This document shows, in pieces, positions 1 to 54,826 of a DNA stretch of 54,826 nt. The stretch spans positions 1 to 54,826 of the forward strand of contig NZ_JALHQI010000012.1 of NCBI RefSeq assembly GCF_022842045.1, given 5' to 3'. A program made the position numbers and the translations under genes. Origin of the DNA: Arenimonas sp. (lineage in GTDB: Bacteria; Pseudomonadota; Gammaproteobacteria; Xanthomonadales; Xanthomonadaceae). A model generated the notes under the pieces. That model saw nothing but the letters and a program-made list of their open reading frames with translations, was not told where the DNA came from and made no database searches. Within the stretch, counting starts at the first letter, position 1. Each line of letters begins with the position of its first letter.

Positions 1-338
1 AGCGCCGCCGCCAGCCCGGCGCGGCAGGCCGCGGCCGCTTCGGCGTCGTGCGGCAGGAACACCATCCCGCAGGCGTCGCCGTCGGCGTAGGGAATGCCGG
101 CCTCGTGCGCGATCGCCGCCAGGAACACCCGCGGCCGCCGCAGTAGCAGCCCGCAGCCGTCGCCGCTGAGCCCGTCGGCCCCGACCGCGCCCCGATGTGT
201 CAGTCGCGCCAGCGCCTGCAGCCCCGCGTCGACCAGGGCCCGCGAAGGCCGATCGTCCAGCTGGGCGATCAGCCCGAAACCGCAGCTGTCGCGCTCGAAA
301 TCCGGGGAATGCAGGCCCGGGACCGGGGGAGCCGGCAT
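1..338 (-). CDS. gltB: glutamate synthase (NADPH) large subunit, N-terminal part, cut by the window edge
   Basis: Reading leftward from an ATG at 338 gives 112 open codons that run off the window. The start is supported by a GGAGGG Shine-Dalgarno just upstream (about 342-347). The translation contains ERDSCGFGLIAQ, then LTHRGAVGADGLSGDGCGLL, which is the signature of the class II glutamine amidotransferase domain of GltB; the Cys in SCGFG is the expected catalytic residue after a short propeptide. The enzyme makes glutamate from glutamine and 2-oxoglutarate in the cytoplasm. It fits the other nitrogen genes here (glnA, ntrB, ntrC). Only about the first 7 percent of the protein is visible. Confidence 0.9.
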   Translation of the reverse strand, partial: MPAPPVPGLHSPDFERDSCGFGLIAQLDDRPSRALVDAGLQALARLTHRGAVGADGLSGDGCGLLLRRPRVFLAAIAHEAGIPYADGDACGMVFLPHDAEAAAACRAGLAAA

Positions 339-444
339 GCGCCCTCCGTATTGATGTGGGCTTTCCCCACCGTCACACAGCCCAATAGAGTTTCTGCTCG
401 GTTGCGGGTTAGAGTGAGGCCTCTTCCCGATGTGGAGGTCCGGC

Positions 445-1077
445 ATGCGTACGATCCTGGTCGCCAGCTCGAAGGGAGGCGCCGGCAAGACCACGGTGTC
501 GACCAACCTCGCCGCCCACTTCGCCGTCGAGGGCAAGGCCACCGCCATCCTCGACGCCGACCGGCAGAAGTCATCCACCCACTGGTGCGAGAAGCGCGCC
601 GCCCTCGACACCGCCGTGCTGCCGATCGACGGCAGCAAGCGCGGCTGGGACAAGCACGTGCCCGAAGGCGTCCAGCGCCTGGTGGTGGACGCCCCGGCCG
701 GCGCCATGGGCGAGGACCTCACCGCCTTCCTGGACATCGCCGACGCCATGATCGTGCCGGTGCTGCCCTCGATCATCGACCTCGAGGCCACCGTGCCCTT
801 CCTCAACACGCTGGTGCAGCACCCGCGGGTGAAGAAGGGCAAGCTGCCGGTCGGCATCGTCGGCAACCGCCTCAAGCCCTGGACCAGCAACTCCCAGCAG
901 GCGCTGGACCAGCTCAAGGCCTGGCCCTACCCGCTGGTGGCCGAACTGCGCGACACCCAGGCCTACGTGCTGATGGCCGCGCTGGGCAAATCGGTCTTCG
1001 ACTACCACTCCGAACAGATCCGCAGCCACCAGGACGACTGGGCGCCGCTGCTGAAGTGGCTCAAGAAGTCACTCTGA
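445..1077 (+). CDS. ParA/MinD-like P-loop ATPase
   Basis: A 210-residue protein starting MRTILVASSKGGAGKTT, which is the deviant Walker A motif (KGGxGKT) of the ParA/Soj/MinD superfamily. LVVDAPAG is the Walker B region. The in-frame ATG at 430 is less likely because GGAGG at 434-438 sits at the right distance from the ATG at 445. There is no ParB partner next door and the length is short, so this is an orphan ParA-like ATPase rather than a chromosome partition pair. It is followed 22 bases later by sixA and is probably cotranscribed with it. Cargo or partner is unknown. Confidence 0.85.
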   Translation: MRTILVASSKGGAGKTTVSTNLAAHFAVEGKATAILDADRQKSSTHWCEKRAALDTAVLPIDGSKRGWDKHVPEGVQRLVVDAPAGAMGEDLTAFLDIADAMIVPVLPSIIDLEATVPFLNTLVQHPRVKKGKLPVGIVGNRLKPWTSNSQQALDQLKAWPYPLVAELRDTQAYVLMAALGKSVFDYHSEQIRSHQDDWAPLLKWLKKSL

Positions 1078-1099
1078 CTCCGTTATTCCAAGGAAGACC

Positions 1100-1576
1100 A
1101 TGCGCGAACTGATCCTGCTCCGCCACGCCCACGCCGAACCGGCCGCCCCCGGCCAGGACGACTTCGACCGCCCGCTGTCCCTGCAGGGGCAGGCCGAGGC
1201 CGAGGCCGCCGGGCGCTGGCTGCGCGACCACGGCTACCTGCCCGACCGCGTCGTCACCTCGCCGGCGCGCCGCGCGCGCGAAACCACCGAGCAGGCCATG
1301 GCCGCCCTGGGCTACGTCGAGCTGCGCCAGGAAAAGCGCATCTACGACGCCACCCCGGGCATGCTGATGCAGGTCGCCGACGAGCACCGCGACATCGCGC
1401 GGGTGCTGCTGGTCGGCCACAACCCCGGCTTCGAACAGCTGGCGGCCCTGCTGAGCTCGGGCCAGTCCGGCGACTTCCGCGGCATGCCCGCGGGTGGCGT
1501 GGCCGTGCTGTCGATGCCGGCCGACGCCGACCTGGAGCCCGGCATCGCCCGCCTGGCCGCCTTCTGGTGGCCGTGA
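1100..1576 (+). CDS. sixA: SixA-type phosphohistidine phosphatase (histidine phosphatase superfamily)
   Basis: A 158-residue protein with the RHA motif at residues 8-10 (LILLRHAHAE; catalytic His9), the TSPARRARET segment, and the second catalytic histidine in GHNPGFEQL (His107). Length and motif placement match SixA, which dephosphorylates phosphohistidine on HPt domains or on the nitrogen phosphotransferase protein NPr. It has no signal peptide and should be cytoplasmic. It is the second gene of a run with the ParA-like gene, and the YceI-like gene starts 4 bases after its stop. Confidence 0.85.
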   Translation: MRELILLRHAHAEPAAPGQDDFDRPLSLQGQAEAEAAGRWLRDHGYLPDRVVTSPARRARETTEQAMAALGYVELRQEKRIYDATPGMLMQVADEHRDIARVLLVGHNPGFEQLAALLSSGQSGDFRGMPAGGVAVLSMPADADLEPGIARLAAFWWP

Positions 1577-1580
1577 GCGG

Positions 1581-2153
1581 ATGAAGTGGGCCTGGCTGGG
1601 CGCGCTGTGCCTGGCCGCCGCGGTGGCTGACGCCGCCGCCAGCGGGGAATCCCGCGAAGCCGTCGATCCGGCGGCGTCCCGCGCCAGCTTCGAGGTGTCC
1701 CTGCGCGTGACCGGCCCGGTGCCGGGCCGGTTCCGGCGCATCGAGGGCGAGCTGCTGGAGGACGATCGCGGCCGCTGGCGGGTGCAGGTGCGGGTGGACG
1801 CCGAGGGCCTGGAGCTGGACGGCCCGGAATGGATGCTCCGCAGCACCCGCTCCCGCAGCTTCCTGGACGTGGAGAACCACCCCGAGATCCGCTTCCGCTC
1901 GGCGCCCTTCACGCGCGAACTGCTGGCCACCGGCGGCGCCCTGCGCGGGCGGCTGGACCTGCGCGGCGAGTCCAGGGGCGTCGCCTTCACGCTGCTGCCG
2001 GCCGACTGCGACCGCCCCGGCCGGGACTGCGACATCGTGGTCCGCGGCGAGATCAGCCGTCGCGCCTTCGGTATGACCAGCCAACGCGTCTGGGTGAAGG
2101 ACGAAGTGGGCTTCGACTTCCGGGTGAGATTGCGCGACCCTGTCGCCCCATGA
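1581..2153 (+). CDS. YceI-family periplasmic protein
   Basis: A 190-residue protein beginning with a signal peptide (MKWAWLGALCLAAAVADAAA) and continuing with the YceI pattern: ASFEVSLRVTG, the SRSFLDVENHPEIRFRSA stretch, LDLRGESRGVAF and EISRRAFGM. YceI proteins are lipocalin-like beta-barrels that bind isoprenoid-type lipids in the periplasm. The ATG at 1581 is chosen because it gives a proper signal peptide; an upstream in-frame start at 1494 would bury it. The stop overlaps the next gene's start codon (ATGA), so translation is probably coupled. Confidence 0.85.
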   Translation: MKWAWLGALCLAAAVADAAASGESREAVDPAASRASFEVSLRVTGPVPGRFRRIEGELLEDDRGRWRVQVRVDAEGLELDGPEWMLRSTRSRSFLDVENHPEIRFRSAPFTRELLATGGALRGRLDLRGESRGVAFTLLPADCDRPGRDCDIVVRGEISRRAFGMTSQRVWVKDEVGFDFRVRLRDPVAP

Positions 2154-3991
2154 GCCCCGCCCGACGCCTGTTCACCGCCCTGCTGGTCCTGCTGCTGGCC
2201 GGCTGCTCCACCCTGTCCGTGCGGGAGCGGCGCGAAGCCGCCGACCTGGCCCTGGCCGCCCGCAGCACCGAGGTCGGCTGCCGCGAGGGCGTGGACTGCG
2301 CCGTGGCGTCGCCGCTGCTGGCGCTGGGCCATGCCGCCGTCGCCGCTTCCACGCCGGAGGCGCCGCGGCACGAGGTGGTGCTGCTCGACCGCGGGCAGGA
2401 CTCGCTGCTGGCACGCCTGCACCTGATCCGCGCCGCGCGCGAAAGCATCGATCTGCAGATGTTCATCTTCGACAAGGACGACAGCGGCGTGCTCGTGCTC
2501 GAGGAGCTGCTGGCCGCCGCCCGCCGGGGCGTGAAGGTGCGCGTGCTGCTCGACCAGCTCTACGGCCTGCCCGACCCGAACCTGCAGGCCAGCCTGGCCG
2601 GCCACCACGCCAACTTCGAGCTGCGCCTGTACAACCCCACCTTCGACGAAGCCAAGACCCAGAAGCTGCAGTACGCCGCCGGCATCCTCTGCTGCTTCAT
2701 GAAGTTCAACCAGCGCATGCACACCAAGCTGGTGCTGGTGGACGGCGTGGCCGGCATCACCGGCGGCCGCAACATCCAGGACCGGTACTTCGACTGGGCC
2801 GAGGGCTACAACTACCGCGACCGGGACATCCTGGTGATGGGCCCGGTGGCGAAGGCGATGGCGGAGAACTTCGACGCGTTCTGGAGCTACGAGCGCTCGC
2901 GTCCGGCCGAGGAGCTCAAGGACGTGGCCGAGCGCCTGCATCGCCACCAGGGCGTGCCGCCGAGCTGGCTGTTCGACCCGGAGCGCCCGCCGCCGCCGCC
3001 GCGCGTCACCGCCATGCGCGACGAGGCCGGCGACGGTGCCGCGGTGATGGCGCGGATGGAGCCGCTGCGGCTCGCGGTCGGCCGGGTCGATTTCTACGCC
3101 GACTTGCCCGAGAAGCACGAAGGCGAGCTGCGCGCCGAGGAGGACGCGTCGCAGGCCATGCACGACCTGGTGCAAAGCACGCAGGGCGAGCTGGTGATCC
3201 AGACGCCCTACCTGGTGCTGTCGCGCGAGGCGCGCAAGGTCTTCCGCGGCCTGCAGAAGCGCGCCGACAAGCCGGCGGTGTGGGTGTCCACCAATTCGCT
3301 GGCCGCCACCGACGCCTTCCCCGTGTACGCGATGAGCCACAAGTACAAGCGCCTGTACCTGCGCGAGCTGGGCTTCCGCATCTTCGAGTACAAGCCCTAC
3401 CCGACCGACGCGCCGATCAACGTCGCCGCTACCGGCGTGCTGGGCGAGGAGCGGGCCGCGCACCTGCCGATGTTCGGCTCGGGCTCCTCGGGTTCGTCCA
3501 GCGGGCCGGTGCCGCTCAAGCGCGCCGGCATCCGCGTCGGCCTGCACGCCAAGTCGCTGGTGGTGGACGGCCGGATCGGCGTGGTCGGCAGCCACAACTT
3601 CGACCCGCGCTCGGACAACCTCAACACCGAGTCCATGGTGGTGGTGCACGACGCCGAGTTCGCGGGCGCCCTGCTGGCCAGCATCCGGCGCGACATGACC
3701 CCGGAGAACGCCTGGCTGATCGCGCCCCAGGAGAAGCCGCCGGTGCTCTCGGGCCTGAACTACAGCCTGGGCAAGATCTCCGAGAAGCTGCCGATCTTCG
3801 ACATCTGGCCTTTCCCCTACGCCACCAGCTACCAGCTGCGGCCGGGCTGCAACCCGATCCCGCCGGGCCAGCCGGGCTTTTACGACTGCTACGAGGACGT
3901 CGGCGCCTTCCCCGAAGTCGACCTGCCGCTCAAGACGGTCTATACCCGCATCCTCACGGCCTTCGGCGCCGGCCTGGTGCCCATCCTCTGA
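2150..3991 (+). CDS. phospholipase D-family lipoprotein (cardiolipin synthase-like, two HKD motifs)
   Basis: A 613-residue protein. It starts with a lipoprotein signal (LVLLLAGC, lipid-modified Cys expected), so it is membrane-anchored in the periplasm. Two PLD catalytic motifs are intact: HTKLVLVDGVAGITGGRN near residue 190 and HAKSLVVDGRIGVVGSHNFD near residue 466. This two-domain layout is that of ClsC-type cardiolipin synthases and related phosphatidyltransferases. Choosing the ATG at 2150 gives the signal peptide and a 4-base overlap with the YceI-family gene; the longer reading frame upstream lies inside that gene. The C-terminal part ends with a hydrophobic segment near the stop. Confidence 0.88.
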   Translation: MSPARRLFTALLVLLLAGCSTLSVRERREAADLALAARSTEVGCREGVDCAVASPLLALGHAAVAASTPEAPRHEVVLLDRGQDSLLARLHLIRAARESIDLQMFIFDKDDSGVLVLEELLAAARRGVKVRVLLDQLYGLPDPNLQASLAGHHANFELRLYNPTFDEAKTQKLQYAAGILCCFMKFNQRMHTKLVLVDGVAGITGGRNIQDRYFDWAEGYNYRDRDILVMGPVAKAMAENFDAFWSYERSRPAEELKDVAERLHRHQGVPPSWLFDPERPPPPPRVTAMRDEAGDGAAVMARMEPLRLAVGRVDFYADLPEKHEGELRAEEDASQAMHDLVQSTQGELVIQTPYLVLSREARKVFRGLQKRADKPAVWVSTNSLAATDAFPVYAMSHKYKRLYLRELGFRIFEYKPYPTDAPINVAATGVLGEERAAHLPMFGSGSSGSSSGPVPLKRAGIRVGLHAKSLVVDGRIGVVGSHNFDPRSDNLNTESMVVVHDAEFAGALLASIRRDMTPENAWLIAPQEKPPVLSGLNYSLGKISEKLPIFDIWPFPYATSYQLRPGCNPIPPGQPGFYDCYEDVGAFPEVDLPLKTVYTRILTAFGAGLVPIL

Positions 3992-4089
3992 GCCGCGTGG
4001 CCGGTGTCGCGCCGGCCTGCGTTCGATTGACGCCGCCGCCGCCCCGGCCTAGGCTGCTTCCTCTTGAAAACCCCGCCGGACACGCCCGC

Positions 4090-4698
4090 ATGCCCCTCGC
4101 CATCAGCTTCGAACTCTCCGACCGCGACCTCGAGCACTTCAACCAGGCCCTGGCCAAGGCCCGCGCCTCCGCCGGCAGCAAGACCGCCGACGAGATCATC
4201 GCCGCGGCGTCCAAGCTGCTGATCGAAGCCGACAAGGTCGAGGTCCCGGACTTCATCGCCGAGCGCCTGGACCGGCTCGACGCGCTGATCGCGATGTCGC
4301 GCGACGAGGGCTGGCACCTGCCCGAGGAGGACCGCCAGCGCGTGCTGTCGGCCCTGGTCTACTTCGCCGACCCGTCCGACGTCATCCCGGACCACGTGCC
4401 CGTGCTGGGCTACTTCGACGACGCCATCGCCATCGAGATGTGCGTGAAGGAGCTCAAGCACGAGATCGAGGCCTACGACGAATTCTGCGAGTACCGCCAG
4501 GGCGAGGCCGAGCGCCGCGGCCTGGACCCGGCCACCGTCGGCCGCGCCGACTGGCTCGAGGCCCGTCGCGACGAGCTGGTGGACCGCATGCACCGCCGCC
4601 GCAACCGGCAGACCGGCAGCGGCTACGGCGACAGCTCCGGCTATGCGCGCAAGGGCTACACCAGCGCCTTCCGCCCGGGCCTGATGCGCGTCCGCTGA
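4090..4698 (+). CDS. YkvA/DUF1232-family protein
   Basis: A 202-residue protein with the DUF1232 signature in the middle: LVYFADPSDVIPDHVPVLGYFDDAIAI. In that family the motif marks a membrane-associated alpha-helical domain of unknown function. The N-terminal half is helical and charged; the C-terminal tail is rich in Arg, Gly and Ser. The ATG at 4090 follows a 98-base gap after the PLD gene, and no strong ribosome site is visible. The function is unknown. Confidence 0.75.
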   Translation: MPLAISFELSDRDLEHFNQALAKARASAGSKTADEIIAAASKLLIEADKVEVPDFIAERLDRLDALIAMSRDEGWHLPEEDRQRVLSALVYFADPSDVIPDHVPVLGYFDDAIAIEMCVKELKHEIEAYDEFCEYRQGEAERRGLDPATVGRADWLEARRDELVDRMHRRRNRQTGSGYGDSSGYARKGYTSAFRPGLMRVR

Positions 4699-4709
4699 GC
4701 CCCGCTGCC

Positions 4710-5138
4710 ATGGCCGGCCCGTTCCGCCGCCGGCCGGCCGTGGCCGACATCAACCGGATGCTCGTGGGCACCGCCCCGGGGCACCTGGGCATCGCGGTCA
4801 CCGAGCTGGGCGAGGATTTCCTGCGCGCCACGATGCCGGTGGACGAGCGCACCAAGCAGCCGTTCGGGCTCCTGCACGGCGGCTCCTCGGTGCTGCTGGC
4901 CGAAACGCTGGCCAGCCTCGCCGGCTGGCTCTGCCTGGACCCGGACCTCAAGCAGCAGTCGGCCGGCATCGAGATCAATGCCAACCACCTGCGCGCCGTC
5001 ACGTCCGGCGTGGTCACCGGCACCGCGCGCCCGATCCACCTGGGCCGCGCCACCCAGGTCTGGGAGATCCGCATCGAGGACGACCAGGGCCGGCTCACCT
5101 GCATCTCGCGCATGACCGCGGCGGTGATCGGCGCCTGA
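4710..5138 (+). CDS. hotdog-fold acyl-CoA thioesterase (PaaI/YdiI type)
   Basis: A 142-residue protein carrying the hotdog thioesterase signature FGLLHGGSSVLLAETLAS, followed by the typical IEINANHLRAV strand. The HGG loop and the acidic residue in LAETL correspond to the catalytic region of 1,4-dihydroxy-2-naphthoyl-CoA/menaquinone-type and PaaI thioesterases. The ATG at 4710 lies 11 bases after the DUF1232 gene; a GTG at 4740 is an alternative start. The exact acyl-CoA substrate cannot be told from sequence. Confidence 0.85.
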   Translation: MAGPFRRRPAVADINRMLVGTAPGHLGIAVTELGEDFLRATMPVDERTKQPFGLLHGGSSVLLAETLASLAGWLCLDPDLKQQSAGIEINANHLRAVTSGVVTGTARPIHLGRATQVWEIRIEDDQGRLTCISRMTAAVIGA

Positions 5139-5208
5139 GCCGGCGCGCGTCGCCCGCGTACCGCGGCGTCGGGTGTTTACTCGGCCCGCCTGCGGCACAA
5201 TGCCGCGC

Positions 5209-6000
5209 ATGTCCACCCACACCGAAACGGCCAAGCCCGCCCAGGATTGGCGCCGCCCGTTGCGCTACCTCTGGCGCGCGCCGCTGCTCAGCCTGCACCT
5301 GCTGGTCGGGCTGCCGCTGACCCTGCTGATGATCAACCCGGTCTCGGCGCGGATCGAGCTGCGCGGCGAGCGGTTGGACCACCGCATCATCCGCTGGTGG
5401 TCGGGCACGCTGATGCGCATCTTCGGCTTCCGCCTGCGCCGCTACGGCACGCCGCTGCCAGGTGCCGCGCTGTTCGTGGCCAACCACGTCAGCTGGATCG
5501 ACATCGAGCTGATGCACAGCCAGCGCATGATGGGCTTCGTGGCCAAGGCCGAGATCGCGCGCTGGCCGCTGGTGGGCTGGGTGGCCAGCCGCGGCGGCAC
5601 CATCTACCACCACCGCGGCAGCAACGATTCGCTGCACGGCGTGATGCACCAGATGGTGCAGCGCCTGGAGCAGGGGCTGGCGGTCGGCGTGTTCCCGGAG
5701 GGGCGCACCACCGGCGGCGACGCCATCGGCACCTTCCACGCCCGCATCTTCCAGCCGGCGGTGGTGGCGAACGTGCCGGCGCAGCCGGTGGCGCTCAAGT
5801 ACGGCGCGCGCGGCGACGCCCAGACCATCGTCGCGTTCGGGCCGCGCGAGAATTTCCTGCAGAACTTCCTGCGCCTGCTGGGCGAGCCGGGCCGGGTGGC
5901 CGAAGTGCACTTCCTCGAGCCCGTCGCGGCCAGCGAGGACGGCCGCCGGCGCATGGCCGAGGCCTGCCGCGAGCGCATCATCGCGGCCATGGCGGGCTGA
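5209..6000 (+). CDS. PlsC-type 1-acyl-glycerol-3-phosphate acyltransferase
   Basis: A 263-residue membrane-associated protein. The acyltransferase HX4D motif is NHVSWID (His93, Asp98), and the substrate-binding motif is FPEGRTTGGD near residue 162. An N-terminal hydrophobic segment at about residues 24-43 should anchor it. It transfers acyl groups to lysophosphatidate or a related lysophospholipid. The ATG at 5209 is preferred over one at 5200 (three residues longer). The hydrolase gene begins 2 bases after the stop, so the two are cotranscribed. Confidence 0.87.
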   Translation: MSTHTETAKPAQDWRRPLRYLWRAPLLSLHLLVGLPLTLLMINPVSARIELRGERLDHRIIRWWSGTLMRIFGFRLRRYGTPLPGAALFVANHVSWIDIELMHSQRMMGFVAKAEIARWPLVGWVASRGGTIYHHRGSNDSLHGVMHQMVQRLEQGLAVGVFPEGRTTGGDAIGTFHARIFQPAVVANVPAQPVALKYGARGDAQTIVAFGPRENFLQNFLRLLGEPGRVAEVHFLEPVAASEDGRRRMAEACRERIIAAMAG

Positions 6001-6001
6001 G

Positions 6002-7021
6002 ATGGGCAGCGCCTACCGGCCGCCGCGCTGGCTTCGCAACCCGCACGTGCAGTCGGTGCTGAGTTCGATGCCGCTGCGGCGCGCGGCGGGGCTGCGCGAG
6101 CTGCGGCGCCTGGGCGCGCAGACCACCGAGCACATCATCACCGTCGAGGACGGCGTGCGGCTGCAGGGCTTCCACACCCGCCTGCCGGGGCGCGAGGCAC
6201 CGACGCAGGGTTTGGTGCTGCTGCTGCACGGCTGGGAGGGCAGCAGCGAGTCGAGCTACATGCGCCACACCGCGGCGCAGCTGCTGGCGCGCGGCTTCGA
6301 GGTGTTCCGGCTCAACTTCCGCGACCACGGCGACACCCACCACCTCAACGAAGGCCTGTTCCACTCCTGCCGCCTGGGCGAAGTGGTGCAGGCGGCGGCC
6401 GAAGTGTCGCGGCGCTTCCCGGCGCGGCCAATGCTGGCGGCGGGCTATTCGCTGGGCGGCAACTTCGCGCTGCGGCTGGCGCTGGCGGCGCCCGGCGCCG
6501 GCATCCCGCTGGTGCACGCGGCGGCGGTGTGCCCGGCCATCGACCCGTCGGCGGTGATGCGCACGCTGGAGTCGGGCCAGCCCTTCTACCACTGGTACTT
6601 CATGAAGAAGTGGCGGCGTTCGCTGTCGATCAAGCGCGCGCTGTTCCCGCAGCAGCATGACTTCGACGACAGCATCCTGGCCAAGGACATGCGCAGCCTG
6701 ACGCACTGGCTGGTGGAGCGGCACACCACGATGGGCGGGGTCGAGGAGTACTTCGACGGCTACGCGGTGGCCGGCGACCGCCTGGCCGGGCTGCAGGTGC
6801 CGGTGAGCGTGCTGGCGGCGGCCGACGACCCGGTGATCCCGGTGGAGGGCTTCCCGCGGTTGGCGCTGCCGGCGCATTCGATCCTGGAAATCGCCGATTT
6901 CGGCGGCCACTGCGGCTTCCTCGAGGGCGCCCACCTGCGCGGTTACGCCGAGCGCTGGGTCGCCGACCGGCTGGCGGCCGCCGCCGCGCCCGCCCGCGAT
7001 ACAATCGCCGTTTCCGCCTAG
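6002..7021 (+). CDS. alpha/beta hydrolase of the YheT family
   Basis: A 339-residue protein. The oxyanion-hole strand LLLHGWEGSSESSY, the family motif RLNFRDHGDTHHLN, the nucleophile elbow GYSLGGN and the late histidine in GGHCGF are all present, as in YheT/COG0429 hydrolases. The YheT family has esterase activity on short acyl esters, and its physiological substrate is unsettled. Tight linkage to the acyltransferase upstream suggests a role in lipid turnover, which is inference. Confidence 0.85.
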   Translation: MGSAYRPPRWLRNPHVQSVLSSMPLRRAAGLRELRRLGAQTTEHIITVEDGVRLQGFHTRLPGREAPTQGLVLLLHGWEGSSESSYMRHTAAQLLARGFEVFRLNFRDHGDTHHLNEGLFHSCRLGEVVQAAAEVSRRFPARPMLAAGYSLGGNFALRLALAAPGAGIPLVHAAAVCPAIDPSAVMRTLESGQPFYHWYFMKKWRRSLSIKRALFPQQHDFDDSILAKDMRSLTHWLVERHTTMGGVEEYFDGYAVAGDRLAGLQVPVSVLAAADDPVIPVEGFPRLALPAHSILEIADFGGHCGFLEGAHLRGYAERWVADRLAAAAAPARDTIAVSA

Positions 7022-7034
7022 AAAACCCACTTCC

Positions 7035-9053
7035 ATGCTCGACAGCATCAACGCCTCCCTGCGCGATGGCGACTTCGCCGTGGCCCTCGCCACGGCCCGC
7101 GAGCTCGTCGCCGCCGAACCCGCCAACGCCGCCGGCTGGCACTTGCTCGGCATTGCCGCCCTGGCCCTGGGTGAGCGCACCGAGGCCCGGGACGCGCTCG
7201 ACCGCGCGATCGGCCTCGACCCCGAGCAGGGCGCTTTCCACGCCACCCGCGCCGCGCTCGACCTGGCCGAGGGCAAGCCGACCGACGGCCTGCGCGAGGC
7301 GCTGGCGCTCAACCCCAATACGCTCAGCGCCTACCTGCTGCAGGTGCATGTCGCCCTCGCCCGCGGCGATGTGGTCGAAGCCCGGCGCCGGCTGCGCCTG
7401 GCCCAGCGCGTGGACGCCGGCAACCCGCAGGTGTCGATGGCCGAAGGCCACGTCGCCCAGGCCAGCGGCGACCCGGAGCTGGCCCTGCGCTGCTACACCG
7501 CGGCCGCCACCGCCCAGCCGAACATGGCCTCGGCCCAGCTCGCGCTGGGCCTGGCCTATCTGCAGCGCCAGACCTGGGCGTTCGCCGAACAGGCGCTGTC
7601 GAACGCGCTGCGTCTGGATCCGTCGCGCCCGCGCGTCGCCCTGCGCGGCCTGGTCGAGGCCCAGCGCCGCCAGGGCGACCGCGAGGCGGCGCTGAAGACG
7701 CTCGACGAACTGGCCGAACGTTTCCCCGACGAGCTCGATGCTTTCGGCCTGCGCGCCGAGCTGCGCCTGCAGGCCGGCGATCGCGCCGGTGCGTTGGCCG
7801 ACCTGGACCACGTGCTCGACCGCCAGCCGCGCCACGTTTCCAGCCTGCGCCGCCTCGCCGCGCTGCTGGTTGGCGAAGGCCGCGCCCCGGAAGCGAAGGC
7901 CCGCCTCGACAAGGTGCAGGAAGGCGCACCGAAGGACCACGACGTCTGGGCACTGCGCCTGCAGCTGGCCGGCGCCTTCGGCGAGGCGCCGCTGGACGTG
8001 GTCAGGCGCTGGCATGCCGCCGACCCCGACAGCGCGGACTGCATGGACCTGCTGGCCGACTTCCACCGCAGCCGCGGCGAGTTCGCCGAGGCCGCGGCCT
8101 GGGCCGAGCGTGCGCTCGCCGTCAATCCGCGCCTGTTCAACAGCAACATGATCCTGCTGCAGGCCGAGCAGGCCCGCGACCTCGACCTCGCCCTGGTGCG
8201 CGCCGACCGCCTGCTGGTGATCGAACCCGACGTCGAGCGCCAGCGCCAGGTGCTGGCCTGGGCCGGCATCGCCCTGGACCAGGCCGGCCGCTACGACGAA
8301 GCCGCCAAGTGCTGGAAGAACATGCTCCAGCGCGTCTCGCGCCAGTCGCCGCGGATGCCGCCGCCGGCGGTGGCGCCGGCCGAGCAGGTGCCCGAGGGCG
8401 AAATCGCCGCAACCCTGGCGTGGGCGCCGGTGGGCGTGCGCGCCGAAGCGGTGCTGATGGCCGCGAAGCAGCAGCTGGGCGAGCGCCTCGACCTGGCCCG
8501 CGCCGGCGTGGCCTCGGCGGGTGATGGCTTCGGCCTGGTGCGGTTCCCGCCCGGCGATCCGCGCGCCGGCAGCGCCGCGCGCTGGACCCAGACCGTCACC
8601 GCCGCCGGCCTGGACCCGGCGACCCTCATCGACTGGCTGCCGCACCTGGACCCGTACACGCTGGCGGCGCTGCGGGGCGCCCGCGTGCTTTGCCTGCTGG
8701 CCGATCCGCGCGATGCCCTGCTCAACTGGTTCGTGTTCGGCAGCCTGCAGAACTACCTGCCCTCGCCCGATCCGGTGGCCGCCGCCGACTGGCTGGCGCG
8801 CACGCTCGAGGCCGTGGCCGACCATCGCGACGCGCATCCGGACCGCGTGGTCTTCGCCCGCCTGGACGCCGACGCCGCCGAGGCGGCCGCCGCCATCGAA
8901 CAGGCCCTGGGCCTGCCGCAGCCGCTGCCGGGCCTGCACGGCCGCGGCGCCCAGCTGCCGGCCGGCCAGTGGCGCCACTATCGCGAAGCGTTCGCCGACG
9001 CTTTCGCGCGCCTGGCGCCGGTGTCGGCGCGCCTGGGCTACCCGGCCGGTTAA
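7035..9053 (+). CDS. tetratricopeptide-repeat protein with a degenerate sulfotransferase-like C-terminus
   Basis: A 672-residue protein. Roughly residues 1-430 consist of TPR-like helical pairs with periodic Ala/Leu and Pro positions (for example AGWHLLGIAALALGE, AEGHVAQASGDPELAL, SAQLALGLAYLQ). The C-terminal 200 residues include VLCLLADPRDALLNWFVFG, reminiscent of the DPRD segment in TPR-linked sulfotransferases, but I see no clear PAPS-binding P-loop, so that domain may be inactive. No signal peptide is visible. It ends in a 4-base overlap with the convergent uppP gene. Confidence 0.7.
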   Translation: MLDSINASLRDGDFAVALATARELVAAEPANAAGWHLLGIAALALGERTEARDALDRAIGLDPEQGAFHATRAALDLAEGKPTDGLREALALNPNTLSAYLLQVHVALARGDVVEARRRLRLAQRVDAGNPQVSMAEGHVAQASGDPELALRCYTAAATAQPNMASAQLALGLAYLQRQTWAFAEQALSNALRLDPSRPRVALRGLVEAQRRQGDREAALKTLDELAERFPDELDAFGLRAELRLQAGDRAGALADLDHVLDRQPRHVSSLRRLAALLVGEGRAPEAKARLDKVQEGAPKDHDVWALRLQLAGAFGEAPLDVVRRWHAADPDSADCMDLLADFHRSRGEFAEAAAWAERALAVNPRLFNSNMILLQAEQARDLDLALVRADRLLVIEPDVERQRQVLAWAGIALDQAGRYDEAAKCWKNMLQRVSRQSPRMPPPAVAPAEQVPEGEIAATLAWAPVGVRAEAVLMAAKQQLGERLDLARAGVASAGDGFGLVRFPPGDPRAGSAARWTQTVTAAGLDPATLIDWLPHLDPYTLAALRGARVLCLLADPRDALLNWFVFGSLQNYLPSPDPVAAADWLARTLEAVADHRDAHPDRVVFARLDADAAEAAAAIEQALGLPQPLPGLHGRGAQLPAGQWRHYREAFADAFARLAPVSARLGYPAG

Positions 9054-9844
9054 CTGCCGGCCGGCAGGCCCAGCAGCAGGGCCACGCCCAGGCCGATGCG
9101 GTACCAGGCGAAGGGCCGGAAGCTGTGGGTGGCGATGTAGCCCAGCAGCCAGCGCACGGCCGCGAACCCGGTGAGGGTCGCGGCCACGAAGGCGACGCCC
9201 AGGCTGGCCCAGTCCTCGTCGCCGGCGCTGCCGTCGCGCAGGGTTTCCATCAGCGCCCAGCCGCTGGCCGCGAACATGGTCGGGATGCCGACCAGGAACA
9301 CGAACTCGGCCGCCGCCGGCTTGCGGTTCATGCCCAGCAGCAGCGCCATGAAGATCGCCGCCGCCGAGCGCGAGGTGCCCGGGAACACGCCGGCCAGCAC
9401 CTGCGCCAGGCCCACGGCCACGACCACTTTCCAGGTCAGCGCGTCCGACGGCGGCTTGCCCTCCGAGATGCGCTCGGCGACCAGCATCCACACGCCGCCC
9501 ACCACCAGCGCCCACGCGATCGGCGTCACCGTGTCGGGCAGTTCCCAGCCCAGCAGGCGCACCGGCAGGCCCACCACGGCGGTGACGCCGAACGCGACCG
9601 CGATCTTCAGCGCGTAGCCGCGGGTCGCGGCGTCGTCCAGGCCCGTGGCGAGCTGCCACAGCCGCTGCCGGTAGACCAGCGTGATGGCGAGGATGGCGCC
9701 GGCCTGGATGCTGATGTTGAACAGGTCCGAGCGCGCGCCCAGCCAGTGCTGGGCGATGAGCAGGTGGCCGGTGCTGGAAATCGGCAGGAACTCGGTGAGG
9801 CCTTCGATGATCCCCAGCAGGAGGGCGGACAGCAGGTCGTTCAA
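9050..9844 (-). CDS. uppP: undecaprenyl-diphosphatase
   Basis: A 264-residue multi-spanning membrane protein. The two hallmark UppP/BacA motifs are intact: EGLTEFLPISSTGH near the N-terminus and PGTSRSAAAIFMALLLGM in the middle. It removes phosphate from undecaprenyl pyrophosphate at the outer face of the cytoplasmic membrane, recycling the lipid carrier for peptidoglycan and other envelope polymers. The length is typical for the family. It is transcribed toward the TPR gene and away from glnA. Confidence 0.95.
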   Translation of the reverse strand: MNDLLSALLLGIIEGLTEFLPISSTGHLLIAQHWLGARSDLFNISIQAGAILAITLVYRQRLWQLATGLDDAATRGYALKIAVAFGVTAVVGLPVRLLGWELPDTVTPIAWALVVGGVWMLVAERISEGKPPSDALTWKVVVAVGLAQVLAGVFPGTSRSAAAIFMALLLGMNRKPAAAEFVFLVGIPTMFAASGWALMETLRDGSAGDEDWASLGVAFVAATLTGFAAVRWLLGYIATHSFRPFAWYRIGLGVALLLGLPAGS

Positions 9845-9910
9845 GGGCGGGGCCGGTGGGTGGGGGCGTTGGATGATACGGCGGGCAGCAAGCTGGGCGC
9901 AGGAGTTGGT

Positions 9911-10030
9911 GGGGAGAGGGTGGGAACTGGTGAAGAGGAACTAGTGAAGAGGAGCTAGGAACTAGTAAGAGCCGCACGGCCCGCTTCTCCACTAGCTCCT
10001 AGTTCCTTTTCACTAGTTCCCACTCCTCCC
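9911..10030. repeat. long imperfect inverted repeat built from GGAACTAG units
   Basis: The left arm (about 9911-9966) and right arm (about 9987-10030) are nearly complementary: GGGAACTGGTGAAGAGGAAC on the left pairs with CCTTTTCACTAGTTCCC on the right, and shorter GAGCTAGGAACTAGT copies lie inside. The centre is about 20 bases of GC-rich loop. The arms would form a long hairpin. It sits between the uppP start and the glnA control region. It may be a dispersed intergenic repeat of the host lineage; one copy alone cannot show this. Confidence 0.6.
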
Positions 10031-10032
10031 CA

Positions 10033-10116
10033 TATTGGCGCAATACCCAAAACACAATGCACCACCATGGTGCTTGCTGGTCCCGAAGGAATAACAAAAA
10101 ACTATTTGCGCCAATA
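10033..10116. promoter_or_regulatory. paired 11-base inverted repeat framing the glnA upstream region
   Basis: TATTGGCGCAA at 10033-10043 and TTGCGCCAATA at 10106-10116 are exact reverse complements, separated by 62 bases that contain the NtrC box. The second copy ends 20 bases before the sigma-54 promoter. They could be weaker activator sites or sites for another nitrogen regulator. The symmetry is directly visible; the function is inference. Confidence 0.55.
10058..10074 (+). promoter_or_regulatory. NtrC binding site upstream of glnA
   Basis: TGCACCACCATGGTGCT matches the NtrC consensus TGCACN7GTGCA apart from its last base. It lies about 63 bases upstream of the sigma-54 promoter, a normal distance for an NtrC enhancer. 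This predicts activation of glnA under nitrogen limitation by the NtrB/NtrC pair encoded at 18.2 and 51.3 kb. Confidence 0.85.
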
Positions 10117-10136
10117 ACATACGCCCGGTCCTGCCT

Positions 10137-10152
10137 TGGCACGCCCTTTGCA
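10137..10152 (+). promoter_or_regulatory. sigma-54 promoter of glnA
   Basis: TGGCACGCCCTTTGCA is a full match to the sigma-54 -24/-12 consensus (TGGCAC-N5-TTGCA), with the GG and GC pairs correctly spaced. It lies 38 bases before the glnA start codon. Together with the NtrC box upstream it gives a complete NtrC-dependent promoter. Confidence 0.92.
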
Positions 10153-10189
10153 ACCCTACCCCCATCCCAACCCACCCGGAGCCACCCGC

Positions 10190-11599
10190 ATGTCGCTTGC
10201 CCATATCGAGAAGATGATCAAGGACCACGAGGTCGAGTTCGTCGACCTGCGCTTCGCCGACGTGCGCGGCGTGCAGCACCACGTCACCTTCCCGGTGAGC
10301 ATCATCGAGCCGGGCCTGTTCGAGGACGGCAAGATGTTCGACGGCTCGTCGATCTCGGGCTGGCGCGGCATCAACGAGTCCGACATGGTCCTGCTGCCGG
10401 ACCCGGACACCGCGGTGCTCGATCCCTTCACCGCTGATCCGACCCTGATCCTGGTCTGCGACGTGCTCGACCCGGCCACCATGCAGGGTTACTCGCGCTG
10501 CCCGCGCGGCGTCGCCAAGCGCGCCGAGGCCTACCTCAAGGCGTCCGGCATCGCCGACCAGGCCTTCTTCGGCCCCGAGCCCGAGTTCTTCATCTTCGAC
10601 TCGGTGCGCTTCGCCAACGACATGGGCCACACCTTCTTCGAGATCGATTCCGAGGAAGCGGCCTGGAACACCAAGAAGAAGTACGAGGGCGGCAACAGCG
10701 GCTATCGTCCGGGCGTGAAGGGCGGTTATTTCCCGGTCGCGCCGACCGACCAGCTGCACGACATCCGCGCCGAGATGTGCAAGCTGCTGATGGCCGCCGG
10801 CCAGGAAGTGGAAGTGCACCACCACGAAGTGGCCAACGCCGGCCAGTGCGAGATCGGCACCAAGTTCAACTCGCTGGTGAAGAAGTCCGACGAGCTGATG
10901 ATGCTCAAGTACATCGTCAAGAACGTCGCCCACCGCAACGGCAAGACCGCCACCTTCATGCCCAAGCCGCTGGTCGGCGACAACGGCAGCGGCATGCACG
11001 TGCACCAGAGCCTGGCCAAGGGCGGCGTGAACCTGTTCACCGGTGACGGCTACGGTGGCCTGAGCCAGATGGCACTGTGGTACATCGGCGGCATCTTCAA
11101 GCACGCGCGCGCCATCAACGCGTTCTCGAACTCGACCACCAACAGCTACAAGCGCCTGGTGCCGGGCTTCGAGGCGCCGGTGATGCTGGCCTACTCGGCC
11201 TCGAACCGCTCGGCTTCGTGCCGCATCCCGTACGTGGCCAACCCGAAGGCGCGCCGCATCGAGATGCGCTTCCCGGACCCGATGAACTCGGGCTACCTGA
11301 CCTTCACCGCGCTGATGATGGCCGGCCTGGACGGCATCAAGAACAAGATCGACCCGGGCGCGCCGAGCAACAAGGACCTCTACGACCTGCCGCCGGAAGA
11401 AGAGAAGAACATCCCGACCGTTTGCCACTCGCTCGACCAGGCGCTGGCCGCGCTCGACGCCGACCGCGAGTTCCTCAAGGCCGGCGGCGTGATGAGCGAC
11501 GACTTCATCGACGGCTACATCGCGCTGAAGATGCAGGAAGTGACCAAGTTCCGCGCGGCCACCCATCCGCTCGAGTACCAGATGTACTACGGCATCTGA
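10190..11599 (+). CDS. glnA: glutamine synthetase, type I
   Basis: A 469-residue protein, the standard GSI length. It shows [17 protein letters not shown], the [11 protein letters not shown] metal-binding segment, [11 protein letters not shown], and [10 protein letters not shown], which contains the tyrosine that GlnE adenylylates in GSI-beta enzymes. It makes glutamine from glutamate, ammonia and ATP in the cytoplasm as a dodecamer. The ATG at 10190 gives the canonical length and follows CCGGAG. Expression is predicted from the sigma-54/NtrC promoter just upstream, and a hairpin terminator follows. Confidence 0.97.
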
Positions 11600-11625
11600 T
11601 TCGCGACCATCGTGGCGGAAACGAG

Positions 11626-11654
11626 ATGGCCCGGCTTGTCCGGGCCATTTCTTT
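11626..11654 (+). terminator. rho-independent terminator after glnA
   Basis: ATGGCCCGG and CCGGGCCAT form a perfect 9-base-pair stem around the loop CTTGT, followed by a T-rich run (TTTCTTT). It begins 27 bases after the glnA stop, so glnA is predicted to be monocistronic. Confidence 0.85.
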
Positions 11655-11689
11655 CCCGATAGCATCGGGCGACACGAGGGGAGAGCGTG

Positions 11690-13036
11690 ATGATGAAGTG
11701 GGTCCGGCAGGGCTTCCTGGGGCTGTTGTTGTTCGTGGTCGGCGCGGTGGTGGTGACGGCGGTGCTGCGCTGGTTCGCGGTAGATGATGCCGCGCGCGCC
11801 GACGTGGCGCTGCTGATGACGCCGCCGCCGGCGCCGGTGGGGGACAACGGCTTCGCCGCCCTGGCGCTGGCCGGGCACGAGGTGCCGGTGGACCAGTTCG
11901 AGGCCGTGATGGCCGGCGAGGTCGCGCGCTTCGAGGCCTTCGAGCGTGCGACCCGCGAAGAGTTGCTGGCGATGGCGCGCAAGTCGCCCTATTCACTGGC
12001 CGACGGCGGGCCGAGCTACACCCTGCTCGAAGACAGCGGCTTCCCGGTGCGCGAACCGCTGGATTATTCGGTCGGCTGCGGCATGCAGGCGGACGACTGC
12101 CTCGCACGCGTTGGCGAGGATCCCGGCGCCGTGCGCGACCTGCTGGCCCGTGCCGGCGAGCGCACCGCCCTGGCCGAGCGCAGCCTGGCCAGCGGCCACC
12201 TGCGCAATCCCTATCCGCCCAGCCTGATGGCGCCGCTGCCGAGCTTCCAGCTGCTGCGCCTGCCGCTCAATGCCGCCGCGCTGGACGCCGTCGAGGGCCG
12301 CGTGCCGGAGGCGATGTCGCGCACCTGCGGCGTGTTGGCCAACGCGCGGCGCCACGGCGCCACCAGCACCGACCTGATCCCGCAAATGGTCATGGCCAGC
12401 CTCGCCAACGGCGCCGCCGGCCTGCTGCTCGACCTGCGCCGCGCCGCGCCTGATGTGCCGCTTCCCGCAGACTGCGCGCCGGCCCTGGCGCCGGTGCAGG
12501 GCGAGGATTACTTCGTCTGCGAAGCGATCCGCGGCGAGTTCCGCATGGTCTCGCGCGTCAGCCACGACCTCGACGCGTCGCTGGCCGGGAAGTGGAATCC
12601 GCGCGACCTGTTCCTGCGCCTCACCGCCTTCGATGCCGACACCTACGACGCCTGGCTGGCGCCGCGCTACGCCCAAACCTGCCGCGATGACTATCGCCAG
12701 GCCGTGCTGGCGGGCGTGGTGCCGCCGCCGCGCGTCGAAGTGCCGGAAATGTCGGACCCGACCTGCTGGGGCGCGGTGGTCAGCTGCGTGCTGAGCAACA
12801 TCGGCATGGCCGACGTCGGCCAGTACCAGCGCCGGCTGCTCGACAACGCGGCGAAGCTGCGCCTGCAGCTGGCGGCCTTGGCCGTCGCCGATGGCCGCCT
12901 GGCGCGCGACGCCGCGGTGGCCGAAGCGACTTCGCCGGGTTACGCGGCGACCCTGTCCGCCGACGGCGATCGCCTGCAGATCTCCCTGCAGCAGGCCGGC
13001 CCGAACCAGGAGCCGACCTTCAGCGTCGCGCTCTGA
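11690..13036 (+). CDS. unknown protein with one N-terminal membrane segment
   Basis: I do not recognise this family. The 448-residue product starts MMKWVRQGFLGLLLFVVGAVVVTAV, one transmembrane segment or uncleaved signal anchor; the rest should be periplasmic. The body is Ala/Leu-rich and helical with scattered cysteines (for example SVGCGMQADDCLARVG and DPTCWGAVVSCVLS) that could form disulfides. A GAGGGGAGAG ribosome site precedes tandem ATG codons at 11690 and 11693; GTG at 11687 is also possible. It stands alone between glnA and the endonuclease gene. Confidence 0.75.
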   Translation: MMKWVRQGFLGLLLFVVGAVVVTAVLRWFAVDDAARADVALLMTPPPAPVGDNGFAALALAGHEVPVDQFEAVMAGEVARFEAFERATREELLAMARKSPYSLADGGPSYTLLEDSGFPVREPLDYSVGCGMQADDCLARVGEDPGAVRDLLARAGERTALAERSLASGHLRNPYPPSLMAPLPSFQLLRLPLNAAALDAVEGRVPEAMSRTCGVLANARRHGATSTDLIPQMVMASLANGAAGLLLDLRRAAPDVPLPADCAPALAPVQGEDYFVCEAIRGEFRMVSRVSHDLDASLAGKWNPRDLFLRLTAFDADTYDAWLAPRYAQTCRDDYRQAVLAGVVPPPRVEVPEMSDPTCWGAVVSCVLSNIGMADVGQYQRRLLDNAAKLRLQLAALAVADGRLARDAAVAEATSPGYAATLSADGDRLQISLQQAGPNQEPTFSVAL

Positions 13037-13171
13037 TCCGCGTCCAATCCCTGGCCCCTGATCGAAGCCGGCCCCCGCGGCCGGCTTGCGGCGTTGCACC
13101 AAGTCCCCCGAGGGGAAATCTGTAATATCCGGGTAGGAAACTTCGTACCGACTTCTGGGGAGAAAGCGTAC

Positions 13172-14839
13172 GTGACTATCCGGACCCTGCGGCTTCTGCC
13201 GCTTCTTTTGCTGTGCCCGTCGCTCGCCCAGGCCGGTGCCTGGATCAACGAGATCCACTACGACAACGCCGGCACCGACGTCGGTGAACGCATCGAGATC
13301 GCCGGCGACGCCGGCACCTCGCTCACCGGCTGGACCCTGCACTTCTACAACGGTGCCGATCGCAAGGTGTACGCCACCCGCAGCCTGTCGGGCACGCTGG
13401 GCGCCACCTGCGGCGCATTCGGCTTCCTCACCGTGGACGCGGCCGGGCTGCAGAACGGCGCGCCCGACGGCGTGGCGCTCACCAACGCCTCCGGCGCGGT
13501 TGTGCAGTTCCTGAGCTACGAGGGCAGCTTCAATGGCGCCGATGGCCCGGCCCGCAACCGGACCTCGGTGAACATCGGCGTGTCCGAGACCGACGCCACG
13601 CCCGTCGGCCACTCGCTGCAGCTCGGCGGCAGCGGCACGCAGTATTCGAACTTCACCTGGCGCGCGGCGGCGGCGTCCACGTTCGGAACCTGCAACGTCG
13701 CGCAGACCTTCCCGGTGCCGGACCTGGCGCCCACCGTCACCGGCACGTCGCCGGTGGATGGCAGCGGCTCGGTGGCGCTGGACAGCAACCTGTCGATCGT
13801 CTTCTCCGAACCGGTGAGCCTTGCCGCGGGCGCCGTGACGCTGGCCTGCGACAGCGGCGGCAGCGTCGCGGTGGCCACCAGCGGCGGCCCGACCCAGTTC
13901 ACCGTGGATCCGCAGACCAGCCTGCCGGGCCTGTCGGACTGCCTGGTCGACGTCCTCGCCAGCAAGGTCACCGACCTCGACGGCACGCCGACGCCCATGG
14001 CGGCGAACTACAGCTTCGTGTTCACCACCGCCGCGGTGCCGGGGCTGGATTACTACTCGGGCGTGAACACCTCCAGCGCCTCGGCGCTGCGCAGCAGCCT
14101 GCACGCGCTGATCGACGACCACCAGCGCTTCCCGTACACGTCCACGGCCACCGATACCTGGGACATCCTCGAGTACGCCGACGAAGACCCGACCAACCCG
14201 GGCCGCATCCTCGACGTGTACCGCAATGCGGCGTACACGAAGGCCGGCGGCGGCAACACGCAGTACAACCGCGAGCACACCTGGCCCAAGAGCTACGGCT
14301 TCACCAACGACGGCAGCGGCAACTATCCGTACACCGACACCCACATGCTGTTCCTGTCGGACTCGGCCTACAACAGTTCGCGCAACAACAAGCCGTATGC
14401 CGATTGCCTGAGCAACTGCGTCGAGCGCGCCACGGTCGCCAACGCCGGCGCAGGCGGCGGCACCGGCGTGTTCCCGGGGAACTCGAATTGGTACGACACC
14501 ACGTACTGGCAGACCTGGGGCGACCGCAAGGGCGACGTTGCGCGCGCGCTGCTGTACATGGACGTGCGCTACGAGGGCGGCACCCACGGCGTCACCGGCG
14601 TGGCCGAGCCGAACCTGATCCTCACCGACGACCCGGGCCTGATCCAGGCCTCCAGCAGCAACCTCGGCGTCGCCTACATGGGCCGCCTGGCCGACCTGCT
14701 GCGCTGGCACGCCGAGGACCCGGTGGACGAGAAGGAAATCCTGCGCAACGAAGCGGTCTACACCTACCAGGGCAACCGCAATCCGTTCATCGACCACCCG
14801 GAATGGGTGGCCTGCGTGTTCCAGGGCGTTTGCCCCTGA
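13172..14839 (+). CDS. secreted endonuclease I fused to lamin-tail and Ig-like domains
   Basis: A 555-residue exported protein. After the signal peptide (TLRLLPLLLLCPSLAQA) come a lamin-tail-like domain (INEIHYDNAGTDVGERIEI), an Ig-like Big_5-type domain at about residues 185-290 (SPVDGSGSVALDSNLSIVFS) and an endonuclease I domain with YNREHTWPKSYGF, THMLFLSDSAYNSSR and a closing GNRNPFIDHPEWV. Endonuclease I cleaves DNA nonspecifically. The GTG at 13172 is preferred because it yields the signal peptide and follows GGGGAGA. The family is often exported for nutrient scavenging or DNA turnover. Confidence 0.9.
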   Translation: MTIRTLRLLPLLLLCPSLAQAGAWINEIHYDNAGTDVGERIEIAGDAGTSLTGWTLHFYNGADRKVYATRSLSGTLGATCGAFGFLTVDAAGLQNGAPDGVALTNASGAVVQFLSYEGSFNGADGPARNRTSVNIGVSETDATPVGHSLQLGGSGTQYSNFTWRAAAASTFGTCNVAQTFPVPDLAPTVTGTSPVDGSGSVALDSNLSIVFSEPVSLAAGAVTLACDSGGSVAVATSGGPTQFTVDPQTSLPGLSDCLVDVLASKVTDLDGTPTPMAANYSFVFTTAAVPGLDYYSGVNTSSASALRSSLHALIDDHQRFPYTSTATDTWDILEYADEDPTNPGRILDVYRNAAYTKAGGGNTQYNREHTWPKSYGFTNDGSGNYPYTDTHMLFLSDSAYNSSRNNKPYADCLSNCVERATVANAGAGGGTGVFPGNSNWYDTTYWQTWGDRKGDVARALLYMDVRYEGGTHGVTGVAEPNLILTDDPGLIQASSSNLGVAYMGRLADLLRWHAEDPVDEKEILRNEAVYTYQGNRNPFIDHPEWVACVFQGVCP

Positions 14840-14849
14840 GCTGAGTGAC

Positions 14850-14872
14850 GCGGGCGGCGCCGGGCCGCCCGC
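14850..14872 (+). terminator. GC-rich hairpin after the endonuclease gene
   Basis: GCGGGCGGC and GCCGCCCGC pair perfectly (9 base pairs, 5-base loop) 11 bases after the endonuclease stop. No T-run follows, so it may be a transcript-end stabiliser or a weak terminator. Confidence 0.5.
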
Positions 14873-14966
14873 CGGTCCGGTGCAGGGCGCTCGCCTGGCC
14901 CGGCCCCGCCGGCGTCCGGCGGCCCGCCCGTCGGCCAGGCGGCGAGGGGCTTGCCGGCCCCGGGGT

Positions 14967-15002
14967 CACTGTGCATACTGTGCCTATTCAAAAAGCACAG
15001 TG
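14967..15002. promoter_or_regulatory. probable GntR operator, overlapping the regulator's own promoter
   Basis: Three copies of one half-site are visible: CACTGTGC (14967-14974), ACTGTGC (14977-14983) and the inverted GCACAGTG (14995-15002). The last ends 5 bases before the GTG start of the GntR gene. Such symmetry is typical of YtrA-subfamily self-repression, so the regulator probably controls its own operon with the ABC exporter. Binding is inference. Confidence 0.65.
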
Positions 15003-15007
15003 GCCCC

Positions 15008-15417
15008 GTGAACGCGGAACTCTTCCTGTCGGCCAGCGACCCGCGGCCGATGTACCAGCAGATCGTCGACCAGGTCACCGCCAAGGTGATGGCTGGCGAC
15101 TGGGCGGCCGGCCAGCCGCTGCCGTCCATCCGCGAGCTGGCCGCGGAGAGCCGGGTCAGCGTGATCACCGTTCGCCGCGCCTATGAAGAGCTCGAACGCG
15201 CCGGCGTGATCGCCACCCGCCAGGGCAAGGGCTCGGTGGTCGCCGAACGCAGCGACCTGCCCACCGCCCTGATGCACGAGGAACTGCAGCGCCAGCTCGA
15301 GGTGCTGCTCGCCTGCGCCGCGCGCCTGGGCCTGCCCCGCAGCGAACTGCACCGCCTCATCGACCAGGCCGCCGACCCCGACGCGGCCGGCCCCGCCACC
15401 CCGCAAGGAAACCTGCC

Positions 15418-15421
<4 letters not shown>
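15008..15421 (+). CDS. GntR-family transcriptional regulator, YtrA subfamily
   Basis: A 137-residue protein with the GntR winged-helix motif: PMYQQIVDQVTAKVMAG, PLPSIRELAAESRVSVITV and RRAYEELERAGVI. The C-terminal domain is a short helical tail only, which is typical of YtrA regulators that govern adjacent ABC transporters. The GTG at 15008 is favoured because the in-frame ATG further upstream would place the operator inside the coding region. The stop overlaps the ATP-binding gene (ATGA). Confidence 0.9.
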
Positions 15422-16298
<877 letters not shown>

Positions 16299-16302
<4 letters not shown>

Positions 16303-16976
16303 CCCTCAACATCCCCGTCATCAAGCTGCTGGTCGCCAAGGACTGGCAGCTGTTCCAGAAGCAGCTGGCCGTGTGCGTGCTCGCCGGCATCGTCTCGCTG
16401 TGCTTCCTCGGGCTGGCCAGGCCCTGGGCTTTCTATGTCGGCTCGCTGATGCTGATCATCGTGATGGTGTCGGCGGCGTGCTTCTCGATCGCGACCTCGC
16501 TGGTGGTCGAGCGAAAGGAGCAGACGCTGGCCTTCGTGATGAGCCTGCCGGTGTCGCCGCTGGACTTCACGGTGGCCAAACTGGTCGGCAACCTGGTCAC
16601 CTTCCTGGTGCCCTTCGGGGTGATGCTGGCCGGCACGCTGGCGGTGGTGCTGTTCACCCCGCTGCCGGATGGCCTGTTCGTTTACGCGCTGCTGATCTTC
16701 GGCTACCTGCTGTTCGCGTTCTCAGTCTCGCTGGCGATCGCGATGGCGGTGCAAACGGAGGGGTGGGCGACGTTCGGGATGATCGCGCCGATGGTGCTGA
16801 TCAATCCGTACATGATGGCGCTGGCGCAGGTGCCGGAGATCCAGCGGCGTGTCAGCGTGGACGCGCTGGTGTGGACGACGCCCGCGGTGCTGATCCTGTC
16901 GGCGCTGGTGGTGCTGTCGGTGGTGCTGATCGGCGCGACCGCGTGGCACCACGCCCGCAAGCCGGCGTTCTACTGA
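16299..16976 (+). CDS. ABC-2-type transporter permease
   Basis: A 225-residue protein with about six hydrophobic segments (for example VCVLAGIVSLCFLGLA, LMLIIVMVSAACFSIA, VTFLVPFGVMLAGTLAVV, AVLILSALVVLSVVLIGA). The cytosolic motif VERKEQTLAFVMSLPVSPLDF is typical of ABC-2 permeases. The ATG at 16299 overlaps the ATPase stop by 4 bases, so the pair is translationally coupled. It should form the membrane half of the exporter; the longer frame upstream lies inside the ATPase gene. Confidence 0.85.
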
Positions 16977-16980
16977 GGCC

Positions 16981-18105
16981 GTGGGTGCCACCGCGCCGCA
17001 GGAGCGGCTGCACTACATGGACCACCTGCGGGCGCTGGCGATGCTGGCCGGCGTCTTCTTCCACGCCGCGCTGGCCTACAGCCCGCTGATGCAGGGCTTC
17101 TTCCCCACCGCGGACCGGCAGAACAGCGTTGGGGTCGACGCGGTGATCTGGGGGCTGCACCTGGTGCGGATGCCGCTGTTCTTCCTGGTCGCGGGCTTCT
17201 TCGCCGCGTGGGTGATCGCCGCGCGCGGCGGCATGGCGCTGGCCCGGCAGCGGGTGCGGCGCATCCTGGTGCCGTTCCTGGTGGCGTGGCCGCTGGTGCT
17301 GTGGTCGCTGTCGGCCAGCACCGGCTGGGCGCTGGAGAACGTGCAGCATCCGTCCGCGTTCCTGGCCATGGTGCGCGAATGGCTGCAGCAGCCGGACCCG
17401 CCGCGCCTGCCGCCCGGCACCGGCCACCTGTGGTTCCTGTACTACCTGCTGCTGTTCGGCGTGCTGCACTGGGTGGTGCGCACACTGGATCTTGGACGCC
17501 TCGGCGCCTGGCTGGCCTCGCGGCACCCGGCCTGGCTGCTGCTGGGGCTGCCGCTGCCGCTGGTGCCCGCGCTCGCTTCGGTCAGCGCGCCGCATCCCGC
17601 GCCCGAAGGCCTGGTGCCGCAGTTCTGGGCGATCGCCTACTACGGCGCCTTCTTCGCGCTGGGAACCCTGGTGCACGTCAGGACCGACTGGCTGGCGCGC
17701 GCACGGCCGTCCGCGCCCTGGCTGGCGCTGGCCAGCCTCGCGCTCTACGCCGTGTTCCTGTGGCGGCTGTCGGTTGAACTGCCGGGCCAGGCGCAGCCGG
17801 TCGCGTCCTGGGGCGTCGCCTTGCTGGAAGGCTGCCTCAGCGTCTGGATGACGGTGCTGTGCCTGCTGGCCGGACAGCGGCTGCTGGATCGCGCCAGCGG
17901 CGTGATGCGCTACCTCGCGCAGTCGGCGTACTGGACCTACCTGCTGCACCTGCCGCTGCTGTTCGCGCTGCAGTACGCGCTGATGGACCAGGAATGGCAC
18001 TGGGGCCTGAAGTTCGCGACCGCGGTCTGCGCCACGCTCGCCGCCTGCCTGCTCAGCTACCAGCTGATGGTGCGGCACACGCCCTTGCGTCGCTTCGTGG
18101 GCTGA
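16981..18105 (+). CDS. acyltransferase-3 family membrane protein
   Basis: A 374-residue integral membrane protein with about ten hydrophobic segments. The N-terminus ERLHYMDHLRALAMLAGVFFHAAL carries the family pattern of an Arg in the first helix and a conserved His. The family (OpgC/OafB-like) transfers acyl groups to sugars of glucans, O-antigens or other envelope polymers. The start is a GTG 4 bases after the permease stop, so it may belong to the GntR-ABC transcript. The acceptor is unknown. Confidence 0.82.
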   Translation: MGATAPQERLHYMDHLRALAMLAGVFFHAALAYSPLMQGFFPTADRQNSVGVDAVIWGLHLVRMPLFFLVAGFFAAWVIAARGGMALARQRVRRILVPFLVAWPLVLWSLSASTGWALENVQHPSAFLAMVREWLQQPDPPRLPPGTGHLWFLYYLLLFGVLHWVVRTLDLGRLGAWLASRHPAWLLLGLPLPLVPALASVSAPHPAPEGLVPQFWAIAYYGAFFALGTLVHVRTDWLARARPSAPWLALASLALYAVFLWRLSVELPGQAQPVASWGVALLEGCLSVWMTVLCLLAGQRLLDRASGVMRYLAQSAYWTYLLHLPLLFALQYALMDQEWHWGLKFATAVCATLAACLLSYQLMVRHTPLRRFVG

Positions 18106-18178
18106 GCGCGGACCGGCGCCGCCGCCGGTGCGGGGGCGTCCGGGGCCAGCGGCCCGCGCCTTGCGACATACTGTCGGC

Positions 18179-19222
18179 ATGTCCGTCCAGCCCACGCCGC
18201 CGTCCACCGACAGCCTGGCCACGCCGCTGGCCTGGCTGGATGCCGACGGTCGGCTGGTAGGCTGCAATCCCGCCTTCGCCAGCTGGCTCGGCGTCAGCGC
18301 GCGGCGCCTGGTGGGCATGGCGCTGCAGGAGTTCGACGCCGAGGGCGATCGCGTCGCCGGCCTGTTGCCGCGGCTGCTGCCCACCGGCGAGCCCCTGCGC
18401 GTGCGGCGCGCACGCCTGGCCTTCCCCGGCAACGCCGAGCGCTTTGCCGAGGTCTGGCTGGCGCGCACGGAGGACGGTGGGCTGAGGCTCGAAGCGCACC
18501 CGGCCGACGAATTCCCCGGCGAAGACCCGGCCACCGCCCTGCCCGCCGCACTGTCGGCCGCGCTGAAGGGGCTGGCGCACGAAATCCGCAATCCGCTGGC
18601 CGGCATGAAGGGCGCGGCGCAGCTGCTCGGCCGTCGCGTCGAGAGCGACGACGCGCGCGAGCTGGTCGAGCTGATCGGCAGCGAAGTCGACCGGCTGGCC
18701 GCGCTGGTGGACCGCTTGCTCAACCCTGCGCCGCCGCGCGACTTCGAGCCCACCAACATCCACGCCGTGCTCGAGCGCGTGCGCGCGCTGGCCGAGACCG
18801 AGGCCGGCTGGTCGATCAAGCTGGTGCGCGACTTCGATCCCTCGCTGCCCGAGTTCCCCGGCGACGCCGACCGCCTGGCGCAGGCGCTCTGGAACCTGGT
18901 GCGCAACGCGCTCGAGTCCGGCGCCTCGCAGGTGTGGCTGCGCACGCGCGCCGAGCACCACGTGCTGATCGGCGACACCGCGCACCGCCTCGCCGTGCGC
19001 GTGGAGATCGCCGACGACGGCCGCGGCGTGCCCGACGACCTGGCCGAGCGCATCTTCCTGCCGCTGGTGTCCGGCCGCGCCGAGGGCAGCGGCCTGGGAT
19101 TGCCGCTGGCCCAGCAGGTCGCGCGTGAGCACCGCGGCTCGCTGGGCTATCGTTCGCGCCCGGGCCACACCGTATTCACCCTGCTGCTGCCGGTGCCCGG
19201 GGCCGGCGAGGACGACGCATGA
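18179..19222 (+). CDS. ntrB: nitrogen regulation sensor histidine kinase NtrB (GlnL)
   Basis: A 347-residue protein with no membrane segment. An N-terminal PAS-like domain (LAWLDADGRLVGCNPAFASWLG) precedes the H-box LAHEIRNPLAGMKGAAQLLG (about His134), whose GAAQLLG continuation is characteristic of NtrB. The N-box is NLVRNALESGA, and the G-boxes are IADDGRGVPDD and GSGLGLPLAQQV. NtrB phosphorylates NtrC when PII signals low nitrogen. Its usual partner ntrC is not adjacent but lies at 51256, beyond the island. The start at 18179 is chosen because the PAS domain then begins shortly after it. Confidence 0.9.
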   Translation: MSVQPTPPSTDSLATPLAWLDADGRLVGCNPAFASWLGVSARRLVGMALQEFDAEGDRVAGLLPRLLPTGEPLRVRRARLAFPGNAERFAEVWLARTEDGGLRLEAHPADEFPGEDPATALPAALSAALKGLAHEIRNPLAGMKGAAQLLGRRVESDDARELVELIGSEVDRLAALVDRLLNPAPPRDFEPTNIHAVLERVRALAETEAGWSIKLVRDFDPSLPEFPGDADRLAQALWNLVRNALESGASQVWLRTRAEHHVLIGDTAHRLAVRVEIADDGRGVPDDLAERIFLPLVSGRAEGSGLGLPLAQQVAREHRGSLGYRSRPGHTVFTLLLPVPGAGEDDA

Positions 19223-19794
19223 ACACTGCCCTTCCCACCCGCTCCACTTTCGTCACCGTGGTGGCGTGGATCTTCCTGATGCTCTCGGGCTTCGGCCTGT
19301 TCATCTCGCTGCTGCAGAACCTGATGATCCACCTGCTGTTCCCGCCCGAGGCCTTCGAGGAATTCGCGCGCATGCCGCCGCCGCCGGGCATGCCGGCGGG
19401 CGTCGGCTGGATCTTCGGCAACATCAAGGCGTTCTTCGCGCTGATGGTGCTGCCGGTGTTGTTGATCTTCGCGGCCTCGCTGGGGCTGCTGAAGCGGTGG
19501 GAGTGGGGCCGCAAGCTCTTCATCGCGATGATGGCGCTGTCGATTGTGATGAACCTGGTGATGCTGGTGTTCCAGGGCTTCATGATGGTTGGCCTGCATG
19601 GCCAGTTCGAAGCGCTGGCGCAGGCCGCGCCGGAGGGGCAGGCGCCGCCGGACATCGGCGCCTTCCTGATCGGCATCAGCGTGTTCGCGCTGGTCTACTC
19701 GCTGGGCATCTCGGCGGTGCAGGCCTGGATCATCAAGCGCCTTGTGTCCGCGCCGATCGTGGCGGAATTCCGCGCGGCGTCCGCTCAGGCGTAG
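19219..19794 (+). CDS. small membrane protein of unknown function
   Basis: A 191-residue protein with four predicted membrane helices (VVAWIFLMLSGFGLFISLL, FFALMVLPVLLIFAASLGLL, LFIAMMALSIVMNLVMLVF, AFLIGISVFALVYSLGISAV). It overlaps the ntrB stop by 4 bases (ATGA), so it is expressed with ntrB. I do not recognise the family. The coupling may mean that it sat between ntrB and ntrC before the island inserted. Confidence 0.75.
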   Translation: MNTALPTRSTFVTVVAWIFLMLSGFGLFISLLQNLMIHLLFPPEAFEEFARMPPPPGMPAGVGWIFGNIKAFFALMVLPVLLIFAASLGLLKRWEWGRKLFIAMMALSIVMNLVMLVFQGFMMVGLHGQFEALAQAAPEGQAPPDIGAFLIGISVFALVYSLGISAVQAWIIKRLVSAPIVAEFRAASAQA

Positions 19795-20492
19795 CTGAAT
19801 TCCATCAGCGCCTGGTCCACCTGCCAGGTCACGCGCGTGGGCTGCACCGACAGCCACAGGCGCTTGGGCTCGCCGACGGGCTTCCTGCCGACGAAGCCGG
19901 CGGGCGTGAGCAGGGCGACGCAGCCACCGTGGTCGGGGTGGCGCACCGAGGCGTAGCGGATGGCGCCGATGTCCGCGGCGCGGGCTGCGCGGGCCAGTGC
20001 CTGGCAGTCGCGGTAGTCGTCCGGATCCGCCCACTTCGCGGCGTCGCGCGCCAGCGGCGCTTCGCGCGTATCGATCGCCGTCGCGCGCAGCGAGGCCTGG
20101 AACGCGGTGTGCACCACCGGCGGCAGCCGCGACATCGCGGTGGCGTCGCGCAGGAAGCGCCAGCGCCAGTAGCCAAGTTCGGCGCAGGCGGTGGGCAGGG
20201 CGTCGGCGCCGTAAAACACGCCCGGCTCGCCGCCGGCGCGGAAGCGCGAACCGCCCGGCAGCGGCGGGTAGCGGAAGGGCGTGGACAGCAGGTAGTGCAG
20301 CGGCTTCGCGATGGCCGGCAAGGGTGGCTTCGCGGCGTCGAGCAAGGCCTCGAGCACCACCTGTTCGGCCGCGGTGTCCACCAGCTTCATGGTCGAGGCC
20401 ACGCGCTGGTCCTCGACCACGCGCCAGGCGCGGCTGCGCCAGGGGCGCGCCTCAGACGCGAGCGCGGTGGGCGTCCAGGTAATCGGTGACAT
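19785..20492 (-). CDS. RES-domain toxin (NAD-depleting type)
   Basis: A 235-residue protein with the RES fold pattern GGSRFRAGGEPGVFYGADALPTACAELGYWRWRF, which holds the Arg, Tyr and Glu expected in the active site of RES toxins. Known members kill or arrest cells by degrading NAD+, or ADP-ribosylate a target. It lies downstream of, and overlaps by 41 bases, its Xre-type antitoxin gene on the same strand. Its 3' end overlaps the small membrane gene on the opposite strand by 10 bases. Confidence 0.88.
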   Translation of the reverse strand: MSPITWTPTALASEARPWRSRAWRVVEDQRVASTMKLVDTAAEQVVLEALLDAAKPPLPAIAKPLHYLLSTPFRYPPLPGGSRFRAGGEPGVFYGADALPTACAELGYWRWRFLRDATAMSRLPPVVHTAFQASLRATAIDTREAPLARDAAKWADPDDYRDCQALARAARAADIGAIRYASVRHPDHGGCVALLTPAGFVGRKPVGEPKRLWLSVQPTRVTWQVDQALMEFSYA

Positions 20493-20829
20493 GGACCAGG
20501 CCGCGGGTCTCGAGGATCAGTTCGCGCGGCACGCCGTTGAGCCCGGCGTTGTCGCTGGCCAGCCAGGCGCGCGCGGCCTCGGTGCTGCCGACGATGGAAT
20601 CGAGCGAGCGGAACAGCCGCAGCAGCAGCAGGGCCAGCTCGCCGGGCTTGCCGTCGGGGTCGAGCCGGTACTGGCCCTGGTAGAGCCGGGTGACCGTGGC
20701 CTGGCTCAGGCCCAGCACCCGGCCCAGCGTGGCCTTGCTCAGGCCCAGCTGGTCGGCGGCGCGGGTGACGGCCTTGGCCAGTACGGCGTCGCGCTCGGGT
20801 TCGGGCAGTCGGGCTTGGGTGCGGGACAT
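20452..20829 (-). CDS. Xre/MbcA/ParS-family antitoxin
   Basis: A 125-residue protein. The N-terminal half has an HTH (AADQLGLSKATLGRVLGLSQ). The C-terminal half has the toxin-binding DUF2384 pattern (IVGSTEAARAWLASDNAGLN and GLVHVTDYLDAHRARV). It is the first gene of the pair, as usual for Xre-RES modules, and should bind the RES toxin and repress the operon. The C-terminal residues block the toxin active site in characterised relatives. Confidence 0.88.
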   Translation of the reverse strand: MSRTQARLPEPERDAVLAKAVTRAADQLGLSKATLGRVLGLSQATVTRLYQGQYRLDPDGKPGELALLLLRLFRSLDSIVGSTEAARAWLASDNAGLNGVPRELILETRGLVHVTDYLDAHRARV

Positions 20830-20888
20830 GGCGCCTCCTTTCCCCTGGAAGGATACGCCTCGGAAATTTCAGGTGCAAACAGCCGGGA

Positions 20889-21410
20889 TCAGCCCGGCGG
20901 CTTCTCGTTCAGCAGCTCGTTGAACTGCTGCACCAGCTTCGGGGGGGTGGTTTCGTCGTTGAAGCCCACGTTGATGTAGGCGATCTTGCCGGCGCGGTCG
21001 ATCAGCACCAGGTGCGGGATGCCGTTGACGTTGTAGGCCTCGCCGATCACGCCGTCCGGGTCGTGGGTCAGGGTCATCGTGTACTTCAGGGCGCGGCGCA
21101 GGCGGCGGTAGTCGCGGGTGCTTTCCTTGAAGTTCACCCCGATCACGTGCAGGTGCTCCCGGCCCATGCCCACCTGCAGCTTCTCCAGCAGCGGCAGCTC
21201 GGCGCGGCACCGGCCGCACCAGGAGGCCCAGAACACCAGCGCTACCACCTTGCCGCGGGAATCGCTGATGCGCACTTCCCTGCCCTCGGCGTCCACGCCC
21301 ACGAAATCCGGCGGCACGTCGCCGCCCACCAGCTTTTCGGCCGCGGCGGCCGGAAGGGCGAACAGGAAGATCGCGATGAAAACGGCGAACGCGGCGCGGC
21401 GGTGGGGCAT
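20889..21410 (-). CDS. TlpA-like periplasmic thiol-disulfide oxidoreductase
   Basis: A 173-residue protein with a signal peptide (FAVFIAIFLFALPAAAA) and a thioredoxin-fold domain. The active site is FWASWCGRCRAELPLL (CxxC), and the cis-proline loop is NVNGIPHLVLID. TlpA/ResA proteins reduce or shuffle disulfides in the periplasm, often for cytochrome maturation or redox repair. No cytochrome genes are nearby. It stands alone between the antitoxin and an unknown gene on the same strand. Confidence 0.88.
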   Translation of the reverse strand: MPHRRAAFAVFIAIFLFALPAAAAEKLVGGDVPPDFVGVDAEGREVRISDSRGKVVALVFWASWCGRCRAELPLLEKLQVGMGREHLHVIGVNFKESTRDYRRLRRALKYTMTLTHDPDGVIGEAYNVNGIPHLVLIDRAGKIAYINVGFNDETTPPKLVQQFNELLNEKPPG

Positions 21411-21531
21411 GGGGCGTGGTCCTGGGGGTGGCGGGACGCAAGGGCCCGAAGTCGCTGGAACTCTAGCCGATTGGCCGCGCCCCGGGTCCGGTCGCGCAGG
21501 CAGACAAATTCTCGTGCCGGTGGGGCGGGCG

Positions 21532-22122
21532 TTACTTGAGCTGGGACCAGAGGTAGAAGCCGCCGAGGGCGACGAATATCAGGACGGGCACGACCAACTG
21601 CATCAGGAAGTCTTTCGCAGCGGCGTGGCGGGCGGACGGCAGGGGCGGATAGTGCCGGGCGACAAAGGCGTCCACCTCCCCGGCCAGTTTCGCGGGCGAG
21701 CCACGCCGGTCGACGTGGAGCTCGTCCAGCGGCGCCCCAGGCCCCCAGCTGTCGTCCGGCGGGAGCAGTTCATCCTCAATCAGGAGCCAGGCCCGGTAGC
21801 GCCGCCCCATGACCTCATGGATCAGCGTGACCGTTTGGGCGGACAAGGTGCCTTGCCCGCCGAAGGCCAGCAGCGTGTCTCCGGCCTCGGCGGCACCCTC
21901 GGGCAGTTCTGCCGGATCGAGTTCAGCCATTGACTGGACGGCATAGTTGAACCCGCTCGGCTGACCGTCGACGGTCACGGGCAGCCAGCCCCCGATGTTA
22001 CGGTCCAGCGAAAAATCCGCGGGGAAGGTCACCGTGACGCCGGTCTCGGCAATGTCGGCGGTCAACTGTTGCGCCGTGGGCAGGGTGGTCTTGCGGACGA
22101 TCAAGGCGCTGTCGACGCTCAT
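21532..22122 (-). CDS. unknown protein with a C-terminal membrane anchor
   Basis: I do not recognise the 196-residue product. The soluble N-terminal part (about residues 1-165) contains a pattern of beta-strands (for example GVTVTFPADFSLDRNIGGWLPVTV). The C-terminus FLMQLVVPVLIFVALGGFYLW is one hydrophobic helix followed by a very short tail, so it should be tail-anchored. It is the last backbone gene before the left inverted repeat, which begins about 74 bases upstream of its start codon. Confidence 0.7.
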   Translation of the reverse strand: MSVDSALIVRKTTLPTAQQLTADIAETGVTVTFPADFSLDRNIGGWLPVTVDGQPSGFNYAVQSMAELDPAELPEGAAEAGDTLLAFGGQGTLSAQTVTLIHEVMGRRYRAWLLIEDELLPPDDSWGPGAPLDELHVDRRGSPAKLAGEVDAFVARHYPPLPSARHAAAKDFLMQLVVPVLIFVALGGFYLWSQLK

Positions 22123-22436
22123 GGGATGGCTTGCCTCAGGTCACTTCCGGAAAAGTGTATTTGAACCGCACGCCCCGCGGCTTGGGCCAGGCTCGCGTCC
22201 GAATAAAAGAATAGGTTTTCCCTGATAAAACCGAAGGTTGACATCGGTCAGGATGGGCCCTTGGTCACGCCCATCGTTCCATGAGGCTCAACAAGTCAGC
22301 ACTTCCGTCTCCATTGTTCCATTTTTGGTCATTTCAGCCGGGTGCGAGACCCTGCATGATGCTGGTGCCTGCTTGCGACCTCCATTCACGCTGAGTTGCG
22401 TTGCATTGAGTAGGCTGCCCATGGGGAGAGGCACAA
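22123..22436. other. island left boundary region without a gene
   Basis: This stretch contains the left terminal inverted repeat (22196-22219) and a short hairpin GGTTTT-CCCTGAT-AAAACC inside it. It also has two similar 12-mers, CCATCGTTCCAT and CCATTGTTCCAT, about 40 bases apart near 22270 and 22310. These could be transposase binding sites. Base composition falls to the right of the repeat. No convincing coding frame is visible. Confidence 0.55.
22196..22219 (+). repeat. left terminal inverted repeat of the 29-kb island
   Basis: The sequence starts CGTCCGAA and ends AATAGGTTTT. Its reverse complement recurs at 51184-51207 with 21 of 24 identical positions; mismatches are confined to three bases in the middle. 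Both copies point inward. This is the pattern of transposon ends. No clean target-site duplication is visible: only AGGC is found just outside both repeats, offset by three bases. Confidence 0.8.
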
Positions 22437-22610
22437 ATGAAAACGATCTCAGCAAAAGCAAAGTACTCGGAGCGGGCGCGCAATCTCCTTACGGACAAGG
22501 GGTCTTCGCGAGATCTCTTCGCCAAAATCCTACTCGCCAATAAGCTTGGCGCGCAGGACCAGAAGATTGTGGTCAATGGGTACACGGTAGTTACCGAACG
22601 GAAACGCTAA
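22437..22610 (+). CDS. 57-residue protein of unknown function
   Basis: A short frame starting MKTISAKAKYSERARNLLTD and ending VVTERKR. GGGGAG at 22423-22428 is a good ribosome site at the right spacing. The product is basic and probably helical, with no membrane segment. It ends 3 bases before the next gene, so the two should be cotranscribed. I do not recognise it; it could be a small regulator or partner of the membrane protein that follows. Confidence 0.6.
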   Translation: MKTISAKAKYSERARNLLTDKGSSRDLFAKILLANKLGAQDQKIVVNGYTVVTERKR

Positions 22611-22613
22611 AGC

Positions 22614-23393
22614 GTGGGGCTCGGGCTGTCCGCCCTCGCGGCGATCGTGGTGCTGCTGCCTGGGTTCGCTTTCATCATCGGACTCGGGCGAATCTCAAGC
22701 CCTTCAGCGCCCTCCACCTTTCTCGATCAGCACGTCAGCGTTGGCTTGGTGTTATCGGTTGTAGCTGCCCTTCTCGCACATACATTGGCTTTGCCGTTTG
22801 CCGCAATTGCTGCGGCTATATTCGGACTGGGGGAGCCAGATCCGACTAAAGCTCTTCCGCTGCTTGCCGGCAATGTGCCAGTTGGAAATGGCCAAGCCGG
22901 CTCGAACGCCCTTGGGGACCACCCCCTCGCAGTCGCAATCTACTTCTCCACAGTCACCATCTGCTCATGGCTGCTGGGGCGGACTGTCGCCAGACTGTTT
23001 CCCGTTGCACGCCCAGGCTGGCATCAGCTTCTGCGGCCCGCGGACGACAACGTAGATTTCGTCGTTCTAACGGTTGACGGGCAGATTGATGGCGTGTGCT
23101 ACCTGTTTACCGGCATTGTCGCGGATTTCTTCGTTGATGGATCCGGTCGGTTAGTCAGGGTCACTTTAAGCTATGCGGCGCGTCGAGCTTTTAGTGGGCC
23201 AGAGTCAAAAATACCAAGGGGTCATTACCTCGGCGATGGCTGGGTAGAGATTCCTGGTGAATTTTTGGTTCTGAGCCTCAGCGAAACAGCAACCGTGAAT
23301 GTCGACTACTTCTACATAGATGAAGCTCCCGCAGAAGGCGAAGGAGCGTCAGCTCAGTTGATGTTGACCTTTGACGGCGGTGGAACGAAGTAG
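22614..23393 (+). CDS. membrane protein of unknown function, possibly DUF6338-like
   Basis: A 259-residue protein starting with GTG 3 bases after the small gene. The first 130 residues hold three hydrophobic segments (ALAAIVVLLPGFAFIIGLG, VSVGLVLSVVAALLAHTLAL, AVAIYFSTVTICSWLLG). The C-terminal 120 residues look like a soluble beta-rich domain (VDFVVLTVDGQIDGVCYLFTG, WVEIPGEFLVLSL). The layout resembles DUF6338 proteins found in accessory regions; this assignment is tentative. It is the first larger gene of the island. Confidence 0.6.
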   Translation: MGLGLSALAAIVVLLPGFAFIIGLGRISSPSAPSTFLDQHVSVGLVLSVVAALLAHTLALPFAAIAAAIFGLGEPDPTKALPLLAGNVPVGNGQAGSNALGDHPLAVAIYFSTVTICSWLLGRTVARLFPVARPGWHQLLRPADDNVDFVVLTVDGQIDGVCYLFTGIVADFFVDGSGRLVRVTLSYAARRAFSGPESKIPRGHYLGDGWVEIPGEFLVLSLSETATVNVDYFYIDEAPAEGEGASAQLMLTFDGGGTK

Positions 23394-24087
23394 GTCCAGT
23401 AGCCCGTGCGATGGCGGAATCGATAATAGTTCCCACCGAAACTGACGGGCTTTCTGTCATAGCACAGACCAATGCGGGCGCCGGTCGAGTTTGAACTTTG
23501 CGCCGGAATGAGCTGACCAGCGATTCAGGTGTTGATTGAGCCAGCCCACACTGGCGGTGGCGACTGGTATCGCCTAGGGCGGCCGCCTGCCGCTTCCGGC
23601 CAGGAGCAGACATTGCCCGAGCGGATGGTTTAGGGTGTCTACTAAATCGTAGGAACTATCGCCCTCGTAGGAAGAAGCTCGACCGCCAGCAGCAGCACCG
23701 GAAATGTTTCACATTCATTCCGGCCCGCGCAATGGATACCTGGCAGTGGATACCTTGGGGTGGTCGCTGAAGTTGTGTTGGAACCTCGTTACGCGCGCTG
23801 GAACCGGCCTGTAGGGTCCGCGGGAAATGGTCGCTAAACCCGGCAGTCAGACTTCTGGCGGGCCCAAAGGGCCGGAACGAGGGAGACGGGCCGCCCGTTG
23901 GCGACGCCAGGACCCCCAGCCGTAAGCCGGTTGCCGGTTTTTTCCGCCCCCGGTCGACTAGCTAAAGAACGACCCAGCATGGCACTCGATCCTGGCCCGT
24001 CGCCGGCCACGATCGCGTGAGAACGGGAGCGGTTTATCCCGAAAGATGCACGCAAGAGGTCGCAACGTCTGGAGGAGAATTACCCGC
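23394..24087. other. 694-base intergenic region ahead of the defence locus
   Basis: No convincing gene is visible. Two CGTAGGAA copies lie at 23648-23655 and 23666-23673, and TGGATACC occurs twice near 23733-23755. GGAAC boxes are scattered (near 23790, 23810 and 23876) and resemble the -35 element of ECF-type sigma promoters, which would suit the sigma-like gene downstream. A small hairpin with a T-run lies at 23924-23943. The region could hold a regulatory RNA and the promoter of the operon. Confidence 0.4.
23924..23943 (+). terminator. possible rho-independent terminator in the intergenic region
   Basis: AAGCCGG and CCGGTTT pair with one G-T wobble around a TTG loop and are followed by further T residues. 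No gene ends just before it, so if real it would end a non-coding transcript or an attenuated leader of the downstream operon. Confidence 0.4.
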
Positions 24088-24879
24088 ATGAAAGCTGACC
24101 TCGAACCACCCGATGCTGAGGCCGGGCCCTTGCCAAGGACCCGGCGCCCGGAAGTCCAAACCGTCATCGACACGCTGAATGGTCTGGCGCGGCCGCAACT
24201 GCACCAGCGCCTGCGCCAGGCCATCCTGCATCGGGATCTGCCTCCGGAAGCGCTGTTATGCCTGGCGCGCAACGGGCATGCCTGTAAGGACAAGGACACG
24301 TTGTTTCTGGCCTTCGAAGGCCTGACCAAGTGCGCCTTGCCGATGATCCGCAGTCAGATGCGCCGGCTGTATCGCATCTCCGACGCAGACCTTAAGGACC
24401 ATGCGCAGGTGGTATTCGAGAACCTGTTCCTTCGCATCAGCGAGGGCAACAAGGCGCTCGACTATGGGGAGCGCTTCTTCCACTCGTTCATCCTCAAGCG
24501 TTCGCTCGATGCGATGAAGTCGGCGGATCACCCCTGGGAACCGAAGTACCGCAACGCCGTCGCGGCTCTGTCCGATGCGTACGGCAAGGCTGTCCGGCCG
24601 ATTAACGGCGATGGAGAACGCGCGCCGGTGGAAGCGGACGCACGCATCCTCAGCCAGGCCGAAGATCCGGCCGAGCGCGCCGCGGGACAGGAGGAGCTTG
24701 AAGACGTCGGACGGCGTCTGCTGGACGTGCCTGAGAACGCCTGCGAGGCCCACATCCAGTCGCACGTGCTGAAGATGACCCATGCGGAAATCGCAGCCCA
24801 CTTTGATGTTGATGAGCGGACCATCCGCAACTGGCTCCCGCTCGTCAGCAAGGCACTAGGTAAGAGGGATACCCCATGA
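24088..24879 (+). CDS. sigma-70-like (ECF-like) regulatory protein
   Basis: A 263-residue protein. A segment at about residues 80-150 resembles sigma region 2 (ISDADLKDHAQVVFENLFLRI, then FFHSFILKRSLDAM). The C-terminal 55 residues resemble sigma region 4 with an HTH (KMTHAEIAAHFDVDERTIRNWL). GGAGGAG precedes the ATG at 24088; an ATG at 24046 is also open. It overlaps the next gene by 4 bases and heads the locus, so it probably drives or tunes its expression. Similarity to sigma factors is distant. Confidence 0.6.
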   Translation: MKADLEPPDAEAGPLPRTRRPEVQTVIDTLNGLARPQLHQRLRQAILHRDLPPEALLCLARNGHACKDKDTLFLAFEGLTKCALPMIRSQMRRLYRISDADLKDHAQVVFENLFLRISEGNKALDYGERFFHSFILKRSLDAMKSADHPWEPKYRNAVAALSDAYGKAVRPINGDGERAPVEADARILSQAEDPAERAAGQEELEDVGRRLLDVPENACEAHIQSHVLKMTHAEIAAHFDVDERTIRNWLPLVSKALGKRDTP

Positions 24880-25544
24880 ACGGAAAAATGACCCGCGATG
24901 AAGTCCTCGATGCATTCGGGGCGGCGGCGTGGCCCACCGAGGAGTTGCTGCGCGAATGGGTGAAGCGCTACCCGAAGTTCGAGCGCGACCTGGTGGAGTT
25001 CGCCACCTTGTGGGCGGCGACGGCCAATCTGCCGGAAGAGGAGATGGACTCGCAGCTGGAGGACTCCATCGTCAACCGGGTGATGAGCCGCGTGCAGACG
25101 CTGGACCGCGAGCTGGAGGATGACGAGCTGCCGGCGGCTCTGCCGGCCGCGCATGCCTCGGCGGCAGCGGCCCGGGCAGCGCTGTGCGTGTCCGATGCAG
25201 TTTGCCTGCACATTGAAAGCCTCGAGCAGGCGCTGCGTGCACGCGGCGTGTCGGGTGAGTGGGCGCACACCCTGCAGATTGACGATTCAATCTTCGTGCT
25301 GATGGAAGAACACATGATTTCCCCGCCCGTGCCCCGACGCTTGCTCGACACCTTTTCGAAGGTGTTGGGCGTGCAAGTCGAAGCGTTTCGGGCCTGGTTG
25401 TTCCAAGATCCGGCCCCTCAATATGCGTGGTACGCCACCAAGACCCCCACGATCGAGCGGTGGAGCTTTCAAATGGCGGTAGAAAAGTCTTCCTTGCCAG
25501 AGCCGCTGAAAAAGCAGTGGCTGGCCGAGAGCATGGACTCCTGA
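24876..25544 (+). CDS. unknown protein coupled to the sigma-like gene
   Basis: A 222-residue acidic, mostly helical protein that I do not recognise. It starts in a 4-base overlap with the sigma-like gene (ATGA) and ends 6 bases before the helicase gene, so the three are one transcript. It has no membrane segment. The position directly after a sigma-like gene would suit a cytoplasmic anti-sigma or adaptor. A C-terminal stretch with many Trp and Phe residues (AWYATKTPTIERWSFQM) may be an interaction surface. Confidence 0.65.
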   Translation: MNGKMTRDEVLDAFGAAAWPTEELLREWVKRYPKFERDLVEFATLWAATANLPEEEMDSQLEDSIVNRVMSRVQTLDRELEDDELPAALPAAHASAAAARAALCVSDAVCLHIESLEQALRARGVSGEWAHTLQIDDSIFVLMEEHMISPPVPRRLLDTFSKVLGVQVEAFRAWLFQDPAPQYAWYATKTPTIERWSFQMAVEKSSLPEPLKKQWLAESMDS

Positions 25545-25550
25545 TCGCTC

Positions 25551-28500
25551 ATGGACGCTTTTACGTCGGTCCGCCTCAAAGCACAGCGGCAGCGCGAACA
25601 CCTCATCACCAAACACAGCTGCAGCGAGGATGCCCCCTCGCTGCTGGCCGCGGCGATGCGCGACGCCGAGCTTCGCTTGCTGGTGGTCCCGGCCGACTTT
25701 CCGTTGTTGGGAGGAGGGCACGGCGCGTTGCAGCGCGTGCGTCGACGGGTTCTGATATCGGCGGATCTCCAACCGGAAATCCAGTCCTTTGTGCAGGCAC
25801 ACGAATACGCGCACTGGGTGATCGAGTCCCCGGCCGATCCGGTGCTGGTGAGCCAGGTCATCGATCCTGCCACGCCTGAACAAGCGACCCCGCTGGGCAT
25901 GGGCCGAGTCGAAGGCTATAGCGCCCAGGAGCTGCGCGAACGCTACGCCAATGTCTTCGCTCGCGAGTTTTTGTTGCCAACGATGCTGGCGCGCCGGATG
26001 TTTGTGGACCAGAAGTTGTCGGCTACTGATATCGCGGGGATCCTGAAGATCACCGTAGGTCTGGTTTACCAGCAGCTGCAATACGCTTTGCTGGTTCCCG
26101 AACCACCGCCGGCAAAGCCGGACAATCCGTTGCCGGACCTGGACGATTCCCAGCGTTCAGCGGCCCAGCACGAAGGCAGTGCCGCGCTAGTCGAGGCCGG
26201 GCCGGGTACGGGCAAGACGCGAACCCTGATCGGGCGCATTGAGCATCTGCTGGCCAATGGAGCCGATCCTCGATCGATCTTGGCGCTGACCTTTTCGAAC
26301 AAGGCTGCGCGCGAGATCAAAGAGCGCGTGGCTCGCGCAGTCCCCGCAGCCAATGAGTTGTGGGCCGGCACCTTCCATGCATTCGGCCTGGAGTTGCTGC
26401 GCAAACATGCGACGCGCGCGGGGTTGAAAGAGCCGGTGCGTCTGGTGGACCCGGCCGATGCCCTCGAACGCCTGGAGTCGCTGCTACCCGAGCTGGGACT
26501 GAACTACTACCTGCGCTTGAGCGATCCGCTGGTGTTGATTCAAAACGTCTTGGGCGCGATCTCCCGCGCCAAGGACGAGCTGTGCACGCCCGAGCAGTAC
26601 GCCGTGTTGGCCAAAAATATGCACCAGTCCGCGGGAACCGACCCGGCATTGCTGGAGGCGGCTGCGCGGGCCGCGGAGGTGGCCCGGGTTTACGCGCGTT
26701 ACGAGCTCATGCTCCGGCAGTTGGGCGCTGCGGATTTCGGCGACCTCATCTGGGGCGCCATCAAGCTGCTGGAGAACAACGGCGATCTGCTGGCCATGCT
26801 GCGGGCACAGTTTCCTCATGTGCTTGTCGACGAATACCAGGACGTCAATCGCGCCAGTTCGCGCTTGCTCAAGCTGATCGCCGGCGACGGCCAGAAGCTA
26901 TGGGTGGTGGGCGATGTGCGGCAGGCCATCTATCGGTTTCGGGGCGCTTCGCCCGCCAACATGCGGCTGTTTTCGCAGGATTTCCCCGGGGCTTCAATAT
27001 TGGAGTTGAAGTTCAATTACCGGTCCGGTCAGCGCATCGTCGACACCTACACGGATTTCGCGCGCAGCCTGTACGACCCGGTCTGGAACGCGGCACCGCA
27101 CCTGAAGGCGGTGCGCGGCGAGGGTCATCGGCCAAGCCTGATCATCGCTCCCAACCTCGACGCGGAAGTGGCAGCAATCGCGCAGGCCATCGAAGCCCAT
27201 CGCGCCCACGGCATTGCCTACCGCGACCAAGCCATCGTCGTGCGCACGCACACGCATGCCGAGCGCGTGGCGCTGCGCTTGCAAGCGCTGGGTGTCCCTT
27301 CCATGTACTTGGGCGACATCTTCGAACGCGACGAGGTTCGAAACCTCCTGGCCGTCGTCTCCTTCGCGGCCGAACCCAGTCGCGGCGCGCTATTGCGCTT
27401 GGCGCTGACGCAGACCTACCGCCTGCCTTTGGCGCAGGTGCGCGCCTTCCTGGATTTGGCACGCGGCGCCGAGCGATCGCCCCTGGAAGCACTGTCCGAT
27501 CCGGCGGTATTGGCCGACTGTCCCTCGACCGCTCGAGCAACCCTCGAGCGCCTGCGTGACGACCTGGCCGGTTTGTCGTTCAACAGCACCGTGGCCCAAA
27601 CGCTCAATCATGTTCTGTTCGAGCGCCGCGCGCTGATCGACGAAATCCTGGCGGTCCAAGGCGCACTGGGCGACCAGCGACGCCTGGCGATCTTCCAGTT
27701 GATGCAGTTTGCCGCCGAACACTTCGACGCGCGTGGGGGCAATCCCAAGAAGAACTTGCTGCGCTGGATCCGGCGACTGGAACAGTTCGGGGAAGAGAAG
27801 GCGCTGCGCGAGCTTCCCGCCGCGGCCGCTTCCATTGAGGCGGTGCGATTGATGACGGTGCACGCCAGCAAGGGATTGGAATTTCCAGTCGTCTACTTGC
27901 CGTATCTGGCGGCGACCCATTTTCCACAGCCCAAGAATCGCTATCGGAATTGTCCACCGCCCGACGGGATGTTGCGCGCGGAGGACGTGGACGATCAGTT
28001 TGAGGAAGAGAGCCTGTTCTATGTGGGCTTGTCGCGCGCACGCGACCACTTGGTCTTGTCGCATTCGGAAACGCTTTCAGGTCGAAATATCAAGGCCACC
28101 AGCTTCCTCGACACCGTCGCAGGGCACTTGACGCAATCGCGGGCCACCGCGCTCGATCGGGCGTTGGTGGGCGATGAGCTGCCATTGCTTCCGGAACTCA
28201 AGCTCGCCCCGGACATTCATGATGCCAAGGACCTGGACCAGTACGAGCGCTGTCCGCGCAAATACGCCTACGCTCGCAGTTTGGGGCTTCGCGCCGGTGG
28301 AGATGATGATGGCTACGTGCGCTTCCACCGCGCGGTGTCCGCCGTGCTGTCGTGGGCGATCGCCGGGCGCGCCGAACGGGCTGTGCCCTTAGACGAATAC
28401 TGGCCGCGGCTCGAAGCGGTTTGGGCCGAACACAAGTTGAGCGAGCATGCCTTCGCGCCCGTCTACAAAGACTTCGCCGTCCGCATGCTCACCGTCGCGG

Positions 28501-28913
28501 AGGCGCATCTGCGCGCACCCGGGGCGGCCGCACACGATATCGAGCTCCCAGTGGGCGGGATCAAGGTCAAGGTCCGCCTAGACCACGCGGAATCCAGCGA
28601 CGGAGGCGTGGTGCGTCGCTACAAAACCGGACGACGGCCGAAGAAGGTCGACCCCGATCTCACCGATGCCTTGCGCCTGATGGCAGGTCGGCACGTTTAC
28701 GGGCCAAGGGCGCGACTGCAGGTCCATTTCCTCAGCTCCGAAGACGTCGTCGACGTGGAGATTAAGGACAAGGCGCTGGAGAACCGGGTCGCCAAAGTCC
28801 GCGAGATCGCCCAGAACATCGCCACGGGCAAGTTTCCGGTGACCACCAACGTCGACCAATGTCCGCGTTGTCCTTTCTTCTTCTTGTGCCCGGCTGTTCC
28901 CGAGGTGGAGTAG
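25551..28913 (+). CDS. ImmA/IrrE metallopeptidase - UvrD/Rep helicase - PD-(D/E)XK nuclease fusion
   Basis: An 1120-residue multidomain protein. Residues 1-185 form an ImmA/IrrE-like zinc protease with HEYAH at 84-88 and ERYANVFAREFLLP downstream. Residues about 195-840 are a superfamily 1 helicase: EAGPGTGKTRT (Walker A, 217-223), DEYQD near 427, VGDVRQAIYRFRGA, LKFNYRSGQRI, VHASKGLEFPVV near 772 and YVGLSRARDHL near 824. Residues about 890-1115 resemble a Cas4/AddB-type nuclease with CPRKYAY and CPRCPFFFLC (possible Fe-S cysteines). Its DYKTG motif reads RYKTG, so one catalytic acid looks replaced. It precedes the ubiquitin-like genes by 92 bases. Confidence 0.85.
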   Translation: MDAFTSVRLKAQRQREHLITKHSCSEDAPSLLAAAMRDAELRLLVVPADFPLLGGGHGALQRVRRRVLISADLQPEIQSFVQAHEYAHWVIESPADPVLVSQVIDPATPEQATPLGMGRVEGYSAQELRERYANVFAREFLLPTMLARRMFVDQKLSATDIAGILKITVGLVYQQLQYALLVPEPPPAKPDNPLPDLDDSQRSAAQHEGSAALVEAGPGTGKTRTLIGRIEHLLANGADPRSILALTFSNKAAREIKERVARAVPAANELWAGTFHAFGLELLRKHATRAGLKEPVRLVDPADALERLESLLPELGLNYYLRLSDPLVLIQNVLGAISRAKDELCTPEQYAVLAKNMHQSAGTDPALLEAAARAAEVARVYARYELMLRQLGAADFGDLIWGAIKLLENNGDLLAMLRAQFPHVLVDEYQDVNRASSRLLKLIAGDGQKLWVVGDVRQAIYRFRGASPANMRLFSQDFPGASILELKFNYRSGQRIVDTYTDFARSLYDPVWNAAPHLKAVRGEGHRPSLIIAPNLDAEVAAIAQAIEAHRAHGIAYRDQAIVVRTHTHAERVALRLQALGVPSMYLGDIFERDEVRNLLAVVSFAAEPSRGALLRLALTQTYRLPLAQVRAFLDLARGAERSPLEALSDPAVLADCPSTARATLERLRDDLAGLSFNSTVAQTLNHVLFERRALIDEILAVQGALGDQRRLAIFQLMQFAAEHFDARGGNPKKNLLRWIRRLEQFGEEKALRELPAAAASIEAVRLMTVHASKGLEFPVVYLPYLAATHFPQPKNRYRNCPPPDGMLRAEDVDDQFEEESLFYVGLSRARDHLVLSHSETLSGRNIKATSFLDTVAGHLTQSRATALDRALVGDELPLLPELKLAPDIHDAKDLDQYERCPRKYAYARSLGLRAGGDDDGYVRFHRAVSAVLSWAIAGRAERAVPLDEYWPRLEAVWAEHKLSEHAFAPVYKDFAVRMLTVAEAHLRAPGAAAHDIELPVGGIKVKVRLDHAESSDGGVVRRYKTGRRPKKVDPDLTDALRLMAGRHVYGPRARLQVHFLSSEDVVDVEIKDKALENRVAKVREIAQNIATGKFPVTTNVDQCPRCPFFFLCPAVPEVE

Positions 28914-28965
28914 CACAACACGGTTTCCGGTTTTTTCACGAAGCACTCGACTAGTTGTGTAACGG

Positions 28966-28983
28966 CGTTGGAATTGTCCAACG
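28966..28983. promoter_or_regulatory. perfect inverted repeat upstream of the ubiquitin-like gene
   Basis: CGTTGGA-ATTG-TCCAACG is an 18-base perfect palindrome with a 4-base centre. It lies 22 bases upstream of the GTG start of the ubiquitin-like gene, in the 92-base gap after the helicase. It could be an operator for a dimeric regulator, or an RNA hairpin that sets the stoichiometry of helicase and conjugation genes. Which one is unknown. Confidence 0.5.
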
Positions 28984-29005
28984 ACGAAATACAACGAGGT
29001 GTAGC

Positions 29006-29533
29006 GTGAAAAAGTTCAAGATCGTGTTGCAGTGCGAAGGTGCTGCGAAGGTGCTGGTCGGTGACTTCAAGGGCCAGCAGTCGGTGGGTGAGGCCCTGAA
29101 GGCGCTCGGCGCGCCCCACATGGGCGAGGAAGGCTACCTGGTGTTCGCCGAAGGCCGCGACGGGCCGATCGACTTGCACGTCCCAATCCAGACGCTGGCG
29201 GTAGGCAAGGAGGGCGACAAGGGCCAGGAAAAGGGCCAGGGCGAGGTCATCCGCCTGCACGAAGGACGTTGCCAGCGAGTAAGCGTGAGCGTCACCTTCA
29301 ACGGCGTGACGAAGTTGCGCGAGTTCCCGCCGGTGACACGCGTGAGCCACGTCCACCAGTGGGCCACGCACAACGCCTTCGACATGTCGCCGCGCGATGC
29401 GGCCGAGCACGTGCTCGAGCTGGTCGGCGGCGACGAGCGCCCGGATGCCGACACCCAGATCGGCACGCTGACCTCGGGCATGCTGTGCGCGGTGGCCTTC
29501 GACCTGGTGCCCTTCAAGCGCGTGGAGGGTTGA
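29006..29533 (+). CDS. bilA: ubiquitin-like protein of a Bil-type operon (tandem beta-grasp)
   Basis: A 175-residue protein with a GTG start preceded by GAGG. It appears to hold two domains: residues 1 to about 80 (KKFKIVLQCEGAAKVLVGDF) and about 90-175 (RVSVSVTFNGVTKLREFPPV, ending FDLVPFKRVEG). The tandem layout recalls ISG15-like BilA. The chain ends in a single exposed glycine, so it may be ready for activation without trimming. It is followed by E2-, JAB- and E1-like genes, and this context is the main evidence. The known role of the family is attachment to phage virion proteins such as tail fibres. Confidence 0.75.
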   Translation: MKKFKIVLQCEGAAKVLVGDFKGQQSVGEALKALGAPHMGEEGYLVFAEGRDGPIDLHVPIQTLAVGKEGDKGQEKGQGEVIRLHEGRCQRVSVSVTFNGVTKLREFPPVTRVSHVHQWATHNAFDMSPRDAAEHVLELVGGDERPDADTQIGTLTSGMLCAVAFDLVPFKRVEG

Positions 29534-29535
29534 GC

Positions 29536-29991
29536 ATGGCTTCCTTGGACCAGCAGGCCTTCGAGGCCGACGTGGAGTCCGGGGCCTTCCTCAACGGCTC
29601 GCTCACGGGCCGTTGGGAAGTGCAGTCGGTGCAGTGGCCGCACGCCTTCATCTGGGTGCGCGCCGGGAACGGCAATCGACTGCTGCTGCGTTTCGAACTC
29701 ACCAACTACCCGCGCCAGGCGCCCACCGCCGAGCCGTGGGATATCGAAACCAACGCGCCGCTGGCACCGGTGCGCTGGCCGCGCGGGGATGCGCGCGTAA
29801 CGGCCGCCTTCAACCCCAACTGGAACGCGCACGCGCTCTACATCCCCTGCGATCGCGTCGCGATCCAGGGCCACGAGGCCTGGCGCCACCAGCATCCGTC
29901 GATGCTGTGGGATCCGGCCGCCGGCATCCATCGCTACGTGCGCGTGGTGTCCGACCTTCTGGGATCGCCCGACTATGCCTGCGCCCACTGA
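29536..29991 (+). CDS. bilB: E2-like ubiquitin-conjugating protein of a Bil-type operon
   Basis: A 151-residue protein starting 2 bases after the ubiquitin-like gene. It shows an E2-like pattern: a strand LLLRFELTNYPRQAPTAEPW, then NWNAHALYIPCDRVAIQGHE with a single well-placed cysteine (Cys105) as the probable thioester residue, then HPSMLWDPAAGIHRYVRVV. Prokaryotic E2-like families share this IPCDR neighbourhood. It should take the activated ubiquitin-like protein from the E1-like enzyme. A second cysteine lies only at the extreme C-terminus. No E3 gene is visible. Confidence 0.78.
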   Translation: MASLDQQAFEADVESGAFLNGSLTGRWEVQSVQWPHAFIWVRAGNGNRLLLRFELTNYPRQAPTAEPWDIETNAPLAPVRWPRGDARVTAAFNPNWNAHALYIPCDRVAIQGHEAWRHQHPSMLWDPAAGIHRYVRVVSDLLGSPDYACAH

Positions 29992-30463
29992 ACTGCGAAT
30001 CCCGGCGCCGCTGTGGAAGCAGCTGATCGAGCAGCTGCACGCGCGCACAGGCGGCGAGCGCCACGAATCCGGGGCGTTCTTGCTCGGCCACATCACCGAA
30101 CAAGGACGCCAGGTCATGCAGGTGCTGTATTTCGACGACCTGCACCCTGAGGTGCATGCGCGCGGAGTGGTGGAACTACCCGCGGCAGCGTTCCGATCCC
30201 TGTGGGCGATCGTGCGCGAACGCGGCCTGCAGGTGGTGGCGGACGTGCACACTCATCCTTACGGGGCGCGGCAAAGCGAGATCGATCGCAAGAACCCGCT
30301 GATCGCTACGCGCGGTCACATCGCCTTAATCGTACCCAACTTCGCGCGCCCGCCGCTCGAGCGCGAGGCGCTGGGGATCTACATCTACGAAGGCGACCAC
30401 CAGTGGCAGACCCTGTACGGCGGCGGACACCGCTTCCTCGTCTTGGAGAATAAACATGACTGA
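29975..30463 (+). CDS. bilC: JAB/JAMM (MPN+) metallopeptidase of a Bil-type operon
   Basis: A 162-residue protein with a complete JAMM zinc site: Glu31 in HESGAFLLGH, then VHTHPYGARQSEID with His92, His94, Ser101 and Asp104. Such peptidases remove or process ubiquitin-like proteins at their C-terminal glycine. Because the partner already ends in glycine, its main role here may be deconjugation rather than precursor trimming. The gene overlaps the E2-like gene by 17 bases and the E1-like gene by 8. Confidence 0.9.
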   Translation: MPAPTELRIPAPLWKQLIEQLHARTGGERHESGAFLLGHITEQGRQVMQVLYFDDLHPEVHARGVVELPAAAFRSLWAIVRERGLQVVADVHTHPYGARQSEIDRKNPLIATRGHIALIVPNFARPPLEREALGIYIYEGDHQWQTLYGGGHRFLVLENKHD

Positions 30464-31841
30464 GTCGATGGAACACATGGCCGAGCGCATGAGCCGCGTG
30501 CTCAAACTCGCCCTCGACACCGGGGAGGCCGCCAGCGAAGCCGAAGCGTTGGAGATTTTCTCGCGCTATCGTGTGCAGCTGGTGTTCGGTGCGGACTTGG
30601 GCGAGATGGGCCAGGTGGCGCTGCTCACCGCCGTGGCCACGGCCATGCCATGCCTGCTGGGCGGAGTGACGATCATCGGTCCCGACCAGCCGCTGCGGGC
30701 GCGCTGGCGTGGGCACCCCGATACGCCAGCGCCTACGCAGTTGATCGCCGCGCTCGAATCCTTCGGTGCATCCCGCGCCACCCGCATCGATCCGCAGGTG
30801 CCTTGCATCGCCCTCGGTGGGGAGGAGGTGCCGGCGGGGTGGGGCATCCGCGCGACCTTCGATGGCTGGACGGCGGCCGTGCTGCCGCTGGCGGGCGAGC
30901 GGCTGGCTGAGCAGGGCAACTGCGCACCAGCCGCCATCCTCGCCGGCGCGATGGCGGTCGCGGAAATCTTCCAGCACTACCGCGGCACGCAACCGCTGGC
31001 TTGCCACCGCACCATCGGGTGGTCGCTATGGGAGCCGTGGTCGCCGTGGACGAACGCGTCTCGCGGACCGCGCCTGACGTCGCTGCCGCAATCGGCATGG
31101 CTGGTGGGACTGGGCAATTTGGGGCAGGCCTATCTGTGGAATTTCGGATTGCTGCCGTACGGCGACGACGAGCTCGAGCTGGTACTCCAGGACTTTGACT
31201 TCGTGTCCACCGCCAACCGCAGCACGTCGCTGCTCACGCGCGAACGCGATGTCGGACGCCGCAAGACCCGCCTGGCGGCCGCCTGGGCCGAACATCGCGG
31301 CTTTCGCACCGCGCTGATCGAGCGCGCCTTCGCCGCCAACGTCACCGTGAGCGGCGAGGAGCCGGCCGTGGCGCTGATCGGTGTCGACAATCCGGCCGCT
31401 CGACGTCTGGTGGAAAACGTCGGCTTCTCTCGCATCATCGACGCCGGCTTGGGGCGTGGGCCAAGCGATTACCTCGGCATCACCCTGCACACCTTTCCTG
31501 CTTCGCGCCCAGCCGACGAATGTTGGCGCGAATCGACAGCGCCCAGCATCGATCCCGCGCAAGCCACCGCCAGGAAGAAGGCCTACGAGAGCATGGACGC
31601 CAGCCGCAAGGATCGATGCGGCGTACTGCGACTGGCTGGGCGCAGCATCGCCACGCCTTTTACGGGCGCGGCGGCGGGCGCGCTGGCCGTCGGTGAACTG
31701 CTCCGGCTGTGCCACGGAGGCGCACGCGTGGAATACACGGCATGGCACCTGGCGCATCCGGACAATCGCCTAGTGCTCCCGGGCGAACCGTGGTCGGTGA
31801 TTAATCCCGGGCTGGTCATGCCGGCGTTTGAGTCCGCGTAG
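30456..31841 (+). CDS. bilD: E1-like (ThiF-fold) activating enzyme with an inactive plus an active adenylation domain
   Basis: A 461-residue protein. The C-terminal half is an active ThiF/MoeB adenylation domain: VGLGNLGQAYLW (GxGxxG at 218-223), QDFDFVSTANR (Asp248, Asn254, Arg255), Lys270 in VGRRKT, and a probable catalytic cysteine, Cys388, in KDRCGVLRLAG. The N-terminal half contains FGADLGEMGQVALLTAVA, a degenerate glycine loop, and GGVTIIGPDQPL, suggesting a decayed Rossmann domain. This inactive-active pairing in one chain recalls eukaryotic E1 enzymes. It should adenylate the ubiquitin-like protein and pass it to the E2. Confidence 0.85.
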   Translation: MTESMEHMAERMSRVLKLALDTGEAASEAEALEIFSRYRVQLVFGADLGEMGQVALLTAVATAMPCLLGGVTIIGPDQPLRARWRGHPDTPAPTQLIAALESFGASRATRIDPQVPCIALGGEEVPAGWGIRATFDGWTAAVLPLAGERLAEQGNCAPAAILAGAMAVAEIFQHYRGTQPLACHRTIGWSLWEPWSPWTNASRGPRLTSLPQSAWLVGLGNLGQAYLWNFGLLPYGDDELELVLQDFDFVSTANRSTSLLTRERDVGRRKTRLAAAWAEHRGFRTALIERAFAANVTVSGEEPAVALIGVDNPAARRLVENVGFSRIIDAGLGRGPSDYLGITLHTFPASRPADECWRESTAPSIDPAQATARKKAYESMDASRKDRCGVLRLAGRSIATPFTGAAAGALAVGELLRLCHGGARVEYTAWHLAHPDNRLVLPGEPWSVINPGLVMPAFESA

Positions 31842-31901
31842 AGCGCACCCACGTGCAAAGAATCGCCGTACACTCCAGAGGCGATTTGACGTAGCAACAC
31901 C

Positions 31902-32098
31902 GTCCTAGTCGACACGATTCAGCGCTTCAAAGGACTTGAGTCGCCGGTCGTCATCCTCTGGGGTCTGGATACGATCGATTTGGCTCGCAGCGAGGAGTTG
32001 CACTTTGTCGGAATGAGCAGCGCAAAGTCCTGCTGGTTGTCGTCGGGAGCGATGCAACATGCTCGATGATCAAGGCTCACCCGCCGGATCGCCCGTGA
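31902..32098 (+). pseudogene. remnant of a UvrD-type helicase C-terminus, frameshifted
   Basis: The frame from 31902 encodes IQRFKGLESPVVILWG and EELHFVGMSSAKS, the motif V/VI region of a UvrD- or NERD-type helicase. After 32027 the frame breaks; one base earlier or later restores LLVVVGSDATCSMIKA, ending at the TGA at 32096. It therefore looks like a decayed gene fragment with a one-base loss. It differs from the neighbouring helicase (VHASKGLEFP), so it is not a duplicate of it. The rest of 31842-32165 has no gene. Confidence 0.75.
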
Positions 32099-32138
32099 AT
32101 GTCCGCTTCGGGTCGGAAGCTGCCCTAGCGCCAGGTCC

Positions 32139-32159
32139 ACGTCCGACTGGAGCGGACGT
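32139..32159 (-). terminator. hairpin beyond the end of the NAD operon
   Basis: ACGTCCG and CGGACGT form a perfect 7-base-pair stem with a 7-base loop, 7 bases beyond the stop codon of the NAD-kinase-like gene. No T-run follows on the coding strand. GTCCGCT near 32101 could also pair with the outer arm, giving a larger alternative structure. Confidence 0.4.
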
Positions 32160-32165
32160 AGGTCA

Positions 32166-33104
32166 TCAGGTCAACACATGGCCACGCTGGGGCGCCACCT
32201 CGATGCGCGCCTCCAGCCCCGACCGGAACTCCAGGCCGTCGGCCTCGATGCCGTCGCTGAAGATCACGCCGCCCTCGGGCATCAGCGACCGGATTCGCAG
32301 GCAGGCCCCGCCCTCGACCTGCCCGAACACCATCCCGGCCTGGCTCCAGCGCCCGGGGAAGGGCTCGCGCACGCTGTACACCAGCCGGCGGGCGTCCCAG
32401 GGCAACCCCTTGAGCCGCAGCGATTCCACGCCGGGCGCCAGCCGCCCGCCGGACACGCCGCTGGCGCCGGTCAGCACGCTGCGCAGCCAGCCCGTCGAGC
32501 CCAGCCCGGTGGACACGATCACGCCGCTGGACGACTGCCGCTCGTGCCGGTCGCCGTGGGCGATTTCGTAGCGGGCCGAGACATGGCCCCGCGTGCCCAC
32601 GAAGAAGTCGTTCACCGCCAGCAGCGTCTGGCCGTCGGTGAGCGTGGCCAGGGCCATGGTCACTTCGCGCACCTTGCGGCGCCCGGCCCAGACGTCGCGC
32701 AGCACGGCGGGCAGGTCGGGCACGGCGAAGGGCAGCAGCACGCCGTCCCAGCGCGCGGGGTCCGGGTTGATGGCCAGCACCGGCTGGCCGTGGCGCAGGT
32801 ACTTGAGCGTGTTGGCCACCAGCCCGTCCTGCCCCAGCACGACCACGGTGGCGGCCGGCGGGAACAGGAAATTGGGCAGGAAACCGCGGTCGAGCCGCTG
32901 CAGCCGGCCCTGCCCTTCCAGCACCGCCTCGGTGGCCCGCACGGCGGCGCGGTACACCTCGTCCTCGGCCAGAAAATCGCCGAAGTCCATGCCCAGGTGT
33001 TCGGCCTGGAACTTCGCCTGTTCGATCGTGTTGTAGCGGTCCACCATTTCCTGCAGCCGCGTGCGCCGCGTCACCAGGATGATCTTGCGGTCGGCGTCGG
33101 CCAT
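32166..33104 (-). CDS. NAD-kinase-like protein
   Basis: A 312-residue protein with an NAD/sphingosine kinase-type fold pattern: VVVLGQDGLVANTLKYL in place of the usual GGDGT motif, NDFFVGTRGHVSARYEI, and VSTGLGSTGW, matching the GSTAY-like glycine loop. NAD kinases phosphorylate NAD to NADP. The altered first motif leaves activity uncertain. It is the last gene of the leftward NAD operon, 3 bases after the SPFH gene, which supports a pyridine-nucleotide role. Confidence 0.72.
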   Translation of the reverse strand: MADADRKIILVTRRTRLQEMVDRYNTIEQAKFQAEHLGMDFGDFLAEDEVYRAAVRATEAVLEGQGRLQRLDRGFLPNFLFPPAATVVVLGQDGLVANTLKYLRHGQPVLAINPDPARWDGVLLPFAVPDLPAVLRDVWAGRRKVREVTMALATLTDGQTLLAVNDFFVGTRGHVSARYEIAHGDRHERQSSSGVIVSTGLGSTGWLRSVLTGASGVSGGRLAPGVESLRLKGLPWDARRLVYSVREPFPGRWSQAGMVFGQVEGGACLRIRSLMPEGGVIFSDGIEADGLEFRSGLEARIEVAPQRGHVLT

Positions 33105-33107
33105 GGC

Positions 33108-34121
33108 TCAGCCCGCCTTGCGCGCCAGCTGGCGCAGGGCGTCGGGCGAGAAGTTGAACTCGCCGATCTTGGCCGCGTTGTCGGCGAAGGTCTGGAAGCC
33201 CACCGCCATCAGCGCCTCGGGGCTGGCCTGGCCCATCACCAGCGCCTGCAGCGTGCGCGGGTCCAGGCCCTGCATCGCCTGCACCAGCACCTGGGTGCCG
33301 TAGGCGCGCACGTCGGCCTCGCGGCGCTGGTTCTCGGCCTGCAGCTGCACCAGTTCGCCATTCTTCTTTTCCAGCGTGACGCGGCCGGCCAGCTCCTGGG
33401 CCTGGATCTGGTGCTTCTTCTCGAGGATCACGCGCTCGGATTCGACCTGGGTCTCGCGCACCTGGCGCTTCTTCTGCTCCACCACCAGTTCGCTGCGCAG
33501 CTCGCTTTCCTTGATCAGCTGTTCCTGTTCGATGGCGGCGTTGCGGCGGGTGTAGGTCGCGTCGTCGGCCTGCTTGAGGATCTGCTCGCGCATCGGTGCT
33601 TCCAGCGCGCGGGCGGTTTCCGGATTGGGCTTCACGGCCAGCAGGCCCAGGTCGCCGATCTCGATGCCCAGCGCCACCAGGCTCGGCGCCGTGGCCAGGC
33701 CGCCGCGCGCGGTCTTGGACAGGCGCTCGGTGCCCTGCAGCAGGTCACGCAGGTCCACTTCCTGCAGCAGCGCGCGGAACTGCGCCTTCACCGCGTTGAG
33801 CACCCGCACCGGCAGCCGCTGCGGGTCTTCGCTGGCGTATGCGCCGTTGGCCAGCAAGCTGAAGTCCTGCTGTTCGGACAGCAGCTTGGGCTGCGCCACG
33901 CGGTAGCTCACCTGGCCCTGCAGGGTGACGGACTGGAAGTCGCGGGTGATCTCTTCGAACATGAAGGGCACGTCAGTGGCCGTCAGCGGGATGCTGACCA
34001 GCGACGAGCGTGGCGCGAAGTAGAAGAAGGCCAGGCCCGTGCCCTCGCGCACGATCTGGCCGTTGCGGTACTGCAGCAGGTAGTGGCTGGGCGAGGATTT
34101 GACGTAGCGGATGCCGAACAT
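33108..34121 (-). CDS. SPFH/Band 7-domain protein
   Basis: A 337-residue protein. The N-terminal half is an SPFH domain (GLAFFYFAPRSSLVSIPLTATDVPF, then FQSVTLQGQVSYRVAQPKLL). The middle is a long charged coiled coil (about residues 180-275, rich in Glu, Gln, Lys and Arg). It lacks a clear N-terminal membrane helix. SPFH proteins oligomerise at membranes as scaffolds. It lies between the NAMPT-like and NAD-kinase-like genes, so it may scaffold those enzymes; that is inference. Confidence 0.82.
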   Translation of the reverse strand: MFGIRYVKSSPSHYLLQYRNGQIVREGTGLAFFYFAPRSSLVSIPLTATDVPFMFEEITRDFQSVTLQGQVSYRVAQPKLLSEQQDFSLLANGAYASEDPQRLPVRVLNAVKAQFRALLQEVDLRDLLQGTERLSKTARGGLATAPSLVALGIEIGDLGLLAVKPNPETARALEAPMREQILKQADDATYTRRNAAIEQEQLIKESELRSELVVEQKKRQVRETQVESERVILEKKHQIQAQELAGRVTLEKKNGELVQLQAENQRREADVRAYGTQVLVQAMQGLDPRTLQALVMGQASPEALMAVGFQTFADNAAKIGEFNFSPDALRQLARKAG

Positions 34122-34220
34122 GATGTTGCTCCTTGGCGTTCCCGGCGTTTTCCGGGTTGAGAGGGGCCGCGTGACCCGGGGTGTCCGGGTCGCGGGTGAT
34201 TCATCGAAGGTGGCCGGCGG

Positions 34221-35645
34221 TCAGAGCCGGGCGGCGTTGGCGCGGGCGCGCACGTCGGCGAAGGTCCAGTCGTTGCCGATGTGGCCGTTTTCCCACACCG
34301 TGACCAGGGCGTCGTCGAAGCCCAGCGGCTTTTCGACATCGGCCACGGACGCGGCTTCGGGCGGCACGGTCACGGTGCGGTAGGTGCCGTACTCGCGGTG
34401 CTTGAGCAGGGTCATGCGGCCGCGCTTGCTGGTCTTGCCGTGGTCGGTGACCGGGTCCTTGTAGACGTCGATCCACCGGCCGTCCACCCGCGCCGCCGAA
34501 CACTTGAGCGCGAACTTCTGCGTGTCGCGGTTGAGCTGCTGCAGCAACGCGCCGCCCATGCCGAACGCCACGTTGTCGGTGGCGTAGCCGGCGCTGGTCA
34601 CCCGCTCGAGGATGGCGCGGATCGAGTTGGGGTTGATGCCGTCGCCCTGGATCACGCGCACGTGGTTGAGCACCTTGTAACCCTTGCCGTTGACGGTGTG
34701 CCCGAAGGCCTCGTCCAGCAGCTCCAGGCACTGGTGCACCACGGCCACCGGGTCGCCCGAATCGGGCCGGATCACGACCGTGGCGCCCGAGTCGATGACT
34801 TCCTGCCTGAGCGTCTTGCCCCAGTGCTCGCGGATGGCGTGGAAGATGTCGTAGCTGTCCGACACCACCGCCACGATGGCGCCGGGCTTGGCGAACCGAC
34901 GCAGCATGTTGCGGTAGGCCTCGGCTTCGTTGCCGCGGCCCCAGCTGGTGATGGTGCTGTGCTCGGCGGCCGGGATCGAGAAGCCGGCCATCGGCTCGTG
35001 GTAGTACGCCTTGGCCGCCATCAGGCCCGACACGGTGTCGGTGCCCAGGAAGTTCACCAGGTGCGCCGCGCCGCCCAGCGCCGCCGATTCCGCGCTAGAC
35101 ACGCCGCGCGCGCCGAAGTCGTGCAGCTTGAACGGCAGCGCGGCCTCCGGGTCGTCGCTGGTGCGCTCGAGGAACTGGCGGATGGTCTGCTTGGCGTGCC
35201 AGCTGATGGTGGCCACGGTGACCGGGTACCACAGGCGCAGCAGCAGGGTTTCGATGTACGACGGCACCCAGTAGGCCTTCGGGTCGGTGGACTCGATGGT
35301 GACCAGCGCCTGGTGGGTCGGCACCACGCTGCCCTCGGGCACGGCGCGGATGCGCACCGGCAGCAGGCCGCCGTGGCTGTCGACGATGTAGCGCCAGCCG
35401 GATTCATTGAACGGTTCGCCATGCGCCGCGAACAGGTCGCGCGCTTCGTCCACGTCGGCGTGGGTGATCGGCTTGGCCAGGTATTCCTTCAGGATGGCCT
35501 GCAGGCCGAAGAACACCGTGCGGTCGTACAGGCCGCCGCGCGACTCGACGTAGAAGAACGTGGCGTCGGTGTTGGGCGGGTACTGCAGCCAGTGGCTGGC
35601 CTTGTAGCTGTCGGTGTTGAGGAGAAGATTGTCGAGGCATTTCAT
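34221..35645 (-). CDS. nadV: nicotinamide phosphoribosyltransferase
   Basis: A 474-residue protein with strong NAMPT features: LLNTDSYKASHWLQYPPNT at the start, FFGLQAILKEYL, KLHDFGARGVSSAESAALGG, VSDSYDIFHAIREHWGK and VIRPDSGDPVAVV. It converts nicotinamide and PRPP to nicotinamide mononucleotide in the cytoplasm. It lies 61 bases after the adenylyltransferase gene, which performs the next step to NAD. Together they bypass nicotinamide deamidation. Length agrees with bacterial NadV. Confidence 0.95.
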   Translation of the reverse strand: MKCLDNLLLNTDSYKASHWLQYPPNTDATFFYVESRGGLYDRTVFFGLQAILKEYLAKPITHADVDEARDLFAAHGEPFNESGWRYIVDSHGGLLPVRIRAVPEGSVVPTHQALVTIESTDPKAYWVPSYIETLLLRLWYPVTVATISWHAKQTIRQFLERTSDDPEAALPFKLHDFGARGVSSAESAALGGAAHLVNFLGTDTVSGLMAAKAYYHEPMAGFSIPAAEHSTITSWGRGNEAEAYRNMLRRFAKPGAIVAVVSDSYDIFHAIREHWGKTLRQEVIDSGATVVIRPDSGDPVAVVHQCLELLDEAFGHTVNGKGYKVLNHVRVIQGDGINPNSIRAILERVTSAGYATDNVAFGMGGALLQQLNRDTQKFALKCSAARVDGRWIDVYKDPVTDHGKTSKRGRMTLLKHREYGTYRTVTVPPEAASVADVEKPLGFDDALVTVWENGHIGNDWTFADVRARANAARL

Positions 35646-35706
35646 GACGGAAGCTCCTTCGCGTCGGGGAAACCGGCGGTCTGTCCGCCGGCGGGGAACG
35701 GCCGGG

Positions 35707-36756
35707 TCAACCCCGGCCGAGGAAGAATTCCAGGATGTGCAGGTGGTCTTCGAACAGCTGCGGGCTCATGTCCAGCGCCTCGCTGACCGGGATCCAGCGC
35801 GCCTTGTCGGCATCGTCGCCGCCGCGCACGTCCGGCAGTTCGCCCGCCGGGAACTCGAAGTGGAAGGCGTGCGTGAGCGTGCGGCCGCGCAGGCTGCGCT
35901 CGGGGTGGTCGAACACCTGCTGGCCCTTGATCGAGCCCTTGAGCACCGGCACCGGCACCTTGAGCCGGGTTTCCTCGCGCAGCTCGCGCAGGCAGCCGTC
36001 GAGCAGGCCTTCGTTCTGGCCGACGAAGCCGCCCGGCAGTGCCCACAGGCCCTTGCCCGGCTCGGCGCGGCGGCGCACCAGCAGCACGTGGCCCGAGTGC
36101 ACCACCACCGCGTCGGTGGTGACGAAGGTGGGCGGATAGGGCGCTTCGGCCCAGGCGGCGCGATAGGTGTCGATGAAGCGGTGCTCGGCCACCAGCTGCT
36201 TGAACGCCGGCGAGTTCTTGCGGAAGGCCTCCAGCATGTCGAACACCGGGCCCGGCACGTTGGCGCGGATCATCATCAGGCCGCCGTGGCTGTCGAGCTG
36301 GTTGGCCTCGAACAGGTAGCGGCGCAGCTCGGTGGCCGACAGGGTTTCGGTGTGGCGCACGTCCACCAGGTCCCACTGCGGGAATTCCTGCAGGTAGTAG
36401 CTCGAGGCGTCCTTGTCCTTGCCGACCAGGCCGATCCTGGCGCCGGGCGCGCCGCCGTCGGCCTTGATGGCTTCGGCCACGGTGCGCTGCACAGCGGCGA
36501 TCCACAGGCTTTCGTTGTAGAGATGGTCGCGCAGGGGCCGGATCAGCAGGCGATCGGCGGCCTCGGGCAGCGCGGACTGGATCATCACGGCGCGCTCGCC
36601 GACGGTCCACGGGTTCTTGATCGTGCGGGGGGTGTCGGCCGAACCGACGAGGAAGATGACTTTCTTGGCCCGGCTCAGTGCGTAGCGGGCGACAGCGGCG
36701 TGGCCGTTGTGGAAGGGCTCGAAACGCCCGATGAAAACGAGGTAATCGTAGTCCAT
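35707..36756 (-). CDS. nadM: bifunctional NMN adenylyltransferase / Nudix hydrolase
   Basis: A 349-residue two-domain protein. The N-terminal domain has the nucleotidyltransferase motif GRFEPFHNGH and the later SATELRR motif, as in NadM-type NMN adenylyltransferases. The C-terminal domain (from about residue 205) carries a Nudix box, GGFVGQNEGLLDG followed by CLRELREET. The first domain makes NAD from NMN and ATP; the Nudix domain may hydrolyse ADP-ribose. GAGGG lies upstream of the ATG at 36756. It is the first gene of the operon. Confidence 0.92.
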   Translation of the reverse strand: MDYDYLVFIGRFEPFHNGHAAVARYALSRAKKVIFLVGSADTPRTIKNPWTVGERAVMIQSALPEAADRLLIRPLRDHLYNESLWIAAVQRTVAEAIKADGGAPGARIGLVGKDKDASSYYLQEFPQWDLVDVRHTETLSATELRRYLFEANQLDSHGGLMMIRANVPGPVFDMLEAFRKNSPAFKQLVAEHRFIDTYRAAWAEAPYPPTFVTTDAVVVHSGHVLLVRRRAEPGKGLWALPGGFVGQNEGLLDGCLRELREETRLKVPVPVLKGSIKGQQVFDHPERSLRGRTLTHAFHFEFPAGELPDVRGGDDADKARWIPVSEALDMSPQLFEDHLHILEFFLGRG

Positions 36757-36808
36757 GAGAATCCCTCACGGTTAAGTGGCTTGCGGTCTGTCCGCTTGCC
36801 TGTTGCCA

Positions 36809-36836
36809 AATCTACTCCGTCCGTATGGCAAGTCAA
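36809..36836 (-). promoter_or_regulatory. probable promoter of the NAD operon
   Basis: On the minus strand TTGACT (36836-36831) and TAGATT (36814-36809) are separated by 16 bases, a fair sigma-70 match. The start codon lies about 50 bases further on. GGACAGACCGC and neighbouring short repeats sit between promoter and gene, but I cannot identify an operator with confidence. Confidence 0.5.
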
Positions 36837-36998
36837 TTCACTCCGCGCAGACCAGACAGGAAACATTCACGACCTGCCCATGGCCATGAGTCCCCTGGGC
36901 GGATCGTCAACTTGAGACGAAAAAACGGACGAAAGTTGATTTCCCGCTAGGCGCCGAACAGTCCGATACTGGCCGCAATGGTACTGGGCGGGAAAGTA

Positions 36999-37283
36999 AT
37001 GTCCGAGAACGGCGGCGTGCGGATCTGCGATGAGCAGCGACAGCTATGCGAAGTCCTGCAGGAGCGCTACGGCGCCATCCTGACCTTGGCCGAGCTCGGG
37101 GAAGTACTCCGGTTCCCCTCCCATCAGGCGGCCTGCAAAGCCAGGCGCCAGGGGAGGCTTCCTTTCCACACCTTCCAGGTGCCGCATCGAAGGGGGTGGT
37201 TCGCCACCGCCTCGGACGTTGCGGCCTACCTCAGCTCGCTCGGGAATGCCGACAGGCAGGAGAAGACGACGATGGAAACCTAA
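36999..37283 (+). CDS. small DNA-binding-like protein next to the transposition genes
   Basis: A 94-residue protein. The centre reads AILTLAELGEVLRFPSHQAACKARRQGRLPF and then GWFATASDVAAYLSSL, which looks like a winged-helix fold of the excisionase/MerR or PrtN type. The ATG at 36999 is chosen; an in-frame ATG at 36978 would add seven residues. It is followed at once by a strong terminator, so it is its own transcription unit. A regulatory or target-recognition role for the Tn7-like module is inference. Confidence 0.65.
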   Translation: MSENGGVRICDEQRQLCEVLQERYGAILTLAELGEVLRFPSHQAACKARRQGRLPFHTFQVPHRRGWFATASDVAAYLSSLGNADRQEKTTMET

Positions 37284-37291
37284 GCAAATGA

Positions 37292-37319
37292 AAAAGCCCG
37301 GCTGGCCGGCCGGGCTTTT
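37292..37319. terminator. bidirectional terminator
   Basis: AAAAGCCCGGC and GCCGGGCTTTT form a perfect 11-base-pair stem with the loop TGGCCG, flanked by A- and T-runs, so it can work in both directions. It closes the small DNA-binding-like gene and isolates the transposition operon downstream. Confidence 0.9.
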
Positions 37320-37415
37320 GCACTACTTGCGAGTCAGACTTTGGACCGTCCTGACTCTTCCGATCCTACTCCTCGTTGGCCTTGTGTCAAGGGGCGGCTT
37401 TGGCCGGGGGAAAAC

Positions 37416-39851
37416 GTGCTCAACAAGTTCAGCTTCTCCCAACGGGAGAAAATCCTAGATCACTCGAGAACTCTGGGCGTCGCCGAGCGGGGCATCGAGT
37501 ACATAGCTAACGCTCTGGATGCCCCGTCACGAGAGTCGTCTGGCGGTGGCCTCAGGTCGTTCAGCGTCAACTATGCGTCCGCCGTAGCGGGCGTTGCTTT
37601 CCAAGTCGATTCGGCAACAGTTGAGCTCAAGTACCTGCTTCGAGCGCTGATCGGACGAGACAGCCTCTTGCCTATAAACCAACCGGGCAGGATACATGTG
37701 CGTGGGCTCTCCCCTAATGGGCGACGCACACGCTTCCCGTACACGCCGGACTTCGTAGACATAGAGCTCAAGCGCGTCATCGTAGTTGAATGCAAGACCG
37801 AAAGTCAGCTTATTGAACTCGCCAAAACTCGCCGAAACGACTATGTGCGATGCCGGGAGGGCTACAGGTTTCTGCCTGGTGAAGACTATTTCAACAATCT
37901 AGGCATGGAATTCCGTGTCTTCTGCGACCGAGAAATAAGCCAGGTAGAACTGGCGAACCTGATGCTCGTATGCCCTCAACAAGGCCTACTGCAGAGAGAA
38001 GAAATCGAGACAGACCCGCTTCTCCTGCAGGCAAGGTCACTTGTCGAGAGGAGGCCAAGAACCCTCTCCGCGCTCAGAAAGAAGCTAGGAAGCGAAGTAG
38101 AGCATGTCCTTATCAATGCCCTGGCACACAGGTGTCTGTTCGGAACAATGGGCTCAACAAAGTTCACGGACGCTGATCGGTTCACATTCTATCCATCAGA
38201 AACCAATGCGCGGAACGCTGATAGAAAAGAGCTGTCCCGCATTGCAACAGAGCAGATAAGGCGTCAAGAGAAATGGAGCAACTCCGCAGCAAGCATTACT
38301 GCTGCTGACCATAGGTCAGCAATAAGGCGAATCGCTCGCATCGCAGACATAGAAAGTGGATCTCGTAAACCCAACAGCAATGACCGGCGAATCATCGCGA
38401 CGTACCAGCAAAAAATCCAAGAGGGTCGCGAGCCAGAATTTGCAGCCGCAACCAAGTATGAGCTCTCGGGAAACAGGGGTTGTCGGTTTGAAGATCAAAC
38501 AGAATTACTAGAAACGTTTCACGCCCAGCACATAGCTATACCCAACCCGAAGAGCATTAGGGAGACCTACGGGCTGGTCTCTGCTGAAATCGAAGAAAAG
38601 GGCATGCATCCCGTCTCTTACGAGACATTCCGCAAGTTCGTGAATGCCAAGGATCCTGGCGCAACGGCCCAAAAGCAGAGTGGGTCAAGAGGGCTTCATG
38701 CGCATGCGCCAATTTCAGATATTGAGACGGCAAGGCCGGAAGCGCTCACGGCGGGCCAGGTGGTACACGTGGACTCCTCCCCAGAAGACTGCCGATCGTT
38801 CGCAAAGATCGCAGGTCTCATATCGCTTGAGAGGCCATCCTTCGCAATCGCCGTCTGCGAACGGACCGAGCACATACTGGGCTTTGCTGTCGCATTCGGT
38901 GCGGCCTCGGCCTTTCTTCTTTCCTTGCTACTCAGGGACATCGTCCGCCGATGGGGATTCTATCCGCAGTTTGTGGTCAACGATGGCGGGCCTGAGCATA
39001 GATCAAACATGTGGCGACGGGCACTGGCCTGGAACAGATGTTCAATCATCAACAGACCAACAGGGGCGCCTCGCGCAGGCCAGTGCGTCGAATCAGTTAT
39101 CAGAGCTATCAACTACGGGGTGCCGAGAAAGCTAGCGGGATCAACTAGAAACGACGAAGCAAGGCGGCGCTCGTCAAATCAGTACAAGAGCCGGTCTACC
39201 GCAGTACATGACTTTGAAACAGTGCATGACTTGATCGCGGAGGACTTTCGTTCACTACATGACACATCTCCAAAAGCTTTTGCGCACAACTCTCCACGCG
39301 ACTGGTTTCTGGCGGAGCGCGCCCTGCGACCCGTGGGATTGCCGGCGCAAATATCCGAACCAATGACGCTAATAGAAACGAGCGTACCGATCAATGTGAG
39401 AAAAATGGATATGGACGTAACCAGGGGGCTCAGGGTCGGCCTGAGAAACTATAGTTCGTTGGATCTGATCGACGCGGTTCGCGAACATAAGACTTTCGAT
39501 CAGGTTCGCCTAGATCCTGAGGATCCGTCGACGATCTATGTTCAGTTCAAGAGTGGCTGGGTGACCGCCGATTCCCACGATGCAGATGAGCTGCGGGGCC
39601 TGTCTCCGATTGAACGATTGGTTGAGGGGATGCACGCTCGCCAGCGCTGGGACGAAAACCAAGACGTGCGAACAAAGAACCAGGTAAAGCTGAACACAAA
39701 GATTGACCAACTGGACGCTAGGGCTCGGGCTCTGAGCAAGAGCGAGCGATCGCCGCGAGCAAACGAGACTTCTCGAACGGCATCGGCAGGAAGCGACATC
39801 TTTACGCGACTCGAGTCCGGGACGAGCAAGAGGTTCAAGACCAATGGATAA
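37416..39851 (+). CDS. tnsAB: Tn7-like TnsA-TnsB fusion transposase
   Basis: An 811-residue protein. The N-terminal part (about residues 1-200) is a TnsA-type endonuclease: TPDFVDIELKRVIVVECKTE supplies the PD and ExK residues (about Asp112, Glu125, Lys127). The C-terminal part is a TnsB-type integrase core with HVDSSPED (about Asp452), VVNDGGPEH (about Asp522) and QCVESVIRAINYGVPRKL (about Glu558), a D-D-35-E arrangement. It should cut both strands at the element ends and join them. The GTG at 37416 follows GGGGG; the longer frame starts with TTG. Lower GC than its surroundings indicates transfer. Confidence 0.85.
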   Translation: MLNKFSFSQREKILDHSRTLGVAERGIEYIANALDAPSRESSGGGLRSFSVNYASAVAGVAFQVDSATVELKYLLRALIGRDSLLPINQPGRIHVRGLSPNGRRTRFPYTPDFVDIELKRVIVVECKTESQLIELAKTRRNDYVRCREGYRFLPGEDYFNNLGMEFRVFCDREISQVELANLMLVCPQQGLLQREEIETDPLLLQARSLVERRPRTLSALRKKLGSEVEHVLINALAHRCLFGTMGSTKFTDADRFTFYPSETNARNADRKELSRIATEQIRRQEKWSNSAASITAADHRSAIRRIARIADIESGSRKPNSNDRRIIATYQQKIQEGREPEFAAATKYELSGNRGCRFEDQTELLETFHAQHIAIPNPKSIRETYGLVSAEIEEKGMHPVSYETFRKFVNAKDPGATAQKQSGSRGLHAHAPISDIETARPEALTAGQVVHVDSSPEDCRSFAKIAGLISLERPSFAIAVCERTEHILGFAVAFGAASAFLLSLLLRDIVRRWGFYPQFVVNDGGPEHRSNMWRRALAWNRCSIINRPTGAPRAGQCVESVIRAINYGVPRKLAGSTRNDEARRRSSNQYKSRSTAVHDFETVHDLIAEDFRSLHDTSPKAFAHNSPRDWFLAERALRPVGLPAQISEPMTLIETSVPINVRKMDMDVTRGLRVGLRNYSSLDLIDAVREHKTFDQVRLDPEDPSTIYVQFKSGWVTADSHDADELRGLSPIERLVEGMHARQRWDENQDVRTKNQVKLNTKIDQLDARARALSKSERSPRANETSRTASAGSDIFTRLESGTSKRFKTNG

Positions 39852-41028
39852 GGGTGCGCGCCGACATCATGTACCGACCATAGAACATCCGAAGTACATG
39901 GAAGCCCTCGAACTCTGTTACGCGCATATAAATCGCGCGGAAAAAGGGTCAATGGTTCTGGTGACGGGGATGTCCGGGTCAGGGAAGGGCACTATTGCGG
40001 CGGAAATAGTAAGGCGCCTGACTGAGAAGAATCCGATGCTAAATGACTGGGACATGCCAATCGTTGAGATGATTGCAACAAACTCCGAGAACGCATACTA
40101 CTCTTCCAAAGACACCGTATCCCGGCTTCTGAACGTGCTGAAAGACCCGTTTCACTCTGTCGGCCGAGAGGAAGTCCTTGAGAAGGTTGGAATACGCGCC
40201 TCGCCTGCATCTCATCGGTCGATTACAGAGGGAACAATGAGGCAGCGTGTCACGCGCCTCCTGAAAGGTCGAAATGTTAGGTACCTCATAATCGATGAAG
40301 CCGACATGATGTGCGTGATAAAGAAATCCGGGCGCGATGAGGCGGATCACTTAGAGAGCTGGAGGCTGCTCGCGCTAGATGCAGAAGTTGTAATCGTATT
40401 CTTGGCGACATTCAGGATTCTGAAGCTATGGGATAGAACGTCGCAGTTCACACGCAAAATGCCAACTGTTCATGTGCAAAGGTACGTGATCGAGATAGAT
40501 GAGGATGTAGAAAGTTTTGTCGGACTCATTGAGCAGATGTGCGATTTCTATCGCATAGCGAAAGGCGAGCGCGAGAAGATCATAAAGAACGCGGCAGCAA
40601 TAATGACGGCTACAGGGGGCGTGTTCGGCCAATTAAAAGGTCTTTTTGACCGGGCGGATGAGCGCGCCGAAGCGATGGGTCGTAAGACAATTTCCTTAGC
40701 TGACATTAGCTACGCGTTGCCCCGTCGGAATCAGGTGAAGCGATTGTGGGTTGAGATTAATGCCGGGGAGCGCGCTCTCGAAAGCTCGAACTTTGAGGAG
40801 CTGGCAAGGGAAGCAAAGGCCGCAAGGCTGGCGGCCAGCAAAAAGAAGGTCGGACCGGATCGCGCAGAGACGAGCGACAATGCCGACACCAAGACCGACG
40901 TGTCGAGTGCGACAGAGGCGAGCGAGCAGCCTGGGGATAACGCACGTGGCGATCATGCCCGTCCTTCTAAAGGCAAGGGGCGGCGTCGTGCGAAACCAAA
41001 ACCGAGGCTCCCCGTAAAGAGGGCGTGA
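39844..41028 (+). CDS. tnsC: TnsC-like AAA+ regulator of transposition
   Basis: A 394-residue AAA+ ATPase with Walker A TGMSGSGKGT (residues 41-50) and Walker B YLIIDEADMM (Asp151, Glu152). The C-terminal tail (about 320-394) is basic and low-complexity, ending in Lys/Arg-rich segments that probably contact DNA or the transposase. It overlaps the TnsAB stop by 8 bases. TnsC links target-site proteins (TniQ/TnsD) to the transposase and licenses insertion. Confidence 0.82.
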   Translation: MDKGARRHHVPTIEHPKYMEALELCYAHINRAEKGSMVLVTGMSGSGKGTIAAEIVRRLTEKNPMLNDWDMPIVEMIATNSENAYYSSKDTVSRLLNVLKDPFHSVGREEVLEKVGIRASPASHRSITEGTMRQRVTRLLKGRNVRYLIIDEADMMCVIKKSGRDEADHLESWRLLALDAEVVIVFLATFRILKLWDRTSQFTRKMPTVHVQRYVIEIDEDVESFVGLIEQMCDFYRIAKGEREKIIKNAAAIMTATGGVFGQLKGLFDRADERAEAMGRKTISLADISYALPRRNQVKRLWVEINAGERALESSNFEELAREAKAARLAASKKKVGPDRAETSDNADTKTDVSSATEASEQPGDNARGDHARPSKGKGRRRAKPKPRLPVKRA

Positions 41029-41030
41029 GC

Positions 41031-42362
41031 ATGTCAATACTTGCCCCAATGGACCTGCTAGGTTCAAATTCCTCATGCGTTGAATCACTTGAGCACTATG
41101 GCGCACGCCTCGCCTTCATGCACTGCGTGAAGCCAGCTCGGATCTTTGCCCTGGCTCGGGATGCGGCTAATGCAGTTAGCAACGAGTCCAAGATGCGAAC
41201 CTTCAGCTACCAGGCGATCTGTGGCTATGGACCGGTCGCAACACGGCTCGCTATGGGGCTAGAGAGACTAACGGGAAAGGCTGGGTTGAGCGCAGGGACG
41301 TTGCTTCCTTTTAGCGGCGTACTTACGTCGCGGGTAACTGGAGTGTTCGTTCAGAGTCGTCGTTGGTGCCCAATTTGCTATCTCAAGCCAGCGGAGGAAC
41401 GCTATGACTTGCTCGCATGGCAACTTGCAACAGTGACGCATTGCCCGATTGACGGTGTGCGTTTGGCTGAGAGTTGCAGGGAGTGTCGAGCTACGCAGGT
41501 GGATTTTGAGTCGCTCGATGGCGATCGATACGTCTGTCGAGTCTGCAGCGCTTCCCTTGGATGGGTGCCTGCAGCTGAACGATCGGAAACCACATGGGAG
41601 AGGTGGAGCAATCGGAGTTCGAAGGATCTAATTCAATTCACCTCCAGCAACCCCGAAGGAATCAAAGGAAACCCATGGAGCATCTTCCTGACTGCTCTGC
41701 AGGATAATGGCCGCCTTTCGCCAGACAAAAGCGTTAGAGATTTTCGGGTTCTCGTTTGGAAGAGCAACAAGTCGCGCCCGAGGCTGACGACAGTGTTTCA
41801 GTACGCCGCCCTTCAGTCTGTCCCGCCTCTACAGGTGCTTTTGGACCCGCTAGGTGCATCAAGTGCGACACTCCCGCTCGCAGTTAACGCGATCATGGAC
41901 ACTCAACCAACCGGCAGTTTGGCGTCTCGAAATCACAAGCACCTCCGATATGCTGCGGCTGTTATGGCAGAGACACATCACGGACTTCCATTGCCACCAC
42001 CTGTTTGGATGGCGAGACTGTTCAAGGTGAACCGAAGCAACTGGCGCGAATCAGACCGAGTTGGTTATGGACGCTACGTAAGTGCCCACAAACGAAGCTG
42101 GGTTGGCAGGGCGGTTTCACTCGATCTGTCCCTTTATAGCAGGGCATTGGCCTACGTTCAGCGCGAACTAAATGTCGGAAGTGAAAAGACGGTCGGCGAA
42201 ATCATTAGGGATCTTTCAATGGAGAGCGGAGCCAGTGACCCAGCCCGGGTGAAGCGCGCCGTGCTAAGTACCCTGATCGTTGCGGGGATCTTTCGGCGTC
42301 TCAGGCCGGGAGAGGTATTGGAGGTACAGGCTGGGCGAGTAAATGCCAAAACTAGGCTATGA
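41031..42362 (+). CDS. tniQ: TniQ-family target-selection protein
   Basis: A 443-residue protein with TniQ-like features: HYGARLAFMHCVKPARIF in the N-terminal region, then zinc-ribbon cysteines in RRWCPICYLKP (Cys113, Cys116), THCPIDGVRLAESCRECR (Cys138, Cys149, Cys152) and YVCRVCSASLGW. It is longer than short CRISPR-associated TniQ proteins, and there is no Cascade or CRISPR array here, so it probably recognises DNA itself, as TnsD does. A GTG at 41025 overlapping the TnsC stop is an alternative start. Confidence 0.8.
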   Translation: MSILAPMDLLGSNSSCVESLEHYGARLAFMHCVKPARIFALARDAANAVSNESKMRTFSYQAICGYGPVATRLAMGLERLTGKAGLSAGTLLPFSGVLTSRVTGVFVQSRRWCPICYLKPAEERYDLLAWQLATVTHCPIDGVRLAESCRECRATQVDFESLDGDRYVCRVCSASLGWVPAAERSETTWERWSNRSSKDLIQFTSSNPEGIKGNPWSIFLTALQDNGRLSPDKSVRDFRVLVWKSNKSRPRLTTVFQYAALQSVPPLQVLLDPLGASSATLPLAVNAIMDTQPTGSLASRNHKHLRYAAAVMAETHHGLPLPPPVWMARLFKVNRSNWRESDRVGYGRYVSAHKRSWVGRAVSLDLSLYSRALAYVQRELNVGSEKTVGEIIRDLSMESGASDPARVKRAVLSTLIVAGIFRRLRPGEVLEVQAGRVNAKTRL

Positions 42363-43273
42363 AAAGGATTCTTGATCCAAGCCCCCAGAAGGCGCTGGGT
42401 GATCTCATAAAGGAGCTAACGGGCGAGAAGCGTGTCCGCATTCAGGATTGGAGAAGACTCCAAACGAAGGTGGTCCTTTCATTCGCCCAGAGCCAGGCAT
42501 CCATGTCACTGCCTGATCTGGCGGCTGCCAGCATCTATGGCTCCAGGACGAAGTCCGGGCTGCATGAAAAATGGGCGGGAGGCCAAGCGACTGTATCCCC
42601 GGGATCAGCGAAGAGACTTGACCGTGTGGCGCCAGGCTCGCTCGAATGCTTTGAGCTGCCCCTGTTTCCTTTGCTAGCTCAGGAACCCATCAGTGAGCCT
42701 GAAATCCACGAGCGCCTCGAGCCGTATCGGCGTCAAGATTCTTCGATAAGGGCGTTTCTGCCTTGGAGGTTTCCTGACGAGGTCGAGAGGCTTAAGAGGC
42801 GCGACTACATCCCCGTGATGTCGGTGACCGACACGAGCAACCTATTCCTTTACGGAACACCGCACTCGTTCTCAGTTTTGCTTGGCCTCGCCAGGCTGGC
42901 CGAATCGAAGGGTGACCTAATGTTGCATGTTGCGGCATTCAGAGATATCTATCGAGCCCTTCCCTTCTTGCTTCGACGGCAAGGATTTAGAGAGCATCGC
43001 GACGAGCTGATTGAACAGCTGGATAGAGTTCGTAGCCGTGTGCCCTTGTCCGCTTCCTTGTTCGACGTCGACTGGGATGTTGTCTCACGCCAGGAGACAG
43101 ATACCACCATCGAGCTATGCCGTTGGAAGCGTCCGAGATGCCCAGCAACGGGCAGGTTCGTCGATCTTGAAGAACCCATCCTAGAGGCTGAGATTATCCC
43201 GGGGCAAGAAGTGAAACGGAGACGGGACGCCTCGGCAAAGCGACGCACTCAGCGCAGAAAAGCAAGCAGCTAA
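42359..43273 (+). CDS. fourth protein of the Tn7-like module, unknown family
   Basis: A 304-residue protein that I cannot assign. It overlaps the TniQ stop by 4 bases and so belongs to the transposition operon. The N-terminal 110 residues are basic (LIKELTGEKRVRIQDWRRLQ), and the last 25 are almost entirely charged (VKRRRDASAKRRTQRRKASS), suggesting DNA contact. There are no zinc-ribbon cysteines, ATPase or nuclease motifs. It occupies the place of TnsE or of a second target-selection protein in Tn7, but I see no real similarity to TnsE. Confidence 0.7.
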   Translation: MKRILDPSPQKALGDLIKELTGEKRVRIQDWRRLQTKVVLSFAQSQASMSLPDLAAASIYGSRTKSGLHEKWAGGQATVSPGSAKRLDRVAPGSLECFELPLFPLLAQEPISEPEIHERLEPYRRQDSSIRAFLPWRFPDEVERLKRRDYIPVMSVTDTSNLFLYGTPHSFSVLLGLARLAESKGDLMLHVAAFRDIYRALPFLLRRQGFREHRDELIEQLDRVRSRVPLSASLFDVDWDVVSRQETDTTIELCRWKRPRCPATGRFVDLEEPILEAEIIPGQEVKRRRDASAKRRTQRRKASS

Positions 43274-43442
43274 ATGAAACTGGCCAGCTCGGCGTTGCCG
43301 TCAGCCAAGACATCCGTTCCGCCTGACTAAAGTGGCGCTGCTGGTCTCGTAGTCCATTCCAATGATGGAACTTGCAGGTGGCTACGATGGAGCGTAACGA
43401 ATCGCGCGTTGCATCTTCAAAGCGCAGGCTCATGAGCTATAT

Positions 43443-46400
43443 CTATGCCACTGCCCTTCCTCTAATCAATTCAAGTACATCAACAAGCTGCGCCATCCGA
43501 CCCTGTGGGAAGATCGCGAGCGGACCTTGGGCGTTGACATCGGTAAACGGTGACTGGAATAGGCGCTCCGCCTCCATCACTCCGTTTCTCGTGAGCTCCT
43601 GAACGACCAACTCAACGAATTCGATCTGGCTAGGTGTGGCCTGTGATTCAGCAACAAACTGACTGAACGCCTCGACTACCGCCTCACGATCAAGCCCAAC
43701 GAGCGACCTTACGAAGAGTCCGATGCCTTTTGCCTGCGCCTTGGCCTCGCTGATCAACGCGGGAGTGCCGCCGGCAGCAACCAGCATCTTCTCAAGCTCA
43801 TTAATATCCTGCGTCGTCAGCGGCTGGTTGCGGCGTAGCCTCTGGAGCGAAATGTGCGTTTCGTTCACCCTCAGGAATGCTCGCGCTTTCTCCTTGAACT
43901 TGGCCATATCGAGGCCGGCGACTTGAGGCAGGTCTACGGCGACGGCCTCGCCAACTTCGTCCTCAAAATTCGAATAGACAACCACCTTCCGGCCCTTGGG
44001 GATGAGCTTGATCAGGGCCCTCAGGCGGCGCCGAACGAGCTCCAGCATGGGGACCGTCACGTATTCCCACCACTCTTCACTAGCCACCTCTTGGATGAGG
44101 GCGGCCTCGGCCTTGACGGCTGGGATCGCCATTTGACCCTCAAGCTCAGCGGCGATTCGGCGGATTCGCTCCATCAAGGGGCCAAAGTCTTTGCCAGCCT
44201 GAAGAATGGACAGCTGCGCTCGGAGGATCAGCAGGTCGAACCGCTTGGCCTCCTCATCCTGGTCGACGGCCGCGGATGGCAAGCCAGCCACCCTTCCGAA
44301 CAGCGCTTCGACCGAGTCAGGCCCCAGGTGGCTCCAAGCCTCCGGCGTGGAGAATGTCTCCACGTACCGGCGCTGCGGCCGGACGACGAAGTTATCGGGG
44401 TTCATCGCCGCAACATAAGCATGAAGCCCTTGGGCAATGTCTGCCCGGAGCTGGGCGTCGGTCAGGCTATCCCCGTAGACCGGCGACTGAGCTTGTTCTA
44501 CGGGGGTTCCTTTCCCGCGGAGGGCATCGAGCTCAAGAAGCATCTGGACCCGCGCCTTGAACAAGCGTGTTGAGAGTGCCTCGGTCGTCGCTACGTCTGA
44601 GAAGTTCGGGTTCTGGCTGAAGAACTCGAGGTTCCCGCAGAAGTCGAGGATGACGAAGTCCTTCTTGTGCTGCCCCGGACCGTACAGATCCTGGCACAGC
44701 CTGGTTCCTCGGCCCACCATCTGCCAGAACTTGGTCTTCGATCGGACGACCTTGAAAAAGACCAGATTGACGACCTCTGGCACGTCAATGCCGGTATCGA
44801 GCATGTCCACCGAGATTGCTAGATGTGGCGCCTTCTCCTTCTTGGAGAAGTCATCGATGAGGCTCTGCGCGTACTCAGTCTTGTAGGTGATGACGCGAGC
44901 AAAGTGCCCCTTGTACTCGGGATAGTTCGCGTTGAAACGCTCGGCGATGAAGTCTGCGTGGTCGTTGTTCTTGGCAAACACGATGGTCTTGCCGAGCCGA
45001 TCGCCACCCGCTACCCGGTGGCCCTTGGTCATTAGAACCTCGAGCACCTTGTCGACGGTGTCCACGTTGAACAGCCACTGATTCAGCTCGGCGGGGTCAA
45101 TCTCGTCCGGGATGGTCCCGTCGTCACTCCAATCAAGGGACTCCCATTGCTCCTTCTCCTCGTCGGAGAGATCGGCGTACCGGATACCCTCGCGCTGGAA
45201 CTTGGTCGGGACGGCGATGGGTATCGGCTTGACGAGGTGGCCATCGGCGATGGCCTGCTCAAGGGTGTACGCATCGGTCGGGACCCCTGTCTCCAGGTCG
45301 AAAAGCCCATAGGTGTTCTTGTCGATCTCATCCTTTGGGGTTGCTGTCAGCCCGACCAACATGCTGTCGAAATACTCGAAGATTGCCCGGTACTTCTGGT
45401 AGATCGAACGGTGGGCTTCGTCAATAACGATCAGGTCGAAGTGTCCCACGCCGAAGCGGCGCTGCCCATCGGGAGCCTCGTCTATCAGGCCCATCATCGT
45501 CGGGTAGGTCGAAACGAAAACTCGCCCGTCCGTATTCTTCTCGGTTACCAAGTTGACCGGTGCGGCATCCGGAAGATGGGTCTTGAAGGCGTTTACCGCC
45601 TGATTGACTAAGGCGACCCGGTCGGCCAAGAAGAGTACTCGCTTGGCCCAGTTCGCCCGCATAAGTACGTCTATCAGCGCTATTACTGTTCGGGTCTTTC
45701 CCGAGCCGGTAGCCATCACGAGAAGTGACTTCCGCTGGTGGTCGACCTCAAAGGTCTCGCCCACGCGCCGCACTGCGCGAATCTGGTAGTAGCGCTCAAT
45801 GATCGATGCATTGATCGGGACGTCCGCAACTCGCTTGCGCGACGTGCGGCGCTGGATTAGCAGTTCAAGCTCATCCTTCTTGTAGAAACCCTGAACTCTT
45901 CGCGGTGGCGCATCGACGTCGTCCCACATCCAATGCTCATAACCATTGGAGTAAAAGATCACCGGGCGCTGCCCGTAAGCCTTCTCAAGGCAGTCGGCAT
46001 AGAGCTTGGCCTGCTGCTGGCCGACCTTGGGGCTGCGCGTTGTCCGCTTAGCCTCGACCAGCATCAGAGGCTTGCCGTCATCGCCCCACAGCACATAGTC
46101 GACGAAGCCCTTGGCCTCGTTATTGGGCATGCCGGCCACTTCGATTTCGAAGTTCTTGGCCGGATCAAGCGACCATCCTGCTTCCCGAAGCAGGAGGTCG
46201 ATATACGCCTTGCGGGTTTCGGCCTCCGAATAGTCGTGGGTATCGGGTTCAGCGGCGTTGGCCTTCTTCGCCGCCGCCACCTCCTCTCGCAACTCCTCCA
46301 GTTCGGCGTTGAGCTTCTCGTGGGAGGTCTTGAGGCCTTCGAGCGCCTCATCCCTTTCGGCCAGCGCCGCTGAGAGCTTCTCGATCTCGGCCTGCGAAAG

Positions 46401-46844
46401 CGCGGGCGTCCCGGAGATCTTTGGCAACAGATCGGGGGAGAAGGAAAGGCTCGGCGCAGGACGGACCTGGCGGCCGTACCGGCGGGCCATCCAGAAGCAG
46501 AAGTGGAACAGCTCGCGTGACGCTGTTAGGGCGTCACTTTCGGCAACACGCTTGTGGCTGTGGACGGCCAGATTCCCAAGGTCCTTGATCAGCCTGGCTT
46601 TCGCGAACAGGGCCTCTCCAACCTGCTTGCGAAAGGTTGGCTCGTAGATGAGCGCGCTCAGCGTATCCTGATAGGGAGGTTGAAAGGCCTTGTCATGCGC
46701 GTACAGCCACGCTACGGCAATCTCGAGCCCGCGGCGGGCATAGAAGCACGAGGCCCTCGGATCGGCATGGGCGGCCTGCTCGCATCGAACGGCCGCCTCG
46801 TGAACGAGCGCCCATTCCGCCTGCAGGAAACTGAAGTTGCTCAT
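43443..46844 (-). CDS. hsdR: type I restriction enzyme, HsdR subunit
   Basis: An 1133-residue protein. The N-terminal region resembles DUF4145 (ARRGLEIAVAWLYAHDKAF), then come a coiled coil and a nuclease domain with KGFVDYVLWGDD and LMLVEAKRTTR (D...ExK). The SF2 translocase follows: MATGSGKTRT, VIDEAHRSIYQKY (DEAH), LVGLTATPK, VDMLDTGIDVPEVV and WQMVGRGTRL. The ATG at 46844 is chosen because AAGGGAAGGG precedes it and the protein then begins sensibly; the frame is open further upstream. It is the last gene of the leftward operon, 169 bases before DUF262. Confidence 0.92.
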   Translation of the reverse strand: MSNFSFLQAEWALVHEAAVRCEQAAHADPRASCFYARRGLEIAVAWLYAHDKAFQPPYQDTLSALIYEPTFRKQVGEALFAKARLIKDLGNLAVHSHKRVAESDALTASRELFHFCFWMARRYGRQVRPAPSLSFSPDLLPKISGTPALSQAEIEKLSAALAERDEALEGLKTSHEKLNAELEELREEVAAAKKANAAEPDTHDYSEAETRKAYIDLLLREAGWSLDPAKNFEIEVAGMPNNEAKGFVDYVLWGDDGKPLMLVEAKRTTRSPKVGQQQAKLYADCLEKAYGQRPVIFYSNGYEHWMWDDVDAPPRRVQGFYKKDELELLIQRRTSRKRVADVPINASIIERYYQIRAVRRVGETFEVDHQRKSLLVMATGSGKTRTVIALIDVLMRANWAKRVLFLADRVALVNQAVNAFKTHLPDAAPVNLVTEKNTDGRVFVSTYPTMMGLIDEAPDGQRRFGVGHFDLIVIDEAHRSIYQKYRAIFEYFDSMLVGLTATPKDEIDKNTYGLFDLETGVPTDAYTLEQAIADGHLVKPIPIAVPTKFQREGIRYADLSDEEKEQWESLDWSDDGTIPDEIDPAELNQWLFNVDTVDKVLEVLMTKGHRVAGGDRLGKTIVFAKNNDHADFIAERFNANYPEYKGHFARVITYKTEYAQSLIDDFSKKEKAPHLAISVDMLDTGIDVPEVVNLVFFKVVRSKTKFWQMVGRGTRLCQDLYGPGQHKKDFVILDFCGNLEFFSQNPNFSDVATTEALSTRLFKARVQMLLELDALRGKGTPVEQAQSPVYGDSLTDAQLRADIAQGLHAYVAAMNPDNFVVRPQRRYVETFSTPEAWSHLGPDSVEALFGRVAGLPSAAVDQDEEAKRFDLLILRAQLSILQAGKDFGPLMERIRRIAAELEGQMAIPAVKAEAALIQEVASEEWWEYVTVPMLELVRRRLRALIKLIPKGRKVVVYSNFEDEVGEAVAVDLPQVAGLDMAKFKEKARAFLRVNETHISLQRLRRNQPLTTQDINELEKMLVAAGGTPALISEAKAQAKGIGLFVRSLVGLDREAVVEAFSQFVAESQATPSQIEFVELVVQELTRNGVMEAERLFQSPFTDVNAQGPLAIFPQGRMAQLVDVLELIRGRAVA

Positions 46845-47013
46845 GCGTACCCTTCCCTTGGGATCTCGCCACCAGGTTCTACGATGAAGCTTCGCCCGAC
46901 ACAGCCATTCTTGTACCAGCAAGAGGATGCCACGCCTTGGGGGAATGGCGACCCCATAGCTCTGTCCTTCCCTCTGCACATCGGCTGGTTGCTATCGCCC
47001 GATCCAAGTTGAC

Positions 47014-48750
47014 CTACGCCCCTGCCTTTTCCTGGATGAAGGCGTTCATCCGGGCGGCTAAACCCTCCCGCCTAGCAGCGAGGAAATGCCGGTAAGCGCT
47101 TGTATTCCAGAGTGCCCGATCCGTCGGCACACACTGGCTCTCCAGCGCGGCGGAGCCCTGCTTGGCGACCACGCCCTCCAAGTAGTCCGTCGCTTCCTTG
47201 TTACTGATGCGCCGGTTCGTCTGCCCAGTGATGAAGGCCATGTTGGCGATCTCGTTGATCTCGCCGGGTTCATAGCCCTGCTGCTTGAGCAGAGATTTCG
47301 GGATGACGTGGTGCCACTGAATGAAGTGCAGCTTGCCTTGATGGGTCAGGGATAGCCCCAGACCGCTATACCAGTCTTTGGCGCCGGCCGCCTTGAGGGC
47401 TAGGTACGCCAGCGAGAAAAGCGGGCTGTTCACGCCGCGGCCCGCAATATCGCCCGGTTCGATATGGAGACGCCCGAACTGGCGCTTGACCGGCTCCATC
47501 AGGCCGCTAATGCCTTCACCACGGAAGAGAATGGCCAGGTCCTCATTCAGCAGGGTCTCGGTTGAACCTCGCGAGTAACGTCCGCGGGCGTTCGCGACCA
47601 ACAGCCAATGCAGTAGGGCGCGCTGCTCCTCAGCTGTAAGCTTGTTGTCCTTGATCCGGCTGACGGCCGCCAGCACATGAATAAACATGGGCGACGACAG
47701 CAGCGACTCATCCTCGATACCGGCATTGCTGCGCAGGACGTTAATGGCAAAGCGCAGGCCTTCCTGTGCCTGAGCCCATCCTGCCTTCAACTTCTCGACA
47801 GGCGTGCTGGCAACCGAGCGGAACAGGCACTGCTGGGTTGCAAACACCATTATGGCGCGCACCAACTGACCCAGATCAATCGTGAACCAGCTCTTCTCGC
47901 ACTCCTCCTGAAACGCTTCCAGCTCTTTGAGCAGGTTCTGCCAGCGGGACGACATCTGGGCCAGCGCCAAGTCCGACGACTTGAGCTTGGCGCCCAGGGA
48001 GTTCACGCGGACAAAGATCTCGGTGACTTCCTCGTAGCTCATGTTGCGCTCGAGGACATGCACAACGTAGGTGTATTTCTTTATGTCCCGAAGTCGCTGT
48101 AGTCTTTCGGAGTACCGCTTGTAGCGAGGGTCCTTTAGTGATTCGATACCTGCTTTCTCAAGTAGCGCACCGTTGTCATCAGTCCTGAATACCTCAGTGA
48201 CCGACACCCAGTTCGGCAAGGATGCAAGATTCTTGCTCGCGACGACGAAGGTGCGACGGCCCAGCTTCTCTTGAAGCCCCTGCTCGCTTTCGTCGATGTC
48301 GTCGGCACCGTCCGCCTCATCAACCTGCTCATCGTCCGCCGCCATCGGCGAATCTTCGTCGCTGGTAACCTCCGTGTCGTAACTCGGAGGTCCGTCTGGA
48401 TGATCCAGATTGAACAGGATGTCTATGGGCTTCTTCCGGCCCCGAACCTGCACCAATCCGCCCCCCAGCACTGCCGTCAGCGAGGTCAGCCGCTGTTGTC
48501 CGTCCAGTAAAAGCTTGCGGCCAGCGAAGGCGGTGGTCTCCTGGGCGATCGCGAAGTCCCGCGTCGGCACAGGCTCATCCGTCTCCCACATCAGGATGGA
48601 GCCGCTGGGGTAGCCACGATATAGCGAGTCCAGAAGGTCGCGTACACGAGTAGCGCGCCAGACGTAGTGGCGCTGGATCTCCGGTAGACGAAGCTCCCCG
48701 CGCTTGTACATGTCGACCAGGGTGCCGATAGGGATGTTTTGTTGCTGCAT
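47014..48750 (-). CDS. DUF262/GmrSD-like protein within the restriction operon
   Basis: A 578-residue protein. The N-terminal domain is DUF262: LRLPEIQRHYVWRATRVRDL, YPSGSILMWET and LLLDGQQRLTSL, a ParB-like nucleotide-binding motif. An acidic linker follows. The C-terminus has an HNH-type motif, QWHHVIPKSLLKQQG, with ITGQTNRRISNK. Such proteins are type IV-like, nucleotide-dependent nucleases and often ride in type I operons. It starts at the base after the hsdS stop codon, so it is coupled to hsdS. Confidence 0.85.
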   Translation of the reverse strand: MQQQNIPIGTLVDMYKRGELRLPEIQRHYVWRATRVRDLLDSLYRGYPSGSILMWETDEPVPTRDFAIAQETTAFAGRKLLLDGQQRLTSLTAVLGGGLVQVRGRKKPIDILFNLDHPDGPPSYDTEVTSDEDSPMAADDEQVDEADGADDIDESEQGLQEKLGRRTFVVASKNLASLPNWVSVTEVFRTDDNGALLEKAGIESLKDPRYKRYSERLQRLRDIKKYTYVVHVLERNMSYEEVTEIFVRVNSLGAKLKSSDLALAQMSSRWQNLLKELEAFQEECEKSWFTIDLGQLVRAIMVFATQQCLFRSVASTPVEKLKAGWAQAQEGLRFAINVLRSNAGIEDESLLSSPMFIHVLAAVSRIKDNKLTAEEQRALLHWLLVANARGRYSRGSTETLLNEDLAILFRGEGISGLMEPVKRQFGRLHIEPGDIAGRGVNSPLFSLAYLALKAAGAKDWYSGLGLSLTHQGKLHFIQWHHVIPKSLLKQQGYEPGEINEIANMAFITGQTNRRISNKEATDYLEGVVAKQGSAALESQCVPTDRALWNTSAYRHFLAARREGLAARMNAFIQEKAGA

Positions 48751-49323
48751 TCAAAGCTCTCCCCGAAAGGCGCGGTGTTGGAGCGATGAATACAGATTGC
48801 TCAGCTCCGTAAGCATTACTCGATGGGCGGATTTCAGTGCATCAACCTTGTCCAGGATGCGGGCAATGCGCTGTTGTTCGGCGATGGGCGGCAGTGGAAT
48901 AGGAATCTTTGCAACTTGTGCTGGTCTTGCGCGCACCAGCGAACCACCTACTCCGGAAACGGTCTGCATAAACTGAGCGTGGAAGTCATCACACAGAAGC
49001 GCATGCCTAAGGTACTCAGGCACTACTCGAGGGCTGCGAAACACAATCCACTCACCCGAAGCAATCTGCCTGTATTCCTGTTGTTCCCGAACAATCCATG
49101 AGCGTCGGATGTGCGGAACTATCTTTGACAGAAGGACATCGCGCGGTCTAACGATCTGTTTTGTTGAGCCAATTGCACTGCCGGCAAGTACCTCAGGCCG
49201 GTAATTGTCGAACGCCGGAATGCTGTAGAGCTCGAAAATTTCGGTTGGGGATTTCGACGGGTTGACGCTGCCCTGTCGGACAGCCATCAAATCTTTAAGA
49301 GGAACCATTGGGGATCTGCTCAC
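48751..49323 (-). CDS. hsdS: type I restriction specificity subunit, half-size HsdS
   Basis: A 190-residue protein with a single target recognition domain (residues about 8-130, TEIFELYSIPAF, RPRDVLLSKIVPHIRRSW, VVPEYLRHALL) and one conserved helix (IPIPLPPIAEQQRIARILDKVDALK). Full HsdS subunits have two of each and are about twice as long. Half subunits can dimerise and then recognise a palindromic split site. It overlaps the hsdM stop by 4 bases and is followed directly by the DUF262 gene. No second half is visible nearby. Confidence 0.85.
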   Translation of the reverse strand: MSRSPMVPLKDLMAVRQGSVNPSKSPTEIFELYSIPAFDNYRPEVLAGSAIGSTKQIVRPRDVLLSKIVPHIRRSWIVREQQEYRQIASGEWIVFRSPRVVPEYLRHALLCDDFHAQFMQTVSGVGGSLVRARPAQVAKIPIPLPPIAEQQRIARILDKVDALKSAHRVMLTELSNLYSSLQHRAFRGEL

Positions 49324-50858
49324 TTCAGCATCTCCTCCAGCTCTGCCATCCCAGTCTGAATATTGGCTTCGATCGCTCTCAGCTTGGCCAGAATGTCGAG
49401 CGGCGCATCGTGCGTCACAGACTCATTCACCAACTTTTTGTAGCGATTGAGGCTGAGTTCGTAGTCCTGCGCTTCAATCTCAGCCTTCGGCACGCAGAAA
49501 CTCTGCGCGGTGCGCGGCCGTTCACGTTCGCTGCCTTCACGTTTCTCCCAACGCCCAAGTGCGTCGGGCAGGTTGTTCTTGGCGTGCTCGGCCTCGGTCA
49601 GCGCTACGGCCAGCGAAGGGCCAAGCTTGGACTCTTCCAATAGCGGCTGGCGCTTGTCGTCGAGGCTCCAGCCGTCCGCGCTCATGTCGTAGAACCAGAC
49701 ATGGTCGGTGCCACCAGAGTTCGTCTTGGTAAAAAGAAGGATGGCGGTAGACACGCCCGCGTAAGGCTTGAAGACGCCCGATGGCAGCGAGATCACCCCG
49801 TCGAGCCTCTGCTCCTCCACCAGCATCCTGCGCAGTGCCTTGTGTGCCTTCGACGAACCGGACAGCACGCCGTCAGGTACGACTACCGCCGCTCGACCGC
49901 CGGGCCTAAGAAGACGAAGGAACAGTGCGAGAAAAAGCAGCTCGGTCTTCTTCGTCTTGACGATCGAGAGAAGGTCTTTCGCCGTATTCTCGTAGTCGAG
50001 GCTGCCCGCGAACGGCGGATTGGCGAGGATCAGGCTGTAGGCCTCCTCGTCGCCTGCGTGGTCCTGGGCAAGGGAGTCCTTGTAGCGAATGTCGGGGTTA
50101 TCCACCCCGTGCAGCGCCATGTTCATGCTGCCAATTCGCAGCATCGTATTGTCGAAGTCGTATCCGTGAAACATGGCGCGGTGGAAGTGCTCGCGCGCGG
50201 CAGGATCGTTGAATAGTGCTGGGTGGTACTTGCGGAGGTACTCTCCCGCGGCGACAAGAAAACCACAGGTGCCGCTGGCCGGGTCGCAGATAGTGTCCGT
50301 AGGCGTCGGCTGCGTTAGCGCTACCATCAGCTTGATGATGTGCCTTGGAGTACGGAACTGGCCGTTCTGGCCCGCCGCGGCGATTTTGCCCAACATATAC
50401 TCGTATAGGTCGCCCTTCGTATCCCGATCGTCCATCGGGACCTTGTCGAGCATGTCCACTACTTTAGCGAGCAGTCCTGCGTTAGGGATGGTGTAGCGGG
50501 CGCCTTCCATATGTCGCGAGTACGTGGAGCCGTCGCCGCCCATGGTGCGCATGAACGGGAAGACGTGTTCACCGACCACCATGTGCATGTCGGCCGGAGC
50601 GAAGTTCTTGAACCGGGACCAGCGCAAGTCCTCATAGGGACGGCCCTTAGGGTCTCTTCCCTCCGGGAAGACACGGCTGGCCATGGGCTTGCCCAGGACC
50701 ATCGCCTTCGACTCTTCGAGGGTGTGTGCGTCGTCCAGGCGACGGATGAAGAGCAGGTAGGTGATCTGCTCGAGCACTTCCATAGGATTGGAGATGCCCC
50801 CTGACCAGAAGGCATTCCAGATGGCGTCGGCCTGATTGCGGATTTCACCAGTCAGCAT
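49320..50858 (-). CDS. hsdM: type I DNA methyltransferase, HsdM subunit
   Basis: A 512-residue N6-adenine methyltransferase. The N-terminal HsdM helical domain (IWNAFWSGGISNPMEVLEQI) is followed by GQFRTPRHIIKLMVAL, the AdoMet motif DPASGTCGFLVAAGEYL and the catalytic NPPF motif in LILANPPFAGSLDY. The ATG at 50858 is preceded by AGGAGGGA and gives the usual HsdM start (MLTGEIRNQADAIWNAF). It methylates the recognition site to protect the host. It is the first gene of the leftward restriction operon. Confidence 0.95.
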   Translation of the reverse strand: MLTGEIRNQADAIWNAFWSGGISNPMEVLEQITYLLFIRRLDDAHTLEESKAMVLGKPMASRVFPEGRDPKGRPYEDLRWSRFKNFAPADMHMVVGEHVFPFMRTMGGDGSTYSRHMEGARYTIPNAGLLAKVVDMLDKVPMDDRDTKGDLYEYMLGKIAAAGQNGQFRTPRHIIKLMVALTQPTPTDTICDPASGTCGFLVAAGEYLRKYHPALFNDPAAREHFHRAMFHGYDFDNTMLRIGSMNMALHGVDNPDIRYKDSLAQDHAGDEEAYSLILANPPFAGSLDYENTAKDLLSIVKTKKTELLFLALFLRLLRPGGRAAVVVPDGVLSGSSKAHKALRRMLVEEQRLDGVISLPSGVFKPYAGVSTAILLFTKTNSGGTDHVWFYDMSADGWSLDDKRQPLLEESKLGPSLAVALTEAEHAKNNLPDALGRWEKREGSERERPRTAQSFCVPKAEIEAQDYELSLNRYKKLVNESVTHDAPLDILAKLRAIEANIQTGMAELEEMLK

Positions 50859-51183
50859 GGAGTCCCTCCTGGCTGGCGAGGGTGTCGATAAGAATCGGGG
50901 CGTCTTTGGTTGGCATCTCAGTCTCTGGACTATCGCGACGACACCAGGGACAACCCCCAGGCCGTCCTTGGCGAGGTGGACAGCATACGACGATGGCCCT
51001 GAGCGGCTTCGTCGCCCCGCTGGAGCACACATTTTGGTTTGGACGAGTAATGCTCAATGGTCATTCGATGCGGCAGGCGTAGGATCCGCGAATCTGAATT
51101 GCCAGATGCTATGGCTTTCCGGGGGGAGGACAAAACCTATCTTGCTGAAAAATAAGCATTAAAAGAGAAGTTCAGCTCGGCGA

Positions 51184-51207
51184 AAAACCTATTGTTGTTT
51201 TCGGACG
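51184..51207 (-). repeat. right terminal inverted repeat of the 29-kb island
   Basis: Read on the minus strand, the sequence begins CGTCCGAA and ends AATAGGTTTT, matching the left repeat at 22196-22219 in 21 of 24 positions. It lies 20 bases before the NtrC box of ntrC. The base following it on the plus strand starts AGGC, a 4-mer also found just outside the left repeat. Confidence 0.8.
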
Positions 51208-51226
51208 AGGCGGCCTGACTCGCCAC

Positions 51227-51245
51227 TTGCACCCTCATGGTGCAA
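51227..51245 (+). promoter_or_regulatory. perfect NtrC box immediately upstream of ntrC
   Basis: TTGCACCCTCATGGTGCAA contains TGCACC-N5-GGTGCA, a full match to the NtrC consensus, with symmetric flanking T/A. It ends 10 bases before the ntrC start codon, so bound NtrC would block initiation or early elongation: a likely autorepression site. The promoter that originally lay upstream has been separated by the island insertion. Confidence 0.8.
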
Positions 51246-51255
51246 ACTGCGGCGC

Positions 51256-52671
<1,416 letters not shown>

Positions 52672-52727
52672 CGCCGCGTGCCGCTGGCCTGCGACCATCC
52701 GCCCACCAATCCCGAAGGAGACGCCGC

Positions 52728-53119
52728 GTGTTTAGCCATGTGATGGTGGGAACCAACGACATCGACCGCGCCAAGCGCTTCTACGACGCGCTGCTGGGCT
52801 TCCTCGGGGCCGGCGCGCCGTTCGAGAACACTTCGGGCACGGTCACAAGCGCCTGTTTTACCGCCACGAGGGCAGCACCTTCTGCGTCACCGAGCCGATC
52901 AACGGCGAACCCGCCACCGTCGCCAACGGCGCCACCCTCGGCTTCAAGTGCAGCTCGCCCGAACAGGTGCAGCAGTTCCACGACATCGCGGTGGCGAACG
53001 GCGGCACCAGCTGCGAAGGCCCGCCCGGCCCGCGCACCAATGCCATCGGCATGCTGTACCTGAGCTACGTGCGCGACCCGGACGGCAACAAGCTCTGCGC
53101 GCTGCATCGGCCGGCCTGA
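52728..53119 (+). pseudogene. VOC (glyoxalase-fold) family gene with a one-base frameshift
   Basis: From the GTG at 52728, preceded by CGAAGGAG, the frame encodes MFSHVMVGTNDIDRAKRFYD, a typical VOC start. Near 52837 the frame breaks: the plus-one frame continues as GHKRLFYRHEGSTFCVTEP and LSYVRDPDGNKLCALHRPA to a TGA at 53119. One missing C near the GGCAC at 52836-52840 explains it. Either the gene is broken or the sequence has an error there. The undamaged protein would be about 130 residues, a usual VOC length. Confidence 0.85.
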
Positions 53120-53155
53120 GGCCACGGCCACCCAGCCCTTTTTCCGGGAGAGGCC

Positions 53156-53923
53156 ATGACCGTCCTGCGTTGCTTCCTGTGCCTGCTGCTGTTGGTCGCG
53201 CTCCCGGCCGACGGCCGGGGTGAACCGCGGGCCCTGACCGTGTTCGCGGCGGCCAGCCTGAAGGAAAGCCTCGACGCGGCCGCCGAGGACTGGACGCGCC
53301 TGTCGGGCCAGCCGGTGGTGGTGTCCTTCGCCGCCAGCTCGGCGCTGGCGCGCCAGATCGAACAGGGCGCGCCGGCCGACGTCTTCATTTCCGCGGACGC
53401 CGAGTGGATGGATTACCTGCAGCGCCGCCAGCAGATCGATCCCTCCACCCGCTTCGACCTGGCCGCCAACCGCCTCGTGCTGATTGCCCCCGCGACCTCG
53501 TCGCTGGCCGCAGTGGCGCTCACCGACCGCGAGGCGGTGCTGCGCGCGTTGGGCGATGGACGCCTGGCCGTGGCGGAAACTGCGAGCGTCCCGGCCGGAC
53601 GCTACGCGCGGCAATCGCTGGAGACGCTGGGGCTCTGGGAGGCCCTCGAACCCCGGCTGGCCCAAGGCGAGAACGTGCGCGCCGCGATGGCGTTCGTAGC
53701 CCGGGGCGAGGCGCCGATCGGCATCGTCTACGCCACCGACGCGCAGGCCGAGAAGGGCGTACGCGCCATCGCCCGATTTCCCGCGGACGGCCATGGCCGC
53801 ATCATCTATCCGGCCGCCCGCGTCGCCCGTTCGGACGCGGACCATGCCCGGGGATTCCTGGGCTACCTGCGCGGCGACCGCGCCGCGGAAATCCTGAGGA
53901 AGGCCGGGTTCTCCCCCCCCTGA
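53156..53923 (+). CDS. modA: molybdate-binding periplasmic protein
   Basis: A 255-residue exported protein with a signal peptide (CFLCLLLLVALPADG) and ModA hallmarks: TVFAAASLKESLDAAA, VVSFAASSALARQIEQGAPADVF and IGIVYATDAQAEKGV. The conserved serines that hold the oxyanion lie in AASLKES and FAASSAL. It captures molybdate or tungstate for the ModB permease, whose gene starts 2 bases downstream. Confidence 0.92.
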   Translation: MTVLRCFLCLLLLVALPADGRGEPRALTVFAAASLKESLDAAAEDWTRLSGQPVVVSFAASSALARQIEQGAPADVFISADAEWMDYLQRRQQIDPSTRFDLAANRLVLIAPATSSLAAVALTDREAVLRALGDGRLAVAETASVPAGRYARQSLETLGLWEALEPRLAQGENVRAAMAFVARGEAPIGIVYATDAQAEKGVRAIARFPADGHGRIIYPAARVARSDADHARGFLGYLRGDRAAEILRKAGFSPP

Positions 53924-53924
53924 C

Positions 53925-54614
53925 ATGCTTACCCACGAGGAAACGGTCGCGATCGGGCTCAGCCTGAGGGTGGCATTGCTGGCGGTGGTGTGCGCCTTGC
54001 CGTTCGCGATAGCGACGGCCTACGTGCTGGCGCGCAAGCAGTTCCCCGGCAAGGTCCTGTTCGACGCGCTGGTCCACCTGCCGCTGCTGCTGCCCCCGGT
54101 GCTCACGGGCTATGTCCTGCTGGTGCTGCTCGGCCGGCAGGGCGCAATCGGTTACTGGCTGGAGCAGTGGCTGGGCATCACGTTCGCGTTCCGCTGGACG
54201 GGCGCCGTGATTGCCGCGGCGATCATGGCGTTCCCGCTGTTCGTGCGTTCGATCCGGCTGTCGATCGAGTCCATTCCCCGGGAAGTGGATGAAATGGCGG
54301 CCAGCCTCGGGGCGCGGCCGTGGGCGGCGTTCTGGCAGGTCACCTTGCCGCTGAGCCTGCGTGGCGTCATCGCCGGCATGACGCTGGCGTTCGCCAAGGC
54401 CCTGGGCGAGTTCGGCGCCACCATCACCTTCGTGTCGAACATCCCGGGCGAGACGCAGACCATCGCGCTCGCCATGCATACCCTTATCCAGGTGCCCGGT
54501 GGCGGCGTGGCGATCGCCCGGCTGGCGGTCGTCTCGGTGATCATCTCCATCGGTGCCCTGGTCGCCTCGGAGTGGCTGGTGCGGCGGGCGGCCTACCGGC
54601 AGGCGAGCGAATGA
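53925..54614 (+). CDS. modB: molybdate ABC transporter permease
   Basis: A 229-residue membrane protein with about five helices. The family patterns LPLLLPPVLTGYVLLVLLG and AASLGARPWAAFWQVTLPL are present, followed by the ABC-contacting EAA-like loop and FAKALGEFGATITFVSN. It forms the transmembrane channel of the molybdate importer. The downstream sequence does not encode the ATPase ModC, which is usually the third gene. Confidence 0.92.
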   Translation: MLTHEETVAIGLSLRVALLAVVCALPFAIATAYVLARKQFPGKVLFDALVHLPLLLPPVLTGYVLLVLLGRQGAIGYWLEQWLGITFAFRWTGAVIAAAIMAFPLFVRSIRLSIESIPREVDEMAASLGARPWAAFWQVTLPLSLRGVIAGMTLAFAKALGEFGATITFVSNIPGETQTIALAMHTLIQVPGGGVAIARLAVVSVIISIGALVASEWLVRRAAYRQASE

Positions 54615-54692
54615 GGCGCGGAGGCCATCCTTGACCCGCCGTTAATGCCGGGGCTGACACCCTTGGCTCCCGACCGATCGCAAGGACGTGCC

Positions 54693-54826
54693 ATGACCCT
54701 GATGAGAACCACGATGCTGCTCGGCACCGCACTGGCGCTGTCTGCCTGCCAGCCCGCGGAGCCGCCGGCGGCCGAGGCGCCGCCCGCGCCCGCGCCGGTC
54801 GCAGAACCGGCACCCGCGCCGGCGCA
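54693..54826 (+). CDS. lipoprotein, N-terminal part, cut by the window edge
   Basis: An ATG at 54693 opens a frame starting MTLMRTTMLLGTALALSAC, a lipobox with Cys19, followed by a Pro/Ala/Glu-rich low-complexity segment that runs off the window. It is a probable small envelope lipoprotein of unknown function. The location 78 bases after modB, where modC would be expected, shows that modC is not adjacent. Confidence 0.75.
   Translation, partial: MTLMRTTMLLGTALALSACQPAEPPAAEAPPAPAPVAEPAPAPA

What the first reader, a model, noticed from the sequence alone, without database searches (positions are those of the whole stretch)
24088..31841. Ubiquitin-like antiphage operon led by a sigma-like protein and a protease-helicase-nuclease fusion
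Seven tightly packed genes read as one locus: sigma-like, unknown, ImmA/IrrE-UvrD-nuclease fusion, ubiquitin-like (tandem beta-grasp), E2-like, JAB and E1-like. The last four match the order of known Bil operons, which conjugate a ubiquitin-like protein to phage virion parts. The first three are not part of the described core as far as I know. A metal protease fused to a DNA helicase could act as sensor or switch, with the sigma-like protein inducing the conjugation genes. The gene packing is seen; the joint function is inference.
Basis: partly seen in the sequence, partly recalled or inferred. Interest (0 to 1): 0.85.

Follow-up and report, generated by a model that had tools for sequence, protein, structure and literature searches.

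The report
Sigma-protease-helicase switch for ubiquitin-like defence
A bacterial ubiquitin-like gene set of a kind known to block viruses is preceded by three linked genes that look like its own on-switch (a sigma factor, a small partner protein and a protease fused to a DNA helicase), and the same three genes recur in front of such sets in many other bacteria.

Summary
Observation confirmed. The last four genes are BilA-D by profile, in order. The three upstream genes are not chance neighbours: in 80 genome loci picked only by the fusion's N-terminus, gene 2 is present in 80 and the sigma-like gene in 76; of 73 testable downstream, 52 lead into BilABCD, 13 into multi-ubiquitin operons, 8 into neither. 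A promoter-like site (TTTCCGGT-N15-CGAYTA) lies between fusion and ubiquitin-like gene, often also before the sigma-like gene; in the window's genome a strict form occurs exactly twice, at these places. Nine Bil loci without the module lack it, and seven of these carry HTH and ImmA-type domains (CapH/CapP-like) instead. The sigma-like family matches ECF sigma factors; gene 2 weakly resembles XRE repressors; the fusion keeps protease and helicase motifs, while its nuclease motif is mostly altered. Best reading: an autoregulated sigma switch, released when the helicase-coupled protease meets DNA, turns on Bil. Sigma control is well supported by sequence; proteolytic gating and phage response are inferred. 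Not found in the open literature searched; the primary Bil papers were not available.

The parts
23931..23961 (+). Promoter-like site before the sigma-like gene (TTGCCGGTT-N15-CGACTAG)
   Evidence: PWM score 17.5; one of only two strict matches in the 3.08-Mb genome
24088..24879 (+). ECF-sigma-like protein, 263 aa
   Evidence: Profile of 72 relatives hits a sigma-H/AlgU chain (6in7) at 1.3e-11 over profile 61-252; Sigma70_r4_2 in 59 of 72 members at E up to 0.05; present in 76 of 80 loci
24876..25544 (+). Gene 2, 222 aa, helical; weak XRE-like HTH; candidate protease substrate or anti-sigma
   Evidence: In 80 of 80 loci; AF2 pLDDT 84.0, pTM 0.54; top Foldseek hits are XRE proteins such as SinR, CapH and DdrO at E 0.53-4.4, none at 0.001 or below; profile hit to 3kxa 0.0018
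25551..28913 (+). ImmA/IrrE (M78) protease - UvrD helicase - PD-(D/E)XK-like fusion, 1120 aa; nuclease motif altered
   Evidence: Pfam; in 87 relatives HExxH 87/87, Walker A lysine 87/87, D-E-x-Q-D 87/87; four C-terminal Cys invariant in rows with letters (85/85, 82/82 three times); position 1023 R 60/82, position 1025 R 67 and K 9 of 82
28924..28954 (+). Promoter-like site before bilA (TTTCCGGTT-N15-CGACTAG)
   Evidence: Score 22.6 leave-one-out, 22.9; site above all shuffles in 39 of 50 non-redundant loci; strict form unique to this locus in the genome
28952..29005 (+). Structured leader between the -10-like block and bilA (suggestive)
   Evidence: MFE -19.0, z -3.02; 39 loci mean z -1.92, 17 of 39 below -2; no consensus pairs by RNAalifold on 15 leaders
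29006..29533 (+). BilA, ubiquitin-like protein, ends in Gly
   Evidence: PADLOC BilA 3.1e-46
29536..29991 (+). BilB, E2-like (DUF7665)
   Evidence: PADLOC BilB 1.3e-55; Pfam PF24702 4.3e-54; Cys column C in 60 of 71, window C
29975..30463 (+). BilC, JAB/JAMM peptidase
   Evidence: PADLOC BilC 5.4e-60; E, H, H, S, D of the JAMM motif 72 of 72
30456..31841 (+). BilD, E1-like
   Evidence: PADLOC BilD 1.1e-157; GxGxxG glycines 71 of 71, a conserved Cys 70 of 70 rows with letters

Best explanation
The three upstream genes are a dedicated, autoregulated switch for the Bil conjugation operon. The sigma-like protein is an ECF-type sigma factor that reads the same bipartite promoter before its own operon and before bilA. 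Gene 2 holds it (or the promoter) in check in uninfected cells. The fusion is a DNA-translocating sensor: its UvrD motor engages broken or invading DNA, and its ImmA/IrrE protease then cuts gene 2, freeing the sigma factor; positive feedback and BilABCD expression follow, and BilA is conjugated to virion parts. Shown by computation: gene order, recurrence, the shared promoter-like site and its association with the module, intact protease and helicase motifs, altered nuclease motif, HTH plus ImmA-type proteins at the same place in other Bil loci. Inferred: that the sigma-like protein binds this site, that gene 2 is the substrate, that DNA is the trigger, and antiphage action (by homology to Bil).
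For: Linkage: gene 2 80/80, sigma-like 76/80; Bil 52 and multi-ubiquitin 13 of 73 testable loci. Promoter-like site: spacing 14-16, mostly 15; 39 of 50 gaps above all 100 shuffles, 44 above the 95th percentile, leave-one-out; before the sigma-like gene in 31 of 50; exactly two strict sites in the genome, both here; the two sites of a locus resemble each other more than those of other loci, 13.67 against 11.53 of 15, maximum of 2000 shuffles 12.29, 45 loci incl. near copies. Control: 9 Bil loci with another or no recognised controller score -0.9 to 9.3, under the cut-off of 12, while L092, with sigma-like and gene 2 but no fusion, scores 21.5. ECF sigma match 1.3e-11. HExxH 87 of 87; gene 2 weakly XRE-like. 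HTH plus M78 proteins at the same place in other Bil loci. Precedent, seen in passages: PprI and CapP are proteases activated by ssDNA that cut DdrO and CapH (PMC10904395; PMC13373217).
Against: No XRE match for gene 2 at Foldseek E 0.001 or below; Pfam finds nothing in the window's gene 2 at 0.05. 6 of 50 gaps have no site above the 95th percentile of shuffles; L107, which has the module, scores 11.1, and the L106 site lies inside the fusion gene. L102, whose module is displaced by other DNA, has a 12.5 site, though inside the BilA frame. 19 of 50 loci have no site over 12 before the sigma-like gene. The sigma-like family is divergent (26% mean column identity), and the window member alone is under the Pfam and NCBIfam cut-offs. 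L055 and L082 have fusion and gene 2 but no recognised sigma-like gene despite enough upstream DNA. In this sample the module precedes ubiquitin-like systems almost only, whereas CapK/CapS precede many systems; that could mean a more direct tie. No expression, cleavage or phage data.
Confidence: 0.68

Rival explanations
1. The fusion is itself a defence effector: a helicase that attacks or remodels phage DNA, as GajB does with GajA, co-expressed with Bil under one sigma factor; the ImmA domain guards against self-activation.
For: GajB profiles match the helicase (best 6e-67); the fusion sits in the sigma-like operon and its motor motifs are invariant. In the nuclease part His926 (72 of 84) and Asp1011 (54 of 82) are often kept, so activity is not excluded.
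Against: Second half of the nuclease motif mostly R-x-R; no separate nuclease partner in the module; HTH plus M78 proteins take its place in other Bil loci; L092 keeps sigma-like, gene 2 and the promoter-like site without the fusion.
Confidence: 0.17
2. The fusion works together with conjugation: it carries the ubiquitin-like machinery to DNA-bound phage proteins, or is a target or deconjugase of it; the sigma control is a side issue.
For: 65 of 73 testable loci lead into ubiquitin-like operons of several architectures, closer than expected of a generic controller.
Against: The sample is the best 80 of at least 535 relatives, so other cargoes are under-sampled; L070 has a promoter-like site before an exonuclease gene instead; Bil operons without the fusion are common in the BilD-seeded sets.
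Confidence: 0.12
3. Coincidental neighbours in a defence island.
For: The window holds type I restriction genes and TniB/TniQ-like genes further downstream.
Against: Conserved order in Pseudomonadota, Chloroflexota, Acidobacteriota and Nitrospirota loci and a shared promoter-like site.
Confidence: 0.01

Closest known systems
BilABCD (bacterial ISG15-like) operon
   Same: Downstream four genes: order, profiles, conserved catalytic residues.
   Different: The four-gene core as in PADLOC and in passages of the review PMC11354881 ('uvrd', 'helicase', 'sigma' 0 occurrences) has no sigma-like, gene 2 or protease-helicase part.
CapH+CapP controllers of CBASS, Bub and other operons (PMC13373217, parts read)
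   Same: ImmA/IrrE-type protease next to an HTH-like partner, upstream of an immune operon; HTH plus M78 proteins sit at the same place before other Bil operons.
   Different: Protease fused to a UvrD helicase; an ECF-like sigma factor with its own promoter-like site (activation) instead of a lone repressor.
PprI/IrrE-DdrO of Deinococcus (PMC10904395, passages)
   Same: M78 protease with HExxH; partner weakly XRE-like.
   Different: PprI needs its GAF-like domain to sense ssDNA; Pfam shows no such domain in the fusion, which has a helicase there; and there is a sigma factor.
6e polyUbl operons of the 2006 Genome Biology survey (PMC1779556, passages)
   Same: Probably the multi-ubiquitin operons that the same module precedes in Acinetobacter, Klebsiella and Mesorhizobium plasmids.
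   Different: That text has no occurrence of UvrD, helicase or sigma factor.
Gabija GajB / AddAB-type helicase-nucleases
   Same: SF1 UvrD-type helicase; PD-(D/E)XK-like C-terminal domain with four conserved Cys (Fe-S role recalled).
   Different: Nuclease motif mostly altered; protease domain added; no GajA or AddA partner in the module.

Membership tests
BilABCD | Ubl, E2, JAB, E1 in this order | tested here: met
   PADLOC BilA-D in order
BilABCD | Catalytic residues: E2 Cys, JAMM, E1 nucleotide loop and Cys (E1 Cys assigned from memory), Gly-ending Ubl | tested here: met
   window residues present
BilABCD | Conjugates Ubl to virion proteins and protects from phage | not testable with these tools
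   Reported for a Collimonas system (PMC11364771, one discussion passage)
CapH+CapP type controller | M78 protease with HExxH beside the immune operon | tested here: met
CapH+CapP type controller | XRE-family HTH repressor as the partner | tested here: inconclusive
   XRE proteins are the top Foldseek hits for gene 2 but at E 0.53-4.4; profile hits 3kxa 0.0018 (XRE-like by recall) and 2ofy XRE 0.35; Pfam none for the window member, HTH families in 1-3 of 75 members each
CapH+CapP type controller | Two-gene repressor system without a sigma factor | tested here: not met
   ECF-like third component with its own promoter-like site
CapH+CapP type controller | ssDNA-activated cleavage | not testable with these tools
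   -
ECF sigma factor | Similarity through regions 2 and 4 by profile | tested here: met
   Family profile: 6in7 1.3e-11, SigE and others; the window member alone is under the Pfam and NCBIfam cut-offs
ECF sigma factor | Bipartite promoter before its own gene as well as the target | tested here: met
   Site before the sigma-like gene in 31 of 50 loci and in the window; binding not tested
PD-(D/E)XK nuclease (AddB/Cas4 type) | Catalytic D/E-x-K (motif recalled) | tested here: not met
   Position 1023 R in 60, position 1025 R in 67 and K in 9, of 82 rows with letters; the rows not listed were not inspected
PD-(D/E)XK nuclease (AddB/Cas4 type) | Other motif residues and four Cys | tested here: met
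   Cys invariant in rows with letters; His926 72 of 84, Asp1011 54 of 82

The most novel reading that the evidence does not exclude
A new class of immune-operon controller: a dedicated sigma factor, kept off by a partner protein and released by a protease that carries its own DNA motor, so that DNA translocation itself is the infection signal. It is an exchangeable front end for at least four architectures of bacterial ubiquitin-like conjugation operons (the Bil version in at least four phyla, the others seen here only in Pseudomonadota), with a promoter code that is kept and co-evolves with it.
Probability: 0.5. Interest if true: 0.87.

Novelty: new variant of a known kind. Interest (0 to 1): 0.76.

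Why it matters
It would explain how many Bil-type and multi-ubiquitin systems are turned on, which the four-gene core leaves open. The controllers described in PMC13373217 are repressors, protease-repressor or kinase-repressor pairs; this one would work by sigma-factor activation, gated by a protease joined to a helicase. It gives a promoter signature for finding such operons, including ones with unknown cargo, and suggests that testing the four-gene core from foreign promoters hides the sensing step.

Tried and rejected
Rfam and tRNA scans of the window: nothing. Gene 2 against plasmids by tblastn: no match; profiles were needed. Gene 2 as a phosphatase or sulfur transferase (weak hits) rejected: under the cut-offs, and the Pfam one does not recur among 75 members. 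An active nuclease is doubted, not excluded (the match of R-x-R to the recalled D-x-K motif was read by eye). Leader RNA as a proven covarying structure not claimed: RNAalifold on a MAFFT alignment of 15 leaders gave 0 pairs, though single leaders fold better than shuffles (39 of the 50 non-redundant loci used, 11 with weak or no site dropped). A regular expression for the BilB motif failed for 45 of 60 and was replaced by column counts. Phage origin: of 19 viral-contig matches 1 spans the protease part, at a contig end. The fusion in a 274-genome class sample at 1e-60: 2 matches, the own genome and a 34% helicase-only match, hence whole-collection scans. One search used a wrong spacer range and found nothing; corrected.

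Second-round profiles were built partly from the loci they then classified; first-round profiles from 8 other loci gave gene 2 in 80 and the sigma-like gene in 75 of 80. Shuffles keep base composition only; start codons behind the gaps were picked by a simple score. The background rate includes the sites before sigma-like genes. The fusion tree is a quick one with long branches.
Full report
Observation. The seven genes exist on the + strand at the stated place. The last four are BilA, BilB, BilC and BilD by PADLOC profile, in that order (E 3.1e-46, 1.3e-55, 5.4e-60, 1.1e-157); the E2 cysteine, JAMM site, E1 nucleotide loop and a conserved E1 cysteine are present in the window. The third gene joins an ImmA/IrrE-type (M78) protease, a UvrD helicase and a PD-(D/E)XK-like domain in 1120 residues. 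The window is contig 12 of a 3.08-Mb, 126-contig assembly; nearest fusion relatives are in Lysobacteraceae and Rhodanobacteraceae.

Recurrence. In plasmids the fusion matches 90 records (40 listed) and BilD 36. Opened regions showed sigma-like, gene 2 and fusion before BilABCD in Rhizobium, Aminobacter, Xanthomonas, Variovorax and two Bradyrhizobium plasmids, and before a multi-ubiquitin, ThiF, DUF6527 operon in Acinetobacter, Klebsiella and Mesorhizobium; in Pseudomonas koreensis insertion-sequence genes follow. A scan of one genome per species with an alignment of the first 300 residues of eight fusions found at least 535 relatives and returned the best 80 with flanks. In these 80, gene 2 is found in 80 and the sigma-like gene in 76 (75 of 77 with more than 1.6 kb upstream; L055 and L082 lack it). 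Downstream: BilABCD in 50 plus 2 cut by contig ends, multi-ubiquitin type in 13, neither in 8, and 7 end too soon. The multi-ubiquitin group is mixed: with ThiF and DUF6527, with a JAB-ThiF fusion (L067, L074), or with JAB and a Prok-E2_C-ThiF protein (L033); not each of the 13 was examined. A quick tree of 87 fusions puts one Bil locus (L099) inside the main multi-ubiquitin clade and a separate multi-ubiquitin pair (L068, L076) beside a Bil locus (L005), so partners have been exchanged. Loci with the module and Bil are labelled Pseudomonadota, Chloroflexota, Acidobacteriota and Nitrospirota; the multi-ubiquitin ones are Pseudomonadota.

The converse. Seeding with BilD instead, 4 of 398 and 7 of 385 genomes had it, with overlap (7 of 385, a nearly identical sample); nine distinct genomes in all, own included. 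The module is present in three (own, G961, G991). G361, G669 and G719 have HTH and M78 domains at that place; G501 has an HATPase_c protein upstream and an M78 protein downstream; at G519 I recognised nothing; G949 keeps only a BilD fragment. Of the 36 plasmid BilD records I opened 15: 6 have the module, 5 an HTH plus M78 protein (in three of these the HTH gene is named by the record's own annotation), 1 sigma-like and gene 2 without the fusion (L092), 1 has frames that look by eye like mobile DNA where the module would be (L102), 2 are degenerate (L096, L101). Of the other 21, seven have the fusion at the matching place by coordinates (CP106739, CP140912, CP049042, CP025015, CP013566, CP013555, CP022549); the rest were not checked. 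So the module is one of several alternative controllers of Bil operons, and the M78 protease is the part shared with the commonest alternative seen here. CapH+CapP, CapW and CapK+CapS before Bub, Bil, CBASS and other operons are described in PMC13373217 (abstract, introduction, section 7 and search passages seen). In that text 'helicase' and 'imma' do not occur; 'uvrd' occurs three times, in the shown passages about E. coli repair mutants.

Promoter-like site. The gap between the fusion and the first ubiquitin-like gene has a median of 106 nt in 69 loci. It contains TTTCCGGT, mostly 15 nt, then CGAYTA or CGATCA. In leave-one-out scoring of 50 non-redundant gaps, 39 beat all 100 shuffles and 44 beat the 95th percentile; 6 do not (L025, L071, L074, L077, L083, L084). 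Bil and multi-ubiquitin loci share it. The same matrix finds a site over 12 before the sigma-like gene in 31 of 50 loci, against one site per 9,760 positions over both strands of the loci. Nine Bil loci with another or no recognised controller (L093, L094, L095, L097, L098, L103, L104, L105, L108) score -0.9 to 9.3; L102, with the module displaced, has 12.5 inside the BilA frame; L092, without the fusion, scores 21.5. Of ten further loci with the module nine pass and L107 (11.1) does not; the L106 site lies inside the fusion gene. Bil loci L096, L101 and L109-L111 were not scored. In the window's genome TTNCCGGTT-N14..16-CGACTA occurs exactly twice, at 23931 and 28924, with no hit for the backward control. 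In 45 loci with both sites over 12, near copies included, the two sites of one locus share 13.67 of 15 positions against 11.53 when partners are shuffled (maximum 12.29 of 2000); shared ancestry contributes to this.

Proteins. A profile of 72 sigma-like relatives finds ECF sigma factors (6in7 1.3e-11 and others). Foldseek with the AF2 model (pLDDT 84.7, pTM 0.60) ranks sigma factors first, at E 0.0055 or worse. Gene 2 (pLDDT 84.0, pTM 0.54) is helical; its best structural neighbours are XRE HTH proteins, SinR (E 0.53), CapH (1.0), DdrO (2.0 and 4.4), none significant alone, while the family profile hits 3kxa at 0.0018 (XRE-like by recall). CapH and DdrO are the substrates of CapP and PprI in the passages seen, which makes gene 2 the natural candidate substrate. 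The protease part matches IrrE, PprI and CapP only weakly by sequence (0.036-0.052), but HExxH is invariant in 87 of 87, as are the Walker A lysine and D-E-x-Q-D. The stretch that I read as the nuclease D-x-K is mostly R-x-R, while His926 and Asp1011 are often kept; the C-terminal domain may read or hold DNA rather than cut it. PprI needs its GAF-like domain for ssDNA sensing (PMC10904395 passages); the fusion has a helicase instead. That the motor supplies the DNA sensing is inference.

Model. Resting cell: gene 2 restrains the sigma-like factor or its promoter. Infection or DNA breaks: the helicase loads, the protease cuts gene 2, the sigma-like factor transcribes its own operon and bilABCD. 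A structured leader before bilA may add translational control, but covariation was not shown.

Novelty. In the open-licence library ten searches on BilABCD, multiubiquitin with UvrD, ubiquitin-like/E1-like/JAB/sigma factor/ImmA, the 2006 survey, BilA and JAB with phage, ThiF/operon/UvrD, Bub/Bil, CapP/CapH, ECF sigma factor/UvrD/ubiquitin-like, and Bil operon showed no description of this three-gene module in the listings and the passages I opened. The primary Bil papers (two DOIs from memory) are not held, so prior mention there or in supplements cannot be ruled out. I rate it a new variant of a known kind: an immune-operon controller built with a sigma factor and a motor-coupled protease.

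Noticed in passing
window 28952-29005 and leaders of 38 other loci: Leader RNAs between the -10-like block and the start codon fold better than dinucleotide shuffles (mean z -1.92, 17 of 39 below -2); in several clades an outer stem of clade-specific sequence covers part of the ribosome-binding site (by eye).
   Followed up: partly
L070 (fusion end 13573): The module and a promoter-like site (score 15.0, 37 nt after the fusion) precede a predicted PolB-like 3'-5' exonuclease instead of a ubiquitin-like operon.
   Followed up: partly
L052 and L056 (Acidobacteriota): Module with promoter-like sites (18.6 at +350, 19.1 at +15) but no recognised ubiquitin-like operon; short unknown open frames follow. 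Possible other cargo.
   Followed up: no
L092 (Cupriavidus plasmid): Sigma-like, gene 2 and the promoter-like site before Bil, but no fusion; a gene on the other strand stands in its place.
   Followed up: partly
L104, L108, L111, L093-L095, L097, L098: Bil operons with HTH plus M78 proteins at the controller place, in L097, L098, L104 and L111 within one open frame.
   Followed up: yes
L105 6870-7853: HATPase_c protein (2.9e-5, under its cut-off) upstream of a Bil operon, possibly CapK-like.
   Followed up: partly
L102 (Sinorhizobium medicae plasmid): Frames that look by eye like recombinase and transposase genes stand where the module would be, before a Bil operon.
   Followed up: no
window 37341-43273: Four-gene + strand run with TniB-like and TniQ-like genes between 836-aa and 304-aa genes without a Pfam match of note; perhaps a Tn7-like element.
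   Followed up: partly
window 43443-51032: Type I restriction genes with a GmrSD_N gene between the R and S genes.
   Followed up: no
L089 (Brucella cytisi): A module whose fusion gene is broken in several frames; described only.
   Followed up: no
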